DNA of 64,000 nt from Kiloniellales bacterium (GTDB lineage: Bacteria > Pseudomonadota > Alphaproteobacteria > Kiloniellales > JAKSBE01). The notes beneath the pieces are model-generated. The model was not told the DNA's origin, made no database searches, and saw only the letters and a list, made by a program, of their open reading frames with translations. The position numbers and the translations under genes were made by a program. The stretch spans positions 1-64,000 of the forward strand of contig JASJBF010000018.1 in assembly GCA_030066685.1 (NCBI GenBank). Reading direction: 5' to 3'. The first letter of the stretch is position 1. Every line of letters starts with the position of its first letter. Of the stretch, positions 1 through 64,000 are shown one piece after another.

Positions 1-30
1 AGGCCCCTCGGACGTCGTTGCGCGGCTCTT

Positions 31-48
31 GTGATGCGCCAGCATCAC
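31..48. other. Small perfect hairpin at the window edge
   Basis: GTGATGC and GCATCAC form a perfect 7-bp stem with a GCCA loop. It overlaps a TGA (32-34) that would end a short open frame entering from the window edge (last residues DVVARLL). It may be the 3' end of an upstream plus-strand gene, but too little is present to say. There is no T-run, so a terminator call is weak. The rest of 49-119 shows nothing recognisable. Confidence 0.25.
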
Positions 49-119
49 CGCGACCCGCGCGCCTCGCCGAGAACCCCGCAAGGCCGTCCTAGATATGACG
101 AACTTAGGAACCACCACAC

Positions 120-295
120 TAGATCAAACTGCGCTCAATCGGACTCAATCGAGCGCAGATAAGGTGCTCTGGGCACTATCCGATGAGATGGACTCGTTTC
201 GCGATCCATCTGGCTGGGTGTATTGCCCTCGTTCCAACCAATTGGCGCAGGACTCCAGGCCAAGCGCGAACGCGTCTGATCGCGAAGTGCGCCGG
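120..295 (+). repeat. Dispersed palindromic intergenic repeat, copy 1
   Basis: It begins TAGATCAAACTGCGCTCAAT, and CTGCGCTC...GAGCGCAG forms a hairpin. The 170-295 part (CACTATCCGAT, GCGATCCATCTGG, CGAACGCGTCTGATCG) matches, in inverted orientation, the block at 59428-59562. The first 50 bases match 12086-12137. The flanking 296-610 has no gene. The 380-500 part of it is strikingly AT-rich for this genome and holds a TATAAT, so it probably contains the promoter of the binding-protein gene. Short open frames inside the repeat are by-products of the repeat. Confidence 0.7.
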
Positions 296-643
296 CCGCA
301 GCGCGCCCGAAGCCGGGCCGCTGCCGCGCCGCCGGCCCCGGGGGCCGCGTCGGCGCGCGGAGTCTGCGATCCCGCGTTGGACACATGTTAAATGGTATTT
401 AATTCGCTGGTAAATGGTGCCCAATTATTTGATGATTGGTTATAATTACTTCCCTTTTACGATTTATCAATAAATTCGAACCAAGTTGGCGCTGTCAGTA
501 AAAACCCTAATATCGGTGTCTCGCCCAGGATCCCGCTCGCCTTTTTTGTTCTTCAGGTAAAGGGCTTACGAGGGATCGCCTGAGGCGACTGGGACGTTTT
601 CGGCTTCGCCGTGGCGGTGGGCCGCTCTGGAAAACAAGAAGGG

Positions 644-2023
644 ATGGTGGCGGTGTTGATTAACAAGAACGAGCGATGGCAGGCCATTGGGCGGCATTTT
701 CTTTACCTTTTGGCGGCGGGGGGTGTCGGGCTGACCGGCCTGATGGCCGAGGCGACCGAGGCCAAGAAGGCCGAGGAAGCGGCGAACGAGCAGTTCGTGC
801 CCCTGCTGGTCTACCGAACCGGGCCCTACGCCCAGAGCGGGATCCCGATCTTCAACGCCTTCATCGACTACTTCACGATGATCAACGAGCGCGACGGCGG
901 CATCGGCGGCGTCACCCTGACCTGGGAGGAATGCGAGACCGGATACAACACCGACCGCGGCGTCGAATGCTACGAGCAGCTCAAGGACAAGGGCCCGACC
1001 GGGGCCAGCGTGGTCAGCCCCTACAGCACCGGCATCACCTATGCGCTGATCGAGCGCGCCACCGCAGACAAGATCCCGATCCTGTCCATGGGCTACGGGC
1101 GGACCGACGCCAGCGACGGCCGGGTCTTTCCCTACGTCTTCACCCTGCCCAACACCTACTGGAGCCAGGCCAGCGCCCTGGTCTCCTACATCTCGGAGCG
1201 CGAGGGTGGCTTCGAGCGGCTGCGCGGCAAGAAGATCGCCCTGGTCTACCACGACAGCGCCTACGGCAAGGAGCCGATCCCGATCCTGGAGAAGCTGTCG
1301 GAGGCCTACGGCTACGCGTTCTACAAGTTCCCGGTCGAGCATCCCGGCCGCGAACAGGCGCAGACCTGGACCCAGATCAGCCAGGAGGTCAAGCCCGACT
1401 GGATCCTGATGTGGGGCTGGGGGGTGATGAACCCGACCGCCATCCAGGAGGCGGCCAACATCAACTTCCCGATGGACCGCTTCATCGGCGTCTGGTGGTC
1501 GAGCTCGGAAGGCGACGTCCAGCCGGTCGGCACCGACGCGATCGGCTACAAGGGCGGGGCCTTCCACGCCGCCGGCGACTGGTTCCCGGTCTATCGCGAC
1601 CTCAACAGCTTCGTCTACGACCGCGGCCTCGGCGCCGGCGAGCGCCACCGCCTCGGCGAGGTGCTCTACAACCGCGGCCTGATCAACGCCGCGCTGATCG
1701 TCGAGGCGATGCACACGGCGCAGGCCGAGTTCGGCCAGCGGCCCCTGACCGGCGAGGAGGTCCGCTGGGGGCTGGAGAACCTGGACATCACGACGGCGCG
1801 CCTGCGCGAGATCGGACTGACCGGGCTGATCCCGCCGATCAAGGTGTCCTGCGCCGACCACGAGGGCCAGCACCCGGTGCGGATCCAACAGTGGGACGGC
1901 AAGAACTGGAGCTTCGTCTCGAACTGGATCGAGCCGATGCGCGACGTGGTGCGCCCGATGATCGAGCGCTCGGCCGCGGCCTACGCCCTGGAGAAGGGGA
2001 TCGCGCCGCGGATCTGCGCCTAA
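644..2023 (+). CDS. ABC transporter substrate-binding protein, branched-chain amino acid (Liv) type
   Basis: A periplasmic type I binding protein of about 459 aa. An N-terminal hydrophobic stretch (FLYLLAAGGVGLTGLMAEA) acts as signal peptide. The mature part has the family pattern: a ligand-entry segment (PLLVYRTGPYAQSG), VSPYSTGITYALIE, KIALVYHDSAYGKE, and an IGVWWSSSEGD hinge region. The start is uncertain. AAGAAGGG sits directly on the ATG at 644, and GTG codons 3-9 bases further on are better spaced from it. No permease or ATPase gene lies next to it, so it is an orphan whose partners must be elsewhere. The ligand cannot be read from sequence. Amino acids, amides and urea are all used by this family. 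It ends against the convergent MFS gene, with the stop codons overlapping by 3 bp. Confidence 0.85.
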   Translation: MVAVLINKNERWQAIGRHFLYLLAAGGVGLTGLMAEATEAKKAEEAANEQFVPLLVYRTGPYAQSGIPIFNAFIDYFTMINERDGGIGGVTLTWEECETGYNTDRGVECYEQLKDKGPTGASVVSPYSTGITYALIERATADKIPILSMGYGRTDASDGRVFPYVFTLPNTYWSQASALVSYISEREGGFERLRGKKIALVYHDSAYGKEPIPILEKLSEAYGYAFYKFPVEHPGREQAQTWTQISQEVKPDWILMWGWGVMNPTAIQEAANINFPMDRFIGVWWSSSEGDVQPVGTDAIGYKGGAFHAAGDWFPVYRDLNSFVYDRGLGAGERHRLGEVLYNRGLINAALIVEAMHTAQAEFGQRPLTGEEVRWGLENLDITTARLREIGLTGLIPPIKVSCADHEGQHPVRIQQWDGKNWSFVSNWIEPMRDVVRPMIERSAAAYALEKGIAPRICA

Positions 2024-3381
2024 AGGCGCTTGCGGCGCCGCGCGGCCTGGCCAGAGACCAGGCGGACCTTGCGCGGCGCCGCCAGCCAGACGGCGAGGCT
2101 GGAGATCGCGCAGAGTCCGGCGGCCAGCCAGAAGGCCAGGGTGTAATCGCCCCGGGCGTCGAAGAGCAGGCCGCTCACCCAGGGGCCGGCCGCGGCGCCC
2201 AGGGTGCCGCCGGTGCTGAGGACCCCGATGATCGCGCCGAAGCTGCGGCCCTGGAAGAGCTCCGCCGAGATGGTCGCGTAAAGCGGCGCCATGCCGTAGC
2301 CGAGCAGGCCCTGGCAAGCGACCATGAGGTAGAGCAGGGCGTCCTGGGGATAGGCCCGCAGGACCAGCAGCAGCAGGTAGCAGAGCCCGAAACCCAGGCA
2401 GGCCAGGGTCCAGGCCCACTCCCGGCCGATCCGGTCGGAGAGGTGGCCGAGGCCGATCTGGCCGCCGATCCCCATCAGGCCCACCAGTCCCAGGGCGAGG
2501 GCGGCCTGCTCCGCCGGAAAGCCGACGTCCAGCAGGTAGCGGGTCTGGTGGACCTGGACCGCGTACCAGGCCCAGAGCCCGCTGCCCAGGCCGATGAGCA
2601 GCCACCAGAAGCGTGGCTGGGCGAGAGCCCGGGCCAGGGTCCAGTCGGTGCCGGCCCAGGCGGCGTCGACGACGACGTCCGCGGCCGCGCCGCCGGCCTC
2701 TCCGTCGCCGTCTGCCGCAACGTCGCCGTCCGGACGCAGGCCCAGGTCGGCCGGGCGCCGGCGCTGCAGAGTGAGGTTCAGGGGCACGACTAGGACCAGC
2801 AGCAGCAGCGCCAGGGCCCAGCAGGCCCGGCGCCAGCCCTCATCGTCGATGATCGCCTGCAGCCAGGGGAAGAGCAGCAGCGCCCCGATCCCGACGCCGG
2901 AGAAGGCGATCCCGACCGCCAGGCCGCGGCGGCGGGCGAACCAGCCGGGCAGGAAGGCGCCGTGGCCGATGAAGCTGATCGCGATGCCGAAGCCGACCAC
3001 CAGCAGGCCCAAGGTCAGGTAGAACTGCCAGGGCGCCGTGGCCAGGGTGGCGAGGACCAGGCCGGCGGCGACGATCAGCGCGCCCAGCGGCATGACCACC
3101 CGCGGCCCCAGGCGGTCCATCGCGGTCCCGATGAAGGGCGCGAGGAAGGCCGAGGAGAAGAAGCCGACCGAGAAGGCGGCCGCCGTGGTCCCCCGGGTCC
3201 AGCCGAACTCGTCCAGGATCGGCGGGAACAGCAGGGAGAAGGAGGTGCGCACGGAGACGCTGACGCCCAGGGTGACGAAGGCGACGGCGACCACGATCCA
3301 GCCGTAAAAGAAGGGCAGGCGGGTCGCGAAAGACCCGGCAGGGCTGGGCGCGGCGGGCGGTGCGGGATCGGGCGCAGGCAT
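2020..3381 (-). CDS. MFS transporter, monocarboxylate/OFA-like
   Basis: About 453 aa with 12 predicted membrane helices, an inner-membrane secondary carrier. FYGWIVVAVAFVTLGVSVSV is the first helix. The family loop motif is seen as GTAMDRLGPRVVMPLG between helices 2 and 3 and again as LGHLSDRIGREWA between helices 8 and 9. A hydrophilic linker rich in Asp/Gly/Ala lies mid-protein. The overall pattern resembles OFA/MCT-type carriers of oxalate, formate or other monocarboxylates. Formate is a plausible guess given the fds operon next door, but the substrate is not proven. The ATG at 3381 is preferred because AGGGAAAGG lies just upstream; an ATG 42 bases earlier is possible. The stop (TAG) overlaps the stop of the convergent binding-protein gene. 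Confidence 0.8.
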   Translation of the reverse strand: MPAPDPAPPAAPSPAGSFATRLPFFYGWIVVAVAFVTLGVSVSVRTSFSLLFPPILDEFGWTRGTTAAAFSVGFFSSAFLAPFIGTAMDRLGPRVVMPLGALIVAAGLVLATLATAPWQFYLTLGLLVVGFGIAISFIGHGAFLPGWFARRRGLAVGIAFSGVGIGALLLFPWLQAIIDDEGWRRACWALALLLLVLVVPLNLTLQRRRPADLGLRPDGDVAADGDGEAGGAAADVVVDAAWAGTDWTLARALAQPRFWWLLIGLGSGLWAWYAVQVHQTRYLLDVGFPAEQAALALGLVGLMGIGGQIGLGHLSDRIGREWAWTLACLGFGLCYLLLLVLRAYPQDALLYLMVACQGLLGYGMAPLYATISAELFQGRSFGAIIGVLSTGGTLGAAAGPWVSGLLFDARGDYTLAFWLAAGLCAISSLAVWLAAPRKVRLVSGQAARRRKRL

Positions 3382-3486
3382 CCTTTCCCTATCGCCCGGC
3401 CGGGGCGGCCGGACAAGCGACAATCGCTCAGCCCGTTGCTTGAAGATCGTTCAACACCCAGACGTGCCCCCGGCCGGCGGGGCGCT

Positions 3487-4683
3487 CTACTCCCTCGCGC
3501 CGGCGGCGCGGAGCAGGGCCATGGTCTCCTCGTCGCCGATCATCCGTGCGGCCTCCAGGGCGGTCCAGCCGTCCACCGCGACGATGTCGACCCGGGCGCC
3601 GCCGGCGAGCAGCAGCCGGACCAGGTCGAGCTGCCCCTGGTTGGCGGCCAGCATCAGGGCCGTGTTGCCCTTGGCCGCGTCGATGGCGTCGGGGTCGGCG
3701 CCCCTGGCCAGCAGGGCGGCGACCGCGCCGCCGGCGCCGCCCCGGACCGCGCGCTGCAGCGGCGGAAGGCCGTCGCGCGACGGCCGGTCGGGATCCGCGC
3801 CGGCCTCCAGCAGGGCGATCACGGTGTCGACTTGGCGCCCGGCCGCGGCCTCGCCGAGGGCCGTGTCGCCGCGCGCGGCCCGGGCTTCCAGGTCGGCGCC
3901 GGCCTCGATCAGGTCCACCACCATCTCCGTGTGGCCGGCCTGGGCGGCGAGGATCAGAGCGGTGTAGCCCTCGGCCTGAGACGCCTCCACCTTTGCGCCG
4001 GCCGCGAGCAGGAGCTGCAGCGCCGCCGCGTTGCCGCGGCCGGCGGCGGCCAGCAACGCGGTCAGGCCGTCCGCGGCCCGGCCGTCGACCGCCGCGCCCC
4101 GGCCGAGGAGCTCGGCCAGGACCGAGAGCCTGAGGGGGTCGAAGGCGGCGGTGATCAGCGCCGTGTTGCCGTTCCGCGCGTCGCGGGCCTCGATCTCGGC
4201 GCCGGCGTCCAGCAGGGCGGCGACGGCGCCGCGCTTAGCGCCGCGCGCCGCCATCAGCAGCGGGGTGTTGCCGTAGCGGTCCTCGCGGGCCTCGAGCGCA
4301 GCCCCGGCGGCGACCAGGGCTTCGACGACTTCGACGTGGCCCTGGCTTGCGGCGTGGTGCAGCGGGGTCAGGCCGCTCTCGGTCGTGGCGTCCGGGTCGG
4401 CCGACCTGTCCAGCAGCAGGGCCAGGACCGCCCGGCTGTCGTTCCAGGCCGCGACGTGGAGCGGGCTGTTGCCCTCGGGCCCGCGGGCCTGGAGGTCGGC
4501 GCCGCGCTCCAGGGCGAAGCCGGCGAGCTCCACGTCGTCCTCGGCCGCGGCCTGCAGCAGGGCCCGGTCGGGGACGGGGAGCTCCTGAGCCCGGAGGCCC
4601 GGCGCGGCGGCGCAGAGGAGCAGGACGAGGAGGCAGGCCAGGCGCCGGCCCGGGCCAGGTCCGTCGCTGCCGGCCGAGGTCAC
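3487..4683 (-). CDS. Exported ankyrin-repeat protein coupled to formate dehydrogenase
   Basis: 398 aa. A GTG start is chosen because GTGA overlaps the fdsA stop by 4 bp (translational coupling) and is followed by a signal peptide (RRLACLLVLLLCAAAPGLRAQ). The remainder is about ten ankyrin repeats of 33-35 residues with the usual G-x-TPLH/NTAL turn and helix pairs, for example SGLTPLHHAASQGHVEVVEAL and KGNTALMLAANQGQLDLVRLL. No other domain is seen. It is predicted periplasmic and a protein-binding scaffold. Signal-peptide ankyrin proteins are known beside catalases and other redox enzymes in proteobacteria, but pairing with a cytoplasmic NAD-linked formate dehydrogenase is odd, and its role here is unknown. 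Confidence 0.85.
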   Translation of the reverse strand: MTSAGSDGPGPGRRLACLLVLLLCAAAPGLRAQELPVPDRALLQAAAEDDVELAGFALERGADLQARGPEGNSPLHVAAWNDSRAVLALLLDRSADPDATTESGLTPLHHAASQGHVEVVEALVAAGAALEAREDRYGNTPLLMAARGAKRGAVAALLDAGAEIEARDARNGNTALITAAFDPLRLSVLAELLGRGAAVDGRAADGLTALLAAAGRGNAAALQLLLAAGAKVEASQAEGYTALILAAQAGHTEMVVDLIEAGADLEARAARGDTALGEAAAGRQVDTVIALLEAGADPDRPSRDGLPPLQRAVRGGAGGAVAALLARGADPDAIDAAKGNTALMLAANQGQLDLVRLLLAGGARVDIVAVDGWTALEAARMIGDEETMALLRAAGARE

Positions 4684-7448
4684 TCCGCGGCGGCCGCCGA
4701 GGACAGCACTTCGACCTTGGCGGCGCAGAACTTGAACTCGGGGATCTTGCCGATCGGGTCGAGCTGCGGGTTGGTCAGCAGGTTGGCCGCGGCCTCGGCG
4801 AAGCAGAAGGGGATGAAGACCATGCCGGCCGGCACGTTGCGGTCCTGGCGGACCTTGAGCTCGATGCTGCCGCGCCGGGTCTCGACCCGGACCCAGCCGC
4901 CCGGCGCACTGCCCAGGCGCCGGATCTCCTTGGGGTTGAGGACCGCCACGGCCTCGGGCTCCAGGTCGTCCAGCACGGTGGCGCGGCGGGTCATGGCGCC
5001 GGTGTGCCAGTGCTCCAGCATGCGCCCTGTGGTCAGCACCATGGGATAGGTCTCGTCCGGCAGCTCGTCCGGCGGCACCACCTCGGCCGGCACGATCCTG
5101 CCGCGGCCGCTGGCGGTCGGGAAGCCCTCGCCGAAGATGATGTTCTTGCCCGGCTCGTCGGGCGCGTCGCAGGGATAGGTCACGCAGTCCTCGCGCTGCA
5201 GCCGCTCCCAGGTGATGTTGTCCAGCGAGGGCATGACCTGGGCCATCTCGGCGAAGACGTCGGCGGGGCCCTGGTAGGACCAGTCCAGGCCGATGCGGCG
5301 GGCGATCTCCTGGACGATCCACCAGTCCTGCCTGGCCTCGCCCGGCGGCGGCACCACCTGGCGGGCCATCTGGACCTGGCGGTTGGTGTTGGTGAAGGTG
5401 CCGTCCTTCTCGGCGTGGGCGCTGGCCGGCAGGACGACGTCGGCGTGCCAGGCGGTCTCCGTCAGGAAGAGCTCCTGCACCACCAGGTGCTCGAGCTTGG
5501 CGAGCGCGCCGCGGGCGTGGGCCTGGTCCGGGTCCGACATGGCCGGGTTCTCGCCCAGGATGTACATGCCCTTGATCTCGTCGGCGTGGATCGCGTTGAC
5601 GATCTCGACCACGGTCAGGCCGCGCTTGGGATCCAGCTCCTGGCCCCAGAAGTCCTCCATCGAGACGCGGATCCTGTCGTCCTCGACCGAGCGGTAGTCG
5701 GGAAAGACCATGGGGATCAGCCCGGCATCCGAGGCGCCCTGGACGTTGTTCTGGCCGCGCAGGGGGTGCAGGCCGGTGCCGGGCCGGCCGACCTGACCGG
5801 TGGTCAGGGCCAGGCTGATCAGGCAGCGGGCGTTGTCGGTGCCGTGGACGTGCTGCGAGATGCCCATGCCCCAGAAGATGATCGCCGCGCGCGCCGTGGC
5901 GTAGGTGCGGGCGACCTCGCGGATGGTTGCCGCCGGGATGCCGCAGATCTCTTCCATCTCCTCGGGCGGGAAGGCCTTGATGCGCTCTTTCAGCGCCTCG
6001 AAGCCCTCGGTGTGGGCCTGGACGTACTGCAGGTCGTAGAGCTCCTCCTCGACGATGGTGTGGAGCATGGCGTTGAGCAGGGCGACGTCGCTGCCCGGCT
6101 TGAACTGCAGCATGTGGGTGGCGTAGCGGGCCAGGCCGTGGCCCTGGGGGTCCATGACGATCAGCTTGGCGCCGGCCTTGGCGGCCTGCTTGAGGTAGGT
6201 CGCGGCGACCGGATGGTTCTGCGTCGGCCGGGCGCCGATGACGATGATCACCTCGGCGTCGGCGGCGTCGGTGAAGGCGCAGGTTACGGCGCCCGAGCCG
6301 ATGCCCTCCATCAGCGCGGCGACCGAGGAGGCGTGGCAGAGCCGGGTGCAGTGGTCGACGTTGTTGGTGCCGAAGCCGGTGCGGACCAGCTTCTGGAAGA
6401 TGTAGGCCTCCTCGTTGGAGCCCTTGGCCGAGCCGAAGCCGGCCAGGCCCGAGGGCCCGTCGCGGTCGCGGATCTTCTTCAGGCCGGCCGCCGCGGCGTC
6501 CAGGGCTTCCTCCCAGGTCGCCTCGCGGAAGTGAGTCCAGGGATTGGCCGGATCGATCTGGATCATGGCCGCCTTGGGCGCGTCTTCGCGGCGGATCAGG
6601 GGTTTGGTCAGGCGGTGCGGGTGCTGGATGTAGTCGAAGCCGAAGCGGCCCTTGACGCAGAGCCGGTTCTCGTTGGCCGGGCCCTCGCGGCCGTCGACGT
6701 AGAGCACCTTGTCGTCCTTGACGTGCACCGTGGTCTGGCAGCCGACGCCGCAGTAAGGGCAGAGGGTGCCGACGTCGCGGTCCTCGAACTCGCTGCGCAC
6801 GCCGTCCTCGTCCAGCAGGTTGGCCTCCATCAGGGCGCCGGTCGGGCAGGCCTGGACGCACTCGCCGCAGGCGACGCAGGTGCTGTCGCCCATGGGCTGG
6901 TCGAAGTCGAAGACCACCTTGGCGCCATGGCCCCGGAAGGCCATGCCGATGACGTCGTTGACCTGGACCTCGCGGCAGGCGCGGACGCAGAGGTTGCAGT
7001 GGATGCAGGCGTCCAGGTTGACCGCGATGGCGCTGTGGCTGGAGTCGGCCTCGACCTGGGCGCGTCCGGGGAAGCGGCTGCCGGTGACCTTCATGCGATC
7101 GGCCCAGTCCCAGAAGCGCGACTGCGGATCGTGGGCCGCGGCGCGCTCCGGCTGGTCCGCCATCAGCAGCTCGAAGACCATCTCGCGGGACTTCCTGGCG
7201 CGCTCCGAGGCGGTCTTGACCACCATGCCCTCGCTCGGCTTGCGGATGCAGGAGGCGGCCAGGACCCGCTCGCCTTCGATCTCGACCATGCAGGCCCGGC
7301 AGTTGCCGTCGGCGCGGTAGCCGGGCTCGGGCAGGTAGCAGAGGTGCGGGATCTCGACGCCCTCGCGCTCGGCGACCTGCCAGATGGTCTCGCCGGGCGC
7401 CGCGGTGACGTCCTTGCCGTTGAGGGAGAAGGTGATCGCATCGCTCAT
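4680..7448 (-). CDS. fdsA: NAD-dependent formate dehydrogenase, alpha (molybdenum) subunit
   Basis: 922 aa. Oxidises formate to CO2 and passes electrons through Fe-S clusters to the flavin subunit encoded just upstream. Domains in order: an N-terminal [2Fe-2S] ferredoxin domain (LCYLPEPGYRADGNCRACMV, about residues 36-57), a two-cluster ferredoxin part (CIHCNLCVRACREV, CVACGECVQACPTGA), then the molybdopterin core opening with CPYCGVGC. The molybdenum ligand is cysteine (Cys371 in CTRLCHASS), so this is not a selenoprotein. The C-terminal dinucleotide-binding domain includes MVLTTGRMLEHWHTG. The start overlaps the fdsB stop (ATGA) and the stop overlaps the ankyrin gene start (GTGA). Length and order match FdsA of Rhodobacter and Cupriavidus. 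No fdhD/fdsC sulfurtransferase gene is seen in the window. Confidence 0.95.
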   Translation of the reverse strand: MSDAITFSLNGKDVTAAPGETIWQVAEREGVEIPHLCYLPEPGYRADGNCRACMVEIEGERVLAASCIRKPSEGMVVKTASERARKSREMVFELLMADQPERAAAHDPQSRFWDWADRMKVTGSRFPGRAQVEADSSHSAIAVNLDACIHCNLCVRACREVQVNDVIGMAFRGHGAKVVFDFDQPMGDSTCVACGECVQACPTGALMEANLLDEDGVRSEFEDRDVGTLCPYCGVGCQTTVHVKDDKVLYVDGREGPANENRLCVKGRFGFDYIQHPHRLTKPLIRREDAPKAAMIQIDPANPWTHFREATWEEALDAAAAGLKKIRDRDGPSGLAGFGSAKGSNEEAYIFQKLVRTGFGTNNVDHCTRLCHASSVAALMEGIGSGAVTCAFTDAADAEVIIVIGARPTQNHPVAATYLKQAAKAGAKLIVMDPQGHGLARYATHMLQFKPGSDVALLNAMLHTIVEEELYDLQYVQAHTEGFEALKERIKAFPPEEMEEICGIPAATIREVARTYATARAAIIFWGMGISQHVHGTDNARCLISLALTTGQVGRPGTGLHPLRGQNNVQGASDAGLIPMVFPDYRSVEDDRIRVSMEDFWGQELDPKRGLTVVEIVNAIHADEIKGMYILGENPAMSDPDQAHARGALAKLEHLVVQELFLTETAWHADVVLPASAHAEKDGTFTNTNRQVQMARQVVPPPGEARQDWWIVQEIARRIGLDWSYQGPADVFAEMAQVMPSLDNITWERLQREDCVTYPCDAPDEPGKNIIFGEGFPTASGRGRIVPAEVVPPDELPDETYPMVLTTGRMLEHWHTGAMTRRATVLDDLEPEAVAVLNPKEIRRLGSAPGGWVRVETRRGSIELKVRQDRNVPAGMVFIPFCFAEAAANLLTNPQLDPIGKIPEFKFCAAKVEVLSSAAAAE

Positions 7449-9157
7449 TTGAGCGCCTCCGGGAAGTGCTTGATCACGCTGAGCAGGGGATTGGGCGCCG
7501 CCTGGCCGAGGCCGCAGATCGAGGCGTCCATCATGGCCTGGGACAGCTCCTCGAGCAGCGGCGCGTCCCAAGACCCGTTCGACATCATCCGGACCGCCTT
7601 TTCCGTGCCGTTGCGGCAGGGCGTGCACTGGCCGCAGGACTCGTCCTCGAAGAAGCGCATCAGGTTCAGCGCCACCGCCTTGACGTCGTCCTGGTCCGAG
7701 AGCACGACCACGGCGGCGGAGCCGATGAAGCAGCCGTAGTCCTGAAGCGTGCCGAAGTCGATCGGCAGGTCGTCCAAATGCGCCGGCAGGATGCCGCCCG
7801 AGGCGCCGCCGGGCAGGTAGCCGGCGAAGCGGTGGCCCTCGGCCATGCCGCCGCAGTACTCCTCGATCAGCTCGCGGATCGTGATTCCGGCCGGGGCGAC
7901 CTTGACCCCCGGCTCCTTGACCCGGCCGGAAACCGAGAAGGAATGGAAGCCCTTGCAGCCACGGCGGCCCTGCTCGGCGTACCAGGCCGGTCCCTTCTCG
8001 AAGATGTCGCGGAGCCAGAACACGGTCTCGACGTTGTGGGTCAGGGTCGGCAGGCCGAAGAGGCCGGCCTCGGAGGGATAGGGCGGCTTGTGCCGGGGCA
8101 GGCCGCGCTTGCCCTCGATCGATTCGATCATGGCCGACTCTTCGCCGCAGATGTAAGCGCCGGCGCCGCGGCGCAGATCGATCCGGCAGCCGCCGTTCAG
8201 GCCTTCGGCCTCGATCCGGGCGATCTCCGTCAGGAGGATCTCGCGCACCGCCGGGTACTCGTCCCGCAGGTAGACGTAGCAGGTCTCGACCTCGGCGGCC
8301 CAGGCGGCGATCAGCATGCCTTCGAGGAAGCGGTGCGGATCGGTCTCCAGGTAGAAGCGGTCCTTGAAGGTGCCGGGCTCGCCCTCGTCGGCGTTGATCG
8401 CGAAGAGCCGGGGCTTGGCCTGCTGGCGCAGGATCTTCCACTTCACCCCGCTGGGGAAGCCGGCGCCGCCCTTGCCCTTGAGCTGGGAGTCCTCGAGCTT
8501 GGCGATCAGGGCCTCGGCCCTGTGCCTGCCGTCGTAGCAGGCCTTGAGGGTCTGGTAGCCGCCGCCCGCAACGTAGGCCTCATAGTCGATGTAGTCGGGG
8601 ATCACCGGGTGGTGGTCGCCGCCCTCGGCGGCCTGCGCCAGGCTGTCCAGGGTCGCGTGGTCGACGTGGCGGTGGCCGACCTCGGCCACCGGGGCGCAGT
8701 CGCAGCGGCCCATGCAGGGCGCCCGGACCACCCGGACGCCGGGGCCGAGCCGGGCCGGCAGCCCGGCCAGGAGCGCCTGGGCGCCCATCATCTCGCAGGT
8801 CAGGCTGTCGCAGACCCGGATCGTCAGCGGGGCCGGCGGGGTCTCGCCGTCGAGCACGATGTCGAAGTGGGCGTAGAAAGAGGCGACCTCGAAGACCTCG
8901 GCCATGGGCAGCTTCATCACCTCGGCCAGGGCCTGGAGATGGCCGGCCGATAGATGGCCCCGGGAATCCTGGATCCGGTGCAGGTACTCGATCAGCAGAT
9001 CGCGCTCATAAGGCCCTTGGCCGAGCAGGGCGCGAACCTCCTCCAGGGATCCGGCCTCGACCTGCCGCCCCTTGGGGAAGGCCAGGGCCTGGCGGCGGCC
9101 GGCGCCCGGATGGATCTTGCGCTCTGCGCTCGCGTCGCTTCCGTTGTCTCTGGCCAT
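7445..9157 (-). CDS. fdsB: Formate dehydrogenase fused gamma-beta subunit (FdsG-FdsB), NADH/FMN-binding
   Basis: 570 aa. Residues about 40-185 are a NuoE/FdsG thioredoxin-like [2Fe-2S] domain (CDSLTCE ... CMGRCDC). Residues about 190-570 are a NuoF/FdsB domain with the NADH/FMN glycine loop KGKGGAGFPSGVKW, the flavin motif GAGAYICGEESAMIES and the [4Fe-4S] ligands ESCGQCTPC followed by a distal Cys (SICGLG). It takes electrons from FdsA to NAD+. In the best-studied systems FdsG and FdsB are separate polypeptides, and here they are one. First gene of the operon. The following fdsA overlaps by 4 bp. The 153 bases upstream hold only GC-rich sequence with no clear regulator box. Confidence 0.93.
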   Translation of the reverse strand: MARDNGSDASAERKIHPGAGRRQALAFPKGRQVEAGSLEEVRALLGQGPYERDLLIEYLHRIQDSRGHLSAGHLQALAEVMKLPMAEVFEVASFYAHFDIVLDGETPPAPLTIRVCDSLTCEMMGAQALLAGLPARLGPGVRVVRAPCMGRCDCAPVAEVGHRHVDHATLDSLAQAAEGGDHHPVIPDYIDYEAYVAGGGYQTLKACYDGRHRAEALIAKLEDSQLKGKGGAGFPSGVKWKILRQQAKPRLFAINADEGEPGTFKDRFYLETDPHRFLEGMLIAAWAAEVETCYVYLRDEYPAVREILLTEIARIEAEGLNGGCRIDLRRGAGAYICGEESAMIESIEGKRGLPRHKPPYPSEAGLFGLPTLTHNVETVFWLRDIFEKGPAWYAEQGRRGCKGFHSFSVSGRVKEPGVKVAPAGITIRELIEEYCGGMAEGHRFAGYLPGGASGGILPAHLDDLPIDFGTLQDYGCFIGSAAVVVLSDQDDVKAVALNLMRFFEDESCGQCTPCRNGTEKAVRMMSNGSWDAPLLEELSQAMMDASICGLGQAAPNPLLSVIKHFPEALK

Positions 9158-9310
9158 AAAAGCCCTTTTTCCCTTCGCCCCTCGCTTCGCCGGCTTCAGG
9201 CTGCGGCGCAGCGCCGTCGCGCCCTCCGCCGCCGCCTCGCCTTAGGGTCTTGCCCGTATTGCCCCTGGGTCGGCAGTGATGACATTATGGCGGCGAATCG
9301 CCCGGACTCC

Positions 9311-9490
9311 TCAGGCGGCATCGTCGCCGACCACATCCAGGGTCACTCTCTCCCCATTGATCAAGAGCTTGCCAGCGTGCTCGAAATTCACGGTGATTCG
9401 GTTTCCGACGACCGATTGAATCTGGCCAATCCCCCAGTCCGGCCTCGCCGGATGGCGCACCAGCATCCCGGGTTCAAGCTCCTGTCCCAT
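9311..9490 (-). CDS. DUF3553 family small protein
   Basis: 59 aa beginning MGQELEPGMLVRHPARPDWG. It has the compact beta-strand pattern of DUF3553 (basic N-terminal part, PDWGIGQIQSVVGNRITVNF, then GKLLINGERVTLDVV), which resembles small SH3-like RNA-polymerase-binding (CarD/UvrD-tail type) modules. No function is established. An internal start at 9490 is used because it has a good ribosome site (AAAGGCGGGAC) and matches the family length; upstream codons read low-complexity sequence. It is divergent from chpT with about 150 bp between starts. Confidence 0.8.
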   Translation of the reverse strand: MGQELEPGMLVRHPARPDWGIGQIQSVVGNRITVNFEHAGKLLINGERVTLDVVGDDAA

Positions 9491-9636
9491 GTCCCGCCTT
9501 TCAGCCCTGCGCTCGTGGTATACCAGTATATAGGCAAGGCGTCCCAGCGTGAAGGTCTCGAAAGCGCCCTGTTTTTGCCGCTCAGCGCTGTCCCGGTGCA
9601 GGGTCCCCGGCCGCATCCTCCAGCAAAGGCTTAGAG

Positions 9637-10269
9637 ATGAACGAGATCCGACTGACTGAACTGCTGTGCTCCAAGCTGTGCCACGACCTGGTCGGCCCGA
9701 TCGGGGCGATCGGCAACGGCATGGAGCTGCTCGCCGAGGAAGAGCTGGGGATGGCCGACGAAGCCCTTCAGCTGACCGCGCTCTCCACCCGCCGGGCCTC
9801 GGCGATCCTGCAGTTCTATCGGATCGCCTACGGGCTGGGGCAGACCGAGCGCCGCCAGGACCCCAACTTTCTCTCCGAGCTGGCCGAGGGCATGCTCGAA
9901 GGCGGCCGGGTCTCGCTGGACTGGCCGGCCGAGGCCAAGGCCTCGGTCTGGCCCGAGGGCAGCGGCAAGCTGATCCTCAACATGATCTCCCTGGCCCAGG
10001 AAGCGCTGCCGACCGGGGGTACGATCCGGGTCGCGATCACGGAGAACGGCAGCGGCGCCGAGATCTCCGTCACCGCGGAGGGCAAGGGCGTCGGCTTCGC
10101 CGATGCGACCCTGGAGGCCCTGGCCGAGGGCGCGTCCGTGCAGCAGCTGACGCCGCGCAACGTTCACGGCTTCTTCACCATGCTCTTGAGCCAGCGGATC
10201 GGGCGCCGGATCGAGATCTCCCCTCAGGACGGCGAGAAGCTGCGGCTCTCGGCCCAAATCCCCAACTGA
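9637..10269 (+). CDS. chpT: Histidine phosphotransferase ChpT
   Basis: 210 aa. ChpT accepts phosphate from the hybrid kinase CckA on a histidine and passes it to CtrA and CpdR. The phospho-accepting helix is visible at the N terminus (LCSKLCHDLVGPIGAIGNGM, His16), followed by a second helix and a degenerate Bergerat-fold ATPase-like domain (residues about 85-205) that does not show ATP-binding glycine boxes, as expected for ChpT. Its client ctrA is in the same window at 21.7-22.5 kb. cckA and cpdR are not. The gene stands alone, 128 bp before the next plus-strand gene. Confidence 0.88.
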   Translation: MNEIRLTELLCSKLCHDLVGPIGAIGNGMELLAEEELGMADEALQLTALSTRRASAILQFYRIAYGLGQTERRQDPNFLSELAEGMLEGGRVSLDWPAEAKASVWPEGSGKLILNMISLAQEALPTGGTIRVAITENGSGAEISVTAEGKGVGFADATLEALAEGASVQQLTPRNVHGFFTMLLSQRIGRRIEISPQDGEKLRLSAQIPN

Positions 10270-10396
10270 CCGCGGCCCCGCGCCTGGCGGATCTAAGGGA
10301 ATCTTAAGGCCGAGGCTTTAGACCGGATTCTGACTTTTTTGGCAAATTGCGAAGTTCCCCGAGCGGGGAAAACCTCAAGCCTGCCCGAGGAATCCA

Positions 10397-11569
10397 ATGA
10401 ACAGACCATCGCTTTCCGCTGCTGCCGGAGTTTCGGCCTTCGCCATCGCGACCCTGGCCTGGACGGCTTCGGCAACGGCGGCCGAGGAGAACGCGGGTCC
10501 GGCGACGGCTCCAGGCGAGATCCAGCTGGCGCAGGCGCTGCTCGCGATCGAGCAACTTGACGGGCTCTACCAGGTCCTGGAGCCGACCCCCGTCTACCAG
10601 CGCCCGGACTATGCCTCCGACACCATCGATCAGCTGCCCGGCGACAGCGCGGTGCGGGTCACCGGCCGTGTGACCGGGACCGAATGGCTGCGGATCTGGA
10701 GCAACAACCGCGTGGTCGGCTACGTCAGCGCCAACCGCCTGCGCCCCTCCAGCGGCATCCCCGGTACGATCGCCGACGACACGCCGCCGCCCAAGGAGCC
10801 GCGCGACCTGCCAGGCCGCCAGACGGCGGCCCTGGTCACCGGGCCGGGCGACGGGGCCTTTCGGGACTGCCCGGCCTGTCCCCAGATGGTGCCCTTGCCG
10901 CCGGGCGGCTTCACCATGGGCAGCGACCAGGGCGATCCCACGGCCCGGCCGGCGCGCCGGGTCGAGATCGGCTACGGCTTCGCGATTGGCCGCTTCGAGG
11001 TGACCATGGCGGAGTGGGCCGCCTGTGTTGCCGACGGCGCCTGCAGCAACGCGCTGGAGCCGGTCGATCGGCCGGAGGAGACTCCGGTCCGCAACGTGAC
11101 CTGGAACGAAGCGCAGGAGTTCGTCGCCTGGCTGCGCCAGGTCACCCGGCGGCCCTACCGCCTCCCGAGCGAGGCCGAGTGGGAATACGCCGCGCGGGCC
11201 GGGACGGCGAGCACCTTCTGGTGGGGCGAGACCGCCGGCGCCGGCGAGGCCGACTGCAAGTCCTGCGGCGGCGACTGGAATCGCAAGCAGCCGAGCCCGG
11301 TCGGGCGCTTCCAGCCCAACCCCTTCGGCCTGCACGACATGAACGGCGGGGTCGCGGAGTGGACGGCGGACTGCTGGTTCGACAGCTATCAGGGCGCTGC
11401 GGCCGACAGCAAGCCGCGCGATAAGCAGGATTGCCTGCAGAGGGTCCTGCGCGGCGGCTCCTGGAAGCAGGAGGCGAGCTACCTGGCCTCCCACGCGCGG
11501 CATTTCTACGACGCGCAGGTACCCTACAGCTCCAACGGACTGAGGGTCGCGCTGACCCTGGAAGAGTAG
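10397..11569 (+). CDS. Exported SH3 + formylglycine-generating-enzyme-like (SUMF1) protein
   Basis: 390 aa. Signal peptide (AGVSAFAIATLAWTASATAA), then a bacterial SH3-like domain at about residues 50-110 (PVYQRPDYASD ... EWLRIWSNNRVVGYVSANRL), then an FGE-sulfatase/SUMF1 fold from about 160 to the end (LPPGGFTMGSDQGD, RFEVTMAEWAACV, PVRNVTWNEAQEFVAWL, YRLPSEAEWEYAARAG, FGLHDMNGGVAEWT, RVLRGGSW, SSNGLRVAL). Such proteins are often non-catalytic or act on cell-envelope partners. No sulfatase gene is nearby, so formylglycine formation is not implied. Six or more cysteines suggest disulfides in the periplasm. Confidence 0.85.
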   Translation: MNRPSLSAAAGVSAFAIATLAWTASATAAEENAGPATAPGEIQLAQALLAIEQLDGLYQVLEPTPVYQRPDYASDTIDQLPGDSAVRVTGRVTGTEWLRIWSNNRVVGYVSANRLRPSSGIPGTIADDTPPPKEPRDLPGRQTAALVTGPGDGAFRDCPACPQMVPLPPGGFTMGSDQGDPTARPARRVEIGYGFAIGRFEVTMAEWAACVADGACSNALEPVDRPEETPVRNVTWNEAQEFVAWLRQVTRRPYRLPSEAEWEYAARAGTASTFWWGETAGAGEADCKSCGGDWNRKQPSPVGRFQPNPFGLHDMNGGVAEWTADCWFDSYQGAAADSKPRDKQDCLQRVLRGGSWKQEASYLASHARHFYDAQVPYSSNGLRVALTLEE

Positions 11570-11574
11570 CGGCC

Positions 11575-11608
11575 GGGGCGCCGGCCGCAACGGCCGGCGC
11601 AGCGCCCC
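11575..11608. terminator. Bidirectional hairpin between convergent genes
   Basis: GGGG-CGCCGGCC, a GCAAC loop, GGCCGGCG, five bases, CCCC. It lies between the stop of the SUMF1-like gene and the stop of the minus-strand DUF4399 gene. There is no T-run, and it is very GC-rich. Confidence 0.55.
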
Positions 11609-11622
11609 AAGCCAAGACCCGG

Positions 11623-12045
11623 CTACTTCACGTAGATCGTCACCTTCCGCGACACCAGCGGCGGGTTGTGGGGGACGTGGTCGTGGTCGCCCATCACCAG
11701 CTGCAGGGTGTGGCGGCCCGGCGGCAGCTCCAGCATGACCTCGCTCTGGCCGGCTCCGAAGTGCAGGTGGTTCTTGTCGTTGGCGATCTCTTCGTTGGGA
11801 TCCGGCAGCGGCGAGTCGATGATCAGGTGGTGGTGGCCGGTGTTGGCCTTCTTGATCCCGGCCGGCGCGACGCCGAAGTTGCGCAGGCCGAACCAGACCC
11901 GGAAGGGCTGCTGGGTGATCACCTCGCCGTCGCGCGGCCAGCCGATGTAGAGGAAGGCGTTGCCCGGCCGCGGCGTCTCGCCGGCCAGCGACGACTGCGC
12001 CAGAAGGCAGAGCGCGGCGCCGGCGCTGATCAGAATCTTGTACAT
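11623..12045 (-). CDS. DUF4399 periplasmic His-rich protein, copy A
   Basis: 140 aa with a cleavable signal peptide (MYKILISAGAALCLLAQSSLAG). The mature part is a DUF4399 domain: PRDGEVITQQPFRVWFGLRNFGVAPAG, then GHHHLIID, NDKNHLHFGAGQ and MGDHDHVPHNPP. These clustered histidines look like a metal site, possibly copper, though no function is proven for the family. It is a tandem paralogue of the gene at 12188-12640; both keep the same domain and motif order. The 142-bp gap between them holds a palindromic repeat and a hairpin, so each may be transcribed separately. Confidence 0.85.
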   Translation of the reverse strand: MYKILISAGAALCLLAQSSLAGETPRPGNAFLYIGWPRDGEVITQQPFRVWFGLRNFGVAPAGIKKANTGHHHLIIDSPLPDPNEEIANDKNHLHFGAGQSEVMLELPPGRHTLQLVMGDHDHVPHNPPLVSRKVTIYVK

Positions 12046-12085
12046 CTCGTCGTCTCCTTGGTGTTCGTTCGATCGATGGCGGCGC

Positions 12086-12137
12086 TAGATCAAACTGCGC
12101 TCAATTGGAATCGATTGAGTGCGGATAATTTGATCTA
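12086..12137. repeat. Palindromic intergenic repeat, copy 2 (short form)
   Basis: TAGATCAAA ... TTTGATCTA outer arms (9 bp, perfect) enclose CTGCGCTCAAT/ATTGAGTGCGG inner arms. The first 27 bases are nearly identical to 120-146. It lies between the two DUF4399 genes. Confidence 0.75.
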
Positions 12138-12149
12138 TTTCATATAGAT

Positions 12150-12189
12150 AGAGCAGCTTATCTGCGTTCGAAGGAACGCAGGCTGCTCT
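12150..12189 (-). terminator. Long hairpin at the end of DUF4399 copy B
   Basis: AGAGCAGC, a TTAT bulge, CTGCGTTC, a GAAG loop, GAACGCAG, GCTGCTCT, with two perfect 8-bp helices. It overlaps the minus-strand stop codon and is followed on that strand by AT-rich sequence without a strict T-run. Confidence 0.6.
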
Positions 12190-12640
12190 AGCGCGACTGC
12201 GAGACCAGGGGCGGGACCACGATCGTGATGCGCTCCGAATAGAGCGGCGGGTCGTGGGGGACGTGGTTGTGGTCGCCCATCAGCAGCTGGATCGTGTGAC
12301 GGCCCGGCGGGAGCTCGATGCGCGCCTCGGTCTGTCCGCCCCCGAAGTGGAGATGGTTCTTGTCGTTGGGGATCTCTTCGTCGAAGGGCGGCAGCGGGGC
12401 GTTGATGATCACGTGGTGGTGCCCCGTGTTCGGCTTCTTGACGCCGGCCGGCGCGACGCCGAAGTTCTTCAGCCCCATGCGCAGCCAGAACTTCCCGCCC
12501 GGCACGGTCCGGCCGCTCTTCGGCCAGATGACGTAGACCTTGGCGTTCTCGGGTCGCGGTGTCTCGCCGGCCTGCAGGGTTGCAGGCCAGACGGCGAGAC
12601 CGAGGGTTGCCGCAATCAGGCAAATCGGAATGAATTTCAT
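12188..12640 (-). CDS. DUF4399 periplasmic His-rich protein, copy B
   Basis: 150 aa with a signal peptide (FIPICLIAATLGLAVWPATLQAG). It has the same architecture and motifs as its neighbour (GHHHVIIN, NDKNHLHFGGGQ, MGDHNHVPHDPP) plus a short extra C-terminal tail. The two genes share long identical stretches (ETPRP, NFGVAPAG, NDKNHLHFG, LPPGRHT), so they come from a local duplication. It is divergent from the Fur-boxed fbpA gene (188 bp between starts), which makes metal-responsive expression possible but unproven. Confidence 0.85.
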   Translation of the reverse strand: MKFIPICLIAATLGLAVWPATLQAGETPRPENAKVYVIWPKSGRTVPGGKFWLRMGLKNFGVAPAGVKKPNTGHHHVIINAPLPPFDEEIPNDKNHLHFGGGQTEARIELPPGRHTIQLLMGDHNHVPHDPPLYSERITIVVPPLVSQSR

Positions 12641-12747
12641 GAGTTCTTCCTTGCACGGAAATTCGGAGTTCCTGACGAGTAAGCCCTTTTCTTGGTTAAA
12701 AGACCGTTTCCGGGTCTCGCCTCCCGCCTCGGCGGCGATCCCATCGC

Positions 12748-12802
12748 TTGACAGGCCGCCGCCCGCTCCGTATCACTGCAAGTGATAATGACTTTCAATT
12801 GC
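12748..12802 (+). promoter_or_regulatory. fbpA promoter with Fur-like box
   Basis: TTGACA (12748-12753), 17 bases, TATCAC (12771-12776) form a strong -35/-10 pair. Directly downstream, GATAATGACTTTCAATTGC (12784-12802) begins with the first eight bases of the classical Fur box and sits over the likely transcription start, as a repressor site would. Iron repression is inferred. Confidence 0.6.
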
Positions 12803-12828
12803 AACTTGCCATCTGTGGAGACGATCCG

Positions 12829-13851
12829 ATGAAGGCTTTGCTTCGAGGGCTCGCGGTCCTCGTATCCACCGTTCTGCCCGCGACCGGGGCGGTGGCCGAA
12901 GAGGTCCTGAACCTCTATTCCTCGCGGCACTACCAGACCGACGAGGCGCTCTACGAGGATTTCACCAAGGCGACCGGGATCAAGATCAACCGGATCGAGG
13001 GCAAGGGCGACGCCCTGATCGAGCGGATCAAGAGCGAGGGCGCCAACAGCCCGGCCGACATCCTGCTGACGGTCGATGCCGGGCGGCTCTGGCGAGCCGA
13101 GCAGGCGGGCCTCTTCCAGCCGGTGGAAAGCAAGCTTCTCGACGAGGTCGTGCCGGCCAACCTGCGGCACCCGGAGGGGCTTTGGTACGGCTTCTCGACC
13201 CGGGCGCGGCTGATCTACTACGCCAAGGACAGGGTCCAGCCGGACGCGATCTCGCGCTACGAGGAGCTCGCCGACCCGAAGTGGAAGGGCAAGATCTGCA
13301 TCCGTTCCAGCTCCAACATCTACAACCAGTCGCTGATGGGTTCGATCATTGCCGCCCACGGAGAGAAGGCGGCCGAGGACTGGGCCAATGGCGTGGTCGC
13401 CAACTTCGCCCGGGGCCCGCAGGGCGGCGACACCGACCAGATCCGCGCCGTCGCGGCCGGGGAGTGCGACATCGCGGTCGGCAACTCCTACTACTACGTC
13501 CGCCTGATGACCAAGCCGAAGGACGCGGACAAGGACGTCGCCGGCAAGGTCGGCTGGATCTTTCCGAACCAGGGCGACCGCGGCACCCACGTCAACGTCT
13601 CCGGCGCCGGGGTGCTGAAGAACGCGCCGAACAAGGCGGCAGCGGTCAAATTCCTGGAGTATCTGGCGAGCGACAGAGCCCAGCGCTACTTCGCCGACGG
13701 CAACAACGAATACCCGGTGGCGGCCAGGGTCGAGGGCAACTCCGCGGTCGAGTCGCTCGGCAAGTTCAAGGTCGATCAGATCAACGTCGCCGTCTACGGC
13801 GAGAACCAGCCCGAAGCGCAGAAGATCTTCGACCGCGCCGGCTGGAAGTAG
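12829..13851 (+). CDS. fbpA: Ferric iron ABC transporter periplasmic binding protein
   Basis: 340 aa. Binds Fe3+ in the periplasm and delivers it to the FbpB permease. The signal peptide is LLRGLAVLVSTVLPATGAVA. The mature protein starts EEVLNLYSSRHYQTDEALYE, typical of FbpA/FutA/IdiA. The iron-binding tyrosine pair is in GNSYYYVRL, and PADILLTVDAGRLWRAEQAGL, YEELADPKWKGKICIRSSSN and NEYPVA are family signatures. The ATG at 12829 is used because it begins the signal peptide; upstream codons run through the promoter. The permease gene is convergent rather than in an operon. No ATPase gene (fbpC) is in the window. Confidence 0.93.
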   Translation: MKALLRGLAVLVSTVLPATGAVAEEVLNLYSSRHYQTDEALYEDFTKATGIKINRIEGKGDALIERIKSEGANSPADILLTVDAGRLWRAEQAGLFQPVESKLLDEVVPANLRHPEGLWYGFSTRARLIYYAKDRVQPDAISRYEELADPKWKGKICIRSSSNIYNQSLMGSIIAAHGEKAAEDWANGVVANFARGPQGGDTDQIRAVAAGECDIAVGNSYYYVRLMTKPKDADKDVAGKVGWIFPNQGDRGTHVNVSGAGVLKNAPNKAAAVKFLEYLASDRAQRYFADGNNEYPVAARVEGNSAVESLGKFKVDQINVAVYGENQPEAQKIFDRAGWK

Positions 13852-13881
13852 CCGGCAGCCCGCCCGGTTTTCGGCGCCATA

Positions 13882-13914
13882 CGGCGGCCCGGGGGTCTCC
13901 CCCGCGGGCCGCCG
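13882..13914. terminator. Bidirectional terminator-like hairpin between fbpA and fbpB
   Basis: CGGCGGCCCG ... CGGGCCGCCG, extended inward by GGGG/CCCC around a TCT loop, lies between two convergent stops. It is GC-only with no T-tract. Confidence 0.6.
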
Positions 13915-13934
13915 GCCGCTTCGACGGCGGCGCT

Positions 13935-15656
13935 TTACCGGCGGCTGCCCGGCCGGGCCCGCGAGATCGCCCGGGACAGCAGGATGACCGGCAGGATGCC
14001 GACGACCACGATGGTCAGGGCCGGCAGGGCGGACTCGGCCAGGCGCTCGTCCGAGGCGTAGTTGTAGGCCTGGACCGCCAGGGTGTCGAAGTTGAAGGGC
14101 CGCATCACCAGGGTCGCCGGCAGCTCCTTCATCACGTCGACGAAGACCAGAAGGCCGGCCGACAGCAGGCCGCCGAACATCAGCGGCGCATGAACCCGCA
14201 GCATGGTGCCGATCAGGCCCTCGCCCAGGCTGCGCGCGGCATCCTCCATCGAGGGCCGGATCTTGCCCAGGCTGGCGTCCACGGTGTTCAGGGAGACCGC
14301 CAGGAAGCGCACAAGGTAGGCGAAGACCAGGGCGGCGATGCTGCCGGTGAGGAGCAGCCCGGTCGAGATCCCGAAGCTGCGGCGCATCCAGGCGTCGAAC
14401 GCGTTGTCCAGCATGGCGAAGGGGATCAGCACGCCGACCGCGATGACGATTCCGGGAACGGCGTAGCCGAGCGAGGCGAAGCGGATGGCGAAGGTGCCCA
14501 GAGCCCCGGGGCTGAGTCGGACCGCATAGGTCATGACCACGGCGAGGGCCACCGCCAGAATCGCGGTCAGGGCGGCCAGGGTGAAGCTGTTCAGGGCGAG
14601 GTCGAAGAAGCGCGGGCTGAAGATCTGCCCGTCCAGCTCGGACAGCAGGCCGAGCAGGATCGCCGCCGGCAGCAGGAACCCGAGCAGCAGCGGCAGCGCG
14701 CAGGCCAGGGTGGCGAGCCCGGCGCGCAGGCCCTTGAGCTTGTAGCCCGGCAGGTTCTGGTAGCGGTTCGATGTGTGGTGGTAGCGGGCCCGGCCGCGCG
14801 ACCAGCGCTCCAGCAGCAGGACCAGGAGCACGAAGCCGAGCAGGCTGGTCGCCAGCTGACCGGCGGCGATGCGGTCGCCGAAGGAGATCCAGGCCCGCAC
14901 GATGCCGGTGGTGAAGGTCTGGACGCCGAAGAAGGACACCGTGCCGTAGTCGGCCAGGGTCTCCATCAGGGCCAGCGCGGTGCCGGCCGCGATCGCCGGC
15001 CGGGCCAGCGGCAAGGCGACCCGGTGGAAGCTGCCCCAGGCCGAGCAGCCCAGGGTCCGGCTCACCTCCAGGGCGCAAACCGACTGCTCCAGGAAGGCGG
15101 TGCGGGCCAGCAGGTAGACGTAGGGGTAGAGCACCAGCGAGAGCATGGCGACGGCCCCGCCCAGCGAGCGGACCGAGGGGAACCAGTAGTCCTGGCGCGA
15201 CCAGCCGGTCAGCTCCCGGAGAAGGGACTGCAGCGGGCCGCTGAACTGCAGGAAGTCGGTGTAGGCATAGGCCATGACGTAGGCCGGCACGGCCAGCGGC
15301 AGGATCATGGCCCATTCGAAGACCCGCCGCCCGGGGAAGCGGCACATGGTGATCAGCCAGGCGCTGGTCACCCCGATCGTGGAGACGCCCAGCCCGACGC
15401 CGAGGACCAGCCAGACGGTGTTCCAGAGGTAGCGGGGCAGCACGGTCTCGGCCAGATGCGCCCAGGTGCCCTGGCCCTCGGCGAAGACGCTGGCGACCAC
15501 GCTGGCGATCGGGACCGCGAAAAGCGCGGCGATGAGAAGCGAGAGCCCGAGCAGCGGCCCGCCGCGCCCCAGGCCGCCGCCCCGGTGCCGGTGCTTGCCC
15601 ACGCCCGGATCGCTGCCGGGCAGGCGGGGTGGCGGGGTCTCGATGGCTTCGGTCAT
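13935..15656 (-). CDS. fbpB: Ferric iron ABC transporter permease (two fused permease halves)
   Basis: 573 aa with about 12 membrane helices. FbpB-type permeases carry two BPD_transp_1 domains in one chain. The ATPase-contact (EAA) loops are visible as EVSRTLGCSAWGSFHRVALP in the first half and EDAARSLGEGLIGTMLRVHAP in the second. It brings Fe3+ delivered by FbpA across the inner membrane. It faces fbpA convergently (83 bp between stops). No iron-type box was seen upstream of its start, so co-regulation with fbpA is not evident. The His/Gly-rich N-terminal 30 residues are cytosolic. Confidence 0.93.
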   Translation of the reverse strand: MTEAIETPPPRLPGSDPGVGKHRHRGGGLGRGGPLLGLSLLIAALFAVPIASVVASVFAEGQGTWAHLAETVLPRYLWNTVWLVLGVGLGVSTIGVTSAWLITMCRFPGRRVFEWAMILPLAVPAYVMAYAYTDFLQFSGPLQSLLRELTGWSRQDYWFPSVRSLGGAVAMLSLVLYPYVYLLARTAFLEQSVCALEVSRTLGCSAWGSFHRVALPLARPAIAAGTALALMETLADYGTVSFFGVQTFTTGIVRAWISFGDRIAAGQLATSLLGFVLLVLLLERWSRGRARYHHTSNRYQNLPGYKLKGLRAGLATLACALPLLLGFLLPAAILLGLLSELDGQIFSPRFFDLALNSFTLAALTAILAVALAVVMTYAVRLSPGALGTFAIRFASLGYAVPGIVIAVGVLIPFAMLDNAFDAWMRRSFGISTGLLLTGSIAALVFAYLVRFLAVSLNTVDASLGKIRPSMEDAARSLGEGLIGTMLRVHAPLMFGGLLSAGLLVFVDVMKELPATLVMRPFNFDTLAVQAYNYASDERLAESALPALTIVVVGILPVILLSRAISRARPGSRR

Positions 15657-15802
15657 GGCGGTCCCGGTTGGTCCCGGTGATGTCGGCGAGAAGGCGGGGC
15701 GCAGAGTAGCGGACCCGGCCGGCGCTTAGAAGCGCGTCCTGACCTGCGCCCCTGCCTCCGGCGCGGCCCCCTTTTGGGACCCGGTCAGGCTTGGGCGGTA
15801 GC

Positions 15803-15818
15803 TACATCTAATGATGTA
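15803..15818. promoter_or_regulatory. Perfect palindrome upstream of the che operon
   Basis: TACATC-TAAT-GATGTA, 116 bp before cheA. Possible operator; no known regulator is recognised. The region 15657-15933 also holds an AT-rich stretch (CTTAATCTGTCTTTGCC) and no gene. Confidence 0.3.
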
Positions 15819-15933
15819 ACCCGTTCTTAATCTGTCTTTGCCAAAGTTTCATACCCCATAGGGGCGTTGGTTAATACCGGGCAGCGGCGGCGATCGCGCC
15901 CCCTGCGGCCTTCCCGACCTTGGCTAGAGCGGC

Positions 15934-18636
15934 ATGGACGATCTACTCAGCGAGTTTCTGACCGAGACGAACGAAAGCCTTGCCGTTCTCGACGTCGAGC
16001 TCATCAAGCTGGAGCAGACCCCCAACGATCCGGAGCTGCTCAGCAACATCTTCCGCCTGATGCACACGATCAAGGGCACCTGCGGCTTCCTCGGCCTGCC
16101 CAGGCTGGAGGCGGTCGCCCATGCCGGCGAGAACGTGCTCGGCAAGGTGCGCGACGGGGAGCTCACGGTGTCGGCGGAGATCGTCACCCTGATCCTCGAA
16201 TGCCTGGACCGGATCCGGGGCATCCTGGGCGCTCTAGAGGAGACCGAGGCCGAGCCGGCGGGCGACGATGCCGCGCTGATCGCTCGCCTGGACGCGGTCT
16301 TCAACGGCACCGCGTCACCGAGCGGGGACGCTGGGGCCGCTGCGCCCGCTGAAGCGCCGGCGGTCGAGGCCGAGGAACCGGAGCCCGCGGCCGAAGCCGG
16401 TCCGGCGCCGGAATCGCCCCAGGATGAGACTCCGGAGGCTCCGGCCGAGATGGCGCCATCCCTGGCGGAGGCGCCCGTGGCCGTGGCGCCGCCACCGGGC
16501 GCGGCCGAGGCACAGGAGGCGCCCAAGGAGTCGGCGGTCGCCAACCAGTCGATCCGGGTCAACGTCGAGCTGCTGGAAGACCTCATGACCCTGGTCTCCG
16601 AGCTGGTCCTGACCCGCAATCAGCTGCTCCAGATCCTGCGCGCGCAGCGCGAGAGCGAGTTCACCGCGCCCTTGCAGCGGCTCAATCACGTCGTCTCCGA
16701 GCTTCAGGAAAGCGTGATGAAGACCCGCATGCAGCCGATCGGCAACGCCTGGGCCAAGCTGCCCCGTATCGTCCGCGACCTGGCGCACGAGCTGGACAAG
16801 AAGATCGAGCTGGTGATGAAAGGCGCCGAGACCGAGCTGGACCGCCAGGTGCTCGAGCTGATCAAGGACCCGCTGACCCACATGGTCCGCAACTCGGCCG
16901 ATCACGGCCTGGAAGAGACCAGGGCCCGGAAGAGGGCCGGCAAGCCGGAAACCGGCACCATCCTGCTCAACGCCTACCACGAAGGCGGCCACATCATCAT
17001 CGAGATCGCCGACGACGGCCGTGGCCTTTCGACCGATAAGATCAAGAAGAAGGTGCTGGAGAAGGGCCTAGTGCCCGAGGCCCAGCTGGCCGCGATGTCG
17101 GACCAGCAGGTCCAGCAGCAGATCTTCAAGCCCGGCTTCTCGACCGCCGAGCAGGTGACCGCGGTCTCGGGCCGCGGCGTCGGCATGGACGTGGTGCGGA
17201 CCAACATCGAGCGCATCGGCGGCACGATCGAGCTGACCTCGACCGAAGGCCAGGGAACGAAGTTCACCATCAAGATCCCGCTGACCCTGGCCATCGTCTC
17301 GGCGTTGATCGTCGAGTGTGGCGGGGAGCGCTTCGCGGTGCCGCAGCTTTCGGTGATCGAGCTGGTCCGCGCCTCCAACAAGAGCGACCACATCATCGAG
17401 CAGATCAACGAGACGCCGGTGCTGCGGCTGCGCAACCGGCTGCTGCCGCTGGTCAACCTGCGCCAGCTGCTCGGGCTGGAGCCGAAGGGCGACGGGCCGG
17501 CGCCGGGAGAGGACGCCTCCAACGTCGTCTCGATCGAGGAGCGCCGGAACCAGGACGATGCCTTCATCATCGTCTCCCAGGTCGGGGCCTACGCCTTCGG
17601 CATCATCGTCGACCGGGTCTTCGACACCGAGGAGATCGTGGTCAAGCCGGTGGCCCCGATCCTGCGGGACATCCCGCTCTATTCCGGCAACACCATCCTC
17701 GGCGACGGCAGCGTCGTCATGATCCTGGATCCCAACGGCATCGCGACCGCGACCGGCGAGATGTCGGTCGGCGAGGACCTCGCCGCCGAGACCGAGCGCC
17801 TCACCGAGCTGGCCCACGAGAAGGTCGCCATGCTGGTGTTCCGGGCCGTCGACGCCTCGCCCAAGGCGGTGCCCCTGGCGCTGATCGCCAGGCTCGAGGA
17901 GGTCGACCTGGGCACGGTCGAGCGCTCCGGCGGGCGCACGCTGGTCCAGTACCGGGGTCACCTCATGCCCCTGGTGCAGATGCGCGGGGCCGAGCCGCTG
18001 CCGGACTCCGGCCGCAAGCCGGTGCTGGTCTTCACCGACCGGGACCGGACCATGGGCCTGGTCGTGGACGAGATCGTCGACATCGTCGAGGACCGCATGG
18101 AGGTCGAGCTCTCCTCGGAACGCGCTGGTTTCATCGGCAGCGCGCTGATCGCCGGGGCGGCGACCGACGTGATCGACACCAGCCACTACCTGACCCAGGC
18201 CTTCGACGACTGGTTCGGCTCCGAGGCGACGGAGGCCTTCGGCAGCGAGGGCCAGGGCCGGCAGATCCTGCTGGTCGACGACAGCCCCTTCTTCCGCAAC
18301 CTGCTCTCGCCGCTGCTCTCGGTGGCCGGCTACCAGGTGACCGCGGTCGAAAGCGCCGATGCGGCGCTCGCCCTGCTCGACGCCGGGGACGGCTTCGACG
18401 CGATCATCTCGGACATCGAGATGCCGGGGATGGACGGCTTCCAGTTCGCCCAGAGCCTGCGCCAGGACCAGCGCTTCTGCGGCATCCCGCTGGTCGCCCT
18501 GTCGTCCCACGCGACGCCGGCGGACCTGGCGCGCGGCCGTCAGGTCGGGTTCCGCGACTACGTGGCGAAGTTCGACCGGGATGCCTTGCTGGCCGCGCTG
18601 CAGGACACCCTGGCCGAGACGCGAGGTGCCGCATGA
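15934..18636 (+). CDS. cheA: Hybrid chemotaxis histidine kinase CheA with C-terminal receiver
   Basis: 900 aa. Domains in order: Hpt (phospho-accepting His44 in RLMHTIKGTC), an Ala/Pro/Glu-rich linker (about 110-195), dimerisation (VELLEDLMTLVSELVLTRNQ), HATPase (HMVRNSADHG about 315, DDGRGLSTDK), a first CheW-like domain (about 450-590), a second CheW-like domain (about 625-765), and a receiver (ILLVDDSPFFRNLL about 778, Asp in ISDIEMPGMDG about 826). The two CheW modules and receiver tail differ from the E. coli enzyme and resemble CheA hybrids of non-transport or alternative chemosensory systems. The stop overlaps cheW (ATGA). No receptor gene is present nearby. Confidence 0.93.
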   Translation: MDDLLSEFLTETNESLAVLDVELIKLEQTPNDPELLSNIFRLMHTIKGTCGFLGLPRLEAVAHAGENVLGKVRDGELTVSAEIVTLILECLDRIRGILGALEETEAEPAGDDAALIARLDAVFNGTASPSGDAGAAAPAEAPAVEAEEPEPAAEAGPAPESPQDETPEAPAEMAPSLAEAPVAVAPPPGAAEAQEAPKESAVANQSIRVNVELLEDLMTLVSELVLTRNQLLQILRAQRESEFTAPLQRLNHVVSELQESVMKTRMQPIGNAWAKLPRIVRDLAHELDKKIELVMKGAETELDRQVLELIKDPLTHMVRNSADHGLEETRARKRAGKPETGTILLNAYHEGGHIIIEIADDGRGLSTDKIKKKVLEKGLVPEAQLAAMSDQQVQQQIFKPGFSTAEQVTAVSGRGVGMDVVRTNIERIGGTIELTSTEGQGTKFTIKIPLTLAIVSALIVECGGERFAVPQLSVIELVRASNKSDHIIEQINETPVLRLRNRLLPLVNLRQLLGLEPKGDGPAPGEDASNVVSIEERRNQDDAFIIVSQVGAYAFGIIVDRVFDTEEIVVKPVAPILRDIPLYSGNTILGDGSVVMILDPNGIATATGEMSVGEDLAAETERLTELAHEKVAMLVFRAVDASPKAVPLALIARLEEVDLGTVERSGGRTLVQYRGHLMPLVQMRGAEPLPDSGRKPVLVFTDRDRTMGLVVDEIVDIVEDRMEVELSSERAGFIGSALIAGAATDVIDTSHYLTQAFDDWFGSEATEAFGSEGQGRQILLVDDSPFFRNLLSPLLSVAGYQVTAVESADAALALLDAGDGFDAIISDIEMPGMDGFQFAQSLRQDQRFCGIPLVALSSHATPADLARGRQVGFRDYVAKFDRDALLAALQDTLAETRGAA

Positions 18637-19127
18637 GCCACAGCGACGCAAAGCCCGCCGCGACGGAGACCGCCGGCTTCGGCCACAGCGAGGACTTCGT
18701 GTCCTTCACCATCGCCGGCCAGCTCTTCGGGATCCCGGTCCTGAAGGTCCAGGACGTGCTGGCGAGCTACAAGATCACCCGCATTCCCCTGGCGCCCGCC
18801 GAGATCATGGGGCAGCTCAACCTGCGCGGACGGGTGGTGACCGCGATCGACATCCGCCGGCGCATCGGCCTGCCGCCGCGCGACAGCGACGACAAGGGCA
18901 TGAGCATCGTGGTCGAGAACGACAACGAGCTCTACAGCCTGGTGGTCGACAGCGTCGGCGAGGTGCTGAGCTTGAGCTCGAACGCCTTCGAGCCCAGTCC
19001 GCCGACGCTGGACCCGAGCTTTCGCACCTACGCCACCGGCGTGTACCGCCTCGATCACGGCCTGCTGGTCGTCCTGGACGTCGCCAGCCTGCTCAGCTTC
19101 GGCGGCATCGCTGTGGCCGCCGCCTAG
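18633..19127 (+). CDS. cheW: Chemotaxis coupling protein CheW
   Basis: 164 aa, a single CheW SH3-like double barrel linking receptors to CheA. Signature parts are VSFTIAGQLFGIPVLKVQDV, IMGQLNLRGRVVTAIDIRRR and YATGVYRLDHGLLVVLDV. The ATG at 18633 overlaps the cheA stop by 4 bp and fixes the start. Followed after 113 bp by cheY. Confidence 0.93.
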   Translation: MSHSDAKPAATETAGFGHSEDFVSFTIAGQLFGIPVLKVQDVLASYKITRIPLAPAEIMGQLNLRGRVVTAIDIRRRIGLPPRDSDDKGMSIVVENDNELYSLVVDSVGEVLSLSSNAFEPSPPTLDPSFRTYATGVYRLDHGLLVVLDVASLLSFGGIAVAAA

Positions 19128-19240
19128 GACGGGGTGCCGGGCGGACATCGTAACTTGGCAGCGGAACCGGGATCGCACGACACAGTGGAAAGCGAGATGA
19201 AGCGAGTGAAGCCTGAAGGAAGCAGTCGCGGAGAGAGGCA

Positions 19241-19606
19241 ATGAGATCCTGTCTGATCGTCGACGATTCGAAGGTCGTCCGCATGGTGGCGCGAAAGATC
19301 CTCGAGGGCCTGAACTTCGAGATCTACGAGGCCGAGGACGGGCAGAAGGCGATGGAGGCCTGCCGCCGCTGCATGCCCGACGCGGTGCTGCTGGACTGGA
19401 ACATGCCGGTGATGAACGGGCTGGATTTCCTCAAGGAGCTGCGCGCGATGGGCGGCGACAAGCAACCGATCGTCGTGTTCTGCACCACCGAGAACGACAT
19501 GAGCCACATCCAGCAGGCCATGACCGCCGGTGCCAACGAATACATCATGAAACCCTTCGACACCGAGATCATCGAATCGAAGTTCGTCCAGGTGGGGCTC
19601 ATTTGA
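19241..19606 (+). CDS. cheY: Chemotaxis response regulator CheY
   Basis: 121 aa, a single receiver domain with acidic pair DD (residues 8-9), phospho-acceptor Asp52 (LLDWNMPVMNG), Thr in FCTTEND and Lys in YIMKPFD. Phosphorylated by CheA, it should control the flagellar switch. A strong ribosome site (GGAGAGAGG) precedes the ATG. The stop TGA overlaps the cheB start by one base. Confidence 0.93.
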   Translation: MRSCLIVDDSKVVRMVARKILEGLNFEIYEAEDGQKAMEACRRCMPDAVLLDWNMPVMNGLDFLKELRAMGGDKQPIVVFCTTENDMSHIQQAMTAGANEYIMKPFDTEIIESKFVQVGLI

Positions 19607-20718
19607 TGACAGCGACCACAGGGGCAGCGGGCGCGAGCGGGCCGTACCGGGTGATGGTCGTCGAAGACGCCACCGTCATCCGGGCCATGCTCAACCGCAC
19701 CCTGGAGCAGGACCCGCAGATCGAGGTCGTCACCTCGGTGATCAACGGCGAGATGGCGGTCTCGGCGCTGCAGCGCGATCCGGAGATCGACGTCATCCTG
19801 CTGGACATCGACATGCCGGTGATGGACGGCCTGACCGCCCTGCCCAAGCTCCTGGCGGTCAAGCCCGAGGCCAAGGTGATCATGAACTCCACCCTGACCC
19901 GGGCCAACGCCGACATCAGCCTGCGGGCCCTGGCCATGGGGGCCGCCGACTACCTCACCAAGCCGAGCTCCAGCCAGGAGCTGCGCTCGGCCGAGGCCTT
20001 CTCCCGGGAGCTGACCGAGAAGGTCAAGGCCCTGGGCGCCGCCGCCCGCGGCCAGGCCCCGGCGCCGGTCACCGGGCCGAGTACGAGCACCGCCAGGCCG
20101 GCGGCGGCCATCAGCCTGCGCGGCGGGCCGGCGCAGCAGCCCTCGGCCCTCGCCATCGGCAGCTCGACGGGCGGGCCCCAGGCGCTTTTCAAGGTCCTCG
20201 GCGGCTTCGCGCCGCCGCCGCCGCAGCCGATCTTCATCACCCAGCACATGCCGCCGACCTTCACCACCCTGCTGGCCGAGCATATCGGCCGGCAGACCGG
20301 GCTGGCCTGCCACGAGCCGGACGACGGCGAGGCCGTGGTCGGGGGGCGGGTCTACCTGGCGCCCGGCGATCGCCACATGCTGGTCGAGTCCGGCACCGGA
20401 AGCGCCGTGATTCGGCTTTCCGACGGCCCGCAGGAGAACTTCTGCCGGCCGGCCGTCGACCCGATGCTGCGCAGCCTGGCCGAGGTCTACGGCTCCCGCC
20501 TTCTGGTCGCGATCCTGACCGGCATGGGCACGGACGGCCGCGAGGGCGGGCGCAGCGTGGTCGAGGCCGGCGGCGCGGTCATCGCCCAGGACGAAGAAAG
20601 CTCCGTGGTCTGGGGCATGCCGGGCGCCGTCGCGACGGCCGGTCTGTGCAGCGCCGTCCTGCCGCTGGCCGAGATCGCCCCCTACATCTGCAAGGTCGCC
20701 ATGAGGTCTGCGGCATGA
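19606..20718 (+). CDS. cheB: Chemotaxis receptor methylesterase CheB
   Basis: 370 aa. N-terminal receiver (VVEDATVIR, Asp67 in LLDIDMPVMDG), an Ala/Pro linker, then the glutamate methylesterase/deamidase domain with catalytic serine loop AIGSSTGGPQAL, His in FITQHMPP and Asp in LTGMGTDGREG. Removes methyl groups from chemoreceptors when phosphorylated by CheA. The ATG at 19606 (TGATG junction with cheY) is preferred to a TTG just before it. The end overlaps cheR (ATGA). Confidence 0.93.
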   Translation: MTATTGAAGASGPYRVMVVEDATVIRAMLNRTLEQDPQIEVVTSVINGEMAVSALQRDPEIDVILLDIDMPVMDGLTALPKLLAVKPEAKVIMNSTLTRANADISLRALAMGAADYLTKPSSSQELRSAEAFSRELTEKVKALGAAARGQAPAPVTGPSTSTARPAAAISLRGGPAQQPSALAIGSSTGGPQALFKVLGGFAPPPPQPIFITQHMPPTFTTLLAEHIGRQTGLACHEPDDGEAVVGGRVYLAPGDRHMLVESGTGSAVIRLSDGPQENFCRPAVDPMLRSLAEVYGSRLLVAILTGMGTDGREGGRSVVEAGGAVIAQDEESSVVWGMPGAVATAGLCSAVLPLAEIAPYICKVAMRSAA

Positions 20719-21560
20719 ACATCGACGACTTCAACCTGGTCGCAAAGATCCTCAAGGATCGATCTGGCCTCGTACTCGGCTCCGACAAGGCATACCTGCT
20801 CGAGAGCCGTCTGAACCCGGTTGCCCGCAAGTACGATCTTGCCGGGGTCGACGACCTCGTGGCGCTGATCCGCAAGGGCGGCGACGAGAAGCTTCTGGTC
20901 GATATCACCGAGGCGATGACGACCAACGAATCCTTCTTCTTCCGCGATCAGAAGCCCTTCGACCAGTTCCGCGACCTGGTGCTGCCCTACATGCTGGACC
21001 ACCGCAGCCAGGCCAAGAAGCTGAGCATCTGGTGCGCGGCCTGCTCGAGCGGCCAGGAGCCCTACAGCCTCGCCATGCTGCTTGACGAGCAGGCGGCCCA
21101 ACTGGCGGGCTGGTCTATCGAGATCCTGGCCACGGACCTCTCGCTGGAGATCCTGGCCAAGGCCAAGGAAGGGGTCTATTCGCAGTTCGAGGTCCAGCGC
21201 GGCCTGCCGGTGCAGTTCCTGATGAAGCACTTCAAGCAGGACGGCGAGCGCTGGCAGATCAGCGACGAGATCCGCAACATGGTCAGATTCAAGCCGCACA
21301 ACCTGCTCGAGGCCCCGCAGGGCCTGCACCAGGTCGACGTGGTGTTCTGCCGCAACGTGCTGATCTACTTCGACGCCGACACCAAGACAAGGGTCCTGGA
21401 CCTGATCGCCGGGGCCATGTCCGAGGACGGCTTCCTGTTCCTCGGCGGCGCGGAGACCGTATTGGGTGTGTCGGAGCGCTTCCAGCTGATTCCCGGCCAG
21501 CGCGGCGTCTACGGCCTGACCGCCGGCACCGGCAGCCTGGCGACCGGGACCGCCGCCTGA
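20715..21560 (+). CDS. cheR: Chemotaxis receptor methyltransferase CheR
   Basis: 281 aa. N-terminal helical CheR domain, then a SAM-binding fold: TTNESFFFRD, WCAACSSGQEPYSLAM, LATDLSLEILAKAKEGVY and DVVFCRNVLIYFD are all present. Methylates receptor glutamates. The start overlaps the cheB stop. Last gene of the che operon, followed by a good terminator. Confidence 0.93.
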   Translation: MNIDDFNLVAKILKDRSGLVLGSDKAYLLESRLNPVARKYDLAGVDDLVALIRKGGDEKLLVDITEAMTTNESFFFRDQKPFDQFRDLVLPYMLDHRSQAKKLSIWCAACSSGQEPYSLAMLLDEQAAQLAGWSIEILATDLSLEILAKAKEGVYSQFEVQRGLPVQFLMKHFKQDGERWQISDEIRNMVRFKPHNLLEAPQGLHQVDVVFCRNVLIYFDADTKTRVLDLIAGAMSEDGFLFLGGAETVLGVSERFQLIPGQRGVYGLTAGTGSLATGTAA

Positions 21561-21643
21561 GTCACGGCGCCACCCCGGGTCGATCGCTGCGCCAGCCATG
21601 GTTGCAACGTCCGGCAGCAAGCTTTGAAGACGGAGGAAGGAAG

Positions 21644-21671
21644 ACGGCCGGCGCCCGAAGGTGCCGGCCGT
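21644..21671. terminator. Bidirectional terminator between cheR and ctrA
   Basis: ACGGCCGGCGCC, a CGAA loop, GGTGCCGGCCGT (12-bp stem, one G-T pair), flanked by GAAGAC on the left and GTCTTT on the right, so it can end both the che operon and ctrA transcripts. Confidence 0.8.
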
Positions 21672-21730
21672 CGTCTTTGTGCCCTGGTCGAGGGTCTCGG
21701 GCAGGGGCCCGGGCGGGCCCGCCCGCGGGC

Positions 21731-22453
21731 TCAGCCGCTGGCCGCCTTGCGCGGCTCCTCGGACTTGCCCCCGTCGTCGACGGGATCCCGCAGCACGTAG
21801 CCGCGGCCCCAGACGGTCTCGATGTAGTTGTCGCCGCCGGTCGCCGCCGCCAGCTTCTTGCGCAGCTTGCAGACGAAGACGTCGATGATCTTGAGCTCCG
21901 GCTCGTCGAGCCCGCCGTAGAGATGATTGAGGAACATCTCCTTGGTCAGCGTCGTCCCCTTGCGCAGGGACAGGAGCTCGAGGATGCCGTACTCCTTGCC
22001 GGTCAGGTGCAGGGGCTGGCCCTCCACCTCGACCGTGCGCGTGTCCAGATTGACCGTCAATTTGCCGGTCTTGATGATCGAGTCCGAATGGCCCTTGGAG
22101 CGCCGAACGATCGCCTGGATGCGGGCGATCAGCTCGCGCTTGTCGAAGGGCTTGGTCAGGTAGTCGTCGGCGCCGACGCCGAGACCCTTGATCTTGTCGT
22201 CCAGGTCGCTGAGACCCGACAGGATCAGGATCGGCGTCTTGACTCGTGCGGCGCGCAACCGGCGCAGGACCTCGTAACCGTCGATATCCGGAAGCATGAG
22301 ATCGAGTATGATGATGTCGTAGTCATACAGCTTGCCGATCTCTAACCCGTCTTCTCCCAGATCTGTGCAGTCGCAGATGTAGCCCTCCGACTGCAGCATC
22401 AGCTGGATCCCCTGCGCGGTCGCGCTATCGTCTTCAACAAGCAGAATTCGCAT
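21731..22453 (-). CDS. ctrA: Cell cycle/motility master regulator CtrA
   Basis: 240 aa OmpR-type response regulator. Receiver with acidic pocket EDD, Asp51 in [15 protein letters not shown], and the CtrA-diagnostic stretch [10 protein letters not shown] in the linker. The winged-helix DNA-binding domain has near-Caulobacter sequence ([50 protein letters not shown]). It binds TTAA-N7-TTAA sites. The C terminus reads EEPRKAASG, so it lacks the terminal Ala-Ala used for ClpXP turnover in Caulobacter. The gene is divergent from fliI, with two CtrA-like boxes in the shared 203-bp region, consistent with autoregulation and direct control of fliI. ChpT and SciP are also in this window. Confidence 0.95.
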
Positions 22454-22497
22454 GTTCCCTATCCGATTGCGTCAACCCCGAGACACCCCATGTCTCG

Positions 22498-22561
22498 TTA
22501 ACCATTTTGCTCCAGGTTTCTTAACAAACCCTTACGCGGCGTATCTTTTACCGAACCTTAA
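22498..22561. promoter_or_regulatory. CtrA-type boxes in the ctrA-fliI intergenic region
   Basis: TTAA-CAAACCC-TTAC (22521-22535) and TTTA-CCGAACC-TTAA (22547-22561) each match TTAA-N7-TTAA at 7 of 8 fixed bases. An extra half site TTAACCAT is at 22498-22505. They lie between the two divergent starts. Confidence 0.65.
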
Positions 22562-22581
22562 AGTGGGCCAGGCAAGACTGG

Positions 22582-22602
22582 ATCGGGCCGAGGCGGCCCG
22601 AT
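22582..22602 (+). other. Hairpin in the fliI leader
   Basis: ATCGGGCC, a GAGGC loop, GGCCCGAT: a perfect 8-bp stem, 55 bases before the fliI start. No T-run follows. It could be a leader structure or an attenuator. The motif TTTAACCATAAGAC (22624-22637) follows and recurs at 53356. Confidence 0.4.
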
Positions 22603-22656
22603 TCGGCGGGATGCTATCACAGTTTTAACCATAAGACACAAGTCCGGAGCAGGGGT

Positions 22657-24006
22657 TTGGGGCTGGCGCTGCGCAACCTGATCGACGACCTCGGGCAGCT
22701 TCCCGAGGTCCGCTACCACGGCCGCGTGGCCGGGGTGGTCGGCATGCTGGTCGAGGTCGCCGGGCTGGGCCAGCTCGCCGCCGTCGGCAACCGCTGCCGG
22801 ATCGAGCTGCGCGACGGCCGGCCGCTGGACTGCGAGATCGTCGGGCTGCGCGGCGACCGCGCGCTGGCCTTGCCCTTCGGCGCCCTGGAGGGGGTCGGGC
22901 TGGGCTGCAAGGCCGAGCTGGTCGCCGAGACGGCGGCGCTGAGGCCGACCGAAGCCTGGCTGGGCCGGGTCGTCAACGGCCTGGGGGAACCCATCGACGG
23001 CAAGGGGCCGCTGCCGACAGGACCGCGGGCCTGGCCGCTGCGGGCCGCGCCGCCGCCGGCCCACGACCGGGCCCGGGTCGAGGGCAAGCTCGACCTCGGC
23101 CTGCGCGCCATCAACACCTTCCTGACCTGTTGCCGCGGCCAGCGGATGGGGATCTTCTCCGGCTCCGGCGTTGGGAAATCGGTCCTGTTGTCCATGCTGG
23201 CGCGATATACCGCATCGGACGTCAACGTCATCGGCCTGATCGGTGAGCGCGGACGCGAGGTCCAGGAGTGGCTGGCCGAGGACCTGGGGCCCGAGGGCCT
23301 TAAGCGTTCGGTCGTGGTGGTCGCGACCTCGGACGAGCCGCCGCTGCAGCGCCGCCAGGCCGCCTACACCACCCTGGCCCTAGCCGAGTACTTCCGCGAC
23401 CAGGGCCACGACGTGCTCTGCCTGGTCGATTCCGTAACCCGCTTCGCCATGGCCCTGCGCGAAATCGGCCTCTCGGCGGGCGAGCCGCCGGCAACCAAAG
23501 GTTACACCCCCTCGGTCTTCGCCGAGCTGCCCAAGTTGCTGGAGCGCGCCGGGCCGGGGCTCGGCGCCGGCTCGATCACCGGGCTGTTCACGGTCCTGGT
23601 CGAGGGCGACGATCACAACGAGCCGATCTCCGATGCGGTCCGCGGCATCCTGGACGGCCACATCGTTCTGGAGCGCGGCATCGCCGAACGCGGCCGCTAC
23701 CCGCCGATCAACGTGCTGCGCAGCGTCTCGCGGACCCTGCCGGCCTGCAACAGCGACGCGGAGAACGCCCTGATCGGGCGCGCCCGGGCGCTCCTGGCAA
23801 CCTACGAGAACATGGCCGAGCTGATCCGGATCGGCGCCTACAAGCGCGGCAGCGATCCCGGGATCGACGAGGCGATCCGCTACAACGCAGCCCTGGAGGC
23901 CTTCCTGGCGCAGGACAAGGCCGAGGCCAGCAGCCTGGCCGAGGGCTACCGGCAGTTGGCCGAGGCCCTGGGCGACCCGTCGCCGGATCCCGGGACAGGC
24001 GGTTAA
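22657..24006 (+). CDS. fliI: Flagellar export ATPase FliI
   Basis: 449 aa. ATPase of the flagellar type III export apparatus on the inner face of the membrane. Walker [10 protein letters not shown] at about residues 165-173, [14 protein letters not shown], Walker B region [31 protein letters not shown] and the beta-phosphate loop [13 protein letters not shown] are all typical. A TTG start is used: GGAG lies 7 bases upstream and no ATG fits. The first gene of a two-gene unit with fliJ. Confidence 0.94.
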
Positions 24007-24033
24007 GGACATGACCCAAGGGGGCATTTCGTC

Positions 24034-24456
24034 ATGACGGCACTCACGCAACTGGTCCGCCTGCAGCGCTGGACTCTGGACGAGAAGCGCCAGAAGCTGG
24101 CCGAGCTCGAACGCCTGGCGACGCGCCTGAACCAGGAGCTGGAAACCCTTGAGGACTCCCTGGAGACCGAGAAGCCCGTCGCCGGCGAGGGCCTGGAGGA
24201 GACTCGGGCGATGACCAACTACGCGGCCGCCGTGGCCGAGCGGCGCCGGACCTGCCTGCAATCGATCGCCGGCGTCCAGGCCGAGATCGAGGCCGCCCGC
24301 GCCGAGATCGAAGAGGTCTTCCAGGAGCTGAAGCGCTACGAGCAGGGCCTGCGCAGCCAGCAGGAGCGCGAGGCCAAGAAGCGCGCGCGGCGCGAGCAGG
24401 CGACCCTGGACGAGGTCGGCCTCACCGCCGCCGTCCGCCGCCGCCAGGCCCGCTGA
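24034..24456 (+). CDS. fliJ: Flagellar export chaperone FliJ
   Basis: 140 aa, almost entirely alpha-helical coiled coil with heptad Leu pattern (LAELERLATRLNQELETLE, EIEAARAEIEEVFQELKRYE) and a basic C-terminal tail (EAKKRARREQ). Size, composition and position directly after fliI identify FliJ, which stimulates the FliI ring and escorts export chaperones. The 124 bp after it, up to the convergent FliK-like gene, are AT-rich at first and show only a weak GTTAGT...ACTAAC inverted repeat. Confidence 0.85.
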   Translation: MTALTQLVRLQRWTLDEKRQKLAELERLATRLNQELETLEDSLETEKPVAGEGLEETRAMTNYAAAVAERRRTCLQSIAGVQAEIEAARAEIEEVFQELKRYEQGLRSQQEREAKKRARREQATLDEVGLTAAVRRRQAR

Positions 24457-24580
24457 CGGGGCAGTTCATCCAATATACTAAGTCAAGTTAGTTAATTAAA
24501 ACAACAGACTAACGGCTATTCTTACTTCTTGACTCTAAGTTGCCGGGCCTGCGGTTCGCGCCTTGAGCTGCGGCTGCGGG

Positions 24581-26149
24581 TTAGACAACGACGCCGGCCT
24601 CGGCGCCGGCCGTCATGGCGTCCAGGGGCAGGGGCGCCCAGTCCGCAGAGGCCTGGAAGACCAGCTGGCCGCTGTAGCCGGTGGCGGCGCCGGCCGCCTC
24701 GTAGATCTCGGCGATGTCGCGGCGCAAGGGCTCCGGCAGGGGCGCGCGGCTGCGCAGGATCAGGTCGAAGCGCCGGCCCTGGATCAGGCCGTCGAGCTGG
24801 AGCTCGCCGAGCCGGCTGAAGGCGACCTCGACGACGAAGCGGGTCGCCCGCCCGGGGGCGGCCGGGCCGTCCTCCTCCCGCTCGTCGGTCTCGGGGCCGC
24901 GGACGAAGAGGCGCACCTGGCTCAGCGCGCCGCCGTCGAAGACCGGAACCAGGTAGCCGCGCCACTCGCCCGGCGCCGGCTCGGCGGCCAGGCGGCTCAT
25001 CCGGGCGAAATCCTGCTTCAGGCGGGCGACCAGGTCGCCGCGGCCGGCCCGCTCCAGGGCCTGGGCGGTGGCGCCGGAGAGCCAGGCGCCGAGGTCGCCG
25101 CCGCGCAGGGCCGCCAGGAAGAACAGCAGGGTCGAGGCGAAGCGCGGCCCGGGTCGGGGCAGGGCGTGGGACCCGAGGGTCATGCCCGCCGGCTGCAGGT
25201 CGCCGGGCTGGAGGATGCGCAGGGCCTCCTCCAGGGCCGGCCAGCCGCGGGCCAGGCCGCTGTCCCGCACGGAGGCTTCCGGGGCCTCCGCGGCGGTCTG
25301 GGGCCCGGCCGCCGGCGTCAGCTCCAGGACCAGGCGGGTGCCCGGCGGCAGGGCGGTCTGCACCGCCAGACGCAGGTTCCCCTGGGCGGTCTCGATGGTC
25401 GCGCCCTGGCTGCCGGGCGCCGCGGCGACCAGGCCCTCCAGGCGCAGCGGCTGGCCCTGGGCTCCCATGGCGACGGCCGGCGCCCCAGGGCCCCCCGTCG
25501 AGGACTGGGACGTCTCCTGCGCGATGAGGGCCGCCGCGGCGCCTGAGGGGGCGGCAGGGCCCGCGGTGGTGGCGCCCGGCCCGGCCGAAGGGGCGGTCAC
25601 CGAGATCAGCCTGACCAGGACCTCGCCGCCGGCTGGCAGGGCCGCGGCCGGCCCGCTGCCGGCGCTGTTCGCCGGAGTCCGACCCTGCGCCGCCGCAGGC
25701 TCCAGGACCGCCCGGATCAGACGGCCGCTGGCGACGTCCTCGTCGCTCAGGGTCGCGGGCGCCGCCGGAGCGGCGGTGGTGGCCGGCACGCGCCCCTGGG
25801 GCGCCTCCTGGGGGCCGCCCTGGCCGCCCTGGTGGCGCGGCGCGTTCTTGCCCGCCTCGACATTCAGGATCACCACATGGAGCTCGGTCCCGGCGATCCG
25901 GACCTGGAGGGTCACCTGGCTGCCCTGGGCGAGCTGGGCCTTGGTCTGGAGCGGCAGGACGCCGGACTCGGTCTTGACCAGGATCTGGCCCTTGGCGTCG
26001 GTCCCGATCACCGTGCCCCGGACGATGCTGCCGGTCGCCAGCGCCGCGGTCGCCGGGGGCGGGTGGGTGATGGTCGCGTGGACCCCGCTGCTCGCCTTGG
26101 GGGCGGCGCTGGTGGTGAAGCGCGGCGGTGGGAAGAAGACGTCGCTCAT
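24581..26149 (-). CDS. FliK-like (hook-length-control-like) flagellar protein, first of two
   Basis: 522 aa. A short conserved N-terminal beta-rich stretch (residues 35-95: TGSIVRGTVIGTDAKGQILV, LAQGSQVTLQVRI) is followed by a long Ala/Pro/Gly-rich linker, and then a folded C-terminal part from about 390 (ATRFVVEVAFSRLGELQLDG, GRRFDLILRSRAPLPEPLRR) that resembles the FliK hook-control C-terminal fold. The start overlaps the flhG stop (ATGA), so it is translationally tied to the polar-flagellum pair FlhF/FlhG. A second, more typical FliK is at 39.3-40.7 kb. The role of this one is uncertain. Confidence 0.6.
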   Translation of the reverse strand: MSDVFFPPPRFTTSAAPKASSGVHATITHPPPATAALATGSIVRGTVIGTDAKGQILVKTESGVLPLQTKAQLAQGSQVTLQVRIAGTELHVVILNVEAGKNAPRHQGGQGGPQEAPQGRVPATTAAPAAPATLSDEDVASGRLIRAVLEPAAAQGRTPANSAGSGPAAALPAGGEVLVRLISVTAPSAGPGATTAGPAAPSGAAAALIAQETSQSSTGGPGAPAVAMGAQGQPLRLEGLVAAAPGSQGATIETAQGNLRLAVQTALPPGTRLVLELTPAAGPQTAAEAPEASVRDSGLARGWPALEEALRILQPGDLQPAGMTLGSHALPRPGPRFASTLLFFLAALRGGDLGAWLSGATAQALERAGRGDLVARLKQDFARMSRLAAEPAPGEWRGYLVPVFDGGALSQVRLFVRGPETDEREEDGPAAPGRATRFVVEVAFSRLGELQLDGLIQGRRFDLILRSRAPLPEPLRRDIAEIYEAAGAATGYSGQLVFQASADWAPLPLDAMTAGAEAGVVV

Positions 26150-26970
26150 CCGCTGCCATCCTGGCCGGGCACCGGAACCAGATTGCGGGCCAGGGCCTCG
26201 ACGTCGGCCGCGGCCTCGCAGTTGGGATGGCGGGTCAGGAACGGCTCCTGGCTGCGGATCGCGTCCTTGACCTTGGGATCGCGGCGGACGACGCCGGCCA
26301 GGGGCGGCTCCGCCTTTAGGAAGGAGCCGCAGGCCTTGCGCAGGGTGGCGTAGGTCCGCTCGCCCTCGGCCTGGGAGGCGGCCATGTTGACCACGACCCG
26401 CAGGTCGGCCTTCGGATCCTGCTTGAGCGCCAGCTTGATGAAGGCGTAGGCGTCGGTCAGCGCGGTCGGCTCGTCGCTGGTCACCACCAGGCACGTGGCG
26501 CAGCGCGCCGCGAGATAGCGCACCGTGGCGTCGACGCCGGCGCCGAGGTCCAGGACCACCCGGTCGTAGTCCGGCGCCAGGCTCAGCAGCTGCTGGGCCA
26601 GGGCGGTCAGCCCGGGGGCGGAGAGGGCTGCCAGGCTGCCCGAGCCGGAGCGCCCGGCGATGACCTCGAAGCCGGTCGCGGCGACCCGCTGGGCGGTGTC
26701 GCGCAGCGCCAAGCCGCCGCCCAGCGCGGCACCCAGGTCCTGCTCGGGCTGCAGGCCGAGCTGGATGTCGACGTTGGCCAGGCCCAGGTCGCCGTCGAAC
26801 AGCAGAGCCCGCTGTCCGGCCTTCGCCAGGGCGTGGGCCAGGGTGATCGACAGCCAGGTCTTGCCGACCCCGCCCTTGCCCGAGGCGACGGCGATCAGGT
26901 TGCGGCCGACCGGGGCCTGCAGGGGGAGCACCTTGGCAGAACTGGGGGCGGGTGTGGAGGCAGGGGTCAT
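26146..26970 (-). CDS. flhG: Flagellar number regulator FlhG (FleN), MinD-type ATPase
   Basis: 274 aa. Deviant Walker A AVASGKGGVGKT (about 27-38), LLFDGDLGLANVDIQLGL, and the switch II-type DRVVLDLGAGVD are all MinD/FlhG features. It antagonises FlhF to limit flagellar number or place flagella at the pole. Translationally coupled on both sides (flhF upstream, FliK-like downstream, 4-bp overlaps). Confidence 0.9.
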   Translation of the reverse strand: MTPASTPAPSSAKVLPLQAPVGRNLIAVASGKGGVGKTWLSITLAHALAKAGQRALLFDGDLGLANVDIQLGLQPEQDLGAALGGGLALRDTAQRVAATGFEVIAGRSGSGSLAALSAPGLTALAQQLLSLAPDYDRVVLDLGAGVDATVRYLAARCATCLVVTSDEPTALTDAYAFIKLALKQDPKADLRVVVNMAASQAEGERTYATLRKACGSFLKAEPPLAGVVRRDPKVKDAIRSQEPFLTRHPNCEAAADVEALARNLVPVPGQDGSG

Positions 26971-27944
26971 CGGGCGGCTCTGAGCGGTTCGGTGATCTTG
27001 GGATTGTCGATGGGCACGACGCCCTCGGGCAGCAGCAGGCGGGCCAGCCAGACCGGGTTGATCGGCACCAGGCCGCCGGCGATCTGGGGCGCGATCCCGG
27101 CCGCCGAGAACAGGCAGCCGCCGAGGAAGGCGCCGGCCAGCACGCCGCCCAGGCGGCGCGCCGCGTCGAGCTTGGTGGCGATGATCCGGAGCTGGCCGAG
27201 CTCGGCGAAGGCCTGAGCCGCCTCGGCCGACTCCAGGGCGTCGCCGCCGGCCGGCAGGACCAGGACAGGCTGGGCGCCGGAGGCCTCAAGGGCGGCCCTC
27301 AGGCCCTCCAGGTCCAGCGGTACGAAGGCGTTGGCGCCCGCGGTGTCGATGATCATCAGCCGGTCCTTGTCCACCGCCGCCACGCAGCGCGCCAGGGCTT
27401 CCGGGTCGGCGGCCTCCAGAAGGCGGGCCTTCAGCGCGCCGGCGTAGATCGAGATCTGGTCCCGGCCGCCGGCCTTGGCGACGTCCATGGTGATGAAGGT
27501 CGTCTCCCGGCCGGCCAGCTTGGCCAGGGCGCAGAGCTTGGCGGCGCTGGAGGTCTTGCCGCCGCCCGGCGGCCCGAGCAGCAACAGCGGCCGGGCCTCG
27601 GTCTCGGCGGCGAAGGGCTTGAAGCCGAACTCGGCGTCCAGGGCGCCGGCCAGGCCGAGGACGGCGTCCTCGGCGGCGATGGTCGCCGCAGCGGCCAGGA
27701 TCCGGTCGGCCAGGCCCTGGGGCACGCGGTGGAAGGACAGGGCCGCGGCCAGGGTGTCGACGGTCGCAAGGGCCGCGGGTTCGGGGCCGGCCTCCGGGGC
27801 GTCGTCCAGGGCGGCGGTGACCCGGACCCGGCCGTCGGGCTCGTCCTCGACGGTCGAGAGGATCACGGCGTCGGGCCCAAAGTGGTCCCGGACCGCTTGC
27901 ATGGCCGCCGAAAGACTGGCCCCTGTGAAGCTCTTCAGCCGCAT
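26967..27944 (-). CDS. flhF: Flagellar biosynthesis GTPase FlhF
   Basis: 325 aa, an SRP-family GTPase. N-terminal B region (MRLKSFTGASLSAAMQAVRDHFGPDAVILST), then the NG domain with P-loop GPPGGGKTSSAAKLC (about 122-136), TFITMDVAKAGGRDQISIYAG and LMIIDTAGANA. Marks the site of flagellar assembly. Shorter than many FlhF because the N-terminal basic linker is reduced. Confidence 0.9.
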   Translation of the reverse strand: MRLKSFTGASLSAAMQAVRDHFGPDAVILSTVEDEPDGRVRVTAALDDAPEAGPEPAALATVDTLAAALSFHRVPQGLADRILAAAATIAAEDAVLGLAGALDAEFGFKPFAAETEARPLLLLGPPGGGKTSSAAKLCALAKLAGRETTFITMDVAKAGGRDQISIYAGALKARLLEAADPEALARCVAAVDKDRLMIIDTAGANAFVPLDLEGLRAALEASGAQPVLVLPAGGDALESAEAAQAFAELGQLRIIATKLDAARRLGGVLAGAFLGGCLFSAAGIAPQIAGGLVPINPVWLARLLLPEGVVPIDNPKITEPLRAAR

Positions 27945-27969
27945 CGCTCGGACACTTCGTTCCCGCCGG

Positions 27970-30084
27970 TCAAATCTGCCCCAGGGTCTTGATCTTCATC
28001 CGGGGATGGATCTCGTTCTGCGACATGACCACGGTGCTGGGCCGGAAGCGCTCGACGATGGAGCGCACGAAGGGCCGGATCGCCGGCCCGGTCAGCAGCA
28101 CCGGGGTCTCGCCCTGCTTGGCGTAGTCCTCGAAGCTGTCGCGCACCTTGGCGATGAAGCCCTGCAGGCGCGACGGCGCCATCGCCAGCTGCCGGTCCTC
28201 GCCCTCGCCGACCAGGGAGTCCGCGAAGGCCTGCTCCCAGTCCGGCGACAGCGTGACCAGGGGAATGAAGCCGTTCTCGTTGACGTTGTCGTTGCAGAGC
28301 TGGCGGGCCAGGCGGCCGCGCACGTGCTCGGTGATCTGGGTGATCGAGCGGGTGAAGCCGCAGGCCTCGGAGATGCCCTCCAGGATGGTCGGCAGGTCGC
28401 GGATCGAGACCCGCTCGTTCAGCAGGCTCTGCAGCACTCGCTGCACGCCGCCGACCGAGATCTGGGCCGGGATCAGGTCGGCGATCAGCTTCTGGTGCGC
28501 GGCGCCCTGCTCGTCGAGCAGCTTCTGGGTCTCGGTGTAGGACAGCAGCTCCGACATGTTCTCCTTGACCAGCTCGGTCAGGTGGGTGGTGATCACGGTC
28601 GCCGGATCGACCACGGTGTAGCCGCGGAACAGGGCCTCCTCGCGGGCGCCGCCGTCGATCCACTTGGCCGGCAGGCCGAAGGTCGGCTCGCGGGTGTTCT
28701 CGCCCGGGAGGGTGATCTCGCCGCCGCGCGGGTCCATGACCAGCAGCATGTTGGGCCTGAGGTCGCCGCGCCCGGCCTCGATCTCCTTGATCCGCAGGAC
28801 GTAGGCATTGGCCGCGAGCTGCAGGTTGTCCTGGATCCGCACCGATGGCAGGACGAAGCCCATTTCGTTGGCCAGCTGGCGGCGCAGGGCCTTGATCTGC
28901 TCGGTCAGGCGCTTGTTCGACTCGCCGTTGATCAGCTGCAGCAGACCGTAGCCCAGCTCCAGGCGGATGTGGTCGATCTGCAGGGCGCTGGAGATCGGCT
29001 CCTCGGCGACCGGGACCGCCTCCGCGGCCAGGCGCTCCTGCTCGGCCTCGGCCGCCTCGGCCGCCGCCTTGCGCCGGGTCACACCCCAGGCCAGGCCGCC
29101 CGCGACCAGGGCCAGGGCGAGGAAGGGCAGGAAGGGGATGCCCGGCAGCAGGGCCAGGGCCAGCATCAGGAAGGACGACAGGCCGAGCGCCTGGGGATAG
29201 CCGCCGAGCTGGCCGAAGAGCACCTTGTTGGCCGGGCCGCTCATCGCCGACTTGGAGACCAGCAGGCCGGCGGCGGTCGAGACGATCAGGGCCGGGATCT
29301 GGGTGACCAGCCCGTCGCCGACGGTCAGCACGGTGTAGCTGTGCCCGGCTTCCAGGAAGCCCAGGTCCTGCTGGCCGACGCCGATGATGATGCCGCCGAC
29401 GATGTTGATCAGGGTGATCAGCAGGCCGGCGATGGCGTCGCCGCGGACGAACTTGGCGGCGCCGTCCATCGAGCCGTAGAAGTTGCTCTCGTCCTCCAGG
29501 GTCTTGCGCCGGGTGCGGGCCTCGTCCTCGTCGATCAGGCCCGAGGAGAGGTCGGCGTCGATCGCCATCTGCTTGCCCGGCATGGCGTCCAGGCTGAAGC
29601 GCGCCGAGACCTCGGCGATGCGGCCGGAACCTTTGGTGATGACGACGAAGTTCACGATCACCAGGATGCCGAAGACGATGATCCCGATGACGAAGTTGCC
29701 GCTCATCACGAAGCTGCCGAAGGCCTCGATCACCTTGCCGGCGGCGTCGGGTCCGCTGTGGCCGTTGGCCAGGATCAGCCGGGTCGAGGCGAGGTTGAGC
29801 GCCAGGCGCAGCATGGTCGCAATCAGCAGGACCGTTGGGAAGGAGCTGAAGTCCAGCGGCCGGTTGATGAACAGCACGGTCATCAGGATCAGGACCGAGA
29901 AGGTCATCGAGATCGCCAGGCTGATGTCCAGCAGCCAGCCGGGCATGGGCAGGATCAGCACCACCAGGATGCAGACGATGCCGAGGGCGAGCGCGATCTC
30001 GCCGCGCCGCAGCGCGCTATTGAGCTGGCCCAGGATGTCTCCCGGGGCCGGGCCCCCGCCCTGCTGCTGGCTGGCGTCCGTCAT
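27970..30084 (-). CDS. flhA: Flagellar type III export gate protein FlhA
   Basis: 704 aa, the usual FlhA length. Eight N-terminal membrane helices with the cytoplasmic FHIPEP-type loop (RFSLDAMPGKQMAIDADLSSGL), followed by a large cytosolic domain that docks export chaperones. Together with FliI/FliJ it energises flagellar export. It sits 195 bp downstream of flbD, separated by a large inverted repeat that might affect read-through. Confidence 0.95.
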   Translation of the reverse strand: MTDASQQQGGGPAPGDILGQLNSALRRGEIALALGIVCILVVLILPMPGWLLDISLAISMTFSVLILMTVLFINRPLDFSSFPTVLLIATMLRLALNLASTRLILANGHSGPDAAGKVIEAFGSFVMSGNFVIGIIVFGILVIVNFVVITKGSGRIAEVSARFSLDAMPGKQMAIDADLSSGLIDEDEARTRRKTLEDESNFYGSMDGAAKFVRGDAIAGLLITLINIVGGIIIGVGQQDLGFLEAGHSYTVLTVGDGLVTQIPALIVSTAAGLLVSKSAMSGPANKVLFGQLGGYPQALGLSSFLMLALALLPGIPFLPFLALALVAGGLAWGVTRRKAAAEAAEAEQERLAAEAVPVAEEPISSALQIDHIRLELGYGLLQLINGESNKRLTEQIKALRRQLANEMGFVLPSVRIQDNLQLAANAYVLRIKEIEAGRGDLRPNMLLVMDPRGGEITLPGENTREPTFGLPAKWIDGGAREEALFRGYTVVDPATVITTHLTELVKENMSELLSYTETQKLLDEQGAAHQKLIADLIPAQISVGGVQRVLQSLLNERVSIRDLPTILEGISEACGFTRSITQITEHVRGRLARQLCNDNVNENGFIPLVTLSPDWEQAFADSLVGEGEDRQLAMAPSRLQGFIAKVRDSFEDYAKQGETPVLLTGPAIRPFVRSIVERFRPSTVVMSQNEIHPRMKIKTLGQI

Positions 30085-30138
30085 GCCGTCACCGCCAAGC
30101 CGCGGCCATTGGCGCCTGAACCTTCAGACGCCGGTGAG

Positions 30139-30240
30139 TCCCCCCCACCCCGACCCTCCCCCACCAGGGGGGAGGGGGTATTGCAGCGGCGGGATCCAGT
30201 CTCCCTCCCCCCTGGTGGGGGAGGGTCGGGGTGGGGGGGA
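30139..30240. repeat. 38-bp perfect inverted repeat (C/G-tract type) between flbD and flhA
   Basis: Arms 30139-30176 and 30203-30240 are perfect complements, built of C-runs (CCCCACCCCGACCCTCCCCC and its complement), with a 26-base loop. It is a highly stable structure in both DNA and RNA. Similar CCCCACCCCGACCCTCCCCC repeats are known as dispersed intergenic elements in many high-GC proteobacteria. It is the only thing seen in this 195-bp gap. Confidence 0.9.
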
Positions 30241-30279
30241 TGGCGGCCATTGACCAGTCCTTACAACCAGGCAGCGCCG

Positions 30280-31662
30280 CTAGACCCGCACCCGTTCGGC
30301 TTCGCCGGGCAGGGGGACGGCGGCGCCCTCCTGGCTGTACTGCTTCAGCTTGTTTCGCAGGGTGCGGATCGAGATTCCCAGGATGTTGGCGGCGTGGGTC
30401 CGGTTGCCCAGGCAGTGGGACAGGGTGTCCAGGATCAGGTCGCGCTCGACCTCGGCCACGGTGCGGCCGACCAGGGCGCTGGTATCCTGCTCGCCGCCGC
30501 CGTTCTGGGTCTCGCCCTCGCGGGCGGGCGCCTCGGGGGTTTCCGCCGGCTTGGGCGCCAGGCGGTCGCCGGTCAGGATGATGGCCTCGGCCGTGACCTT
30601 CTGGTCCCGGGCCATCAGCACGGCGCGATGCATGGTGTTCTCCAGCTCGCGCACGTTGCCGCGCCAGTGGTGCTTCTCCAGGCAGCGCAGCGCCTCCTCG
30701 GTCAGGACCGGCAGCGGCACGCCGTTGGCCTCGGCGTACTTGGCGAGGAAGTGCTCGGCCAGCAGGGCGACGTCCTGGCCGCGTTCGCGCAGGGGCGGCA
30801 GCTCGATGGTGACGACGTTGAGGCGGAAGAAGAGGTCCTCCCGGAAGCGGCCCTCGCGGACTTCCTCCTCGAGGTCGCGGTTCGAGGTCGCCAGCAGCCG
30901 GATGTCGACCCGGATCGGCTGGGTGCCGCCGACCCGGTCGATCTCGCGCTCCTGGATCGCGCGCAGCAGCTTGGCCTGCAGGCGGGGGTGCATCTCCGAG
31001 ATCTCGTCGAGCAGCAGGGTGCCGCCGTTGGCCTCCTCGAACTTGCCGACCCGCCGGGCGATGGCGCCGGTGAAGGCGCCCTTCTCGTGCCCGAAGAGCT
31101 CGGACTCCAGCAGGTTCTCGGGGATCGCGGCGCAGTTGACCGAGACGAAGGTCTGCTTGGCGCGCTTGGACTTCTCGTGGATGTAGCGCGCCATGACCTC
31201 CTTGCCGGTCCCGGATTCACCGGTGATCAGGACGCTGGCATCGGCGCCGGCGACCTGCTCGGCCAGGCGCAGCAGCTCTTTCATCCTCCGGTCGCGGGTC
31301 AGGAAGGCGGTCGATTCCTCCGCAACCGCGGCCAGCACCGCAGCGATCAGCTCGGGATCGGGCGGCAGCGGCACGTATTCCTGGGCGCCGGCCCGGATCG
31401 CCTTGACTGCAGCGCCGGAATCGGTGCCGATGCCGCAGGCGACCACCGGGATCGAGATCCGCTCGGCCTTGAGGCTGTCGATCATGCTGCCGACGTCCAG
31501 GCGGATGTCGATCATCAGCAGGTCGGCGCCCTGCCCGGCGCGCAGCAGCGACAGGGCCGTCGCGATGTCGTCAGCGTGCGCCACCTTGGCGCCGCGATCG
31601 AGCGCGATCTTGCCCGCTGTGGTGATGTGGCCCTCGAGTGTGCCGACGATTAGAAGCCGCAT
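30280..31662 (-). CDS. flbD: Sigma-54 activator FlbD (late flagellar gene regulator)
   Basis: 460 aa. N-terminal receiver-like domain (residues 1-115, Asp52 in MIDIRLD), AAA+ domain with Walker A TGESGTGKE (about 147-155), the sigma-54 contact loop GAFTGA (195-200), and a C-terminal Fis-type helix-turn-helix (THAANILGISIRTLRNKL). In Caulobacter FlbD activates hook and flagellin promoters and represses fliF. The matching DNA signals, sigma-54 promoters with upstream palindromes, are seen in this window before fliK, the sugar/kinase operon and both flagellins, and palindromes occur at fliF. Encoded in the fliF operon as in Caulobacter. Confidence 0.92.
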   Translation of the reverse strand: MRLLIVGTLEGHITTAGKIALDRGAKVAHADDIATALSLLRAGQGADLLMIDIRLDVGSMIDSLKAERISIPVVACGIGTDSGAAVKAIRAGAQEYVPLPPDPELIAAVLAAVAEESTAFLTRDRRMKELLRLAEQVAGADASVLITGESGTGKEVMARYIHEKSKRAKQTFVSVNCAAIPENLLESELFGHEKGAFTGAIARRVGKFEEANGGTLLLDEISEMHPRLQAKLLRAIQEREIDRVGGTQPIRVDIRLLATSNRDLEEEVREGRFREDLFFRLNVVTIELPPLRERGQDVALLAEHFLAKYAEANGVPLPVLTEEALRCLEKHHWRGNVRELENTMHRAVLMARDQKVTAEAIILTGDRLAPKPAETPEAPAREGETQNGGGEQDTSALVGRTVAEVERDLILDTLSHCLGNRTHAANILGISIRTLRNKLKQYSQEGAAVPLPGEAERVRV

Positions 31663-31688
31663 CTTCTCAGTCTCCAGATATCAAAGGC

Positions 31689-32531
31689 TCAGTCGAAGTC
31701 GCCGATCCGCTGGTCGGGCGGCAGCAGGGTGTTCATCAGGATCTCGAGCCGCCGCGGGTTCTCCTGCCGCGCGATCGAGACGGCGCCCAGGGCGTAGAGC
31801 TGGTGGACCAGGGACTCGACCCCGGAGTTGCGCTCCAGCTTCCCGGCCAGGGGCAGGAAGACCATGTTGGCCAGGATCGCGCCGTAGAAGGTGGTCAGCA
31901 GCGCCACCGCCATGGCCGGCCCGATCGACTCCGGGTCCTCCAGGTTGCCCAGCATCTGCACCAGGCCGATCAGGGTGCCGATCAGGCCCATCGCCGGGCA
32001 GACCTCGCCGGCGCGCCGCAGGACGCCGGCCGCTTTGCTGTGGCGGGCGGCCATGGCCTGGACCTCGGCGTTCAGGACCTGCTCGATCTGGTCGGCCGGG
32101 GTGCCGTCGACCGCCAGGCGCAGGGAGCGGAACAGGAAGGGGTGGTCCTCCAGGTTGCGCAGGACCCGTTGCAGCGACAGCACGCCGTGGCGCCGGGCCT
32201 GCTTGGCCAGAAGCAGCACCTGATCGGCGGCGGCGCTCGGATCCTGGGCGTTGTAGAGCACCGCTTTGAGCATCACGCCCTGGGCCCGGACCACCTCGCC
32301 GAGCGAGAAGGAGATCGTGGTCACCAGGAAGCTGCCGCCGAGCACGATCAGCAGCGCCGGCGCGTCCACGAAGGCGCCCGGAGAGCCGCCGAGGGTCATA
32401 GCGGTCACGATCATGGCGAAGGCGCCAAGCACGCCGCCCAGGGTCGCGAAGTCGACGCTGGTGCCGCTCGGCAGGTCGTCGAGCCTGACCATGGGCGGTG
32501 CCTTGCCGCCGGTGCTGCTGAGATTGGCCAT
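31689..32531 (-). CDS. motA: Flagellar stator protein MotA/PomA-like
   Basis: 280 aa with four predicted membrane helices: VDFATLGGVLGAFAMIVTAM, DAPALLIVLGGSFLVTTISF, and after a cytosolic loop ICPAMGLIGTLIGLVQML-type helix 3 (here VCPAMGLIGTLIGLVQML) and MAVALLTTFYGAILANMVFL. The cytosolic loop contains the rotor-contact region. A MotB partner is not adjacent. The gene sits within the fliN-flbD gap where Caulobacter has none. PomA-type sodium coupling cannot be excluded. Confidence 0.88.
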   Translation of the reverse strand: MANLSSTGGKAPPMVRLDDLPSGTSVDFATLGGVLGAFAMIVTAMTLGGSPGAFVDAPALLIVLGGSFLVTTISFSLGEVVRAQGVMLKAVLYNAQDPSAAADQVLLLAKQARRHGVLSLQRVLRNLEDHPFLFRSLRLAVDGTPADQIEQVLNAEVQAMAARHSKAAGVLRRAGEVCPAMGLIGTLIGLVQMLGNLEDPESIGPAMAVALLTTFYGAILANMVFLPLAGKLERNSGVESLVHQLYALGAVSIARQENPRRLEILMNTLLPPDQRIGDFD

Positions 32532-32560
32532 GACCGCTGCGCGCCCCGTGCCCTACGCCG

Positions 32561-32947
32561 CTAGGAGCGGTCCATCTTGATGATCTCGGTCATGGTCACG
32601 CCGAGCCGGTCTTCGACCACGACCACCTCGCCGCGCGCGACCAGGCGGTTGTTGACGTAGATGTCGACCGCCTCGCCGACCTTGCGGTCCAGCTCGACCA
32701 CCGCGCCGCGGCCCAGCTTCAGCAGCTGCGCGACCTGCATGTTGGCCTTGCCGAGCACGGCAGAGACTTGAACCGGTATGTCGTAGACGGCTTCCAAGTC
32801 TTTGGCGTTGGCGGGAATCTTGCTTCCGTCAGACAAGTCAACTTCCCTTGACTCCGCGCCCTCGGCGGGTGGGCTGCCGTCGAGCTCGGCCAAGTCGAGG
32901 CTGCCGTCGGCGCCGTTCGCGTCTTGCTGTGTGTCGTCGTCAGCCAT
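32561..32947 (-). CDS. fliN: Flagellar motor switch protein FliN
   Basis: 128 aa. An acidic, variable N-terminal 45 residues precede the conserved SpoA domain (YDIPVQVSAVLGKANMQVAQLL, GAVVELDRKVGEAVDIYVNNRLVA, VVEDRLGVTMTEI). Forms the C-ring with FliG (and FliM, not in window). Overlaps fliH by 8 bp. Confidence 0.94.
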   Translation of the reverse strand: MADDDTQQDANGADGSLDLAELDGSPPAEGAESREVDLSDGSKIPANAKDLEAVYDIPVQVSAVLGKANMQVAQLLKLGRGAVVELDRKVGEAVDIYVNNRLVARGEVVVVEDRLGVTMTEIIKMDRS

Positions 32948-33659
32948 GGGAGCTGCCCTCCGTCACGGGGGTTGTCGGGTTCACGCTGTCGGCCTCCTGC
33001 GGGGCCGTGGGCCCGGCCCGGCCGAGCAGGACCTTCGAACGGGCGATCGCCGCGTCCATCTCGGTCAGCAGGCGTTCGCTGTCGCGCTGGGCGCCGCCGT
33101 CGGCCCATTCGACCAGCGCGTCGCTGGCGGCCAGCTTGTCGTCGGCGATGACCACCACCTTGCCCTCGTAGGCCCGCTGCGCCGTGACCGCATCGATCCG
33201 GGCGGTGATCGCCTCGATCTGCGCGGGCGCGACGCGGACCACGATGCGCGGCTCGTCCCTGACCCGGGTCAGGCAGTCGCCGATCAGGGCCTCGACCTCG
33301 CCCAGGCCCGCGCTCTCGGCGAGCACCGGGAAGAGCTTCCGCAGCATCAGGCCGGTGGCCTCGGTCGCCTCCTCGGCGAGCCGCCGCTCGGTCGCGGTCC
33401 ACTCCCGGAGCAGCGCCTCCAGGGAGTCGCCGACCCTTTGCTCGCTGCGGACCAGGGCTTCCTCGGCCTGCAGGCGGGCGTCCCGGAGCGCGGCCTCGCG
33501 TCCGGCGGCGACGCCCTCGTCCCGGGCCCGCTCCAGGTCCTCCTCGCCGAACTGGGGCGCCGGCGGCTCGCCGCCCGGCGGCTCCATGACCAGCTTCCCG
33601 CCGGCAGCGTCGAAGGAGGTGTCGAAGAGAAAGGGCTTCTGGCTTAATCCGGCGCTCAC
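32940..33659 (-). CDS. fliH: Flagellar export regulator FliH (FlbE-like)
   Basis: 239 aa. Long charged helical region (ERARDEGVAAGREAALRDAR ...) then a V-ATPase E-subunit-like C-terminal part (RVAPAQIEAITARIDAV, GKVVVIADDKLAASDALVEW). Holds FliI at the export gate. Located between fliG and fliN as in Caulobacter, where the gene is called flbE. Assignment rests on position and fold pattern more than identity. Confidence 0.82.
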   Translation of the reverse strand: MSAGLSQKPFLFDTSFDAAGGKLVMEPPGGEPPAPQFGEEDLERARDEGVAAGREAALRDARLQAEEALVRSEQRVGDSLEALLREWTATERRLAEEATEATGLMLRKLFPVLAESAGLGEVEALIGDCLTRVRDEPRIVVRVAPAQIEAITARIDAVTAQRAYEGKVVVIADDKLAASDALVEWADGGAQRDSERLLTEMDAAIARSKVLLGRAGPTAPQEADSVNPTTPVTEGSSHG

Positions 33660-33674
33660 GCTCGCTGCTCCCGA

Positions 33675-34694
33675 TCAGTAGACAAGGTCGTCCTCGCCCT
33701 TGTTGTCGGCGATGATGATCTCCTCCTTGTCGGCGAGGTCCTTCGCGGTCTGGACCAGGTACATCTGGGCCTCGTCGACGTCGCGCAGCCGGACCGGCCC
33801 CATGGCCTCCATGTCCTCGCGCAGGATCTTGGCCGCGCGTTCCGACATGTTGGAGAAGAACAGCTCGCGCAGGGTCTCGGAGGCGCCCTTGAGGGCGATC
33901 CCGAGCTTGTCGTTCTCGATGTTGCGCAGCAGGGTCTGGACGCCGCTGGGGTCCAGCTTGCCGAGGTCCTCGAAGGTGAACATCAGGGCCCGGATCTTCT
34001 CCGAGGACTCCGGGCTGCGCTCCTCCAAGGCCGAGAAGAAGCGGCCCTCGACGCTGCGGTCCAGGAAGTTGAAGATCTCGGCCATCTGCTCGTGGGCGTC
34101 GCGTCGGCTGGTCCGCGCCAGGTTGGACATGAACTCGGTGCGCAGGGTGCGCTCGACGTTGTCCAGCACGTCCTTCTGGACCGCCTCCATGCGCAGCATC
34201 CGCATCACCACTTCCATGGCGAACGGCTCGGGCAGCTGGGCCAGGACCGCGGCGGCGTGGTCGGCGCGGATCCGCGACAGGACGACGGCGACGGTCTGCG
34301 GGTACTCGTTCTTGAGGTAGTTGGCCAGGACCGTCTCGTTGACGTTGCCCAGCTTGTCCCACATGGTCCGGCCGGCGGGACCGCGGATCTCCTCCATGAT
34401 CGAGTCGACCTTCTCGCGGTCCAGGACCCGGCTCAGCAGGCGCTCGGTGGTCTCCATGTTGCCGACCAAGGAGCCGGTGCTGGAGATCTGGTCGGCGAAG
34501 TCGACGAAGAGGCGCTCGACGACGTCGGAGCTGACCATGCCCAGGGTCGCCATGACCTGGGACAGCTCCTTGATCTCCTCGTCGTCCATCAGGGAGAAGA
34601 GGTTGCTGGCGCCCTCTTCGCCGAGGGCCATCAGCAGGATCCCGGCCTTCTCGGGACCGCTGAGCGAGCGGTAGTCTTCCCTGGCGCCGCGCAT
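33675..34694 (-). CDS. fliG: Flagellar motor switch protein FliG
   Basis: 339 aa, the usual length. Three armadillo-like domains, including the N-terminal FliF-binding part ([20 protein letters not shown]), the [20 protein letters not shown] middle, EHPQT-like motif seen as [11 protein letters not shown], and the C-terminal torque helix with charged residues ([20 protein letters not shown]). Torque generation and switching in the C-ring. Confidence 0.95.
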
Positions 34695-34718
34695 GTCTCT
34701 CTGCTCCTCCGGTCCCGC

Positions 34719-36407
34719 TCAGGCCTGCTCGAAGAGCCAGGAGCGGATGATCGACACCGCCTCTTCCGGGTGCTTGTCGACGATCTCGCCGATCTTCTTC
34801 ATCGAGGACTCGCGCACCCGGCCCTCGACCATGTTGAGGTCGATCATCCGCTCGAGCTCGGCGTGGCTTTCCTGCGCCGGCGACGGCGGGCTGCCGCCCG
34901 GCCCCTCGAGAGCCGGCGTGCCGGCGGCGGCGAGGGCCTGAACGGCGCCGGCCTCGCCCTGGGCCAGGGCGGGGTTGACACCGCCCGGCAGGGCCGCGAC
35001 CGGCTCCTCGGCCTGCGATTCCAGGAGGCGCCCCATCAGCGGGCGGATCACGAAGAGCAGAGCGAGGATGGCGATCAGGCCGAGGACGCCGAGCTCGACG
35101 ATCCGCAGCAGGGCGCCTTGGCTCAGTCCGAAGAAGTCCCAGATCGGCGAGCCCGCCTCGCCGGCCTCGAGGTCGGCGAAGGGCATGGTGACGATCTCGA
35201 TCACGTCGCCGCGCTCCTGGTCGAAACCGATCGCCGAGCGGGCCAGGGCGGCCAGCTGGTCCAGCTCCTGCTGGGGCCGCGGCGTGTAGACCGCCTCGCC
35301 GGCCTCGTTGGTCGCGGTCGCGCCGTTGACCAGGATCGCGACCGAGAGCCGGCGGACCACGCCACTCTCCCGGACGTGGGTCTTGACCACCTTGGAGATC
35401 TCGAAGTTGACCGTTTCCTCGACCCGCTGGGATTGGCTCTGGCTGTTGGTCTGGCCCTCGGCGCCAAGGTCGGTGTCCGGCAGGTTGGTGCCGACGGTCA
35501 CCGGCTCCGGCCCCTCGCTGTCCTGGTTGCTGCTCGACTCCTCGACGGTCTGGGTCGAGCGTACGACCTGGCCGTCGGGGTCGTAGGTCTCCGAGTTCTC
35601 GGTGATCCGGTCGAAGTCCATGTCGGCCGAGACCTGGACCCGGACGTTGCCCGGGCCGAGCGAGCGCTCGAGCAGGGATTCCGCGGTCCGCGCCAGGCGG
35701 CGCTCGTAGGCCAGGCGCAGGTCCTCGGCGTTGGAGCTGGCGCCGGCCTCGCCGGTCGCGTCGTTGCCGGCGGCCAGGAGCGCGCCGCGGTCGTCGACGA
35801 TGGAGACCATGCCGGGGGCAAGCCCGGGGACCCCGGCGGCGACCATGTGCTGGATCGCCAGGGTCTGGCGCCGGTCCAGCTCGCCGCCGCGCAGGGAAAG
35901 GACGATCGAGGCGCTGGGCTGCTCGCGCTCGCGGGAGAAGAGCTGGCGGCGCGGCAGCACCAGGTGGACCCGGGCCTTGTCGACCAGCCCGAGGGAGGCG
36001 ATGCTGCGCGCCAGCTCGCCCTCGAGCGCGCGCAGGTGGTTGATGTCCTGCACAAAGCGCGTGGTGCCGAAGCCTTCGGAGCGGTCGAAGATCTCGTAGC
36101 CCACCGAGCCGCCGCTGGGCAGGCCCTGCTCGGCCATGGCCAGGCGCAGGCGCGCGACCTGGTCGCCGGGCACCAGGATACGGCTGCCGTCGGGCGAGAC
36201 GTCGTAGGGGACCTTGAGCTGCTCCAGCCGGGTCACGATCTCGCCGCTGTCCTGGGCCGGAAGCCCGCCGTAGAGCAGGGCCAAGTTCGGGCTCGCGACC
36301 CGTCCGGTGAGGAAGACGAAGAAGGCCAGGGTGGCGGCGCCGACCAGCCCGAGGATCGCCAGGCGGGCGGGGCCCAAACTGCGGAGGGTGTCGAACAGTG
36401 CCGTCAC
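34719..36407 (-). CDS. fliF: Flagellar MS-ring protein FliF
   Basis: 562 aa. N-terminal membrane helix (LAILGLVGAATLAFFVFLTG), ring-building motifs in the periplasm (GGLPAQDSGEIVTRLEQLKV, ALEGELARSIASLGLVDKAR), and a second helix near 445-475 (LLRIVELGVLGLIAILALLFVI). The cytosolic tail binds FliG (VSIIRSWLFEQA at the end). First gene of the long minus-strand early flagellar operon. Its upstream region has a CtrA box and palindromic FlbD-like sites. Confidence 0.95.
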   Translation of the reverse strand: MTALFDTLRSLGPARLAILGLVGAATLAFFVFLTGRVASPNLALLYGGLPAQDSGEIVTRLEQLKVPYDVSPDGSRILVPGDQVARLRLAMAEQGLPSGGSVGYEIFDRSEGFGTTRFVQDINHLRALEGELARSIASLGLVDKARVHLVLPRRQLFSREREQPSASIVLSLRGGELDRRQTLAIQHMVAAGVPGLAPGMVSIVDDRGALLAAGNDATGEAGASSNAEDLRLAYERRLARTAESLLERSLGPGNVRVQVSADMDFDRITENSETYDPDGQVVRSTQTVEESSSNQDSEGPEPVTVGTNLPDTDLGAEGQTNSQSQSQRVEETVNFEISKVVKTHVRESGVVRRLSVAILVNGATATNEAGEAVYTPRPQQELDQLAALARSAIGFDQERGDVIEIVTMPFADLEAGEAGSPIWDFFGLSQGALLRIVELGVLGLIAILALLFVIRPLMGRLLESQAEEPVAALPGGVNPALAQGEAGAVQALAAAGTPALEGPGGSPPSPAQESHAELERMIDLNMVEGRVRESSMKKIGEIVDKHPEEAVSIIRSWLFEQA

Positions 36408-36526
36408 GCGCTGCGATCTCTTACGCTGATAGAGCTAGGTCCTTCGGGAAGATCTTGGCTCTTCCGTAACTCAACCCTTCGACATAAGCCGACAGGCGGA
36501 GTAGGCCTAACTTACTGCGCTGACGG

Positions 36527-36580
36527 TAAAATCTCGGTTAACATGGGCAAGAATTGCCTATCCGGCCGGAAAAAATTGCC
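36527..36580 (-). promoter_or_regulatory. fliF control region: CtrA box and GGCA-N5-TGCC palindromes
   Basis: TAAA-ATCTCGG-TTAAC (36527-36542) fits TTAA-N7-TTAA at 7 of 8 fixed bases. GGCAAGAATTGCC (36546-36558) is a GGCA-N5-TGCC palindrome, and GGAAAAAATTGCC (36568-36580) a one-mismatch copy. No TGGC-N7-TTGC sigma-54 promoter accompanies them here, so by analogy with Caulobacter FlbD may repress rather than activate fliF. The rest of 36408-36729 is AT-rich and has no gene. Confidence 0.6.
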
Positions 36581-36729
36581 GGTTCGAGACGGGGCAAAAT
36601 TCTCAATTTGTATGAATTTTTACTTAATGCGATGGGGGTGGTGTACCGCGGAATTTGGAGCTTGGCGCCAGTTCGAAGTAGAAGTCCGCGATTTACTGCT
36701 GTAGGTGAAGTCGTTTCGCCCGGCTGTTC

Positions 36730-37062
36730 TCAGTCGGAGTCGCCTTGACCGGCGCCGGCGAGGGCCAGGGCCTCTTCTTCCTCGTGCGGGCGGCGGTACT
36801 GCTGCAGCCGGGTCGTGCGCAGGCCGCGCATGCCGTGGGCGTCGATCAGACGCTGCCACGAGAGGAACTCCTCGACCGAGAGCTTGTAGCGCTTGCAGGC
36901 GTCCTCGAGGCTGATCAAGCCAGTCCTTACGCCCGCCACAACCTCGGCCTTGCGCCGCACCACCCAACGCTTGGTGTTGGGGGGCGGGAGGTCGTCGATG
37001 GTCATCGGCTTGCCGGCCGGTCCCATCGCCGTGTTCGACCTACCTGGACGAGTCATCTCCAT
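36730..37062 (-). CDS. sciP: Small CtrA inhibitory protein SciP (DUF1153)
   Basis: 110 aa. The core is highly typical: GKPMTIDDLPPPNTKRWVVR, RKAEVVAGVRTGLISLEDAC, LSVEEFLSWQRLIDAHG, LRTTRLQQYRR. It has a helix-turn-helix-like fold; in Caulobacter it binds CtrA and blocks CtrA-driven transcription in G1 cells. A Met-rich N terminus (MEMTRPGRSNTAMG) gives a few possible starts. It is placed between flgE and fliF. A CtrA-type box lies about 115 bp upstream, consistent with a negative feedback loop. Confidence 0.92.
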   Translation of the reverse strand: MEMTRPGRSNTAMGPAGKPMTIDDLPPPNTKRWVVRRKAEVVAGVRTGLISLEDACKRYKLSVEEFLSWQRLIDAHGMRGLRTTRLQQYRRPHEEEEALALAGAGQGDSD

Positions 37063-37078
37063 TTTGGCTCCAAAATCA

Positions 37079-37122
37079 AAAAGCCGCCAAATCCTGATCC
37101 CGGAAGCTACGACTGCGGCTTT
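37079..37122 (-). terminator. Possible terminator upstream of sciP
   Basis: AAAGCCGC and GCGGCTTT pair across a 27-base loop, and on the minus strand the stem is followed by TTTTGATTTT. It may stop read-through from flgE before sciP. Confidence 0.35.
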
Positions 37123-37173
37123 AAAAAATCCCTAAACTCAGTGACTAAGCTGGCTGACAAATCTTTACCTAAT

Positions 37174-37188
37174 GTAAATAAGGGTTAA
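37174..37188 (-). promoter_or_regulatory. CtrA-type box upstream of sciP
   Basis: GTAA-ATAAGGG-TTAA; read on the minus strand TTAA-N7-TTAC, a 7 of 8 match. It lies 112 bp before the sciP start. Confidence 0.5.
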
Positions 37189-37193
37189 ACTAT

Positions 37194-37237
37194 TTGCGCC
37201 GTCGGCGAAAATTTCAAATAATAAGCCGACGGCGCAA
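37194..37237 (-). terminator. Terminator hairpin after flgE
   Basis: TTGCGCCGTCGGC (37194-37206) pairs perfectly with GCCGACGGCGCAA (37225-37237), a 13-bp stem with an AT-rich 18-base loop, 21 bp past the flgE stop. Confidence 0.65.
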
Positions 37238-37257
37238 GTATTTACCGATGATCTATT

Positions 37258-38526
37258 TTATCGGCGGATCCGAATCAGCTCCTCCAGCATCTCATCGGCC
37301 GTGGTGATGATCTTGGCGTTCGCCGAATATGCCCTTTGGGTGACGATCATGTTCGTGAACTCGTCGGCCAGATCGACCGTCGAGGCCTCGAGGGAAGAGG
37401 AGGAGACCGAGCCGGCGGCGCCGGTGTTGGCCTCCAGCAGGATCACGTTGCCCGAGCCGTCGGTCTCGATGTAGGCGTTGCCGTCGCGCAACTCCAGGCT
37501 GTTGGGGGCCGGGAAGACCGCCAGCGGCAGCTTGTAGATGGCCTGCTGCTGGCCGTTGTCGAAGAGCGCGGTGACGATGCCGTCGTTGTCGATGTTGACC
37601 CCGGTGAAGTTGCCGAAGCGGACTCCGTCCTGGTTGATGAAGGAGATCGCGAAGTTGCCGGCGAACTGGGTGATGCCGTCGGTCTGGCCCAGGGTGCCGA
37701 GGTTGGTCGAGATCGTGCTGGGCGCCGAGGTGGTGGCGGTCCAGGTGATGTCGATGTCCGGGAAGGTGATAGCGCTGGGGGTGCCGAAACCGTCGAAGGC
37801 GATGGAGCGGGCGACCGGACCGGCCACGGTGCCGCTGACCGCGCCAGTCGAGGCCAGGGTCGGGTCGTTGACCGTGATGTCCCATTCCGGCGTGGCCGAG
37901 TCGTAGACAAAGTCGACCTGCAGGTTGTGGGCGTTGCCCAGTGCATCGAAGATCTGGGCGGTGATGGAGTGGGTCTCGCCGTTGGCCGCCGTCGAGGGCA
38001 GGTTGGCGCCCAGGGACATTGCGGTCGTCGGCACCGCGTTGCCCGAGAGCGAGGAGACGTTCACCGTCTGGGTGCTGGACAGGACGCTGGGGGTCGCGGG
38101 CAGGGCGCCGGTGGTCGGATCCAGCGGCCAGCCCTGCAGGTAGTAGCCGCCGGAGTTGATCAGGTCGCCGTTCTCGTCGGTGGTGAACTGGCCGGCCCGG
38201 GTATAGAGGTAGTCGTTGCCGGGCCCCGGCGCCGCCGCCTCGTTGACCACGTAGAAGCCGTTGCCAACGATCGCGACGTCGGTCACCGAGGTGGTCGACT
38301 GCAGCAGGCCCTGGGCGTCGGCGGACTGCACCGGACGGGACTGCACGCCGCCTGGCGAGTGCAGGGTCTGGGACCCCGACTGGGTGACCAGGGTCGAGAA
38401 GCTGGTCCGCAGGCCCTTGTAGCCGACGGTGTTCACGTTGGCGATGTTGTCCGAGATCATGCCGATCGCCTGGCTCTGGGCGGTCAGCCCGGAGACGCCG
38501 GCGAACATGGCGCCGAAGATGCTCAT
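37258..38526 (-). CDS. flgE: Flagellar hook protein FlgE
   Basis: 422 aa. N-terminal rod/hook motif SIFGAMFAGVSGLTAQSQAIGMISDNIANVNTVGYKG-type sequence and the C-terminal partner segment (SSLEASTVDLADEFTNMIVT, RAYSANAKIITTADEMLEEL) are complete, with a FlgE D2 region rich in Thr/Ser/Gly between. Builds the hook. Last gene of the fliK-flgD-flgE unit. Confidence 0.94.
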   Translation of the reverse strand: MSIFGAMFAGVSGLTAQSQAIGMISDNIANVNTVGYKGLRTSFSTLVTQSGSQTLHSPGGVQSRPVQSADAQGLLQSTTSVTDVAIVGNGFYVVNEAAAPGPGNDYLYTRAGQFTTDENGDLINSGGYYLQGWPLDPTTGALPATPSVLSSTQTVNVSSLSGNAVPTTAMSLGANLPSTAANGETHSITAQIFDALGNAHNLQVDFVYDSATPEWDITVNDPTLASTGAVSGTVAGPVARSIAFDGFGTPSAITFPDIDITWTATTSAPSTISTNLGTLGQTDGITQFAGNFAISFINQDGVRFGNFTGVNIDNDGIVTALFDNGQQQAIYKLPLAVFPAPNSLELRDGNAYIETDGSGNVILLEANTGAAGSVSSSSLEASTVDLADEFTNMIVTQRAYSANAKIITTADEMLEELIRIRR

Positions 38527-38611
38527 GTCATTGCTCCCTCGTTCCGCCGGCGGGACGTCCCTGCGTCTCCGCCGCGCTGTCTTGGCTCAGATCGGCTTCT
38601 GCCTGGTGAAT

Positions 38612-39292
38612 TCAGCTCTGGTTGCCCGCCGCGCTCTCGGTGACGGAGACCACCTTGTCGATGGGTATCTTGAGGCCGTTCAGCGAGAGCACGACCTGGC
38701 CGTCGAGGATCTCGACCCCGGTCACGCGGCCGAGCGTGCCCTGCGCCACGGAAAGCGGCGCGTCGTCGCCGTCCACGGCGGTGACCATGGCCCGGTAGAC
38801 GCCGTCGGGCAGCGGGCTGCCGCCGTCGTCGGTGCCGTCCCAGTCCAGGCGGTGCAGGCCCGGCTCGGTCTCGCCGCCAAGAGTCCGGACGACCAGGCCG
38901 CTTTCGTCCTGGATCTGGATCGTGGTGCGCGCGGCCGTGGCGCTCAGGGCGTAGGTCAGGGTCGCCTGGCCGCCGTCGAGCGAAAGGAACTCGCTCTCGG
39001 CCTCGACGCTGCGCCCGATGTAGCTGGCGGCGCTGGTCAGCTGGTTGCCCAGCTGCAGGTCGATCATCTGCTCCAGCCGGTCGTTGGTCTTGATCGACTG
39101 CTCGACCTCGGTGAAGGCGACCAGCTGCTGGGTGAACTCGTTGGTGTCCATCGGCGACAGGGGATCCTGGTTCTGCAGCTGGGTGGTCAGCAGCAGCAGG
39201 AAGTTGTCGAAGGTCTCGGCCAGGCTCGCGGAATCCGCTGCCGCCTGCTGGCCGGTCTGGCTCGCCGCGCCGGTGGCGCCGTTGATCTCCAT
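38612..39292 (-). CDS. flgD: Hook assembly scaffold FlgD
   Basis: 226 aa. N-terminal conserved segment LAETFDNFLLLLTTQLQNQD PLSPMDTNEFTQQLVAFTEV (split here for length) identifies the hook cap, followed by a tudor/Fn3-like C-terminal part (GLHRLDWDGTDDGGSPLPDG). Directs FlgE polymerisation and is then removed. 85 bp from flgE. Confidence 0.93.
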   Translation of the reverse strand: MEINGATGAASQTGQQAAADSASLAETFDNFLLLLTTQLQNQDPLSPMDTNEFTQQLVAFTEVEQSIKTNDRLEQMIDLQLGNQLTSAASYIGRSVEAESEFLSLDGGQATLTYALSATAARTTIQIQDESGLVVRTLGGETEPGLHRLDWDGTDDGGSPLPDGVYRAMVTAVDGDDAPLSVAQGTLGRVTGVEILDGQVVLSLNGLKIPIDKVVSVTESAAGNQS

Positions 39293-39331
39293 GGGTCCTC
39301 GCTCCTCTCTCGTCCGTCAGGGGCCGCGCCG

Positions 39332-40714
39332 TCAGATCCGGATGTCGAGCCGACCGTCGCCGGCCGACCAGGTGAGGGTCAGGCTCTGCTCGAGCTCATC
39401 GGCGTCGGCCTGTCGTCCGGCCGCTCCCGGCCGCTCCCGGCTTTGCTCCTCGGCGGCCTGGAAGGGCTCGCCCTGCTGGTCCTGCAGCGAAAAGCTGAGG
39501 CTGCCCGACTCGGTCTTCAGCCCGGCGTCCTGCAGGGCCCGTTCCAGGCCGCGCAGGTCGCGCTGCATCAGGTCCAGGGTCTCGGCGCGCTCCGCGGTGA
39601 TCAGGGCGCGCACATGGCCGTCCTCGGCGATCTCGAGGCGGACCTGGACCCGGCCCAGCTCGGCCGGGTGCAGGCGGATCGAGATGCGGTCGTTGCCGGC
39701 GGCCACGGCGCGGCGGATCTGGACCGCGACCTGCTCGTTGGCGCCGCCGCGGGCCTCGGCCGCCGCCCCGCGCAGCAGGCCGGCGAAGTCGCCGGGGGCG
39801 GCCGCCGCAGGCGTGGCCGCCAGGCTCGGACGCAGGCCGCCGGCGCCGCCCGGGTCGACGCCAAGGGGATCGCCCGGCGCGGCGGCCACGGGGTCGACGG
39901 CGAGGCTCAGCAGGGTGTCCTTCGAAAGCGCCGCCGCGGCCGGCGCCGTGAGGGCGGCGCCGGTGGCCTCGGCCGTCGCGGCCGCTGTGCGGGCCTGTCC
40001 GCCCGTCGCAGCGGTGCCGCTTGCCCCCTTGAGGCCGCTCGACGCCGCCTTGGACCCGGCACCGCCGGCGGCGGAGGCCGCTGAGGCCTGGGCGACCTTC
40101 ACGGCGAGCGCCGCCTGGCCCGGGAGATCGGGCCCGGCCCTCCGATCAGCTTCGGCAAGCCTGGAGGGATCGTTCGCGGCGCCGGCCGGGGCCTTGGCTT
40201 CGGCTTGGCTTGCCGCGGCCGCGATCGCCGGGCGGAGATCGCCGCCGCGCGCCGCCTCAGGCCGTCCGGTCGCTTGCGAGGCGGCCGGACCGCCCGGCGG
40301 CCCGCTTTGCTCTGTCCCGGGCCCGGCGGTGGTCGCGGGCGCCAGCGGCGCTGCGGCGAGAGGCCGTTGCGCCTCCGGGCCTCCGGCGCGACCGAGCGCC
40401 GGCGCCGTGCCGGCCTCCGCGGCGGGCGCCGGAGCGGGCTGGCGCGCCGTCTGCCCGGCAGGATCGGGCGGCGGGGGTACCGGGTCGTCGCCGGGCGCGC
40501 GCTCGGCGGACGGCAGCGGACGGCCCTTGCCGGGCGCTTCGGCCGGGTCTCGGCGCTCGGCCGGGTCGTGCCGGCCGCCGGTCTCGGCCCCTGCGAGCGG
40601 CGCCTCCGGCCCCTCGCTGAGGATCAGGTCGAAGAGCCCGAGGGGACCGCCGGTCGCGTCCTGCGCGGCGCGGCCGTCCTGCCGGGGAGAATGATCGACG
40701 GGGAGTGCTTCCAT
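39332..40714 (-). CDS. fliK: Flagellar hook-length control protein FliK
   Basis: 460 aa. A very long Ala/Pro/Gly-rich low-complexity region (residues about 30-320, the molecular-ruler part) precedes a conserved C-terminal hook-control domain (QVAVQIRRAVAAGNDRISIRL, HPAELGRVQVRLEIAEDGHV, LDLMQRDLRGLERALQDAGL). First gene of the hook unit, with its own sigma-54 promoter. A second FliK-like gene lies at 24.6-26.1 kb. Confidence 0.85.
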   Translation of the reverse strand: MEALPVDHSPRQDGRAAQDATGGPLGLFDLILSEGPEAPLAGAETGGRHDPAERRDPAEAPGKGRPLPSAERAPGDDPVPPPPDPAGQTARQPAPAPAAEAGTAPALGRAGGPEAQRPLAAAPLAPATTAGPGTEQSGPPGGPAASQATGRPEAARGGDLRPAIAAAASQAEAKAPAGAANDPSRLAEADRRAGPDLPGQAALAVKVAQASAASAAGGAGSKAASSGLKGASGTAATGGQARTAAATAEATGAALTAPAAAALSKDTLLSLAVDPVAAAPGDPLGVDPGGAGGLRPSLAATPAAAAPGDFAGLLRGAAAEARGGANEQVAVQIRRAVAAGNDRISIRLHPAELGRVQVRLEIAEDGHVRALITAERAETLDLMQRDLRGLERALQDAGLKTESGSLSFSLQDQQGEPFQAAEEQSRERPGAAGRQADADELEQSLTLTWSAGDGRLDIRI

Positions 40715-40764
40715 CTTGGGCTACCGGATCCTGGTCTTTCCTACTTGGAACCGTCCCTGGATCT

Positions 40765-40779
40765 GCAAGCGGTGGGCCA
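40765..40779 (-). promoter_or_regulatory. Sigma-54 promoter of fliK-flgD-flgE
   Basis: On the minus strand TGGCCCACCGCTTGC: GG and GC separated by 10 bases, as required at -24/-12, about 50 bp before the fliK start. Confidence 0.75.
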
Positions 40780-40877
40780 TCCGGATCTCGCGCCGTAACT
40801 GGCTGATTCCAATGGAATTGTCTCGCGACGAGAGGCCCTCGAACCGGGCCGGCCGCGGCTTTCTGCCGGGGCGCCGC

Positions 40878-40909
40878 GGCAAGAGCTGCCCGCGGCGGCA
40901 AAGTCTGCC
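40878..40909 (-). promoter_or_regulatory. Two FlbD-like palindromes upstream of the fliK promoter
   Basis: GGCAAGAGCTGCC (40878-40890) and GGCAAAGTCTGCC (40897-40909) are two GGCA-N5-TGCC sites about 100-130 bp upstream of the sigma-54 promoter, in enhancer position. FlbD as the binding protein is inferred from the encoded FlbD and from Caulobacter. Confidence 0.6.
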
Positions 40910-40915
40910 GGGAGC

Positions 40916-41986
40916 TCAGGCCGGGGCCGGCAGGCGCGCCGCGGCGTCGGCGTGGGGGCGCTCCAGGAACGTCAGGATCGCCCGCGCGACCCTCTGGCAG
41001 CCGCGGCCGTCGTAGAGGGCGAGGGCGCGGCGGCGCATCTTGCCCAGACGCCCGGGGTCGTTGCGCAGCCCGAGCAGTCCGGAAAGGATGGCCGCGGTCG
41101 GGACCCTGCCGAAGCGGCCGAGGTAGGCGATCACGCCCTCGGCCTCCAGGGCCTGCCCGCGCAGCTCGTGGAAGCGGGTCAGGCCGAGGTTCAGGCTCGG
41201 CACCCCCAGGGTCAGGGCCTCGTCGGTGAGCCCGCCCAGGCCGAAGATGCCGAGGGAAGCGGCGGCCAGGCGCCGGGGGAAGTCGGCCGGATCGACCGCC
41301 AGGGTGAAGTGCCGCGGCCGCCGGGCGACCAGGGCGCGCAGGCGCGCCAAGTGGGGATTCAGCGCTCCGGCGACCGCGGTGACCGGAAAGTCGACCCTCG
41401 GGTCGGCAACCAGAGCCTCCAGGACCGGAACGGTCATGCCGTCCCGGTCGATGCCGCCCAGGCAGACCAGGCAGGAGAAGCGATCCGGCGGCGGCGCCTC
41501 GGCGGTCGGCCGCAGGTCGGTGAAGCGGCGGGCGATGAGGGCGTAGCGGGGACCGCGGTGCCAGGGCCCGGGCCGGGCGTCGGCCGGGGCCGGTTCGGGG
41601 TCGGCCGCGGTGTTGTTGAAGGTCAGGTCGGCGTAGTGCTTGGCGACCCCGCGGGCCGCCAGGTTGATGACCGGGCCGCGCCGTCGATAGAGGGCGATCA
41701 GGTCGCGGTCGGCGCCGTTGAGGTCGAGGATGGTGGCGTCGGGCGGGAAGGCCTCCAGGCCGTCGGCCTCGCGCTCGACGCGATGGCAGGCGAAGCCGAG
41801 GTCGCGGACGATGTCGAAGGTCGCCTCGGGCCCGCGCAGCGCGAAGCGGATCTCGGCCGCCGGCGCGTCCTCGCGCAGGGCTTCGGCCAGGGCGAGGCAG
41901 CGGGTGGCATGGCCCAGCCCCTCGGCCGGGCCGCGGTGGCCGCCGTCGAGCTCGCCGCCGAGGTTGAGCCGGAACAGCAGCCGCAT
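40916..41986 (-). CDS. PseG/SpsG-like nucleotide-sugar hydrolase or glycosyltransferase
   Basis: 356 aa with a GT-B fold. The N-terminal signature GLGHATRCLALAEAL matches PseG/SpsG (UDP-sugar hydrolase that releases the amino sugar before NeuB condensation). Other conserved parts are ATILDLNGADRDLI, CLVCLGGIDRDG and SLGIFGLGGLTDEALTLGVPSLNLG. Downstream of neuB by 21 bp, in an apparent operon: kinase-like, kinase-like, cytidylyltransferase, neuB, this gene. The order recalls Bacillus spsE-spsF-spsG. An alternative role as a glycosyltransferase cannot be excluded. Confidence 0.75.
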   Translation of the reverse strand: MRLLFRLNLGGELDGGHRGPAEGLGHATRCLALAEALREDAPAAEIRFALRGPEATFDIVRDLGFACHRVEREADGLEAFPPDATILDLNGADRDLIALYRRRGPVINLAARGVAKHYADLTFNNTAADPEPAPADARPGPWHRGPRYALIARRFTDLRPTAEAPPPDRFSCLVCLGGIDRDGMTVPVLEALVADPRVDFPVTAVAGALNPHLARLRALVARRPRHFTLAVDPADFPRRLAAASLGIFGLGGLTDEALTLGVPSLNLGLTRFHELRGQALEAEGVIAYLGRFGRVPTAAILSGLLGLRNDPGRLGKMRRRALALYDGRGCQRVARAILTFLERPHADAAARLPAPA

Positions 41987-42007
41987 GGCGCCTCGGCCCC
42001 TGCCGCC

Positions 42008-43030
42008 CTAGCCCGCCTGGAGGTCGGTCAAGGCCACGGGGCTGCCGCCCGTGACCGGCCGCTGCAGGGTCCGGCCGAGCAGCTCCGGCAGGGCGCAGGG
42101 CGCGACCGCGTGGCTCGGCCGCAAGGGGATGAGGTGCGCGGCCTCGATCCGGGTCCCGGCCGCCAGGTCGCCGGTCCAGTAGAGGCCGCGGCGGGCGGTC
42201 TCGCGGCGCGCCAGCTCGGCCTCGCTGCGCTCCAGGCGGCCGTCGCCGAGGATGGCCGGGACCTGGCGCAGGGCGCCGACGATCCGGGTCAGGCTCTCCG
42301 GGGTCTCGGACATGGCGTGGTCGTAGCCGGGCAGGGCCCGGTCGGTGGTGAAGTGCTTCTCCAGCGCGACCGCGCCCAGGCCGGCCGCCAGAAGGGCGAT
42401 GGCCGGCGACTCGCGGGAATGGTCGGAGAGCCCGACCGGCAGGCCGAAGGCCTGGCGCAGAGTCTCGATGGCACGCAGGTTGGCGGCCTCGGGCGGCGTC
42501 GGGTAGAGCGCGACGCAGTGCATCAGGACGATCTGGTCGTTGCCGGCCGCGCGCGCGGCCTCGACCGCACGCTCGACCTCGCCCAGGCGGCCGAAGCCGG
42601 TCGAGATGATCACCGGCCTGCCGTAGCCGGCGACCTGGGCGATCAGGGGCAGGTTGGTCAGGTCGCAGGAGGCGATCTTGAAGCAGGGCACGCCGACGGC
42701 GGCCAGGGTCTCGGCGCTGCCGGCGTCGAGCGGGGTTGAAAAGAACTCGACGCCGGCGCTCCCTGCCGCAGCGCTCAGCTCCGGATACCAGTGATCCGGA
42801 ACTTCATAACGGCGGCGCTCGTCCAGCCCTGGAACCCGGTCGGAGAGGAAGGCCTCGGTCCGGAAGGACTGGAACTTCACCGCGTCGACGCCGCAGGCGG
42901 CCGCGGCCTCGATCATGGCCAGGGCGAGGTCGAGCTCGCCGTTGTGGTTCATGCCGATCTCGGCGATGACGAAGACCGGTTCGCCGGAACCGACCCGGCG
43001 GCTGCCGATCGTGAGACCTTTAGGCGTCAT
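42008..43030 (-). CDS. neuB: NeuB-family nonulosonate (sialic/legionaminic/pseudaminic-type) synthase
   Basis: 340 aa. Condenses a 6-carbon amino sugar with phosphoenolpyruvate to give a nonulosonic acid. TIM barrel with VFVIAEIGMNHNGELDLA, AVKFQSFRTE, FSTPLDAGSAE, MHCVALYPTPPE, GLSDHSRE and the metal/PEP residues in EKHFTTDR, then a C-terminal SAF antifreeze-like domain (about 280-340: RRGLYWTGDLAAGTRIEAAH). The ATG at 43030 overlaps the upstream gene's stop by 4 bp. Which nonulosonate is made cannot be read from the sequence. Confidence 0.9.
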   Translation of the reverse strand: MTPKGLTIGSRRVGSGEPVFVIAEIGMNHNGELDLALAMIEAAAACGVDAVKFQSFRTEAFLSDRVPGLDERRRYEVPDHWYPELSAAAGSAGVEFFSTPLDAGSAETLAAVGVPCFKIASCDLTNLPLIAQVAGYGRPVIISTGFGRLGEVERAVEAARAAGNDQIVLMHCVALYPTPPEAANLRAIETLRQAFGLPVGLSDHSRESPAIALLAAGLGAVALEKHFTTDRALPGYDHAMSETPESLTRIVGALRQVPAILGDGRLERSEAELARRETARRGLYWTGDLAAGTRIEAAHLIPLRPSHAVAPCALPELLGRTLQRPVTGGSPVALTDLQAG

Positions 43031-43773
43031 GCGTAGGCTTCCCTGCTTCCGCCTTCGGTTGCCGTCGCGCCCGGGACGGCGGCGCGCCTGGCCGCCGCCA
43101 GGATCTCTGGCACCGCCCAGTCGGCGGCGGGACGCGCCGGCAGCAGGGCGAGCATCGCGTCCAGGCGGGCCAGGTCCTCGGGCGTGTCGACGCAGAGGTC
43201 GAGCTCCGGGGCCCGCCATTCCAGCGGCGTGATCGCCGGTGCCCAGGCGAAGCCCGAGCCTTCCTGGAAGACGGCGCCGGTGATGGATTCCCGCTGCGCG
43301 GCGGCCGTGACCTCGCGGTCGAGCCGGTCCAGCGCCGCGGCGGTCAGGACCTCGGCGCCCAGCCCGACCGGCAGGCCGGTGTAGCCGTTCTTGCCGGTCA
43401 CGCAGTCGGCGTCCTGCAGGACGATCTGATCGAGCGCGCTGTCGATGACCTCGGCCGAGAGCAGGGGGCTGTCGCCGTTGGCCTTGACCACCAGGCCGGC
43501 GCCCTCCGCGCGGGCGGCGGCGGCGCAGCGGCCCAGCACGTCGTCGACGGCGCCGCGGTGGCAGGGCAGGCCGAGCCCGGCCGCGGCCTCCGCCAGGCCG
43601 TCGTCGCAGGCGCGCTCGGTCGTCGCCAGGACGATCCGGTCGAGGCGCCGGGCCTGGCCGAGGCGGGCGGCCAGGATCTCGATCAGCGGCCGGCCCGCCA
43701 GGGGCCTCAGATGCTTGTTAGGCAGCCGTCGAGAGTCCGTTCGCAGCGGCACGATCGCGATCACGCGCGTCAT
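43027..43773 (-). CDS. CMP-sugar cytidylyltransferase, SpsF/NeuA-like
   Basis: 248 aa. Nucleotidyltransferase fold with the CTP-binding N-terminal loop IVPLRTDSRRLPNKHLRPL, GRPLIEIL, VLATTERACDD, the SpsF-typical DDVLGRCAAAAR and metal-binding KANGDSPLL, and CVDTPEDLARL near the end. Would activate the nonulosonate as its CMP form. Its start lies inside the upstream kinase-like gene (56-bp overlap). The N-terminal loop is essential, so the overlap is real. Confidence 0.85.
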   Translation of the reverse strand: MTRVIAIVPLRTDSRRLPNKHLRPLAGRPLIEILAARLGQARRLDRIVLATTERACDDGLAEAAAGLGLPCHRGAVDDVLGRCAAAARAEGAGLVVKANGDSPLLSAEVIDSALDQIVLQDADCVTGKNGYTGLPVGLGAEVLTAAALDRLDREVTAAAQRESITGAVFQEGSGFAWAPAITPLEWRAPELDLCVDTPEDLARLDAMLALLPARPAADWAVPEILAAARRAAVPGATATEGGSREAYA

Positions 43774-44857
43774 CTTCCCTCTCTCCTGTCAGAAGTTCCC
43801 TGATGGTCGCATAGGCCTCGCGCGCGCCGCGCTGCGAGGGAATGGTCACCCGGTAGGGCGTGGCGATGCCGGCGAAGGCCTCGGCCATGACCGCCTCGCA
43901 GGCCTGGCGGGCATCCTCGAGCAACTCGACCCGGATCCCGGTCCGGGCCCGGAAGACCGAATAGGCCAGGTGGAAGTGGCTCTGCTCGAATTCCAGGATC
44001 GAGGCCAGGCTGGTGACCAGCATGTCGTGGTCGATCGGCTCGGCCCGCACCGGCTGATCGCAGTCCGAGGCCCGTTGCAGCAACAGGACGTGGTCGATCG
44101 GCTTGGGCGTGGTGTCCATGACCTGGTCGTAGAGCTCGTAGGGCGAGATCCGCATCCGGGCCTGGCCCTCCATGACCTGGAGGGTCTCCTGATTAAGGTC
44201 GAACTCGCCCCGCTTGGCCCGGCTGACGAAGCGGACCAGGGCGGCGAAGTCGGGCGGCACCTCGTCGAGCATCTCCGGGAACTGGTCGAAGTTGTAGTAC
44301 AGCAGGTTGAGGCGCTTGGGCAGGCAGCGGAAGCGGCCGTCGCGCTGGACCACGCTCCAGTCGTCGGCGATGTACTCCGCGCCGTTCTGCAGGAACTGCA
44401 GCAGCAGGTTGGTCTTGCCGACGTTGCGCCAGGCCGGGCAGAGCACGCCCTCGCCGTTGATGCGGAAGGCCGAGGAATGGCAGAACACGGCACTCCGGCG
44501 CAGCAGCTGGAAGTGGGTCATGTACTCCATGATGATGGCGAAGAAATGCGGGTTGAAATCGACGTCGCAGGTCGCCCGCCACTTGCCGTCGCGCGCCGCC
44601 GCGAAATCGACCCGGAAGACGTGGTACTGGGGGTCGTGCAGGAAGACGCCGTGATCGTCGTAGGAGACCGGCGCCCGGATGTGCACGGAGTCGTCGGGGC
44701 TGGAGCGGTCGTCAACGAACTCGATCTCGATGTCGACGGCCCTGTCCGGCAGCTCCGGGATCTCGAAGGCGCCGTACTCCGATTTCACGTAGTCGACGAT
44801 CGTGCTGGCCTTGCCGCCGAGCGCGACCCCGATCTCGCCGAGGATGTTCAGATACAT
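43718..44857 (-). CDS. HPr-kinase-like P-loop protein, second of pair
   Basis: 379 aa. Central HPr kinase/serine-kinase-like core: a conserved strand CHSSAFRI (about 126-133), P-loop region PAWRNVGKTNLLLQ (141-154) and YIADDWSVV (162-170). The classic first Gly of the P-loop is Ala. The N-terminal 120 residues (MYLNILGEIGVALGGKASTI ...) and the C-terminal part are not recognised. It overlaps the upstream paralogue-like gene by 10 bp. Not a normal HprK: no HPr or PTS genes are seen. Substrate unknown; the context suggests a sugar or glycan-related role, or regulation of it. Confidence 0.7.
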   Translation of the reverse strand: MYLNILGEIGVALGGKASTIVDYVKSEYGAFEIPELPDRAVDIEIEFVDDRSSPDDSVHIRAPVSYDDHGVFLHDPQYHVFRVDFAAARDGKWRATCDVDFNPHFFAIIMEYMTHFQLLRRSAVFCHSSAFRINGEGVLCPAWRNVGKTNLLLQFLQNGAEYIADDWSVVQRDGRFRCLPKRLNLLYYNFDQFPEMLDEVPPDFAALVRFVSRAKRGEFDLNQETLQVMEGQARMRISPYELYDQVMDTTPKPIDHVLLLQRASDCDQPVRAEPIDHDMLVTSLASILEFEQSHFHLAYSVFRARTGIRVELLEDARQACEAVMAEAFAGIATPYRVTIPSQRGAREAYATIRELLTGEREDDARDRDRAAANGLSTAA

Positions 44858-45984
44858 GTTTCGACTAGCTCCTTCACGTCGGCCAGCCGCCAGTCCAGGG
44901 GCAGCGAAAGCCGGTACCAAGGCCTGTCGGAGAGAAGCGGCGCCCCTTCGCCAGGAGCCCCGCCGGGGCGGCGGGGACCGCCGGGACAGGAGCCGGCGGC
45001 GGGCAGCAGCGGCAGGGCCGCGAGGAAGGACTGCTCCGGGAACTCGCCCAGATAGGCGTGCAGGCCGGCGAGGGCCCGCAGGGCGACTTCGGAGTCCAGG
45101 GGCTCGCAGGACAGGGCCGCGCCGTTGACGACCAGGAAGCAGGCGGCGGGTGCGGCGTGCAGGCAAATGTCCTCGGGCGCGAGGCTCAGGTGGTGCTTGC
45201 CGTAGACCGTGGTCCCGTCCGGCGGCGTCAGCCCGAGCCGGGCGAGCGCAGCCGGGTCGAGGCGCAGCACCTCGGGGAAGCCGTAGACCGCCTTCGGGTC
45301 GGCGAGCAGGAAGTTGTCGGTCATGAAGCGGTAGCCGGCCTGCCGCGCCAGGAAGGCCGCCAGGCTCGACTTGCCGACGCCGTTGAGGCCGCAGAAGACC
45401 AGGGCCCGGTCGGCCCCGGCGCGGTCGCGGACGGCGAGGGCGCTGGCGTGGAGCAGGCCCAGTCCCTGGCGCGCGGCCAGGCAATGGAACAGCGGGAAGT
45501 GCAGGGCCCAGCGCAGGCTGCGCTGGTGGTTGCGGGCGCGCAGGTCGGGGTCGCGCTCCCGCTCCAGGTCGAAGTGGTAGGCCAGGACCTCGAAGCCGCC
45601 GTCGCGCCGGGGCGTGACCAGGGCCGAGAAGCCGAAGGCGTTCTCCCAGTAAAGGCTCTCGGAATCGATATGGAGGCCCATGCCGAGCCGGCTCATCGCT
45701 GGCTTGCGGGCCCGGGCCACCGCCCCGGCCTCGGGGCCGAAGCGGACCGCGACGTCCGGCCGGGCCGCGGGGGCGCCGAGGAAGGCCCGGTAGTTCCGGG
45801 CCGCGAAGGCCGCGAAATCCGGATCCTCGCTGTCGAGCCGCAGGGTGACGCCGTGGCAGCAGGCATCGAGCCGCGACTCGCCGGCCCCGGGGCCGCGCAG
45901 GGCCTCCGCGGGTCTGACTCCGGCGCCCGGCCCGGCCGGCCGGGGGGCGGAATCTAGGTCGAATCGCAGAGCGGTATCAGACAT
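44848..45984 (-). CDS. HPr-kinase-like P-loop protein, first of pair
   Basis: 378 aa. LLHASALAV (about 178-186) and CGLNGVGKSSLAAFLA (198-213, intact GxxxxGKS) followed by FMTDNFLLAD match the HprK-like ATPase pattern shared with the next gene. Residues 1-150 are of unknown fold (GMGLHIDSESLYWENAFGFS). The ATG at 45984 is chosen because it lies 46 bp downstream of a perfect sigma-54 promoter; codons further up run through promoter elements. First gene of a five-gene operon (this gene, its partner, cytidylyltransferase, neuB, pseG-like). Confidence 0.7.
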   Translation of the reverse strand: MSDTALRFDLDSAPRPAGPGAGVRPAEALRGPGAGESRLDACCHGVTLRLDSEDPDFAAFAARNYRAFLGAPAARPDVAVRFGPEAGAVARARKPAMSRLGMGLHIDSESLYWENAFGFSALVTPRRDGGFEVLAYHFDLERERDPDLRARNHQRSLRWALHFPLFHCLAARQGLGLLHASALAVRDRAGADRALVFCGLNGVGKSSLAAFLARQAGYRFMTDNFLLADPKAVYGFPEVLRLDPAALARLGLTPPDGTTVYGKHHLSLAPEDICLHAAPAACFLVVNGAALSCEPLDSEVALRALAGLHAYLGEFPEQSFLAALPLLPAAGSCPGGPRRPGGAPGEGAPLLSDRPWYRLSLPLDWRLADVKELVETCI

Positions 45985-46030
45985 TTGGGTAAGGCTGCTG
46001 CCAAAAGATTTAATTTGACCTAAATCCGAC

Positions 46031-46045
46031 GCAAAGGCCGTGCCA
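46031..46045 (-). promoter_or_regulatory. Sigma-54 promoter of the nonulosonate/kinase operon
   Basis: On the minus strand TGGCACGGCCTTTGC, a perfect match to the TGGCAC-N5-TTGC consensus, about 47 bp from the first start codon. The wider gap 45985-46458 (474 bp) holds this promoter, the palindromes below, and no convincing gene. Confidence 0.85.
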
Positions 46046-46137
46046 TGCCGAAGGTCGGCGCTATGACTAAAAGCGGATGAGTTTTGGGCTAAGCCGCTGA
46101 TTCTTAGACCTTCCGTCCTAGGAAAGATTTTCCGCTG

Positions 46138-46174
46138 GGCGAAAACTGCCGCCCGCAAAGCGGCAAGAATTGCC
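46138..46174 (-). promoter_or_regulatory. FlbD-like palindromes upstream of the nonulosonate/kinase operon
   Basis: GGCGAAAACTGCC (46138-46150) and GGCAAGAATTGCC (46162-46174), about 95-130 bp upstream of the sigma-54 promoter. The second is identical to the site at 36546 before fliF. Confidence 0.6.
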
Positions 46175-46458
46175 GGGCAGGGCCACCGAGGTCGCAGGGG
46201 AGGCCAGGGATTCCGCAGTCTTGGCCGCCTCGCGCCGGTGGCACGGAAGCTGCATTCCTGATACGGGGAGGCCAGGCAGGCCCGCCCCATTGGACGGCAG
46301 GACGCCGTCGTCACGCGGCAGGTAGCCGCACCCCTCTCCTGGCGGTTTCATCGGAGCACAGCCTGAAGCGCGGCCGGGTCGGCGCCCGGCTCGGCGCGTC
46401 GGCCCTTCTGCGTAGAGGCTGGCAAGGCAGGTTTCGGTTTCGGGGCTCTGGATCTGCG

Positions 46459-46911
46459 CTAGACGGAAATTCCGCCGCCCGGCGGCGGTGTGCCCTGGGA
46501 GCCGGCCGGGCCGGGCTCCTGCGCGGCCGGGCCGCCCTGGGCGGTCACCTCGGCCAGGAGCCCAGCGGCGATCTGGCGGTTGATGTTGATCAGGACGTCG
46601 AAGCCCTTGGGCTCCGGGTTGGCCAGCAGCCGCACAGTGTGCTTGTCGACGAAGTTGCAGAGATCCAGCATGTTCTTGCGGACCTCCGGCGGCAGCGGGC
46701 AGTCGGCCTGGGTGACCTCGGCCTGGAAGATGGTCCAGAGCCGCCAGTTCAGGCGCGCCGTCTCCTTCATCGCCGTGACGTCCTCCGGGGTCTTCTGGAC
46801 CTCGGCCATGCGGCGGGCGGACTCCAGCAGGGCCCGGCCCTCGGTCTCCCGGGGCGAGCCGCCCTGGCCCAGGGTCCCGCCGTAGGACTTCGCCGCCGAG
46901 TCATTCGGCAT
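46459..46911 (-). CDS. flaF: Flagellar biosynthesis regulator FlaF
   Basis: 150 aa. Helical FlaF domain in residues 1-120 (KSYGGTLGQGGSPRETEGRA, EVRKNMLDLCNFVDKHTVRL, FDVLININRQIAAGLL), then a Pro/Gly-rich tail. FlaF is needed for flagellin secretion or synthesis in alphaproteobacteria and opposes FlbT. The start overlaps the flbT stop by 11 bp. Confidence 0.9.
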   Translation of the reverse strand: MPNDSAAKSYGGTLGQGGSPRETEGRALLESARRMAEVQKTPEDVTAMKETARLNWRLWTIFQAEVTQADCPLPPEVRKNMLDLCNFVDKHTVRLLANPEPKGFDVLININRQIAAGLLAEVTAQGGPAAQEPGPAGSQGTPPPGGGISV

Positions 46912-47290
46912 GCTGCAGGATCCCGGCTTCGTGCTCGATCAGCTTCTGGCAGGCCTTTAGCCCGGCGTAGAGCTGGTCAGCGTCCAGCCGGCGGCGGATC
47001 TCCGCGGCCAGCGCCTCGGCGCTGGGCGCCGCCTGCAAGTAGTCGCCCAGCAGCCGGTCGAACTCCTCGACGAAGGCCGCGCGGCGGTCGGGGAAGAGAT
47101 AGGCGCACTGCAGGGCCAGATAGACCCGGGAGGCCGGGGTCCCGGCGTCCTCCGCGGTGAGGATGTCCTTCTGGCGGAGGATGTGCGCCTGATTCTCGAA
47201 GACGAGGCTGGCGACGTCGCCGTCGTTCTTGACGACCGCGCCGTTCACGATCAGCTTCTCGCCCTTGCCGAGGGTCAGCTTCAGGGGCAT
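46901..47290 (-). CDS. flbT: Flagellin mRNA regulator FlbT
   Basis: 129 aa. MPLKLTLGKGEKLIVNGAVV, a typical FlbT N terminus, then RQKDILTAEDAGTPASRVYL and helices to the end. In Caulobacter it binds the flagellin transcript leader and destabilises it. The ATG at 47290 is chosen by family start; the open frame runs further up but through an AT-rich promoter region. Shares a control region with the divergent maf gene, which holds a perfect CtrA box. Confidence 0.92.
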   Translation of the reverse strand: MPLKLTLGKGEKLIVNGAVVKNDGDVASLVFENQAHILRQKDILTAEDAGTPASRVYLALQCAYLFPDRRAAFVEEFDRLLGDYLQAAPSAEALAAEIRRRLDADQLYAGLKACQKLIEHEAGILQHAE

Positions 47291-47340
47291 GAGGATTACC
47301 CTAAAGGTTTGGTATAAATCTGATAAATCAGACTTTTTGA

Positions 47341-47356
47341 TTAAAATAAAATTAAC
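47341..47356. promoter_or_regulatory. Perfect CtrA box between flbT and maf
   Basis: TTAA-AATAAAA-TTAAC, an exact match to TTAA-N7-TTAAC. It lies 51 bp from the flbT start and 75 bp from the maf start, so it could serve both. Confidence 0.75.
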
Positions 47357-47430
47357 CCACACCAAGTTGGATAGGCCTTTCCAGCTTCATAGAGTAACTC
47401 TTTCTAACTAGTTAGCGTTTGAGAGGCGAT

Positions 47431-49446
47431 ATGGGCGCCGAGGCGCAGCCCGCACGGACCGGGCCCCGGAAACCCCAGCCCGGCCTGCCTTCGGGGCCGG
47501 TGCAGGACGCGGAGGGGGAGGCTTCTGAGGCCCGCCTCGCCGCAAACCTGGCCGCCTTGCAGGACTGGGCGCCGAACCTTCGGGCCCAGTTATCCGGCCT
47601 GTCCGAGATCCACTCCGAGCTCCTGACCGACCCCGACGGCGGCCTCGACATCGCCTTCCTGGGCCAGCGCTTCTACCAGACCGATGCCCGGGCCCATGCC
47701 GAGGCGCAGGTCGCGCGCTTCTTCCGGTCGCCGACCCGCAACCTGCTGAACGAGCCGGATCCCGAAAGCCTCAAGGGCGGGATCGGCGACTTCTGCCGGC
47801 GGGTCACGTCCCGCCTGGCCGAGGCCGGGATCGCCTACGACAAGGTGCTGCGCCGCGAGGAAACCCATTTCCTGCTGGTCCTGGGCGTCGGGCTCGGCCT
47901 GCATCTTCCGGAGCTTCTGGCGCGCAGCCAGTGCCGCTGCCTGGTGCTGATCGAGCCGACGCTGGAAAACCTCGCGCACTCGCTCCGGGTCCTCGACTGG
48001 GCGGGCCTGCTCGCCGCGGCCGCCGAACGCGAGGTGGAGGTCGTCTTCATCACCGAGCGCGATCCCACCGACATCGCCCAGAAGGCGCTTGCGGCGATCC
48101 GCGGCAACAATCCGGTGCTGATCGACGGCCTCTACCTCTTCGAACACTATCCCTCGGCGATCCTTCAGCAGGCCGCTGCGCAGCTGAAGCGCGAGCTCTA
48201 CTCGGCAATCCGCGGCCTCGGCTTCTTCGAGGACGAGGAGGTCATGGCCCGCAACGCGGTCGCCAACCTCGACCGGCCCAGGCTGCGCCTGATCGACCAG
48301 CCGCAGCCCTCGCTCGACACGCCGCTGTTCATCGTCGGTTCCGGACCTTCGCTGGAGCAGGAGCTCGATTTCCTCGAGGGCGCCGCCGGGCGGGTCGCGG
48401 TCATGTCGATCGGCACCACGCTCAGAATCCTGCTGGAGCGCGGCATCCGCCCCGACTTCCACATCGAGCTGGAGAACTCGGAGAACTGCGCGCGCTCGGT
48501 CGAGGCCACCGCGGCCGAGTTCGGCACCGCCGGCATCACCCTGATCGCCGCGCTCTCGGTCGACCGCCGCACGTCCGACTGCTTCGAAGCGCCGGTCTTC
48601 TTCCTGCGCGAGGAGAACACCGGCACCGTGCTTCTGGGTCAGCCGGTCATGCCCCTGTCGCCCTCCGGGCCGACGGTCGCCAACGCCGGCCTCAGCGCCG
48701 CGATCCGCCTCGGTTTCCGGGAGATCTACCTCTTCGGGGTCGACATGGGCTCCCGCGAGCACGGCCGCTACCACGCCGAGGGCTCGGTCTTCTCGACCGG
48801 TCTGCTGCCCGAGAACCGCCGGGCGCACCAGCGCTTCGCCGGCAACTTCGGCGGCGAGGCCTGGGGCGAGGCGGTGCTCAACTGGTCGCGCCTCTACCTG
48901 GAGGCCGTGCTGCGTATGTACGCCGGGATCACGGTCTACAACTGCAGCGACGGCGTCCGGATCGAGGGCGCGATCCCCAAGGTCTCCCGGGCGATCGAGC
49001 TGCCCGGACGGCCCCTCGACCGGGCCGCCCTGCTTCGAGGCGTCGAGACCGGGCTGGCCGGCTTCGACAAGGCCGGGCTGGCGTCGATCTGCGGCGCCGG
49101 CCTTGCCAGGGCCCGGGAGGACTCGGTCGTCGAACGTCTGATCGCCTGCCTGCGCGCGGCCGAGGCCGGCGACCTCGAGGACGGCGAATGGGTCTACGAG
49201 GTCTTCCGCCTGCTGCGCGCCGAGACCGCGGCGCGCAGCCTGACCGGATCCTTCGTCAAGGGCTCGGTGACCATGATCCTCGGCTGCGCCCTCTGGTACG
49301 ACAAGCGGTTGCGCGACCGCTCGCAGCTCGGCGCCTTCCGCCGCATCGCCCTGCAGGAGGCCATCGCCGCCCTGGAGGACTTCCGCAGCCGGCTCGACCG
49401 GATCTTCGCGGACGCCGAACGGGTGCTGACGGCTTCCGAAGCGTGA
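47431..49446 (+). CDS. Motility-associated factor (Maf), flagellin nonulosonate glycosyltransferase
   Basis: 671 aa. MAF/DUF115 family: central Rossmann-like domain with the diagnostic FIVGSGPSLEQELDFLEGAA, VMSIGTTLRILLERGIRPDF HIELE (split for length) and LFGVDMGSREHGRYHAEG, flanked by family-typical N- and C-terminal helical parts. Maf proteins transfer pseudaminic or legionaminic-type sugars to Ser/Thr of flagellin before export. The NeuB/cytidylyltransferase genes 4-7 kb away would supply the CMP-sugar. ATG 47431 with GAGAGG upstream is preferred to a TTG 12 bases before it. Stands alone on the plus strand. Confidence 0.9.
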   Translation: MGAEAQPARTGPRKPQPGLPSGPVQDAEGEASEARLAANLAALQDWAPNLRAQLSGLSEIHSELLTDPDGGLDIAFLGQRFYQTDARAHAEAQVARFFRSPTRNLLNEPDPESLKGGIGDFCRRVTSRLAEAGIAYDKVLRREETHFLLVLGVGLGLHLPELLARSQCRCLVLIEPTLENLAHSLRVLDWAGLLAAAAEREVEVVFITERDPTDIAQKALAAIRGNNPVLIDGLYLFEHYPSAILQQAAAQLKRELYSAIRGLGFFEDEEVMARNAVANLDRPRLRLIDQPQPSLDTPLFIVGSGPSLEQELDFLEGAAGRVAVMSIGTTLRILLERGIRPDFHIELENSENCARSVEATAAEFGTAGITLIAALSVDRRTSDCFEAPVFFLREENTGTVLLGQPVMPLSPSGPTVANAGLSAAIRLGFREIYLFGVDMGSREHGRYHAEGSVFSTGLLPENRRAHQRFAGNFGGEAWGEAVLNWSRLYLEAVLRMYAGITVYNCSDGVRIEGAIPKVSRAIELPGRPLDRAALLRGVETGLAGFDKAGLASICGAGLARAREDSVVERLIACLRAAEAGDLEDGEWVYEVFRLLRAETAARSLTGSFVKGSVTMILGCALWYDKRLRDRSQLGAFRRIALQEAIAALEDFRSRLDRIFADAERVLTASEA

Positions 49447-49459
49447 GACCGAGACGGCT

Positions 49460-49954
49460 TCAGGGCTCACGATACACGGTGAGTTCGAAGCCCTCGTCCA
49501 GCGTCGGCGGCTGGAAGTAGCCGGTGATCAGATCGTAATCGGCCGCGCTCGGGGCGAAGTCGTGGGCGCCCGCGGCGTTCCGTCGCTGCAGCCGGGCCTT
49601 GCAGAGGCTGTCCGGGAGGTCGAGGTAGTGCAGCCGATTCGCCGCGCCAGCGGCCTCGAAGAGGCCGCGCATCCAGGTCCGGCGCGCGACCGTGTTGGCC
49701 TGGAAGTCCAGGACCACGGACAGCCCGGCGCCCAGCAGCGAGACCACGTGGTCGCCCATCACTTGCTGCAGGCGCCCGGAGCATCGGACATAGTCATCGA
49801 GTGAGAGGATCTCGCCGGGGTAGAGCCGCGAAAGCCAGGCATCTTCGCTGATCAGAAGTGTGTCCGCTTCCGAGGCCAGCCGACGGGCCAGGGTCGATTT
49901 GCCGGCGGCGATCTTGCCGCAGAGGAGATGCAGGGTTGGGTCGCGACGGGGCAT
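49460..49954 (-). CDS. Small P-loop kinase (AAA_33/zeta-like)
   Basis: 164 aa. Walker A LHLLCGKIAAGKSTLARRLA (about 9-28), LLISEDAWLSRLYPG with an acidic catalytic-type residue, SVVLDFQANTVARRTWM and a lid-like RLQRRNAAGAH. Fold of adenylate/chloramphenicol-phosphotransferase/zeta-toxin type kinases. No partner antitoxin-like gene is adjacent. Convergent with maf (13 bp between stops). Its substrate is unknown. The 259 bp upstream (49955-50213) are GC-rich and hold nothing recognised. Confidence 0.75.
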   Translation of the reverse strand: MPRRDPTLHLLCGKIAAGKSTLARRLASEADTLLISEDAWLSRLYPGEILSLDDYVRCSGRLQQVMGDHVVSLLGAGLSVVLDFQANTVARRTWMRGLFEAAGAANRLHYLDLPDSLCKARLQRRNAAGAHDFAPSAADYDLITGYFQPPTLDEGFELTVYREP

Positions 49955-50213
49955 CGGCGCTCCACCTCGTCTTCCGTGGGAGGGTCTTCCGTGGATGGGC
50001 GCCGGCGCGGCGCCCGATCCGAACGAGCAGCAAGGGTCCCGGCCTAGCCCGGGCGCGTAATTCGGATCCCGCCCTCGCGGAGGCGAAGGGCTGCTGTCGG
50101 ATGCGCGTCAATGTCCCATGAAATAGAGCCTCTCGCGCCGGAAGACAAAGTAAGCGGTCGTGGTGCGACGCCGAGGGCGTCAGAAGGAGAGATCTGCGCT
50201 TGCCGAGGCGGGT

Positions 50214-52169
50214 TCAGCCGCCGCGTTCTTCCCAGGCCTTGAAGAGCGCCGCATAGGCAGCTTCCAGGGAACGCGTGAAACCCTGGACGTCGGCCAGGGG
50301 CGAGGCCTCGGACTCGGCGCGCAGGGCCTGGCGCAACGCCGCCAGGGCGGCGCGGTCGCGGGTCAGGCGGAAGGCGATCTCACCGAGTGCCGCCGGGTCC
50401 GTCGCGATCCACTCCGCCCGGCCGGCCAGGGTCAGCACGCTGGCCGCGCGCCGCGCCACCGGTGTGGTCCCGGCCAGGGCCAGGACCGGCACGCCCATCC
50501 AGAGCGCCCGGCAGACCTCGACCGCGCTCTCCGCTGCGCCCCAGTCGAGGGCGAGGTCGACGTGGGCGTAGAAGTCGAACTCGGTGCGGAAGTTGTCGGC
50601 GTGGTTCACGATGTCGCAGCGCTGCCGCAGGCCGAGGTGCGAGACGCAGTCCAAGACCCGGGCGATGCAGCTCTGGTCCTGGTTATGCCGGTTGCAGATC
50701 AGCAGGCGCGCGCCGGGCACCCGGGCCAGGGCCGCGGCCCAGGCGCCGACCGTCGCCGTGTCGATATGGCGCAGGTCGCCTTGCACCCCGAAGGTGACCT
50801 GGCCGCTCTGCGCCGCCGGCAGCTGCCCCGGCTCGGGCAGGAGGGCGAGCGGCCGGTAGGCGAGCTGGCCCGGCGCGAGGCGCAGGGGCGGCGCGTCGTC
50901 GGGCGCGCAAGCGTCGTCCTCCGGCCAGGCGACGCCGTCGGTCAGGACGCGGTCGAAGCCACCGGCGTCCGGTGGGACAAGATTGACGAGCCAGGCGAGG
51001 GCCACGGGCGCCGGCCGCCGGGCCAAGAGCAACGGCCGGCCGCCCGGTGCCTGGCCGGAGAGGTCGACAGCGATGTCGATCTCGTCGCCCTGGAGGATCT
51101 GCCAGGCGGTCTCGTCGTCGATGCGGTCGAGATCGGTCCAGCGGTGGGCGGCCCGCATCAGCCGCTCGGTCACGGCGTCCGCGCGGCCGCCGTCGGCATA
51201 GCAGTGGGCCTCGACCTTCGCCGTGTCGTGGCTGCGCAGGACCGGCTCGAAGAAGCGCATCAGGTCGCAGTCGCGGAAGCTGCCACAGAGGTAGCCGACC
51301 CGCAACGGACGCTCGTCGCGCCAGGGCGCCCGCCGCGGCGCTGGGCGCGGCTCCAGCTGGGCGTGACGCCGGTACCAGTCGCGCTGGGCCTCGGCCAGGG
51401 TCGCGGCCGCCGCCGGCCGCCGGGCCAGGTGGTCGAGCAGCCGGGCGTGCAGACGGGCGTCGTCGGGCGCGCCGGCGCAGGCGCTGCCATGGCAGGCCTC
51501 GGCCTCCTCGTGGCGGCCGGCCAGGTCCAGGGCCAGGGCGAGTTGGCTGAGATCGGCGGCCGCCGGAACATCGAGGTGCAGCAGGGCGTGGGCGGCGGCG
51601 ATGGCGCGCTCGGCGCGGCCGCTCTCCCGGCAGAGGTCCCTCAGGAGGCGCAGGCTCTCGGGATCGCCGGGGGTCAGCTCGAGCTGGGTCTCGCAGTCGG
51701 CGATCGCCGCCTCGGTCTCGCCCAGGCGCTGTTGGCGCCGGGCGCGCTTGAGATAGAGGTCGGGCCGGCCCTGCCGGAGATTGCCGAAGAAGGAGCCGAG
51801 CCGCGGCGGCAGCAGGCCTTCGATCTCACCGTGCGGCTCGAGGATAGTGCCGAGCTTGGCGTAGTAGAGGCTCTCCTGGACCCGGCCCAGCTTGGCGTTG
51901 ATCGCGGCCAGGGCCTCGGCCGCCTCCTGGAGCTCCGGGTTCGCCTCGTGGGCTCGCTCCATCAGCTTGATGGCTTGGACCGGCTCGTCCAGGTCGAAGC
52001 TGACGAGGCCCAGGAGGTAGAGCGCCTCGGCGCAGTCGGGGGTCTCGCGCAGCAGCCCCTCGCAGATCACGATGGCTTCGTCGTGGCGGCCCCAGTCGAG
52101 GCGCTCGATCGCCTCTCGGACTGCGGCGAGGCTGCTGCTGGTCTCTGCTGTCGTCATGCTGGCCGGCAT
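50214..52169 (-). CDS. TPR + GT41 (OGT/SPINDLY-like) glycosyltransferase, FlmG-like
   Basis: 651 aa. N-terminal half: TPR-like helical repeats (residues about 20-250; LYLLGLVSFDLDEPVQAIKL, YAKLGTILEPHGEIEGLL). C-terminal half: GT41 catalytic fold (RPLRVGYLCGSFRDCDLMRF, PVALAWLVNLVPPDAG, TFGVQGDLRHID, HVDLALDWGAAESAVEVCRA, LWMGVPVLALAGTTPVAR). This domain plan matches Caulobacter FlmG, which modifies flagellins. It lies directly next to a flagellin gene, with a CtrA-type box upstream. Acceptor and sugar are inferred. Confidence 0.82.
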   Translation of the reverse strand: MPASMTTAETSSSLAAVREAIERLDWGRHDEAIVICEGLLRETPDCAEALYLLGLVSFDLDEPVQAIKLMERAHEANPELQEAAEALAAINAKLGRVQESLYYAKLGTILEPHGEIEGLLPPRLGSFFGNLRQGRPDLYLKRARRQQRLGETEAAIADCETQLELTPGDPESLRLLRDLCRESGRAERAIAAAHALLHLDVPAAADLSQLALALDLAGRHEEAEACHGSACAGAPDDARLHARLLDHLARRPAAAATLAEAQRDWYRRHAQLEPRPAPRRAPWRDERPLRVGYLCGSFRDCDLMRFFEPVLRSHDTAKVEAHCYADGGRADAVTERLMRAAHRWTDLDRIDDETAWQILQGDEIDIAVDLSGQAPGGRPLLLARRPAPVALAWLVNLVPPDAGGFDRVLTDGVAWPEDDACAPDDAPPLRLAPGQLAYRPLALLPEPGQLPAAQSGQVTFGVQGDLRHIDTATVGAWAAALARVPGARLLICNRHNQDQSCIARVLDCVSHLGLRQRCDIVNHADNFRTEFDFYAHVDLALDWGAAESAVEVCRALWMGVPVLALAGTTPVARRAASVLTLAGRAEWIATDPAALGEIAFRLTRDRAALAALRQALRAESEASPLADVQGFTRSLEAAYAALFKAWEERGG

Positions 52170-52184
52170 CCTGCGGCAGCGTGG

Positions 52185-52199
52185 TTAACGCTGTGTTAC
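52185..52199 (-). promoter_or_regulatory. CtrA-type box upstream of the GT41 gene
   Basis: TTAA-CGCTGTG-TTAC (minus strand: GTAA-N7-TTAAC), 7 of 8 fixed bases, 16 bp before the start codon. Confidence 0.45.
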
Positions 52200-52267
52200 C
52201 CGGAAGGTGGCGGCGTGGCGGGCCGGACCGGAGACGGGCCCAGCCGCCGCGCCGTCGAGCTCGCCGC

Positions 52268-53083
52268 CTACTGGAAGAGCCGCAGTATCGACTGCTCGGC
52301 CTGGCCGGCGAAGGACAGGGCGCCGATGCCGAGCTGCTGGCGGGTCTGCAGGGCCACCAGGTTGGCGCCTTCCTCGTTGATGTCCGCGAGGGTCAGCTTG
52401 CCGGCCCCTTCCTCGTGATCGTTGACGTAGCGCTCGGTGAAGTCGAGCCGGGCCTGGAGCAGGGCGACGTTGGAGCCGATCGACTGGGCGCGGCCCCGGA
52501 GGGTCGAGAGCGCGGCGTCGATCTCGGTCAGGCGGGCGTCGATCACCGTGCTCAGCGAGAAGCTGCCCGCGGTGGTCACGTTGAGGCCGGCGGTGGTCAG
52601 GTCGAAGCCCTGGACCACCAGCTTGCTGACGGTGTCGGTCGAAAAGGCGATCTCGAGCTGGGACGCCGTGCTGTTGACCAGGTTCGTGCCCTGGTAGCTC
52701 GCGTCGTTGGCCAGGTTGGTGATCTGGCCGAGCAGCTCGTCGAACTGGGTCTTGATGGCCGAGAGCTGGTTGCCCGAGGCGGTTTTGGCGCTGATCGCCA
52801 GGCCCTTCATCTGCCGGACCAGGGTGTCGATGGACTCGATCGCGTTGAGGGCCGTGGTGATCGAGGATATCCCCTGGTCGATCCCGCTCTTCCTTTCCCC
52901 AAGGTCGAGCGCGCGGTCGTTGAGCGCCTTGGCCTCGAAGAAGGCCGTGGCGTCGTCGATCGGCGAGGCCACGGCGAGGCCGGTCGCCAGGCGCTCCTGG
53001 GTCCGGTTGATGAGGTCCTGGGTTCGGTTGAGGGCCAGCAGGTTGGTCCGCACCGCTGACGACAGGGTGATATCGTTGGCCAT
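52268..53083 (-). CDS. Flagellin, short type (copy 1)
   Basis: 271 aa. D0/D1 N-terminal segment (SSAVRTNLLALNRTQDLINR, LATGLAVASPIDDA) and C-terminal partner (TERYVNDHEEGAGKLTLADI, NEEGANLVALQTRQQLG) are complete. The middle is short (about 60 residues) with many Ser/Thr, candidate glycosylation sites. Has its own sigma-54 promoter. A sister flagellin is at 59.6-60.5 kb. The C terminus (SILRLFQ) matches the family. Exported and polymerised into the filament. Confidence 0.95.
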   Translation of the reverse strand: MANDITLSSAVRTNLLALNRTQDLINRTQERLATGLAVASPIDDATAFFEAKALNDRALDLGERKSGIDQGISSITTALNAIESIDTLVRQMKGLAISAKTASGNQLSAIKTQFDELLGQITNLANDASYQGTNLVNSTASQLEIAFSTDTVSKLVVQGFDLTTAGLNVTTAGSFSLSTVIDARLTEIDAALSTLRGRAQSIGSNVALLQARLDFTERYVNDHEEGAGKLTLADINEEGANLVALQTRQQLGIGALSFAGQAEQSILRLFQ

Positions 53084-53144
53084 CTTCTTGTCTCCGTTTC
53101 TACTGCGCCCGCCCCCTACTGGAGCGGCTTCTGACGGAGCAGGA

Positions 53145-53159
53145 GCAATGGCTGTGCCA
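53145..53159 (-). promoter_or_regulatory. Sigma-54 promoter of flagellin copy 1
   Basis: On the minus strand TGGCACAGCCATTGC, a perfect -24/-12 consensus, 62 bp before the start codon. Confidence 0.85.
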
Positions 53160-53210
53160 AAATTTATCTCAATTTTATCAGATTGTTACATGTGCGATGC
53201 CCGGTCCCGG

Positions 53211-53266
53211 GACGAAGTCTGCCGGCCCACAGCGGAAGGCTTTGCCACCTTCGGGAAAAATTTACC
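53211..53266 (-). promoter_or_regulatory. Degenerate FlbD-like sites upstream of flagellin copy 1
   Basis: GACGAAGTCTGCC (53211-53223) and GGAAAAATTTACC (53254-53266) keep the GGCA-N5-TGCC spacing with mismatches, about 50-110 bp upstream of the sigma-54 promoter. Confidence 0.4.
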
Positions 53267-53348
53267 CAGAGGGCCGGCACCGACCTGGACTCGGGTCTGA
53301 GGGCCAAGACGCCCGCCCCTCCGTCTGCTCGGCAGGCTTAGTTCCTTC

Positions 53349-53369
53349 TTAACCATTTAACCATAAGAC
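53349..53369 (+). promoter_or_regulatory. TTAACCAT repeat before the six-gene plus-strand operon
   Basis: TTAACCAT at 53349 and TTTAACCATAAGAC at 53356-53369. The second is identical over 14 bases to a motif before fliI (22624-22637). No sigma-54 element was found on the plus strand here. Function unknown; half CtrA sites are one possibility. The region 53267-53421 holds nothing else. Confidence 0.4.
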
Positions 53370-53421
53370 CGAAGATGTGTTCTCTCAATAAATAGCCCAT
53401 GAGATGTAAAGCTCGAGCACA

Positions 53422-54792
53422 GTGGAAAAGATCTTGCCGCAACGCGAAGCCTTTGCCCTCGAGGCCTGTTTTGACCGCCTCTGGCCGCTTCACCGCAGCA
53501 TCACGGGCGCCGGTGTTCGTGCCACCCTGGACATCCTGGCCGAGATCATGCCCCACGCCCGCCTCGAGGTGCCGAGCGGCACGGAGGTGCTGGACTGGAC
53601 CGTGCCCAAGGAATGGGTCGCACGGCAGGCCTATCTGATCCGCCCGGACGGCCGACGCATCTGCGATATCGGGGACAACAATCTTCATCTGGTCAACTAT
53701 TCGATACCCTTCCGCGGACGGCTGCGGCTCGACGAGCTGCAGGCGCATCTGCACAGCCTTCCCGAGCTGCCCGAGGCGGTTCCCTACGTCACCAGCTATT
53801 ACGCGCCGCGCTGGGGCTTCTGCCTGTCGCATGCGGAGCGCGAGGCCCTGCCGGATGGCGACTACGAGATCGTGGTCGACACCGATCTCGTGGACGGCGC
53901 GCTCAGCATCGCCGAGGCCGTTCTGCCCGGGGAGGATACGGACGAGGTGCTGCTGTCGAGCTATACCTGCCACCCCTCCTTGGCCAACAACGAGCTCTGT
54001 GGACCGCTGGTTCTGAGCTTTCTGTATCGGCGCCTGGCCGCCTGGCCCAAGCGGCGGCTGACCTATCGCTTTCTGCTCTTGCCCGAGACCATCGGCAGCA
54101 TCGCCTATCTGGCACTGCACGGAGGGCACCTGGTCCAAAACCTGGTCGCCGGATACGTCGTGACCTGCGTCGGCACGGCGGAGCCCTTCGTCTACAAGCG
54201 AAGCCGGCAGGGCGGCAGCCTGGCGGACCGGGCCGCGGCGGCGGTGCTGGCCGAACGCACCGGCGAGCGGCATCGGATCGCCAACTTTCGCCCCGACCGC
54301 GGGGGCGACGAGCGACAGTACAACGCGCCCGGCTTTGGCCTCCCGGTCGGCAGTCTGATGCGCAGCCCGTCCAGCAGCTACCCGGAGTATCACACCTCCC
54401 TGGACAACAAGGATCTGATCTCCTTCGAGGCGATGGAGGAGACACTCGACGTCTATGAGGCCATCTGCCGCGCGCTCGATGGCAACCGGCGCTACCTCAA
54501 CCTGGCCCCCTTTGGCGAGCCACAACTGGGGCGGCGCGGGCTCTACGGCACGCTGGGGGACCGCCGGCGGCCGGTGGAGCGCAGCGCCCTGATGTGGCTC
54601 CTCAGCGACGGCGACGGTAACCACGACCTGCTCGACATCGCGGCACGCAGCGGCCTCGGTCCCGAGCTGCTGATCTCCGCGGCGGAGCGCTTGGTGGATG
54701 CCGGGCTCCTGCGGTCGCTGGCAAACGGCGAGAGTGCTCGCCTGCCGGAGCCGCCAGCCACGTTGGAAGGCCGCCGCGATGCCGCTGCCTGA
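53422..54792 (+). CDS. DUF4910 aminopeptidase-like protein with C-terminal winged helix
   Basis: 456 aa. Metallopeptidase-like (M28-like) domain: LSSYTCHPSLANNELCGPLV, LLPETIGSIAYLALHGG and PEYHTSLDNKDLI carry His/Asn/Glu and His residues in the positions of zinc ligands. N-terminal LWPLHRSITGAGVRATLDIL is a family marker. C-terminal about 70 residues form a winged-helix-like part. Family members are common in surface-polysaccharide loci, but no activity is established. First gene of a tightly packed six-gene operon, overlapping the next by 14 bp. An ATG or GTG slightly upstream is possible. Confidence 0.8.
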   Translation: MEKILPQREAFALEACFDRLWPLHRSITGAGVRATLDILAEIMPHARLEVPSGTEVLDWTVPKEWVARQAYLIRPDGRRICDIGDNNLHLVNYSIPFRGRLRLDELQAHLHSLPELPEAVPYVTSYYAPRWGFCLSHAEREALPDGDYEIVVDTDLVDGALSIAEAVLPGEDTDEVLLSSYTCHPSLANNELCGPLVLSFLYRRLAAWPKRRLTYRFLLLPETIGSIAYLALHGGHLVQNLVAGYVVTCVGTAEPFVYKRSRQGGSLADRAAAAVLAERTGERHRIANFRPDRGGDERQYNAPGFGLPVGSLMRSPSSSYPEYHTSLDNKDLISFEAMEETLDVYEAICRALDGNRRYLNLAPFGEPQLGRRGLYGTLGDRRRPVERSALMWLLSDGDGNHDLLDIAARSGLGPELLISAAERLVDAGLLRSLANGESARLPEPPATLEGRRDAAA

Positions 54793-55543
54793 GACCGGTT
54801 TTGAAGATCTTGTCGCCCATCTCCGGACGCTCGGCCTCAGGAAGGGAGACGACATCGTGGTGCACGGCCACCTCGTCGGCTTCGGCCGCATCGAGGGCGG
54901 TGCCGCGACGCTCGACCGGGCTCTGCGGGCGGTGATCGGGGAAGGGGCCACCATCGCGGTCCCGACCTATACCTTTCGCTGCGACCCCGAAGCCCCCTTC
55001 GATCCCCAGGCCACCCCATCACAGGGCATGGGCGTGTTCTCCGAGCACCTGCGCAAGCAGCCTCAGGTCCGGCGGAGCTGGTGTCCTTTGCACAGCCACG
55101 CGGCCAAGGGGCCGAAGGCGTCCTTGCTGCGCGAAGGCCTGTTCACCGCGTCCTTTGGTCCGGGCTCGGACTTCGAGGTCTTCTACGAGGCAGGCTTTCG
55201 CCTGCTGACCCTGGGCTGTGCCTTTCTCAAGGGGGCGAGCTACGTCCACCATGTCGAGGCGGTTGCGAAGGTGCCGTATCGCGAATGGCGCGAGCTGCCA
55301 CGGCGCATCGTGCTCGAGGACGGCCGCCTGGCCGAGGGAGTTTGCCGATACTACCTGCGCAAGGACCGCGGCGTCGTCGAGAACTTCACCGTGGTCGGCG
55401 CCGCCCTGGAAGCTGCGGGCCAGCTTCGCCGCGCGTGCTGTCCGCTCGGCGGCTCGACCCTCTGCGACCTGACAGCGGTACATGAAACCACGCTGAAGCT
55501 GTTGCGCGCCGATCCCTATGCCGTGGTGACGTCGACACGATGA
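54779..55543 (+). CDS. AAC(3)-like N-acyltransferase
   Basis: 254 aa. Antibiotic_NAT family: DDIVVHGHLVGFGRIEGGAA, TIAVPTYTFRCDPEAPFD, GVFSEHLRKQPQVRRSWCP and the active-site HSHAAKGPKA. The family uses a phosphopantetheine thioester (normally acetyl-CoA) to acylate an amino group, classically on aminoglycosides. In this setting the acceptor is more likely an amino sugar and the donor could be the carrier protein two genes downstream; both are inference. ATG 54779 begins the family N terminus. Confidence 0.8.
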   Translation: MPLPETGFEDLVAHLRTLGLRKGDDIVVHGHLVGFGRIEGGAATLDRALRAVIGEGATIAVPTYTFRCDPEAPFDPQATPSQGMGVFSEHLRKQPQVRRSWCPLHSHAAKGPKASLLREGLFTASFGPGSDFEVFYEAGFRLLTLGCAFLKGASYVHHVEAVAKVPYREWRELPRRIVLEDGRLAEGVCRYYLRKDRGVVENFTVVGAALEAAGQLRRACCPLGGSTLCDLTAVHETTLKLLRADPYAVVTSTR

Positions 55544-57075
55544 GCCCGTCACCCGACCTTCCGCTCAACCGGTTCCTGGACTTCGCCGAGAGTCACCCTC
55601 GGCATCCCGCGGTCGAGGCGGAGGGCCGGAGGGTCCACTACGGCGAACTGGCGATCTTGGTCCGCCGCCTGGCTCGGAGCTTCGCCGCCGTGAAGCCACA
55701 GCCCCGGGTTCTGATCCATCTTCCCCAAGCTCATCGGGCCTACGCCGCGATGCTGGGCGCGCTCATGGCCGGGGGCTGCTACGCGCCCAACAATCTTTCC
55801 GCCCCGCCGGCACGGCAGGCCATGACCGTGAATCTCTTCGAGCCCGATCTCGTGGTCACCGAAGCTTCCGCCTGGACCGGTTTTCCCGGCGGCTCGCCGG
55901 CCTGCCCGATCGTCGACGTCGATACCTTGACGGCACCGGCGCTGGACGCGCCCCTGGAGGCTGGGGAGCTTGCCTACGTGATGTTCACCTCGGGGTCCAC
56001 CGGCCGGCCCAAGGGGGTGATGATCCCGCGTGAAGCGCTGGCGAACTACGCGGCCTGGGCTTGGCGGGCGATGGCGGTGACGCCCGAGGATCGTTGGTCC
56101 CAGCATCCCAACATCGCCTTCGACCTGAGCGTGCTCGACGTCTACGGCGCCCTGGGCGCGGGCGCGACGCTTTGCCCCTTGAGCGGCGCGCGGGACCGTT
56201 TGATGCCGGGCGATGCCGTCCGGCGCTTGGGCCTGACGCTGTGGAACTCGGTGCCAAGCGTCGTCGATCTCATGCGTCGAGGCGGCCAACTGACCACGGA
56301 TAACCTTGCGTCCCTGCGTCTGATGACCTTCTGCGGCGAGCCCCTGACCCAAGACCAGCTGGAGGCGATCTTCGCGGCACGTCCCGACATGGTCGTTCAC
56401 AACACCTATGGACCGACCGAGGCCACGGTCTCCTGCACGCTGCTGCGTCTCACCTCGTCGAGCTACCGGCAAGCGGTGGTGCAGAACGTCGCCCTGGGCG
56501 AAGCCATAGATGGAATGACCCTGACCCTGGCCCCAAGTCCGGCCGGCAGCGCGGGGTCCGACGAAGGGGAGATCTGGCTGTCCGGACCGCAGGTGGCGCT
56601 GGGCTACTGGCGGGACCCTAGGGCGACCGCGGCCGCCTTCGGCGAGGTCCGGCGGCAGGGGCGGGTCGAGCGGCTCTATCGGACCGGCGATCTCGGCCGC
56701 CGCTGCGACGGACAGCTCTACTTCCAGCGCCGCCTGGACCAGCAGGTAAAGGTGGCCGGTCACCGGGTCGAGCTGGGCGCGGTCGATGCGGCGCTCAGGG
56801 ACTCCGGCGTGCTGGCCGCCTGCACGGTGCAGATCGACGGAGAACTGCATGCGTTCGTGGTCGATCCGGAGGACCGGGTCGAGCCGGAAGCCCTGCGCCG
56901 GGCCTTGGCCGAGCGCCTTGCGGCCTACGAAGTTCCCAAGGCCATTCATCTCGTTGATGCCTTGCCGCTGAGCGCCAACGACAAGATCGACAGCGGCGCC
57001 CTGATCGCCGCCTACCGCCGGCGGGGCCGGCCCGAGGGCCGACCCGAGGAGATACCTGTTCATGGATCTGATTGA
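55540..57075 (+). CDS. Stand-alone amino acid adenylation (NRPS A-domain) enzyme
   Basis: 511 aa. Core motifs are intact: A3 FTSGSTGRPKGVM (149-161), A4 with FDLSVLD and the substrate amine-binding Asp195, A5 NTYGPTEAT, A7 YRTGDLGRR, A8 RRLDQQVKVAGHRVELGAV and A10 LPLSANDKID with catalytic Lys. Activates an amino acid as aminoacyl-AMP and loads it on a carrier protein. The Asp in A4 points to an alpha-amino acid substrate. There is no condensation domain. Overlaps the preceding gene by 4 bp and the carrier gene by 14 bp. Confidence 0.88.
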   Translation: MSPSPDLPLNRFLDFAESHPRHPAVEAEGRRVHYGELAILVRRLARSFAAVKPQPRVLIHLPQAHRAYAAMLGALMAGGCYAPNNLSAPPARQAMTVNLFEPDLVVTEASAWTGFPGGSPACPIVDVDTLTAPALDAPLEAGELAYVMFTSGSTGRPKGVMIPREALANYAAWAWRAMAVTPEDRWSQHPNIAFDLSVLDVYGALGAGATLCPLSGARDRLMPGDAVRRLGLTLWNSVPSVVDLMRRGGQLTTDNLASLRLMTFCGEPLTQDQLEAIFAARPDMVVHNTYGPTEATVSCTLLRLTSSSYRQAVVQNVALGEAIDGMTLTLAPSPAGSAGSDEGEIWLSGPQVALGYWRDPRATAAAFGEVRRQGRVERLYRTGDLGRRCDGQLYFQRRLDQQVKVAGHRVELGAVDAALRDSGVLAACTVQIDGELHAFVVDPEDRVEPEALRRALAERLAAYEVPKAIHLVDALPLSANDKIDSGALIAAYRRRGRPEGRPEEIPVHGSD

Positions 57076-57298
57076 ACCTCGCAGTCTGGTCGCCGAGGCG
57101 CTGGACTGCACGCCGGATAGCCTGGAAGCCGAGGCGGCGCTGGGCCGGCACCCGAATTGGGACAGCTTCGGCCATCTCAACCTCATGATTGCGCTGGAAC
57201 AGCACTACGGCGTCGCGATCACGGACGAAACGGTCGAGCGCTACGCCACGCTGGGCGCCGTCACCGCACGTTTCAACGAACTGAGGAGCCAGACATGA
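57062..57298 (+). CDS. Peptidyl/acyl carrier protein
   Basis: 78 aa. Carrier-protein fold with the phosphopantetheine attachment Ser35 in HPNWDSFGHLNLM, then IALEQHYGVAITDETVERYA helix. Start overlaps the A-domain gene, stop overlaps the methyltransferase (ATGA), so it is almost certainly the partner of the adenylation enzyme. Confidence 0.88.
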   Translation: MDLIEPRSLVAEALDCTPDSLEAEAALGRHPNWDSFGHLNLMIALEQHYGVAITDETVERYATLGAVTARFNELRSQT

Positions 57299-58029
57299 CG
57301 GCAGAACAGGCCAGGATATCGCCGCCCGCTGGGGACGCAGGGGAGGGATTTGACAGCCGCTGGGAGTCGGCGGTCTATGGCGCCGGGCGGCACCTCAACC
57401 TCTATCCCCATTCGGCCGTCGTCTCTTTCGTCCTGCGCCAATACGCCGCGGTGCTGCAACGGGCGGAGGTTCGGATTCTCGAGGTCGGCTGCGGCGCCGG
57501 CAACAACGTCTGGTTCCTCGCTCGCGAAGGCTTCACTGCCGCCGGGATCGACGGGTCGCACACCGCCATCGACTTCGCCCGCGAGCGCTTCGCGCGGGAC
57601 GGCTTGACGGCCGAGCTGGTGACCGGCGACTTTCAGAGCCTGCCCTGGGGTGACGAGAGCTTCGATTGCGTCATCGATCGCGGCTCGATCACCCACAACC
57701 GCCGGGCCGTCATCGCGCGGACCCTGGACGAGGTATCCCGTGTCCTGAAGCCCGGCGGGGGCTTTCTCTCGATGATCTACGGCACCGGGCATCCGGCGCG
57801 CCATTTCGGCAGGCCGCTCGGCGACGGCGCGTTCAGCGACTTCTCCGACGGCTACTTCGCCGACATCGCTCTGACCTTCTTTGCCCGCGACGCCGACATC
57901 GACGAGCTCTACAGGAGCCGCTTCTCGATCCAAAGCAAGGAGCTGGAGGTGATCGAGGACCATCAGCATGGCGGCGGTTGCGTCAAGGCGATGTGGCATC
58001 TCGGCTGCCGCAAGCCGCTCGCCGGATGA
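57295..58029 (+). CDS. SAM-dependent methyltransferase
   Basis: 244 aa class I methyltransferase: motif I ILEVGCGAGNNVWFLA, motif II-type DGSHTAIDFARERFARDG, the acidic/aromatic patch SFDCVIDRGSITHNRR and VLKPGGGFLSMIYG. The family modifies N, O or C of small molecules. N-methylation of the carrier-bound amino acid or O/N-methylation of a sugar are both possible. ATGA overlaps on both sides. Confidence 0.85.
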   Translation: MTAEQARISPPAGDAGEGFDSRWESAVYGAGRHLNLYPHSAVVSFVLRQYAAVLQRAEVRILEVGCGAGNNVWFLAREGFTAAGIDGSHTAIDFARERFARDGLTAELVTGDFQSLPWGDESFDCVIDRGSITHNRRAVIARTLDEVSRVLKPGGGFLSMIYGTGHPARHFGRPLGDGAFSDFSDGYFADIALTFFARDADIDELYRSRFSIQSKELEVIEDHQHGGGCVKAMWHLGCRKPLAG

Positions 58030-59429
58030 GCGCGGTGACGAGGCCGGCCGGCGCCGGCGAGCGCTGGGCCGTCGTTGGCGGCGGCTTCCGTGGCATCGTT
58101 GCGGCCAAGCTCCTGCGTGAGGCGGGCTGCGAGGTGACGCTGATCGAGCGCATGGGGAGCCTCGGTGGGATCCTCCACGCGGAGGAATGGCAAGGGCTCT
58201 ACCTGGACAAGGGCTGCCACTACTTCGACAACGCCGACGATAGGGTGACGCGGGCGCTGCTGGAGATCCTGGAAGACAGGGTCGTGCCCGTCACCCCGCG
58301 ACTGGCGACCCGCCTGAACGGCCGGATCAGTCAGGGGGTCGCCCTGGTTGATTTCTCCCGGCAGGAGGCCGACTTGCGGCGGCGCATCGCCGAGGAGTTG
58401 AAGCAGGTGGCCGGGGAGCCCGACCACGGAGCCGGCACCTTGGCGGCGGCCTTGATGCGGCGCTTTGGCGCCACGGCCGGTGCCGTGGCCTCGGCGGCGG
58501 CCCGGAAGGCCTTCGCCATCGCGCCGGAGGCCCTGGACGCTTCGGCGCTGTGGACTTCGCCCTTTGTCCGGATCAGGCCGGACGTCGACAAAGCGTCTCG
58601 AAGCCTCAAGGAGATAGCGGGGCTGGATGGACGCCTGGCGGTAAGCTCGCTCGACGACCACTTCCGTTTCGCTCCCGGAGTCACGGGCTATCGGCATCGA
58701 TTCTTCTATCCCGCCGGATGCGGCCTGCGCAGCTTCTGCGATGCTGCCGCGGCGCACCTCGAAGGGCTCGGGGTCGATCTCGTCCTGGGGCGCGGCCTGG
58801 CCGGACTAGATGCCGATGCCCACGGCGTCCGCCTCGAGCTTCAGGACGGCGAGACGCTCCCGGCCGATCGCCTGCTTTGGACGCTGGACCTCGGTCCGCT
58901 CGCGGGGCTGGTTCTTGGCGAGGACCCCCTGTCGGCATTGATTCACCGGACGCCGATGGTGCTCTTCCACTTTCTCCTGCCGGCCGCGGCGCCGCCGGCC
59001 TTCACCTACTACTATGATTTCGATCCGGACAGCCTGGTCTACCGGGCATCGGCGCCAGGCTTCTATGGCCGGCAAAGCAACGCGCAGGGGCAGAGCTACC
59101 TCGCTGTCGAAGTCGTGGTGCCGCAGGACCATGCGGTCTGGCGAGATCCGGAAAGCGCCGCGCCCCGGGTTTGGAGCGAGCTTTGTGCCTCGGGCTTCAC
59201 CGACGTTCCAGCACCCTTGGCGGTCAAGATCACCAAGACCCCGGTATCCTTCAAGAACCCCAGGTTGGGCTATGGCGCCGCGTTGCAGAAAACGCTGGAG
59301 CACCTTGTAGCGGCCGGCCAGGAGCGGATCTCCTGGTCGGATCCCGGCTTGATGAAAAAGAACGACATCCTCCGCGAAGTCGCTGCTTTGATCGGCGGCG
59401 GTTCATCTCCACGGCGCTTGGCCGGCTAG
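58026..59429 (+). CDS. FAD-dependent oxidoreductase (amine oxidase/UDP-galactopyranose mutase-like)
   Basis: 467 aa. N-terminal dinucleotide-binding VVGGGFRGIVAAKLLREAG and VTLIERMGSLGGILHAEE, then YLDKGCHYFDNADD. The C-terminal FAD part includes LLWTLDLGPLAGLVLGE. The pattern sits between protoporphyrinogen-oxidase-like and UDP-galactopyranose mutase-like flavoproteins. Last gene of the operon. Its stop lies at the edge of a large palindrome that may end transcription. Confidence 0.8.
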   Translation: MSAVTRPAGAGERWAVVGGGFRGIVAAKLLREAGCEVTLIERMGSLGGILHAEEWQGLYLDKGCHYFDNADDRVTRALLEILEDRVVPVTPRLATRLNGRISQGVALVDFSRQEADLRRRIAEELKQVAGEPDHGAGTLAAALMRRFGATAGAVASAAARKAFAIAPEALDASALWTSPFVRIRPDVDKASRSLKEIAGLDGRLAVSSLDDHFRFAPGVTGYRHRFFYPAGCGLRSFCDAAAAHLEGLGVDLVLGRGLAGLDADAHGVRLELQDGETLPADRLLWTLDLGPLAGLVLGEDPLSALIHRTPMVLFHFLLPAAAPPAFTYYYDFDPDSLVYRASAPGFYGRQSNAQGQSYLAVEVVVPQDHAVWRDPESAAPRVWSELCASGFTDVPAPLAVKITKTPVSFKNPRLGYGAALQKTLEHLVAAGQERISWSDPGLMKKNDILREVAALIGGGSSPRRLAG

Positions 59430-59562
59430 CGCACGTCCCGATCAGACGCGTTCGCGTCTGGCCGGGAGTCGTGCGCTGATACCTTGAGGTTAGGGCATGA
59501 CATCCGGCCAGATGGATCGCAGAGCGATCCCATCTGATCGGATAATGTGCTGTATCAAACAA
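59428..59562 (-). repeat. Dispersed palindromic intergenic repeat, copy 3
   Basis: Matches 170-295 in reverse orientation. Contains a large imperfect hairpin, AGCGCACG...CGTGCGCT around CCCG/CGGG and CAGACGCG-TT-CGCGTCTG (59428-59477), immediately after the oxidoreductase stop, and a second arm pair CAGATGG...CCATCTG. Confidence 0.75.
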
Positions 59563-59590
59563 GAAAAATGGGGGCGCCGAAGCGCCCCCA
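59560..59590 (-). terminator. Rho-independent terminator of flagellin copy 2
   Basis: On the minus strand TGGGGGCGC-TTCG-GCGCCCCCA followed by TTTTTCTTGTTT: a 9-bp perfect stem, tetraloop and T-tract, 30 bp past the flagellin stop. Confidence 0.92.
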
Positions 59591-59621
59591 TGAGAGGTCT
59601 CTCTCAGACTGGCTTGCCGGT

Positions 59622-60452
59622 TTACCGGAACAGGGCCAGCACGCCCTGCTCGGACTGGCCGGCGAAGGCCAAGGCCTGGATGCCGAGCTGCTGACGGGTC
59701 TGGAGGGCCACCAGGTTGGCGCCTTCCTCGTTGAGATCCGCCAGGGTCAGCTTGCCGGCGCCCTCTTCCAGAACGTTGACGTAACGCTCCGTGAAGTCCA
59801 GACGGGTCTGGAGCAGGGCGACGTTCGAACCCAGGGTCGAGGCGTTGCCTCGAAGGGTCGTGATGTCGGCGTCGATCTCGTTCAGGGCATTGTCGATGTT
59901 TGTCGAGACCGAGAAGTTTGCCGCCGACGCCACGGTCAGCCCCGTCACCGCCGTACCCTGGTCGATGCGGATATCGACGCCGCTGATGCTCAGGCTCGAG
60001 CTAGTACTGGTGCTGAACTCGACGGTGAGCGAGTTTGCCGTGCTGTTGACCAGGTTCAGGCCCTGGAACTCGGCGTCGTTTGCCAGGTTCGTGATCTGAG
60101 TCCGCAGTTCGTTGAACTGGGTCACGATCGAGCTCAGCTGCGAGCCGGTCGCCGACTTGGCCTGGATCGCCAGACCTTTCAGCTGGCGCAGGACCGAGTC
60201 GACCGCCTCGATGGCCTCGAGGGCCGTCGAGACCGAGCTGATCGCCTGATCGATCTCGCTCTTCCGGCCTTCAAGGTCGACCGCGCGATCGCTCAGCGAC
60301 TTCGACTCGAAGAACGCCGTCGCATCGTCGATCGGGCTGGCAACCTTCAGACCCGTGGACAAACGGCTCTGGGTCCGGTCGATCAGGCCGCTGGTTTCGT
60401 TGAGAGACAGCAGGTTCGTACGAATCGCTGCCGAAAGGGTGACTTCTGCCAT
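59622..60452 (-). CDS. Flagellin, short type (copy 2)
   Basis: 276 aa. Same plan as copy 1: AAIRTNLLSLNETSGLIDRT, LSTGLKVASPIDDATAFFES at the N terminus and TERYVNVLEEGAGKLTLADL, NEEGANLVALQTRQQLGIQA at the C terminus. The middle is Ser/Thr-rich (VEFSTSTSSSLSISGVDI), a likely site for O-linked sugar. Its own sigma-54 promoter and terminator suggest a strongly expressed monocistronic gene. Confidence 0.95.
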   Translation of the reverse strand: MAEVTLSAAIRTNLLSLNETSGLIDRTQSRLSTGLKVASPIDDATAFFESKSLSDRAVDLEGRKSEIDQAISSVSTALEAIEAVDSVLRQLKGLAIQAKSATGSQLSSIVTQFNELRTQITNLANDAEFQGLNLVNSTANSLTVEFSTSTSSSLSISGVDIRIDQGTAVTGLTVASAANFSVSTNIDNALNEIDADITTLRGNASTLGSNVALLQTRLDFTERYVNVLEEGAGKLTLADLNEEGANLVALQTRQQLGIQALAFAGQSEQGVLALFR

Positions 60453-60526
60453 GTTTCGTCTCCATTCTGAAGCGTGTCTGTCGAGGCCGTTCTAGCCCCG
60501 GGGCTTCTTGCCCCACCCGCTCTCTG

Positions 60527-60541
60527 GCAACCGGCGTGCCA
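60527..60541 (-). promoter_or_regulatory. Sigma-54 promoter of flagellin copy 2
   Basis: On the minus strand TGGCACGCCGGTTGC, a perfect -24/-12 consensus, 75 bp before the start. Confidence 0.88.
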
Positions 60542-60660
60542 AGTTCGGAAATCCCAGCGATTTGCGTAAAATTCGATGCAAGTTTTTCCTAAATTATCCA
60601 ATTATTTATCATGAAATAGGAAGAATATGCCTAGCCATAGGGAATAATCTTCCGGCATGG

Positions 60661-60673
60661 GGCAAATATTGCC
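60661..60673 (-). promoter_or_regulatory. FlbD-like palindrome upstream of flagellin copy 2
   Basis: GGCAAATATTGCC, a perfect GGCA-N5-TGCC palindrome in an AT-rich stretch, 120 bp upstream of the sigma-54 promoter. Confidence 0.6.
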
Positions 60674-60740
60674 CATATATCCGTAAAGATATTACTTCAC
60701 GGACTCGGGGCTATCGCGAAGGTTATAGGAGGGTGGCGGC

Positions 60741-61574
60741 TCAGACGAAGAGGTTCAGGACCGAGCCCGGCGCCGGCTGCTGGTCCAGGCTCAGGTTGTC
60801 GGTCAGGAACTGGGTGACGTTCTGCGAGCCCTCGAAGCCCAGCGAGATGATGCTGAGCGTCCGGCTCGCCTGCTCGCGCAGCTCGTTGATCTCGTCCAGG
60901 CGCTTCTGGCGCTCTTCGGTCTCGATGGAGTCGATCTGCCGCTGCACCTCGGCCTGCTGGCGCTGGATCGCGGTCAGGGTATTGAAGGCGTCGTCGTCGT
61001 TGATCTCCAGGACCGCGAGGGTCCCGTTCAGGGTGGTCGAGACGCCGTCGATGGCGTCCTGAACGGCCTGGATGTCGCCGGCGGTGGCGAAGCCGTTGGT
61101 GGCGATCGCCGCCAGGTCCGCCTGGACCTGCGGCTTGGTCTGCAGCAGCCCGTCGTCGACGCCGATCAGGGCGAAGGGCTGGGTCTGGAGCTTCTCGACC
61201 AGGGCCACGGCCTCGGCCAGCTTGGCGTCGAACTCGGCGAGCGTGCCGGGGTCGGTCAGGTCGCGGGCCTCGGCCAGGGCGTCGAGGATGTCGAGGGTGG
61301 TGGTGCGGTTGTTGGTGACCGTGTCGCGGTAGGTCTCGATCTCGGGCAGCCGGTTCTCCAGCTGGCTGAGCTTGACCCGCAGGGTCGCGGTCTTGCCGAG
61401 GAAGAGGTCTTCGCTCTGCAGCTCGGCAATCTGGCTGTCCAGGCGGTCCAGGACCGCGTTCTGGGCGGCGTTGAAGCTCAGCTCGAAGGCCGGGCGGGCG
61501 GCCGCCTGCGCCAGTCCGGCGAAGGACCGGGCGAAGTTGAAGCTCTGGACGCCTGCCGAGGTGATCGGAATCAT
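60741..61574 (-). CDS. Unrecognised coiled-coil flagellar-locus protein
   Basis: 277 aa. Not recognised. The N terminus MIPITSAGVQSFNFARSFAG suggests the hydrophobic start of an axial-type protein. Most of the rest is predicted helical, rich in Gln/Glu/Leu (RQQAEVQRQIDSIETEERQK). The C terminus ends in hydrophobic residues (SVLNLFV) as flagellar axial proteins and flagellins do. No signal peptide. Placed between flgL and a flagellin. It could be an export substrate, a chaperone or a junction protein. The 81-bp gap upstream has TTAA-GATTGGC-CTAA (61620-61634), a weak CtrA-like site. Confidence 0.6.
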   Translation of the reverse strand: MIPITSAGVQSFNFARSFAGLAQAAARPAFELSFNAAQNAVLDRLDSQIAELQSEDLFLGKTATLRVKLSQLENRLPEIETYRDTVTNNRTTTLDILDALAEARDLTDPGTLAEFDAKLAEAVALVEKLQTQPFALIGVDDGLLQTKPQVQADLAAIATNGFATAGDIQAVQDAIDGVSTTLNGTLAVLEINDDDAFNTLTAIQRQQAEVQRQIDSIETEERQKRLDEINELREQASRTLSIISLGFEGSQNVTQFLTDNLSLDQQPAPGSVLNLFV

Positions 61575-61655
61575 GGGTCTACCTGACCTTCTCGCCTGAA
61601 GCTTTATCGAACATTCGGCTTAAGATTGGCCTAATGGCATAAGCGGCGCCTCGGC

Positions 61656-62846
61656 CTAGATGTACTCGAGCAGGGAGAGCGACTGCAGCCGGGCCAGGGT
61701 GGTGAAGGAGGCCTCCAGAACGAATTGGTCGTTCTGGAGCTTCAGCAGGACTTCGTTCCTGTCGATGTTCTCGATGTCGGTGATCGTGCCCTCGACGAAG
61801 GCGTCGAAGCTGGTCAGGCGCTCGCGGGTCTGGTCCAGGGTGACCCGCGCGGCGTTGACTCGGACCCGCAGACCGTCGAGGCCATCGATGCCGTCCGAGG
61901 AATCGGTTCCCAGAATGCTGTTCAGCATGTTGCGGGCCTGGACGATGACCTCGCGGGCGAAGGGGTCCCGGGAATCGGCGTTAGGCAGATTGGCGACCGC
62001 GTCCAGGGCGGTGATCAGCTGCTGGATCTCGATGGCGTCGGCGCGGGCCTCGATCTCGACCGTGGTCGAATCGTCGACCCGAGCGGCCTGCAGCGCGAAG
62101 TCGCCCTGGTAGTAGTCGAGCTTAGGATTGGCCAGCATCTGCGCCGAGTTCAGGCGGTCGACGTAGTAGTCCCAGAGCGCCGGGTCCTCGGCGACGAACT
62201 CGCTCAGAGTCGGGTTGTCGAGGTCGGCGGGCAGCGGGCCGGCCGGCGCGACGCCGTTCTTGTCGAAGTAGATCTGCTCGTAGAAGGAGCCGGCGGCGAA
62301 GGGCAGGGTGTTGCCCTGGACGTCCTCGTAGTAGGCCTCGTAGAAGGTGCTGTCGACGGTGACGGCGTCGCTCTCGATCAGGCCGACCGGCCGGTAGGCC
62401 GGCGGGTCCAGGGAGACCGGCCGGGTGTCGCTGCGGGTGCCGCCGAAGAGGTAGCGGTTGCCGTCGCGGCTGTTGAGGACGTCGAGCACCAGCTGCCGGG
62501 TGTTGGCGGCCAGGGTCGCCAGGTCGCCCTCGAAGGCGGCCGGGCTGGTCAGGGCCGAATCCAGAATGTCGCGCATGTCCCTGGCCGCGCTGTCCAGGGT
62601 CTCCAGGCCCAGGTCGACCAGCTGGATGCGCTGGTCCTGGATCTGGATGTTGGCGAGGAACTGCTCGGTGCGGGTCCGGGCGGACTCCAGCGAGATCAGC
62701 CGCGCGCTGTCCTTGGCGATTCCGGCGTAGTCCTGCGATTTCTTGTCGGTCGCGATCTGGACCTGGGCGTCGTAGGTCCGGGCCTGGACGTTGAGCACCT
62801 GCTGCAGGATCAGCTGCTGCTGGGCGAAGGGCGCGATGCGGGTCAT
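61656..62846 (-). CDS. flgL: Hook-filament junction protein FlgL
   Basis: 396 aa. N-terminal flagellin-like helix (MTRIAPFAQQQLILQQVLNV, VQIATDKKSQDYAGIAKDSA) and C-terminal partner (VLLKLQNDQFVLEASFTTLA RLQSLSLLEYI, split for length), with RDGNRYLFGGTRSDTRPV before the variable middle. Somewhat longer than enterobacterial FlgL. 11 bp from flgK. Confidence 0.9.
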   Translation of the reverse strand: MTRIAPFAQQQLILQQVLNVQARTYDAQVQIATDKKSQDYAGIAKDSARLISLESARTRTEQFLANIQIQDQRIQLVDLGLETLDSAARDMRDILDSALTSPAAFEGDLATLAANTRQLVLDVLNSRDGNRYLFGGTRSDTRPVSLDPPAYRPVGLIESDAVTVDSTFYEAYYEDVQGNTLPFAAGSFYEQIYFDKNGVAPAGPLPADLDNPTLSEFVAEDPALWDYYVDRLNSAQMLANPKLDYYQGDFALQAARVDDSTTVEIEARADAIEIQQLITALDAVANLPNADSRDPFAREVIVQARNMLNSILGTDSSDGIDGLDGLRVRVNAARVTLDQTRERLTSFDAFVEGTITDIENIDRNEVLLKLQNDQFVLEASFTTLARLQSLSLLEYI

Positions 62847-62857
62847 CTCAAGGACTC

Positions 62858-64000
62858 CTAACGGACGGCGTCGAGCAGGGTGTCGAGCAGTTCCGACACC
62901 ACCGTGGTGATCCGCGCCGAGGCGGCGTAGGTGTTCTGCAGGACCACGATGTTGGCGAGCTCCTCGTCCAGGTTGACTTGGCTGAGCGAGGCGGCCTGGT
63001 TCTCCAGCGCCAGCTGGAAGCCCTCGCCGAGGTCGAGGTCGGACTTGGCGGCGTTGGTCAGGGCGGCGCTGCCGGCGACGATGCCGGCGCCGTAGCCCTC
63101 CAGGGTGAGCTGCACGGCCGAAAGCCCGCCGGCGGCGGCGAAGGCCACGTCGCTGGTGAAGAGGCTGCCCAGGGCGGCGGCGATGTCGCCGGTACCGGCG
63201 CTGATCCCGATGTCGCCCACCGCCAGGCCGGCGGCGTCGCTCAGCTCGCCCCGGGCGAGCAGGTCCGGGTTGGCCTGGATGTCCTGGCGCAGCGCCAGCC
63301 GGCCGGCGGTGCCGGGCAGGCCGGGCCGGAGGTTCGACTGCAGGGTCAGGGGGCCGGAATCCGACAGGAAGAAGTTGTCGCCGTCGTTGTCGATGATCTG
63401 CAGGCGGAAGCCCTCGGCCTCGCGGACCACGCTGGCGGTGACGTTGGCGCCGCCCAGGGCGCCGGTGATCGCGGTCGCGATGTCGGTCAGGCTGTCGCCG
63501 GCGGCGTAGGCGACGTTGGTGGTCGCGCCGGCGATGTCGAAGGACAGGGTGCCGGCCAGACCCAGGGCCGCAGTGTCGCTGGCCAGGCGGTCGCTGGCGT
63601 AGAGGTCGTAGTCGAGTCCGTCGTCCAGCAGGTTGTTGAGGCCGAGGAAGTGGCCCAGGCCGGTGCCGCTGCTGCCGGTGGTGACCAAGCTGTCGAGCTC
63701 GTTGGTCGCGATCCGGTTGGCGCCGGTGCCGGCGATCACGACCTGGCCGCTGGCGTTGAGGCTCGCCGTGGCGTTGGCCATGGCGTCGATCTGGGTCACC
63801 AGCTGACCGATGTTGGGCGGCGCCAGGGCGGCGAGATCGATGTCCAGGGTCTCGACCACGACCCCGGCGCCGTCCAGGACGCTGACCCGGAAGTTGCCGC
63901 TCATCGCCGGGGCGTCGGTCGCGGCCAGGCTGCGCAGGCCGGTCAGGCTGGCCGGCGGCGGGTAGGCGGTGCCGTCGTTGTGCAGGGCGCTGACCTGGTC
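62858..64000 (-). CDS. flgK: Hook-associated protein FlgK, C-terminal part (truncated by window edge)
   Basis: At least 381 codons; the open frame runs past position 64000, so the N terminus is missing. The end matches FlgK: VSALHNDGTAYPPPASLTGL near the edge, then the C-terminal axial helix LDEELANIVVLQNTYAASAR and ITTVVSELLDTLLDAVR. First junction ring between hook and filament. Middle part Gly/Ala/Asp-rich. Confidence 0.92.
   Translation of the reverse strand, partial: DQVSALHNDGTAYPPPASLTGLRSLAATDAPAMSGNFRVSVLDGAGVVVETLDIDLAALAPPNIGQLVTQIDAMANATASLNASGQVVIAGTGANRIATNELDSLVTTGSSGTGLGHFLGLNNLLDDGLDYDLYASDRLASDTAALGLAGTLSFDIAGATTNVAYAAGDSLTDIATAITGALGGANVTASVVREAEGFRLQIIDNDGDNFFLSDSGPLTLQSNLRPGLPGTAGRLALRQDIQANPDLLARGELSDAAGLAVGDIGISAGTGDIAAALGSLFTSDVAFAAAGGLSAVQLTLEGYGAGIVAGSAALTNAAKSDLDLGEGFQLALENQAASLSQVNLDEELANIVVLQNTYAASARITTVVSELLDTLLDAVR

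Follow-up and report, generated by a model that had tools for sequence, protein, structure and literature searches.

Proteins of the DUF4910 family are represented by a crystal structure, but we know of no reaction assigned to them. In Campylobacter jejuni, where Cj1295 belongs to this family, we take Cj1296 and Cj1297 to be AAC(3)-like proteins and the annotation of Cj1307 to be that of an enzyme activating amino acids; the last received a mere passing mention in the literature searched. For the pseudaminic acid of C. jejuni flagellin to bear di-O-methylglyceroyl at N5, Cj1295 is needed, and a homologue from Clostridium acetobutylicum has been put into the same family (PMC3068675). Cj1308 and acpP2 are annotated as acyl carrier proteins (PMC6338021), and the C. 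acetobutylicum protein CA_C2195 stands in an island with NeuB, Maf, AAC(3), and carrier genes (PMC4000134). Here, we describe an operon that joins a gene of this family to a different kind of loader between two flagellin genes, in a stretch of 64,000 nucleotides from a Kiloniellales bacterium (the window, i.e., the whole stretch analyzed).

The operon comprises six plus-strand genes, A to F (53422 to 59429) (Table 1). As the preliminary description had stated, their stops and starts overlap, at all five junctions, by 14, 4, 14, 4, and 4 nt in order, and the gene families that it named match the Pfam assignments for A to F. A sister genome keeps the entire block at 85 to 92% identity, with dN/dS values between window and sister of 0.15 to 0.27 for A, B, C, E, and F (D being too short to judge). 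The block is hence not a chance arrangement, and its genes are real.

Table 1. Features of the flagellin region of the window
Feature	Position	Strand	Evidence or remark
PseG/SpsG-like protein	40916..41986	-	TIGR03590 E 2.6e-22, under cut-off
NeuB-type nonulosonate synthase	42008..43030	-	Pfam 2.8e-70; start codon inferred inside ORF
CMP-sugar cytidylyltransferase, SpsF/NeuA-like	43027..43773	-	
FlaF and FlbT	46459..47365	-	
Maf flagellin nonulosonate transferase	47419..49446	+	Pfam Maf_flag10_N 3.1e-43
TPR + GT41 protein, candidate flagellin glycosyltransferase	50214..52169	-	FlmG-like domain order (FlmG described in PMC7591256)
Flagellin 1	52268..53083	-	
Sigma-54 -24/-12 site of flagellin 1	53145..53159	-	Exact TGGCAC-N5-TTGC; kept in empty site
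Gene A, DUF4910/DUF2172/HTH_47 protein	53422..54792	+	CA_C2195/Cj1295 family; Pfam DUF4910 E 7.9e-84
Gene B, AAC(3)-fold acyltransferase	54779..55543	+	Pfam Antibiotic_NAT 9.6e-33; PDB matches AAC(3)-III 7lao, FrbF
Gene C, stand-alone amino-acid adenylation enzyme	55540..57075	+	Pfam AMP-binding + C-terminal domain
Gene D, carrier protein	57062..57298	+	WDS phosphopantetheine Ser; Pfam PP-binding 23.4 bits vs cut-off 20.8 (weak)
Gene E, SAM methyltransferase	57295..58029	+	Pfam Methyltransf_25; family found beside DUF4910 and NeuB
Gene F, FAD oxidoreductase, amine-oxidase superfamily	58026..59429	+	Pfam Amino_oxidase/NAD_binding_8
Flagellin 2 terminator	59568..59591	-	Common to empty site; left border of insertion read on minus strand
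Flagellin 2	59622..60452	-	
Sigma-54 -24/-12 site of flagellin 2	60527..60541	-	Exact TGGCAC-N5-TTGC

The two enclosing flagellins had been described as sigma-54 driven, which the exact sites upstream of both bear out. In a congener and in seven other genomes of the order, the same two flagellins are adjacent. Among the genomes searched, the block is confined to the window genome and its sister, so that its location between flagellins rests on a single insertion event, which weakens the case for a flagellar role. The block lies between a terminator and a promoter common to the empty site, and its GC3 is 0.83 versus ~0.94 around it. It is a recent, horizontally acquired insertion between the flagellins, to which the ancestral locus did not extend it a place.

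Within ~13 kb of the block are genes for a GT41 protein, Maf, FlbT, FlaF, NeuB, a cytidylyltransferase, and a PseG-like protein; the distance of <15 kb given earlier for NeuB, Maf, and GT41 thus agrees with the profile matches. NeuB, the cytidylyltransferase, and Maf/GT41 adjoin the flagellins, as in a flagellin glycosylation locus. The canonical pseudaminic acid pathway was considered for the sugar and not supported: the NeuB-type synthase scored 285 bits with the NeuB_NnaB model and 249 with PseI (cut-off, 340), both under cut-off, the PseG-like protein scored 80 bits with PseG versus a cut-off of 154, and no PseB was found in the genome at E ≤ 1e-10 with a query from a relative and no positive control. 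Contig C30 of the same genome does, however, carry a dehydratase/aminotransferase pair. From its sequence and setting, the operon is, on balance and by a modest margin over even chances, an acquired cassette that would put an amino acid on a nitrogen of an amino sugar used on flagellin.

Gene A has the domain order of the CA_C2195/Cj1295 family (DUF4910, DUF2172, and HTH_47), and its sole relative in the PDB is 3k9t (CA_C2195; E 9e-102). Of the CA_C2195 Zn ligands (His189, Asp195, and His324), both His residues are kept (H184 and H324) and the published ligand Asp195 corresponds to Asn190; since Asn occupies this position in 21 of 31 aligned sequences and Asp in the other 10, Asn190 appears to be a subfamily trait rather than damage, but it makes the chemistry of A less certain. 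Gene B scored 114 bits with Antibiotic_NAT (cut-off, 25) and has an intact H..E motif in the motif alignment, both His and Glu being kept (HHVE). An AAC(3) antibiotic resistance function was rejected, the best of the NCBIfam resistance equivalogs giving only 84.5 bits (cut-off, 270). A transfer of the carrier-bound amino acid straight onto the flagellin protein, with no sugar involved, would suit the position of the block between two flagellins; it is nevertheless very improbable, as the known acceptors of Antibiotic_NAT-fold enzymes are small amines (AAC(3), FrbF) and Cj1295 alters the glycan, not the peptide (PMC3068675).

Gene C, for which intact motifs had been claimed together with the carrier Ser in D, indeed has the TSGSTG core motif, the amine-binding D195 (equivalent to Asp235), and K482 (equivalent to Lys517), and D has the WDS motif. 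The best NCBIfam model for C is TIGR01733, at 299 bits just below its cut-off of 317. The pocket (D195, L196, L199, N236, T263, C265, T289, V297, S298, and K482) is most likely Ala/Gly/Ser-like, predicting a small alpha-amino acid as substrate, and the pocket region is closest to those of PltF, AlmE (which we take to be 4oxi), 6akd, and DltA. A Dlt system was rejected, DltA models giving 249.5 bits versus 476 and 237 versus 560 and the operon having no DltB/DltD-like gene, and so was an AlmEFG system, the transferase of the operon being Antibiotic_NAT and not an AlmG-type lipid acyltransferase. Carrier D has as its best local match the carrier of an AAC(3)-FkbH locus (40% identity over 55 residues), and AcpS is the sole phosphopantetheinyl transferase found in the genome.

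Most of the nearest relatives that C has outside the genus, within the class sample, are A-domains in long NRPS reading frames, at ≤40% identity. This, and an enzyme order that fits small-molecule tailoring, would agree with a secreted mini-NRPS product, e.g., a methylated, oxidized amino-acid derivative with no tie to glycans. We consider such a product improbable given that the operon has no condensation, thioesterase, or transport genes, that the families of A and B are tied to nonulosonate loci (the 30-locus survey below; PMC4000134), and that the best match of D comes from an AAC(3)-FkbH locus.

The AlphaFold model of E scored 83.7, and its top Foldseek matches are methyltransferases of many kinds, so the substrate of E cannot be read from the fold. 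An E homologue was found in six genomes, in four of which it lies 3 to 7 kb from DUF4910. For F, the AlphaFold model (three sequences) had a pLDDT of 38.6 and was kept out of the fold search; a plasmid search with F gave no match. Homologues of both E and F are present, without A to D, in the flagellar legionaminic-acid (Leg) loci of two genomes of another family (G020 and G021).

The core of the operon recurs elsewhere. In 30 DUF4910 loci sampled from Alphaproteobacteria, the neighborhood (~10 kb) contained an AAC(3)-like gene in 13, NeuB in 10, an AMP ligase in 8, and a carrier in 7. This class thus repeatedly combines DUF4910 with a carrier and an AAC(3)-like acyltransferase, the loader being interchangeable (FkbH or AMP ligases). 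Two loci (L058 and L069) have AAC(3)-like domains fused to FkbH, a glyceryl-carrier loading domain, beside carriers; these fusions, and the match of D to such a carrier, suggest that C takes the place of FkbH as loader. In two others (L060 and L027), methylaspartate mutase and an E homologue accompany DUF4910, AAC(3), an AMP ligase, and a carrier, which points to amino acids in these sister clusters. In the distant flagellar locus L067, the stretch from GT41 to flagellin holds DUF4910, a carrier, AAC(3), a methyltransferase, a PLP enzyme, and an AMP ligase. Against the parallel, C is only distantly related to the AMP ligases of L060, L027, and L067, which lack its pocket pattern.

No flagellin was found within ~10 kb in 28 of the 30 neighborhoods, several of which sit in nonulosonate clusters. 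The preliminary description had named homologous blocks lying mainly away from flagella as evidence against its proposal, and for DUF4910 this is the distribution seen; the family would hence serve surface nonulosonates generally, and the flagellin link is limited to the complete six-gene block. The same distribution, and the recent arrival of the block in an intergenic gap, could mean that the aminoacylated amino sugar belongs to a different surface glycan (LPS O-antigen or capsule), the flagellin site being simply where the insertion landed. We regard this as unlikely, with nonulosonate, Maf, and GT41 genes so close by, a similar core in a similar setting in L067, a distant relative, and E and F homologues in flagellar Leg loci that have no A to D. 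The earlier proposal, in which a carrier-bound amino acid is passed by the AAC(3)-like enzyme to a flagellin amino sugar, remains the best-supported reading in view of L067, the Leg loci, and the Cj1295 genetics (PMC3068675), and is weakened by the flagellin-free majority of DUF4910 loci.

For an amino acid destined for a flagellin sugar, we infer the reactions, substrates, and acceptor from the gene set, motifs, conservation, insertion, and associations observed. C would activate a small alpha-amino acid with ATP and load it on the phosphopantetheine of D, from which B, as an acyl-carrier-dependent enzyme of AAC(3) fold, would move the aminoacyl group to an amino group on a nonulosonate or on a precursor of one. 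A may ready the acceptor, e.g., by stripping a resident acetyl as proposed for Cj1295, or aid acyl exchange; E would methylate, and F oxidize, the amino acid or the sugar; and the CMP-activated product might reach flagellin via GT41 or Maf.

More broadly, we tentatively suggest, at somewhat less than even chances, that nonulosonate N-acylation relies on a reusable core of DUF4910, carrier, and AAC(3)-like enzyme with swappable loaders (FkbH for glycerate, AMP ligases, and here an NRPS A-domain), the A-domain version having been inserted whole between tandem flagellins in this genus to give a flagellin sugar with a methylated, oxidized small amino acid. If true, amino-acid activation of the NRPS/Dlt/Alm type would be tied to flagellin glycosylation, DUF4910 would gain a testable role, and the nonulosonate N-acyl group could be predicted from the loader beside the AAC(3)-like gene. 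With its empty site, the congener would allow flagellin mass to be compared, in nature, between the states before and after insertion.

The statement in the preliminary description that no described pathway has exactly this set was too strong in that DUF4910, AAC(3), and a carrier beside NeuB/Maf are published (PMC4000134) and amino-acid flagellin glycans are known; what stands is that the combination with an A-domain was not found in the literature searched. That search gave no A-domain/carrier pair for flagellin glycans. A combination with a peptide-antibiotic-type loader is not described there, and the single parts are known from other bacteria. Shewanella sfmABCDE shares the requirement for NeuB, methyltransferase, and ATP-grasp genes in flagellin modification but is without an A-domain, carrier, DUF4910, or AAC(3) (PMC3765264). 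The flagellin glycans of C. botulinum (Leg5GluNMe7Ac) and C. difficile (peptidylamido and N-methylthreonine glycans) likewise bear amino acids, in some cases N-methylated; the candidate loaders published are of ATP-grasp or ligase type, and the available portions of these papers do not describe an A-domain/carrier pair (PMC5207245, PMC4441256). The C. acetobutylicum cluster CA_C2186-CA_C2199 brings together DUF4910, AAC(3)-like N-acyltransferases, an acyl carrier protein, NeuB, and a Maf-type protein; in contrast to the block, its amino acid is activated by an ATP-grasp aminoacyl ligase and its published table has no flavoprotein (PMC4000134). By published descriptions, the C. jejuni Cj1295 region differs in that di-O-methylglyceroyl takes the place of an amino acid as the acyl group and that no F-type flavoprotein or E-type methyltransferase is reported; it resembles the block in having acyl carrier proteins and a DUF4910-family protein that acts on the N-acyl group of a flagellin nonulosonate (Hitchen 2010, PMC3068675). 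AlmEFG (glycine on Vibrio cholerae lipid A) and DltABCD (D-alanine on teichoic acid) have unrelated transferases (the lipid acyltransferase-like AlmG and the membrane proteins DltB/DltD), lipid or polymer acceptors, and no DUF4910, but in both, as proposed here, a small amino acid for surface decoration is loaded on a separate carrier protein by a stand-alone A-domain whose pocket region matches that of C.

The six genes A to F were recovered where the preliminary description had placed them, all on the plus strand, with a 4- or 14-nt overlap at each junction. Their products fall into Pfam families DUF4910, DUF2172 and HTH_47 (A), Antibiotic_NAT (B), AMP-binding (C), PP-binding (D), Methyltransf_25 (E), and Amino_oxidase/NAD_binding_8 (F). 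The flanking flagellin genes, both with exact sigma-54 sites, were also borne out, as were the nearby NeuB, Maf, and GT41 genes, which lie within ~13 kb of the operon together with FlbT, FlaF, a cytidylyltransferase, and a PseG-like protein. Two long ORFs without a Pfam match, which look HprK-like by eye, separate the nonulosonate genes from FlaF/FlbT; an exact sigma-54 −24/−12 pattern falls within the longer one, possibly upstream of its true start.

Coordinates of the operon and of associated features in the window and in other loci
Location	Coordinates (strand)	Feature
Window	53422-59429 (+)	Genes A to F
Window	43718-46314 (-)	Two Pfam-less ORFs
Window	46045-46031 (-)	Sigma-54 pattern
L058	10823-13390	AAC(3)-like/FkbH fusion
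L069	10946-13447	AAC(3)-like/FkbH fusion
L060	15327-17240	Mutase
L027	3702-6305	Mutase
L065 (G334)	2668-8121	DUF4910 and AAC(3) with neighbors
L067	16060-17082	340-aa protein
L152 (G020)	C27:1-20000	Legionaminic-acid locus
L145/L125 (G021)	C19	Legionaminic-acid locus

In the congener G027 and seven other genomes of the order whose flagellin genes share a contig, these genes are directly adjacent (gaps of 244 to 285 bp). The G027 assembly is 81% complete and its empty gap was read directly; aligned to the window, it is split by the block into a part holding the flagellin-2 terminator and a part holding the flagellin-1 promoter region. Together with a GC3 of 0.83 versus 0.86 to 0.97 in neighboring genes, this identifies the block as an insertion, which the surrounding flagellins and glycosylation genes predate. 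The whole block occupies the same position in the sister, Kiloniellales metagenome genome G026 (85 to 92% identity), and dN/dS values of 0.15 to 0.27 between the two indicate purifying selection on A, B, C, E, and F, D being too short for judgement.

Gene C encodes an A-domain with every core motif and the pocket D L L N T C T V S K, read by hand alignment to PheA positions. Its pocket region scored highest against the structures of PltF (Pro), DltA, 4oxi (which we take to be AlmE, for Gly), and 6akd (presumably IdnL7, for small amino acids). Comparison with the DltA pocket read likewise, D L M T M C T V A, makes a small amino acid the likely substrate. AlmE and DltA are carrier-loading enzymes (PMC12930378). 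Gene B specifies a distant AAC(3)-fold protein that scores far under resistance cut-offs and retains the H..E motif. At L058 and L069, FkbH, which in other pathways loads glycerate onto carriers, forms a fusion with an AAC(3)-like domain, and a carrier domain lies alongside. The best local match of D is the carrier of an AAC(3)-FkbH locus (40% identity over 55 residues), the best sequence evidence for D as the acyl donor of B. A single PF01648 phosphopantetheinyl transferase, AcpS-sized, is encoded in the genome. The fusions themselves, which adjoin MaoC, ketoreductase, and carrier genes, likely transfer glyceryl or hydroxyacyl groups onto amino sugars.

The sole PDB relative of gene A is 3k9t (CA_C2195), part of an island of NeuB, Maf, AAC(3)-like, carrier, and ATP-grasp genes, for which Das et al. 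argue against a peptidase role (PMC4000134). Hitchen et al. assigned the C. acetobutylicum homologue and Cj1295 to one family; di-O-methylglyceroyl on N5 of flagellin pseudaminic acid depends on Cj1295, proposed to remove the resident acetyl group (PMC3068675). Gene A keeps both Zn-binding His residues; at the Asp195 position it has Asn (N190), the residue present there in 21 of 31 aligned DUF4910 sequences. The alignment comprises two types, "NNEL" (Asn at the Zn-ligand position) and "NDN"; the PETIG-motif Glu is also absent from five NDN-type sequences.

Within ~10 kb of DUF4910 genes (30 loci) we found AAC(3)-like genes in 13, NeuB in 10, AMP ligases in 8, carriers in 7, and flagellins in only 2. 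Complete A-to-D cores occur in the window and its sister genome, G266 (flagellar), G004, G331, and G334. The AMP ligases of the other loci are not close to gene C, so the loading enzyme seems to have been exchanged while the other core members stayed. A methylaspartate mutase additionally present in G004 and G331 points to an amino acid substrate, and the G331 cluster is of pseudaminic-acid type by PseI and PseG cut-offs. Single-chain methylaspartate (glutamate) mutases with a fused B12-binding domain, within nonulosonate/DUF4910 clusters (L060, L027), suggest 3-methylaspartate as a glycan substituent. At L065, DUF4910 and AAC(3) adjoin LuxC (acyl-CoA reductase), a LuxE-like ligase, a short-chain dehydrogenase, and a carrier-like protein; at the distantly related flagellar locus L067, a protein without family match lies between AMP ligase and flagellin.

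Homologues of gene E (E value ≤1e-25) occur in 6 of 385 genomes sampled from the class, 3 to 7 kb from a DUF4910 gene in four; in G020 and G021 an E homologue adjoins NeuB, GT41, and flagellins. Gene F has homologues in the sister genome and in G020 (42% identity), the latter in a flagellar locus with LegB, LegC, and a NeuC-type epimerase (all above cut-off), plus Maf. E and F, which also occur without A to D, thus look like putative tailoring enzymes of flagellar nonulosonates, acting on sugar or amino acid. In both genomes the flagellar legionaminic-acid loci encode a B12-binding radical-SAM protein as well as a FemAB-like transferase, which could provide another way of making a flagellin sugar that is aminoacylated or C-methylated.

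The mechanism put forward earlier, aminoacyl transfer from carrier to flagellin amino sugar via B, is accepted in outline, at slightly better than even chances. It is weakened by the Asn at the Zn-ligand position of A, by the mostly nonflagellar DUF4910 relatives, and by the sugar side of the pathway, for which no PseB homologue was found in the genome at E ≤ 1e-10. On contig C30 an aminotransferase and a dehydratase-like gene are adjacent. Among the openly accessible papers searched, none describes the synthesis of a flagellin glycan by means of an A-domain/carrier pair. In the C. jejuni flagellin locus, Cj1307 bears the annotation of an amino acid activating enzyme and Cj1308 that of a carrier; only the carrier annotation was located in the literature. 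These annotations would make such a pair at a flagellin locus less new, and the operon is filed as a variant of the nonulosonate N-acylation system.
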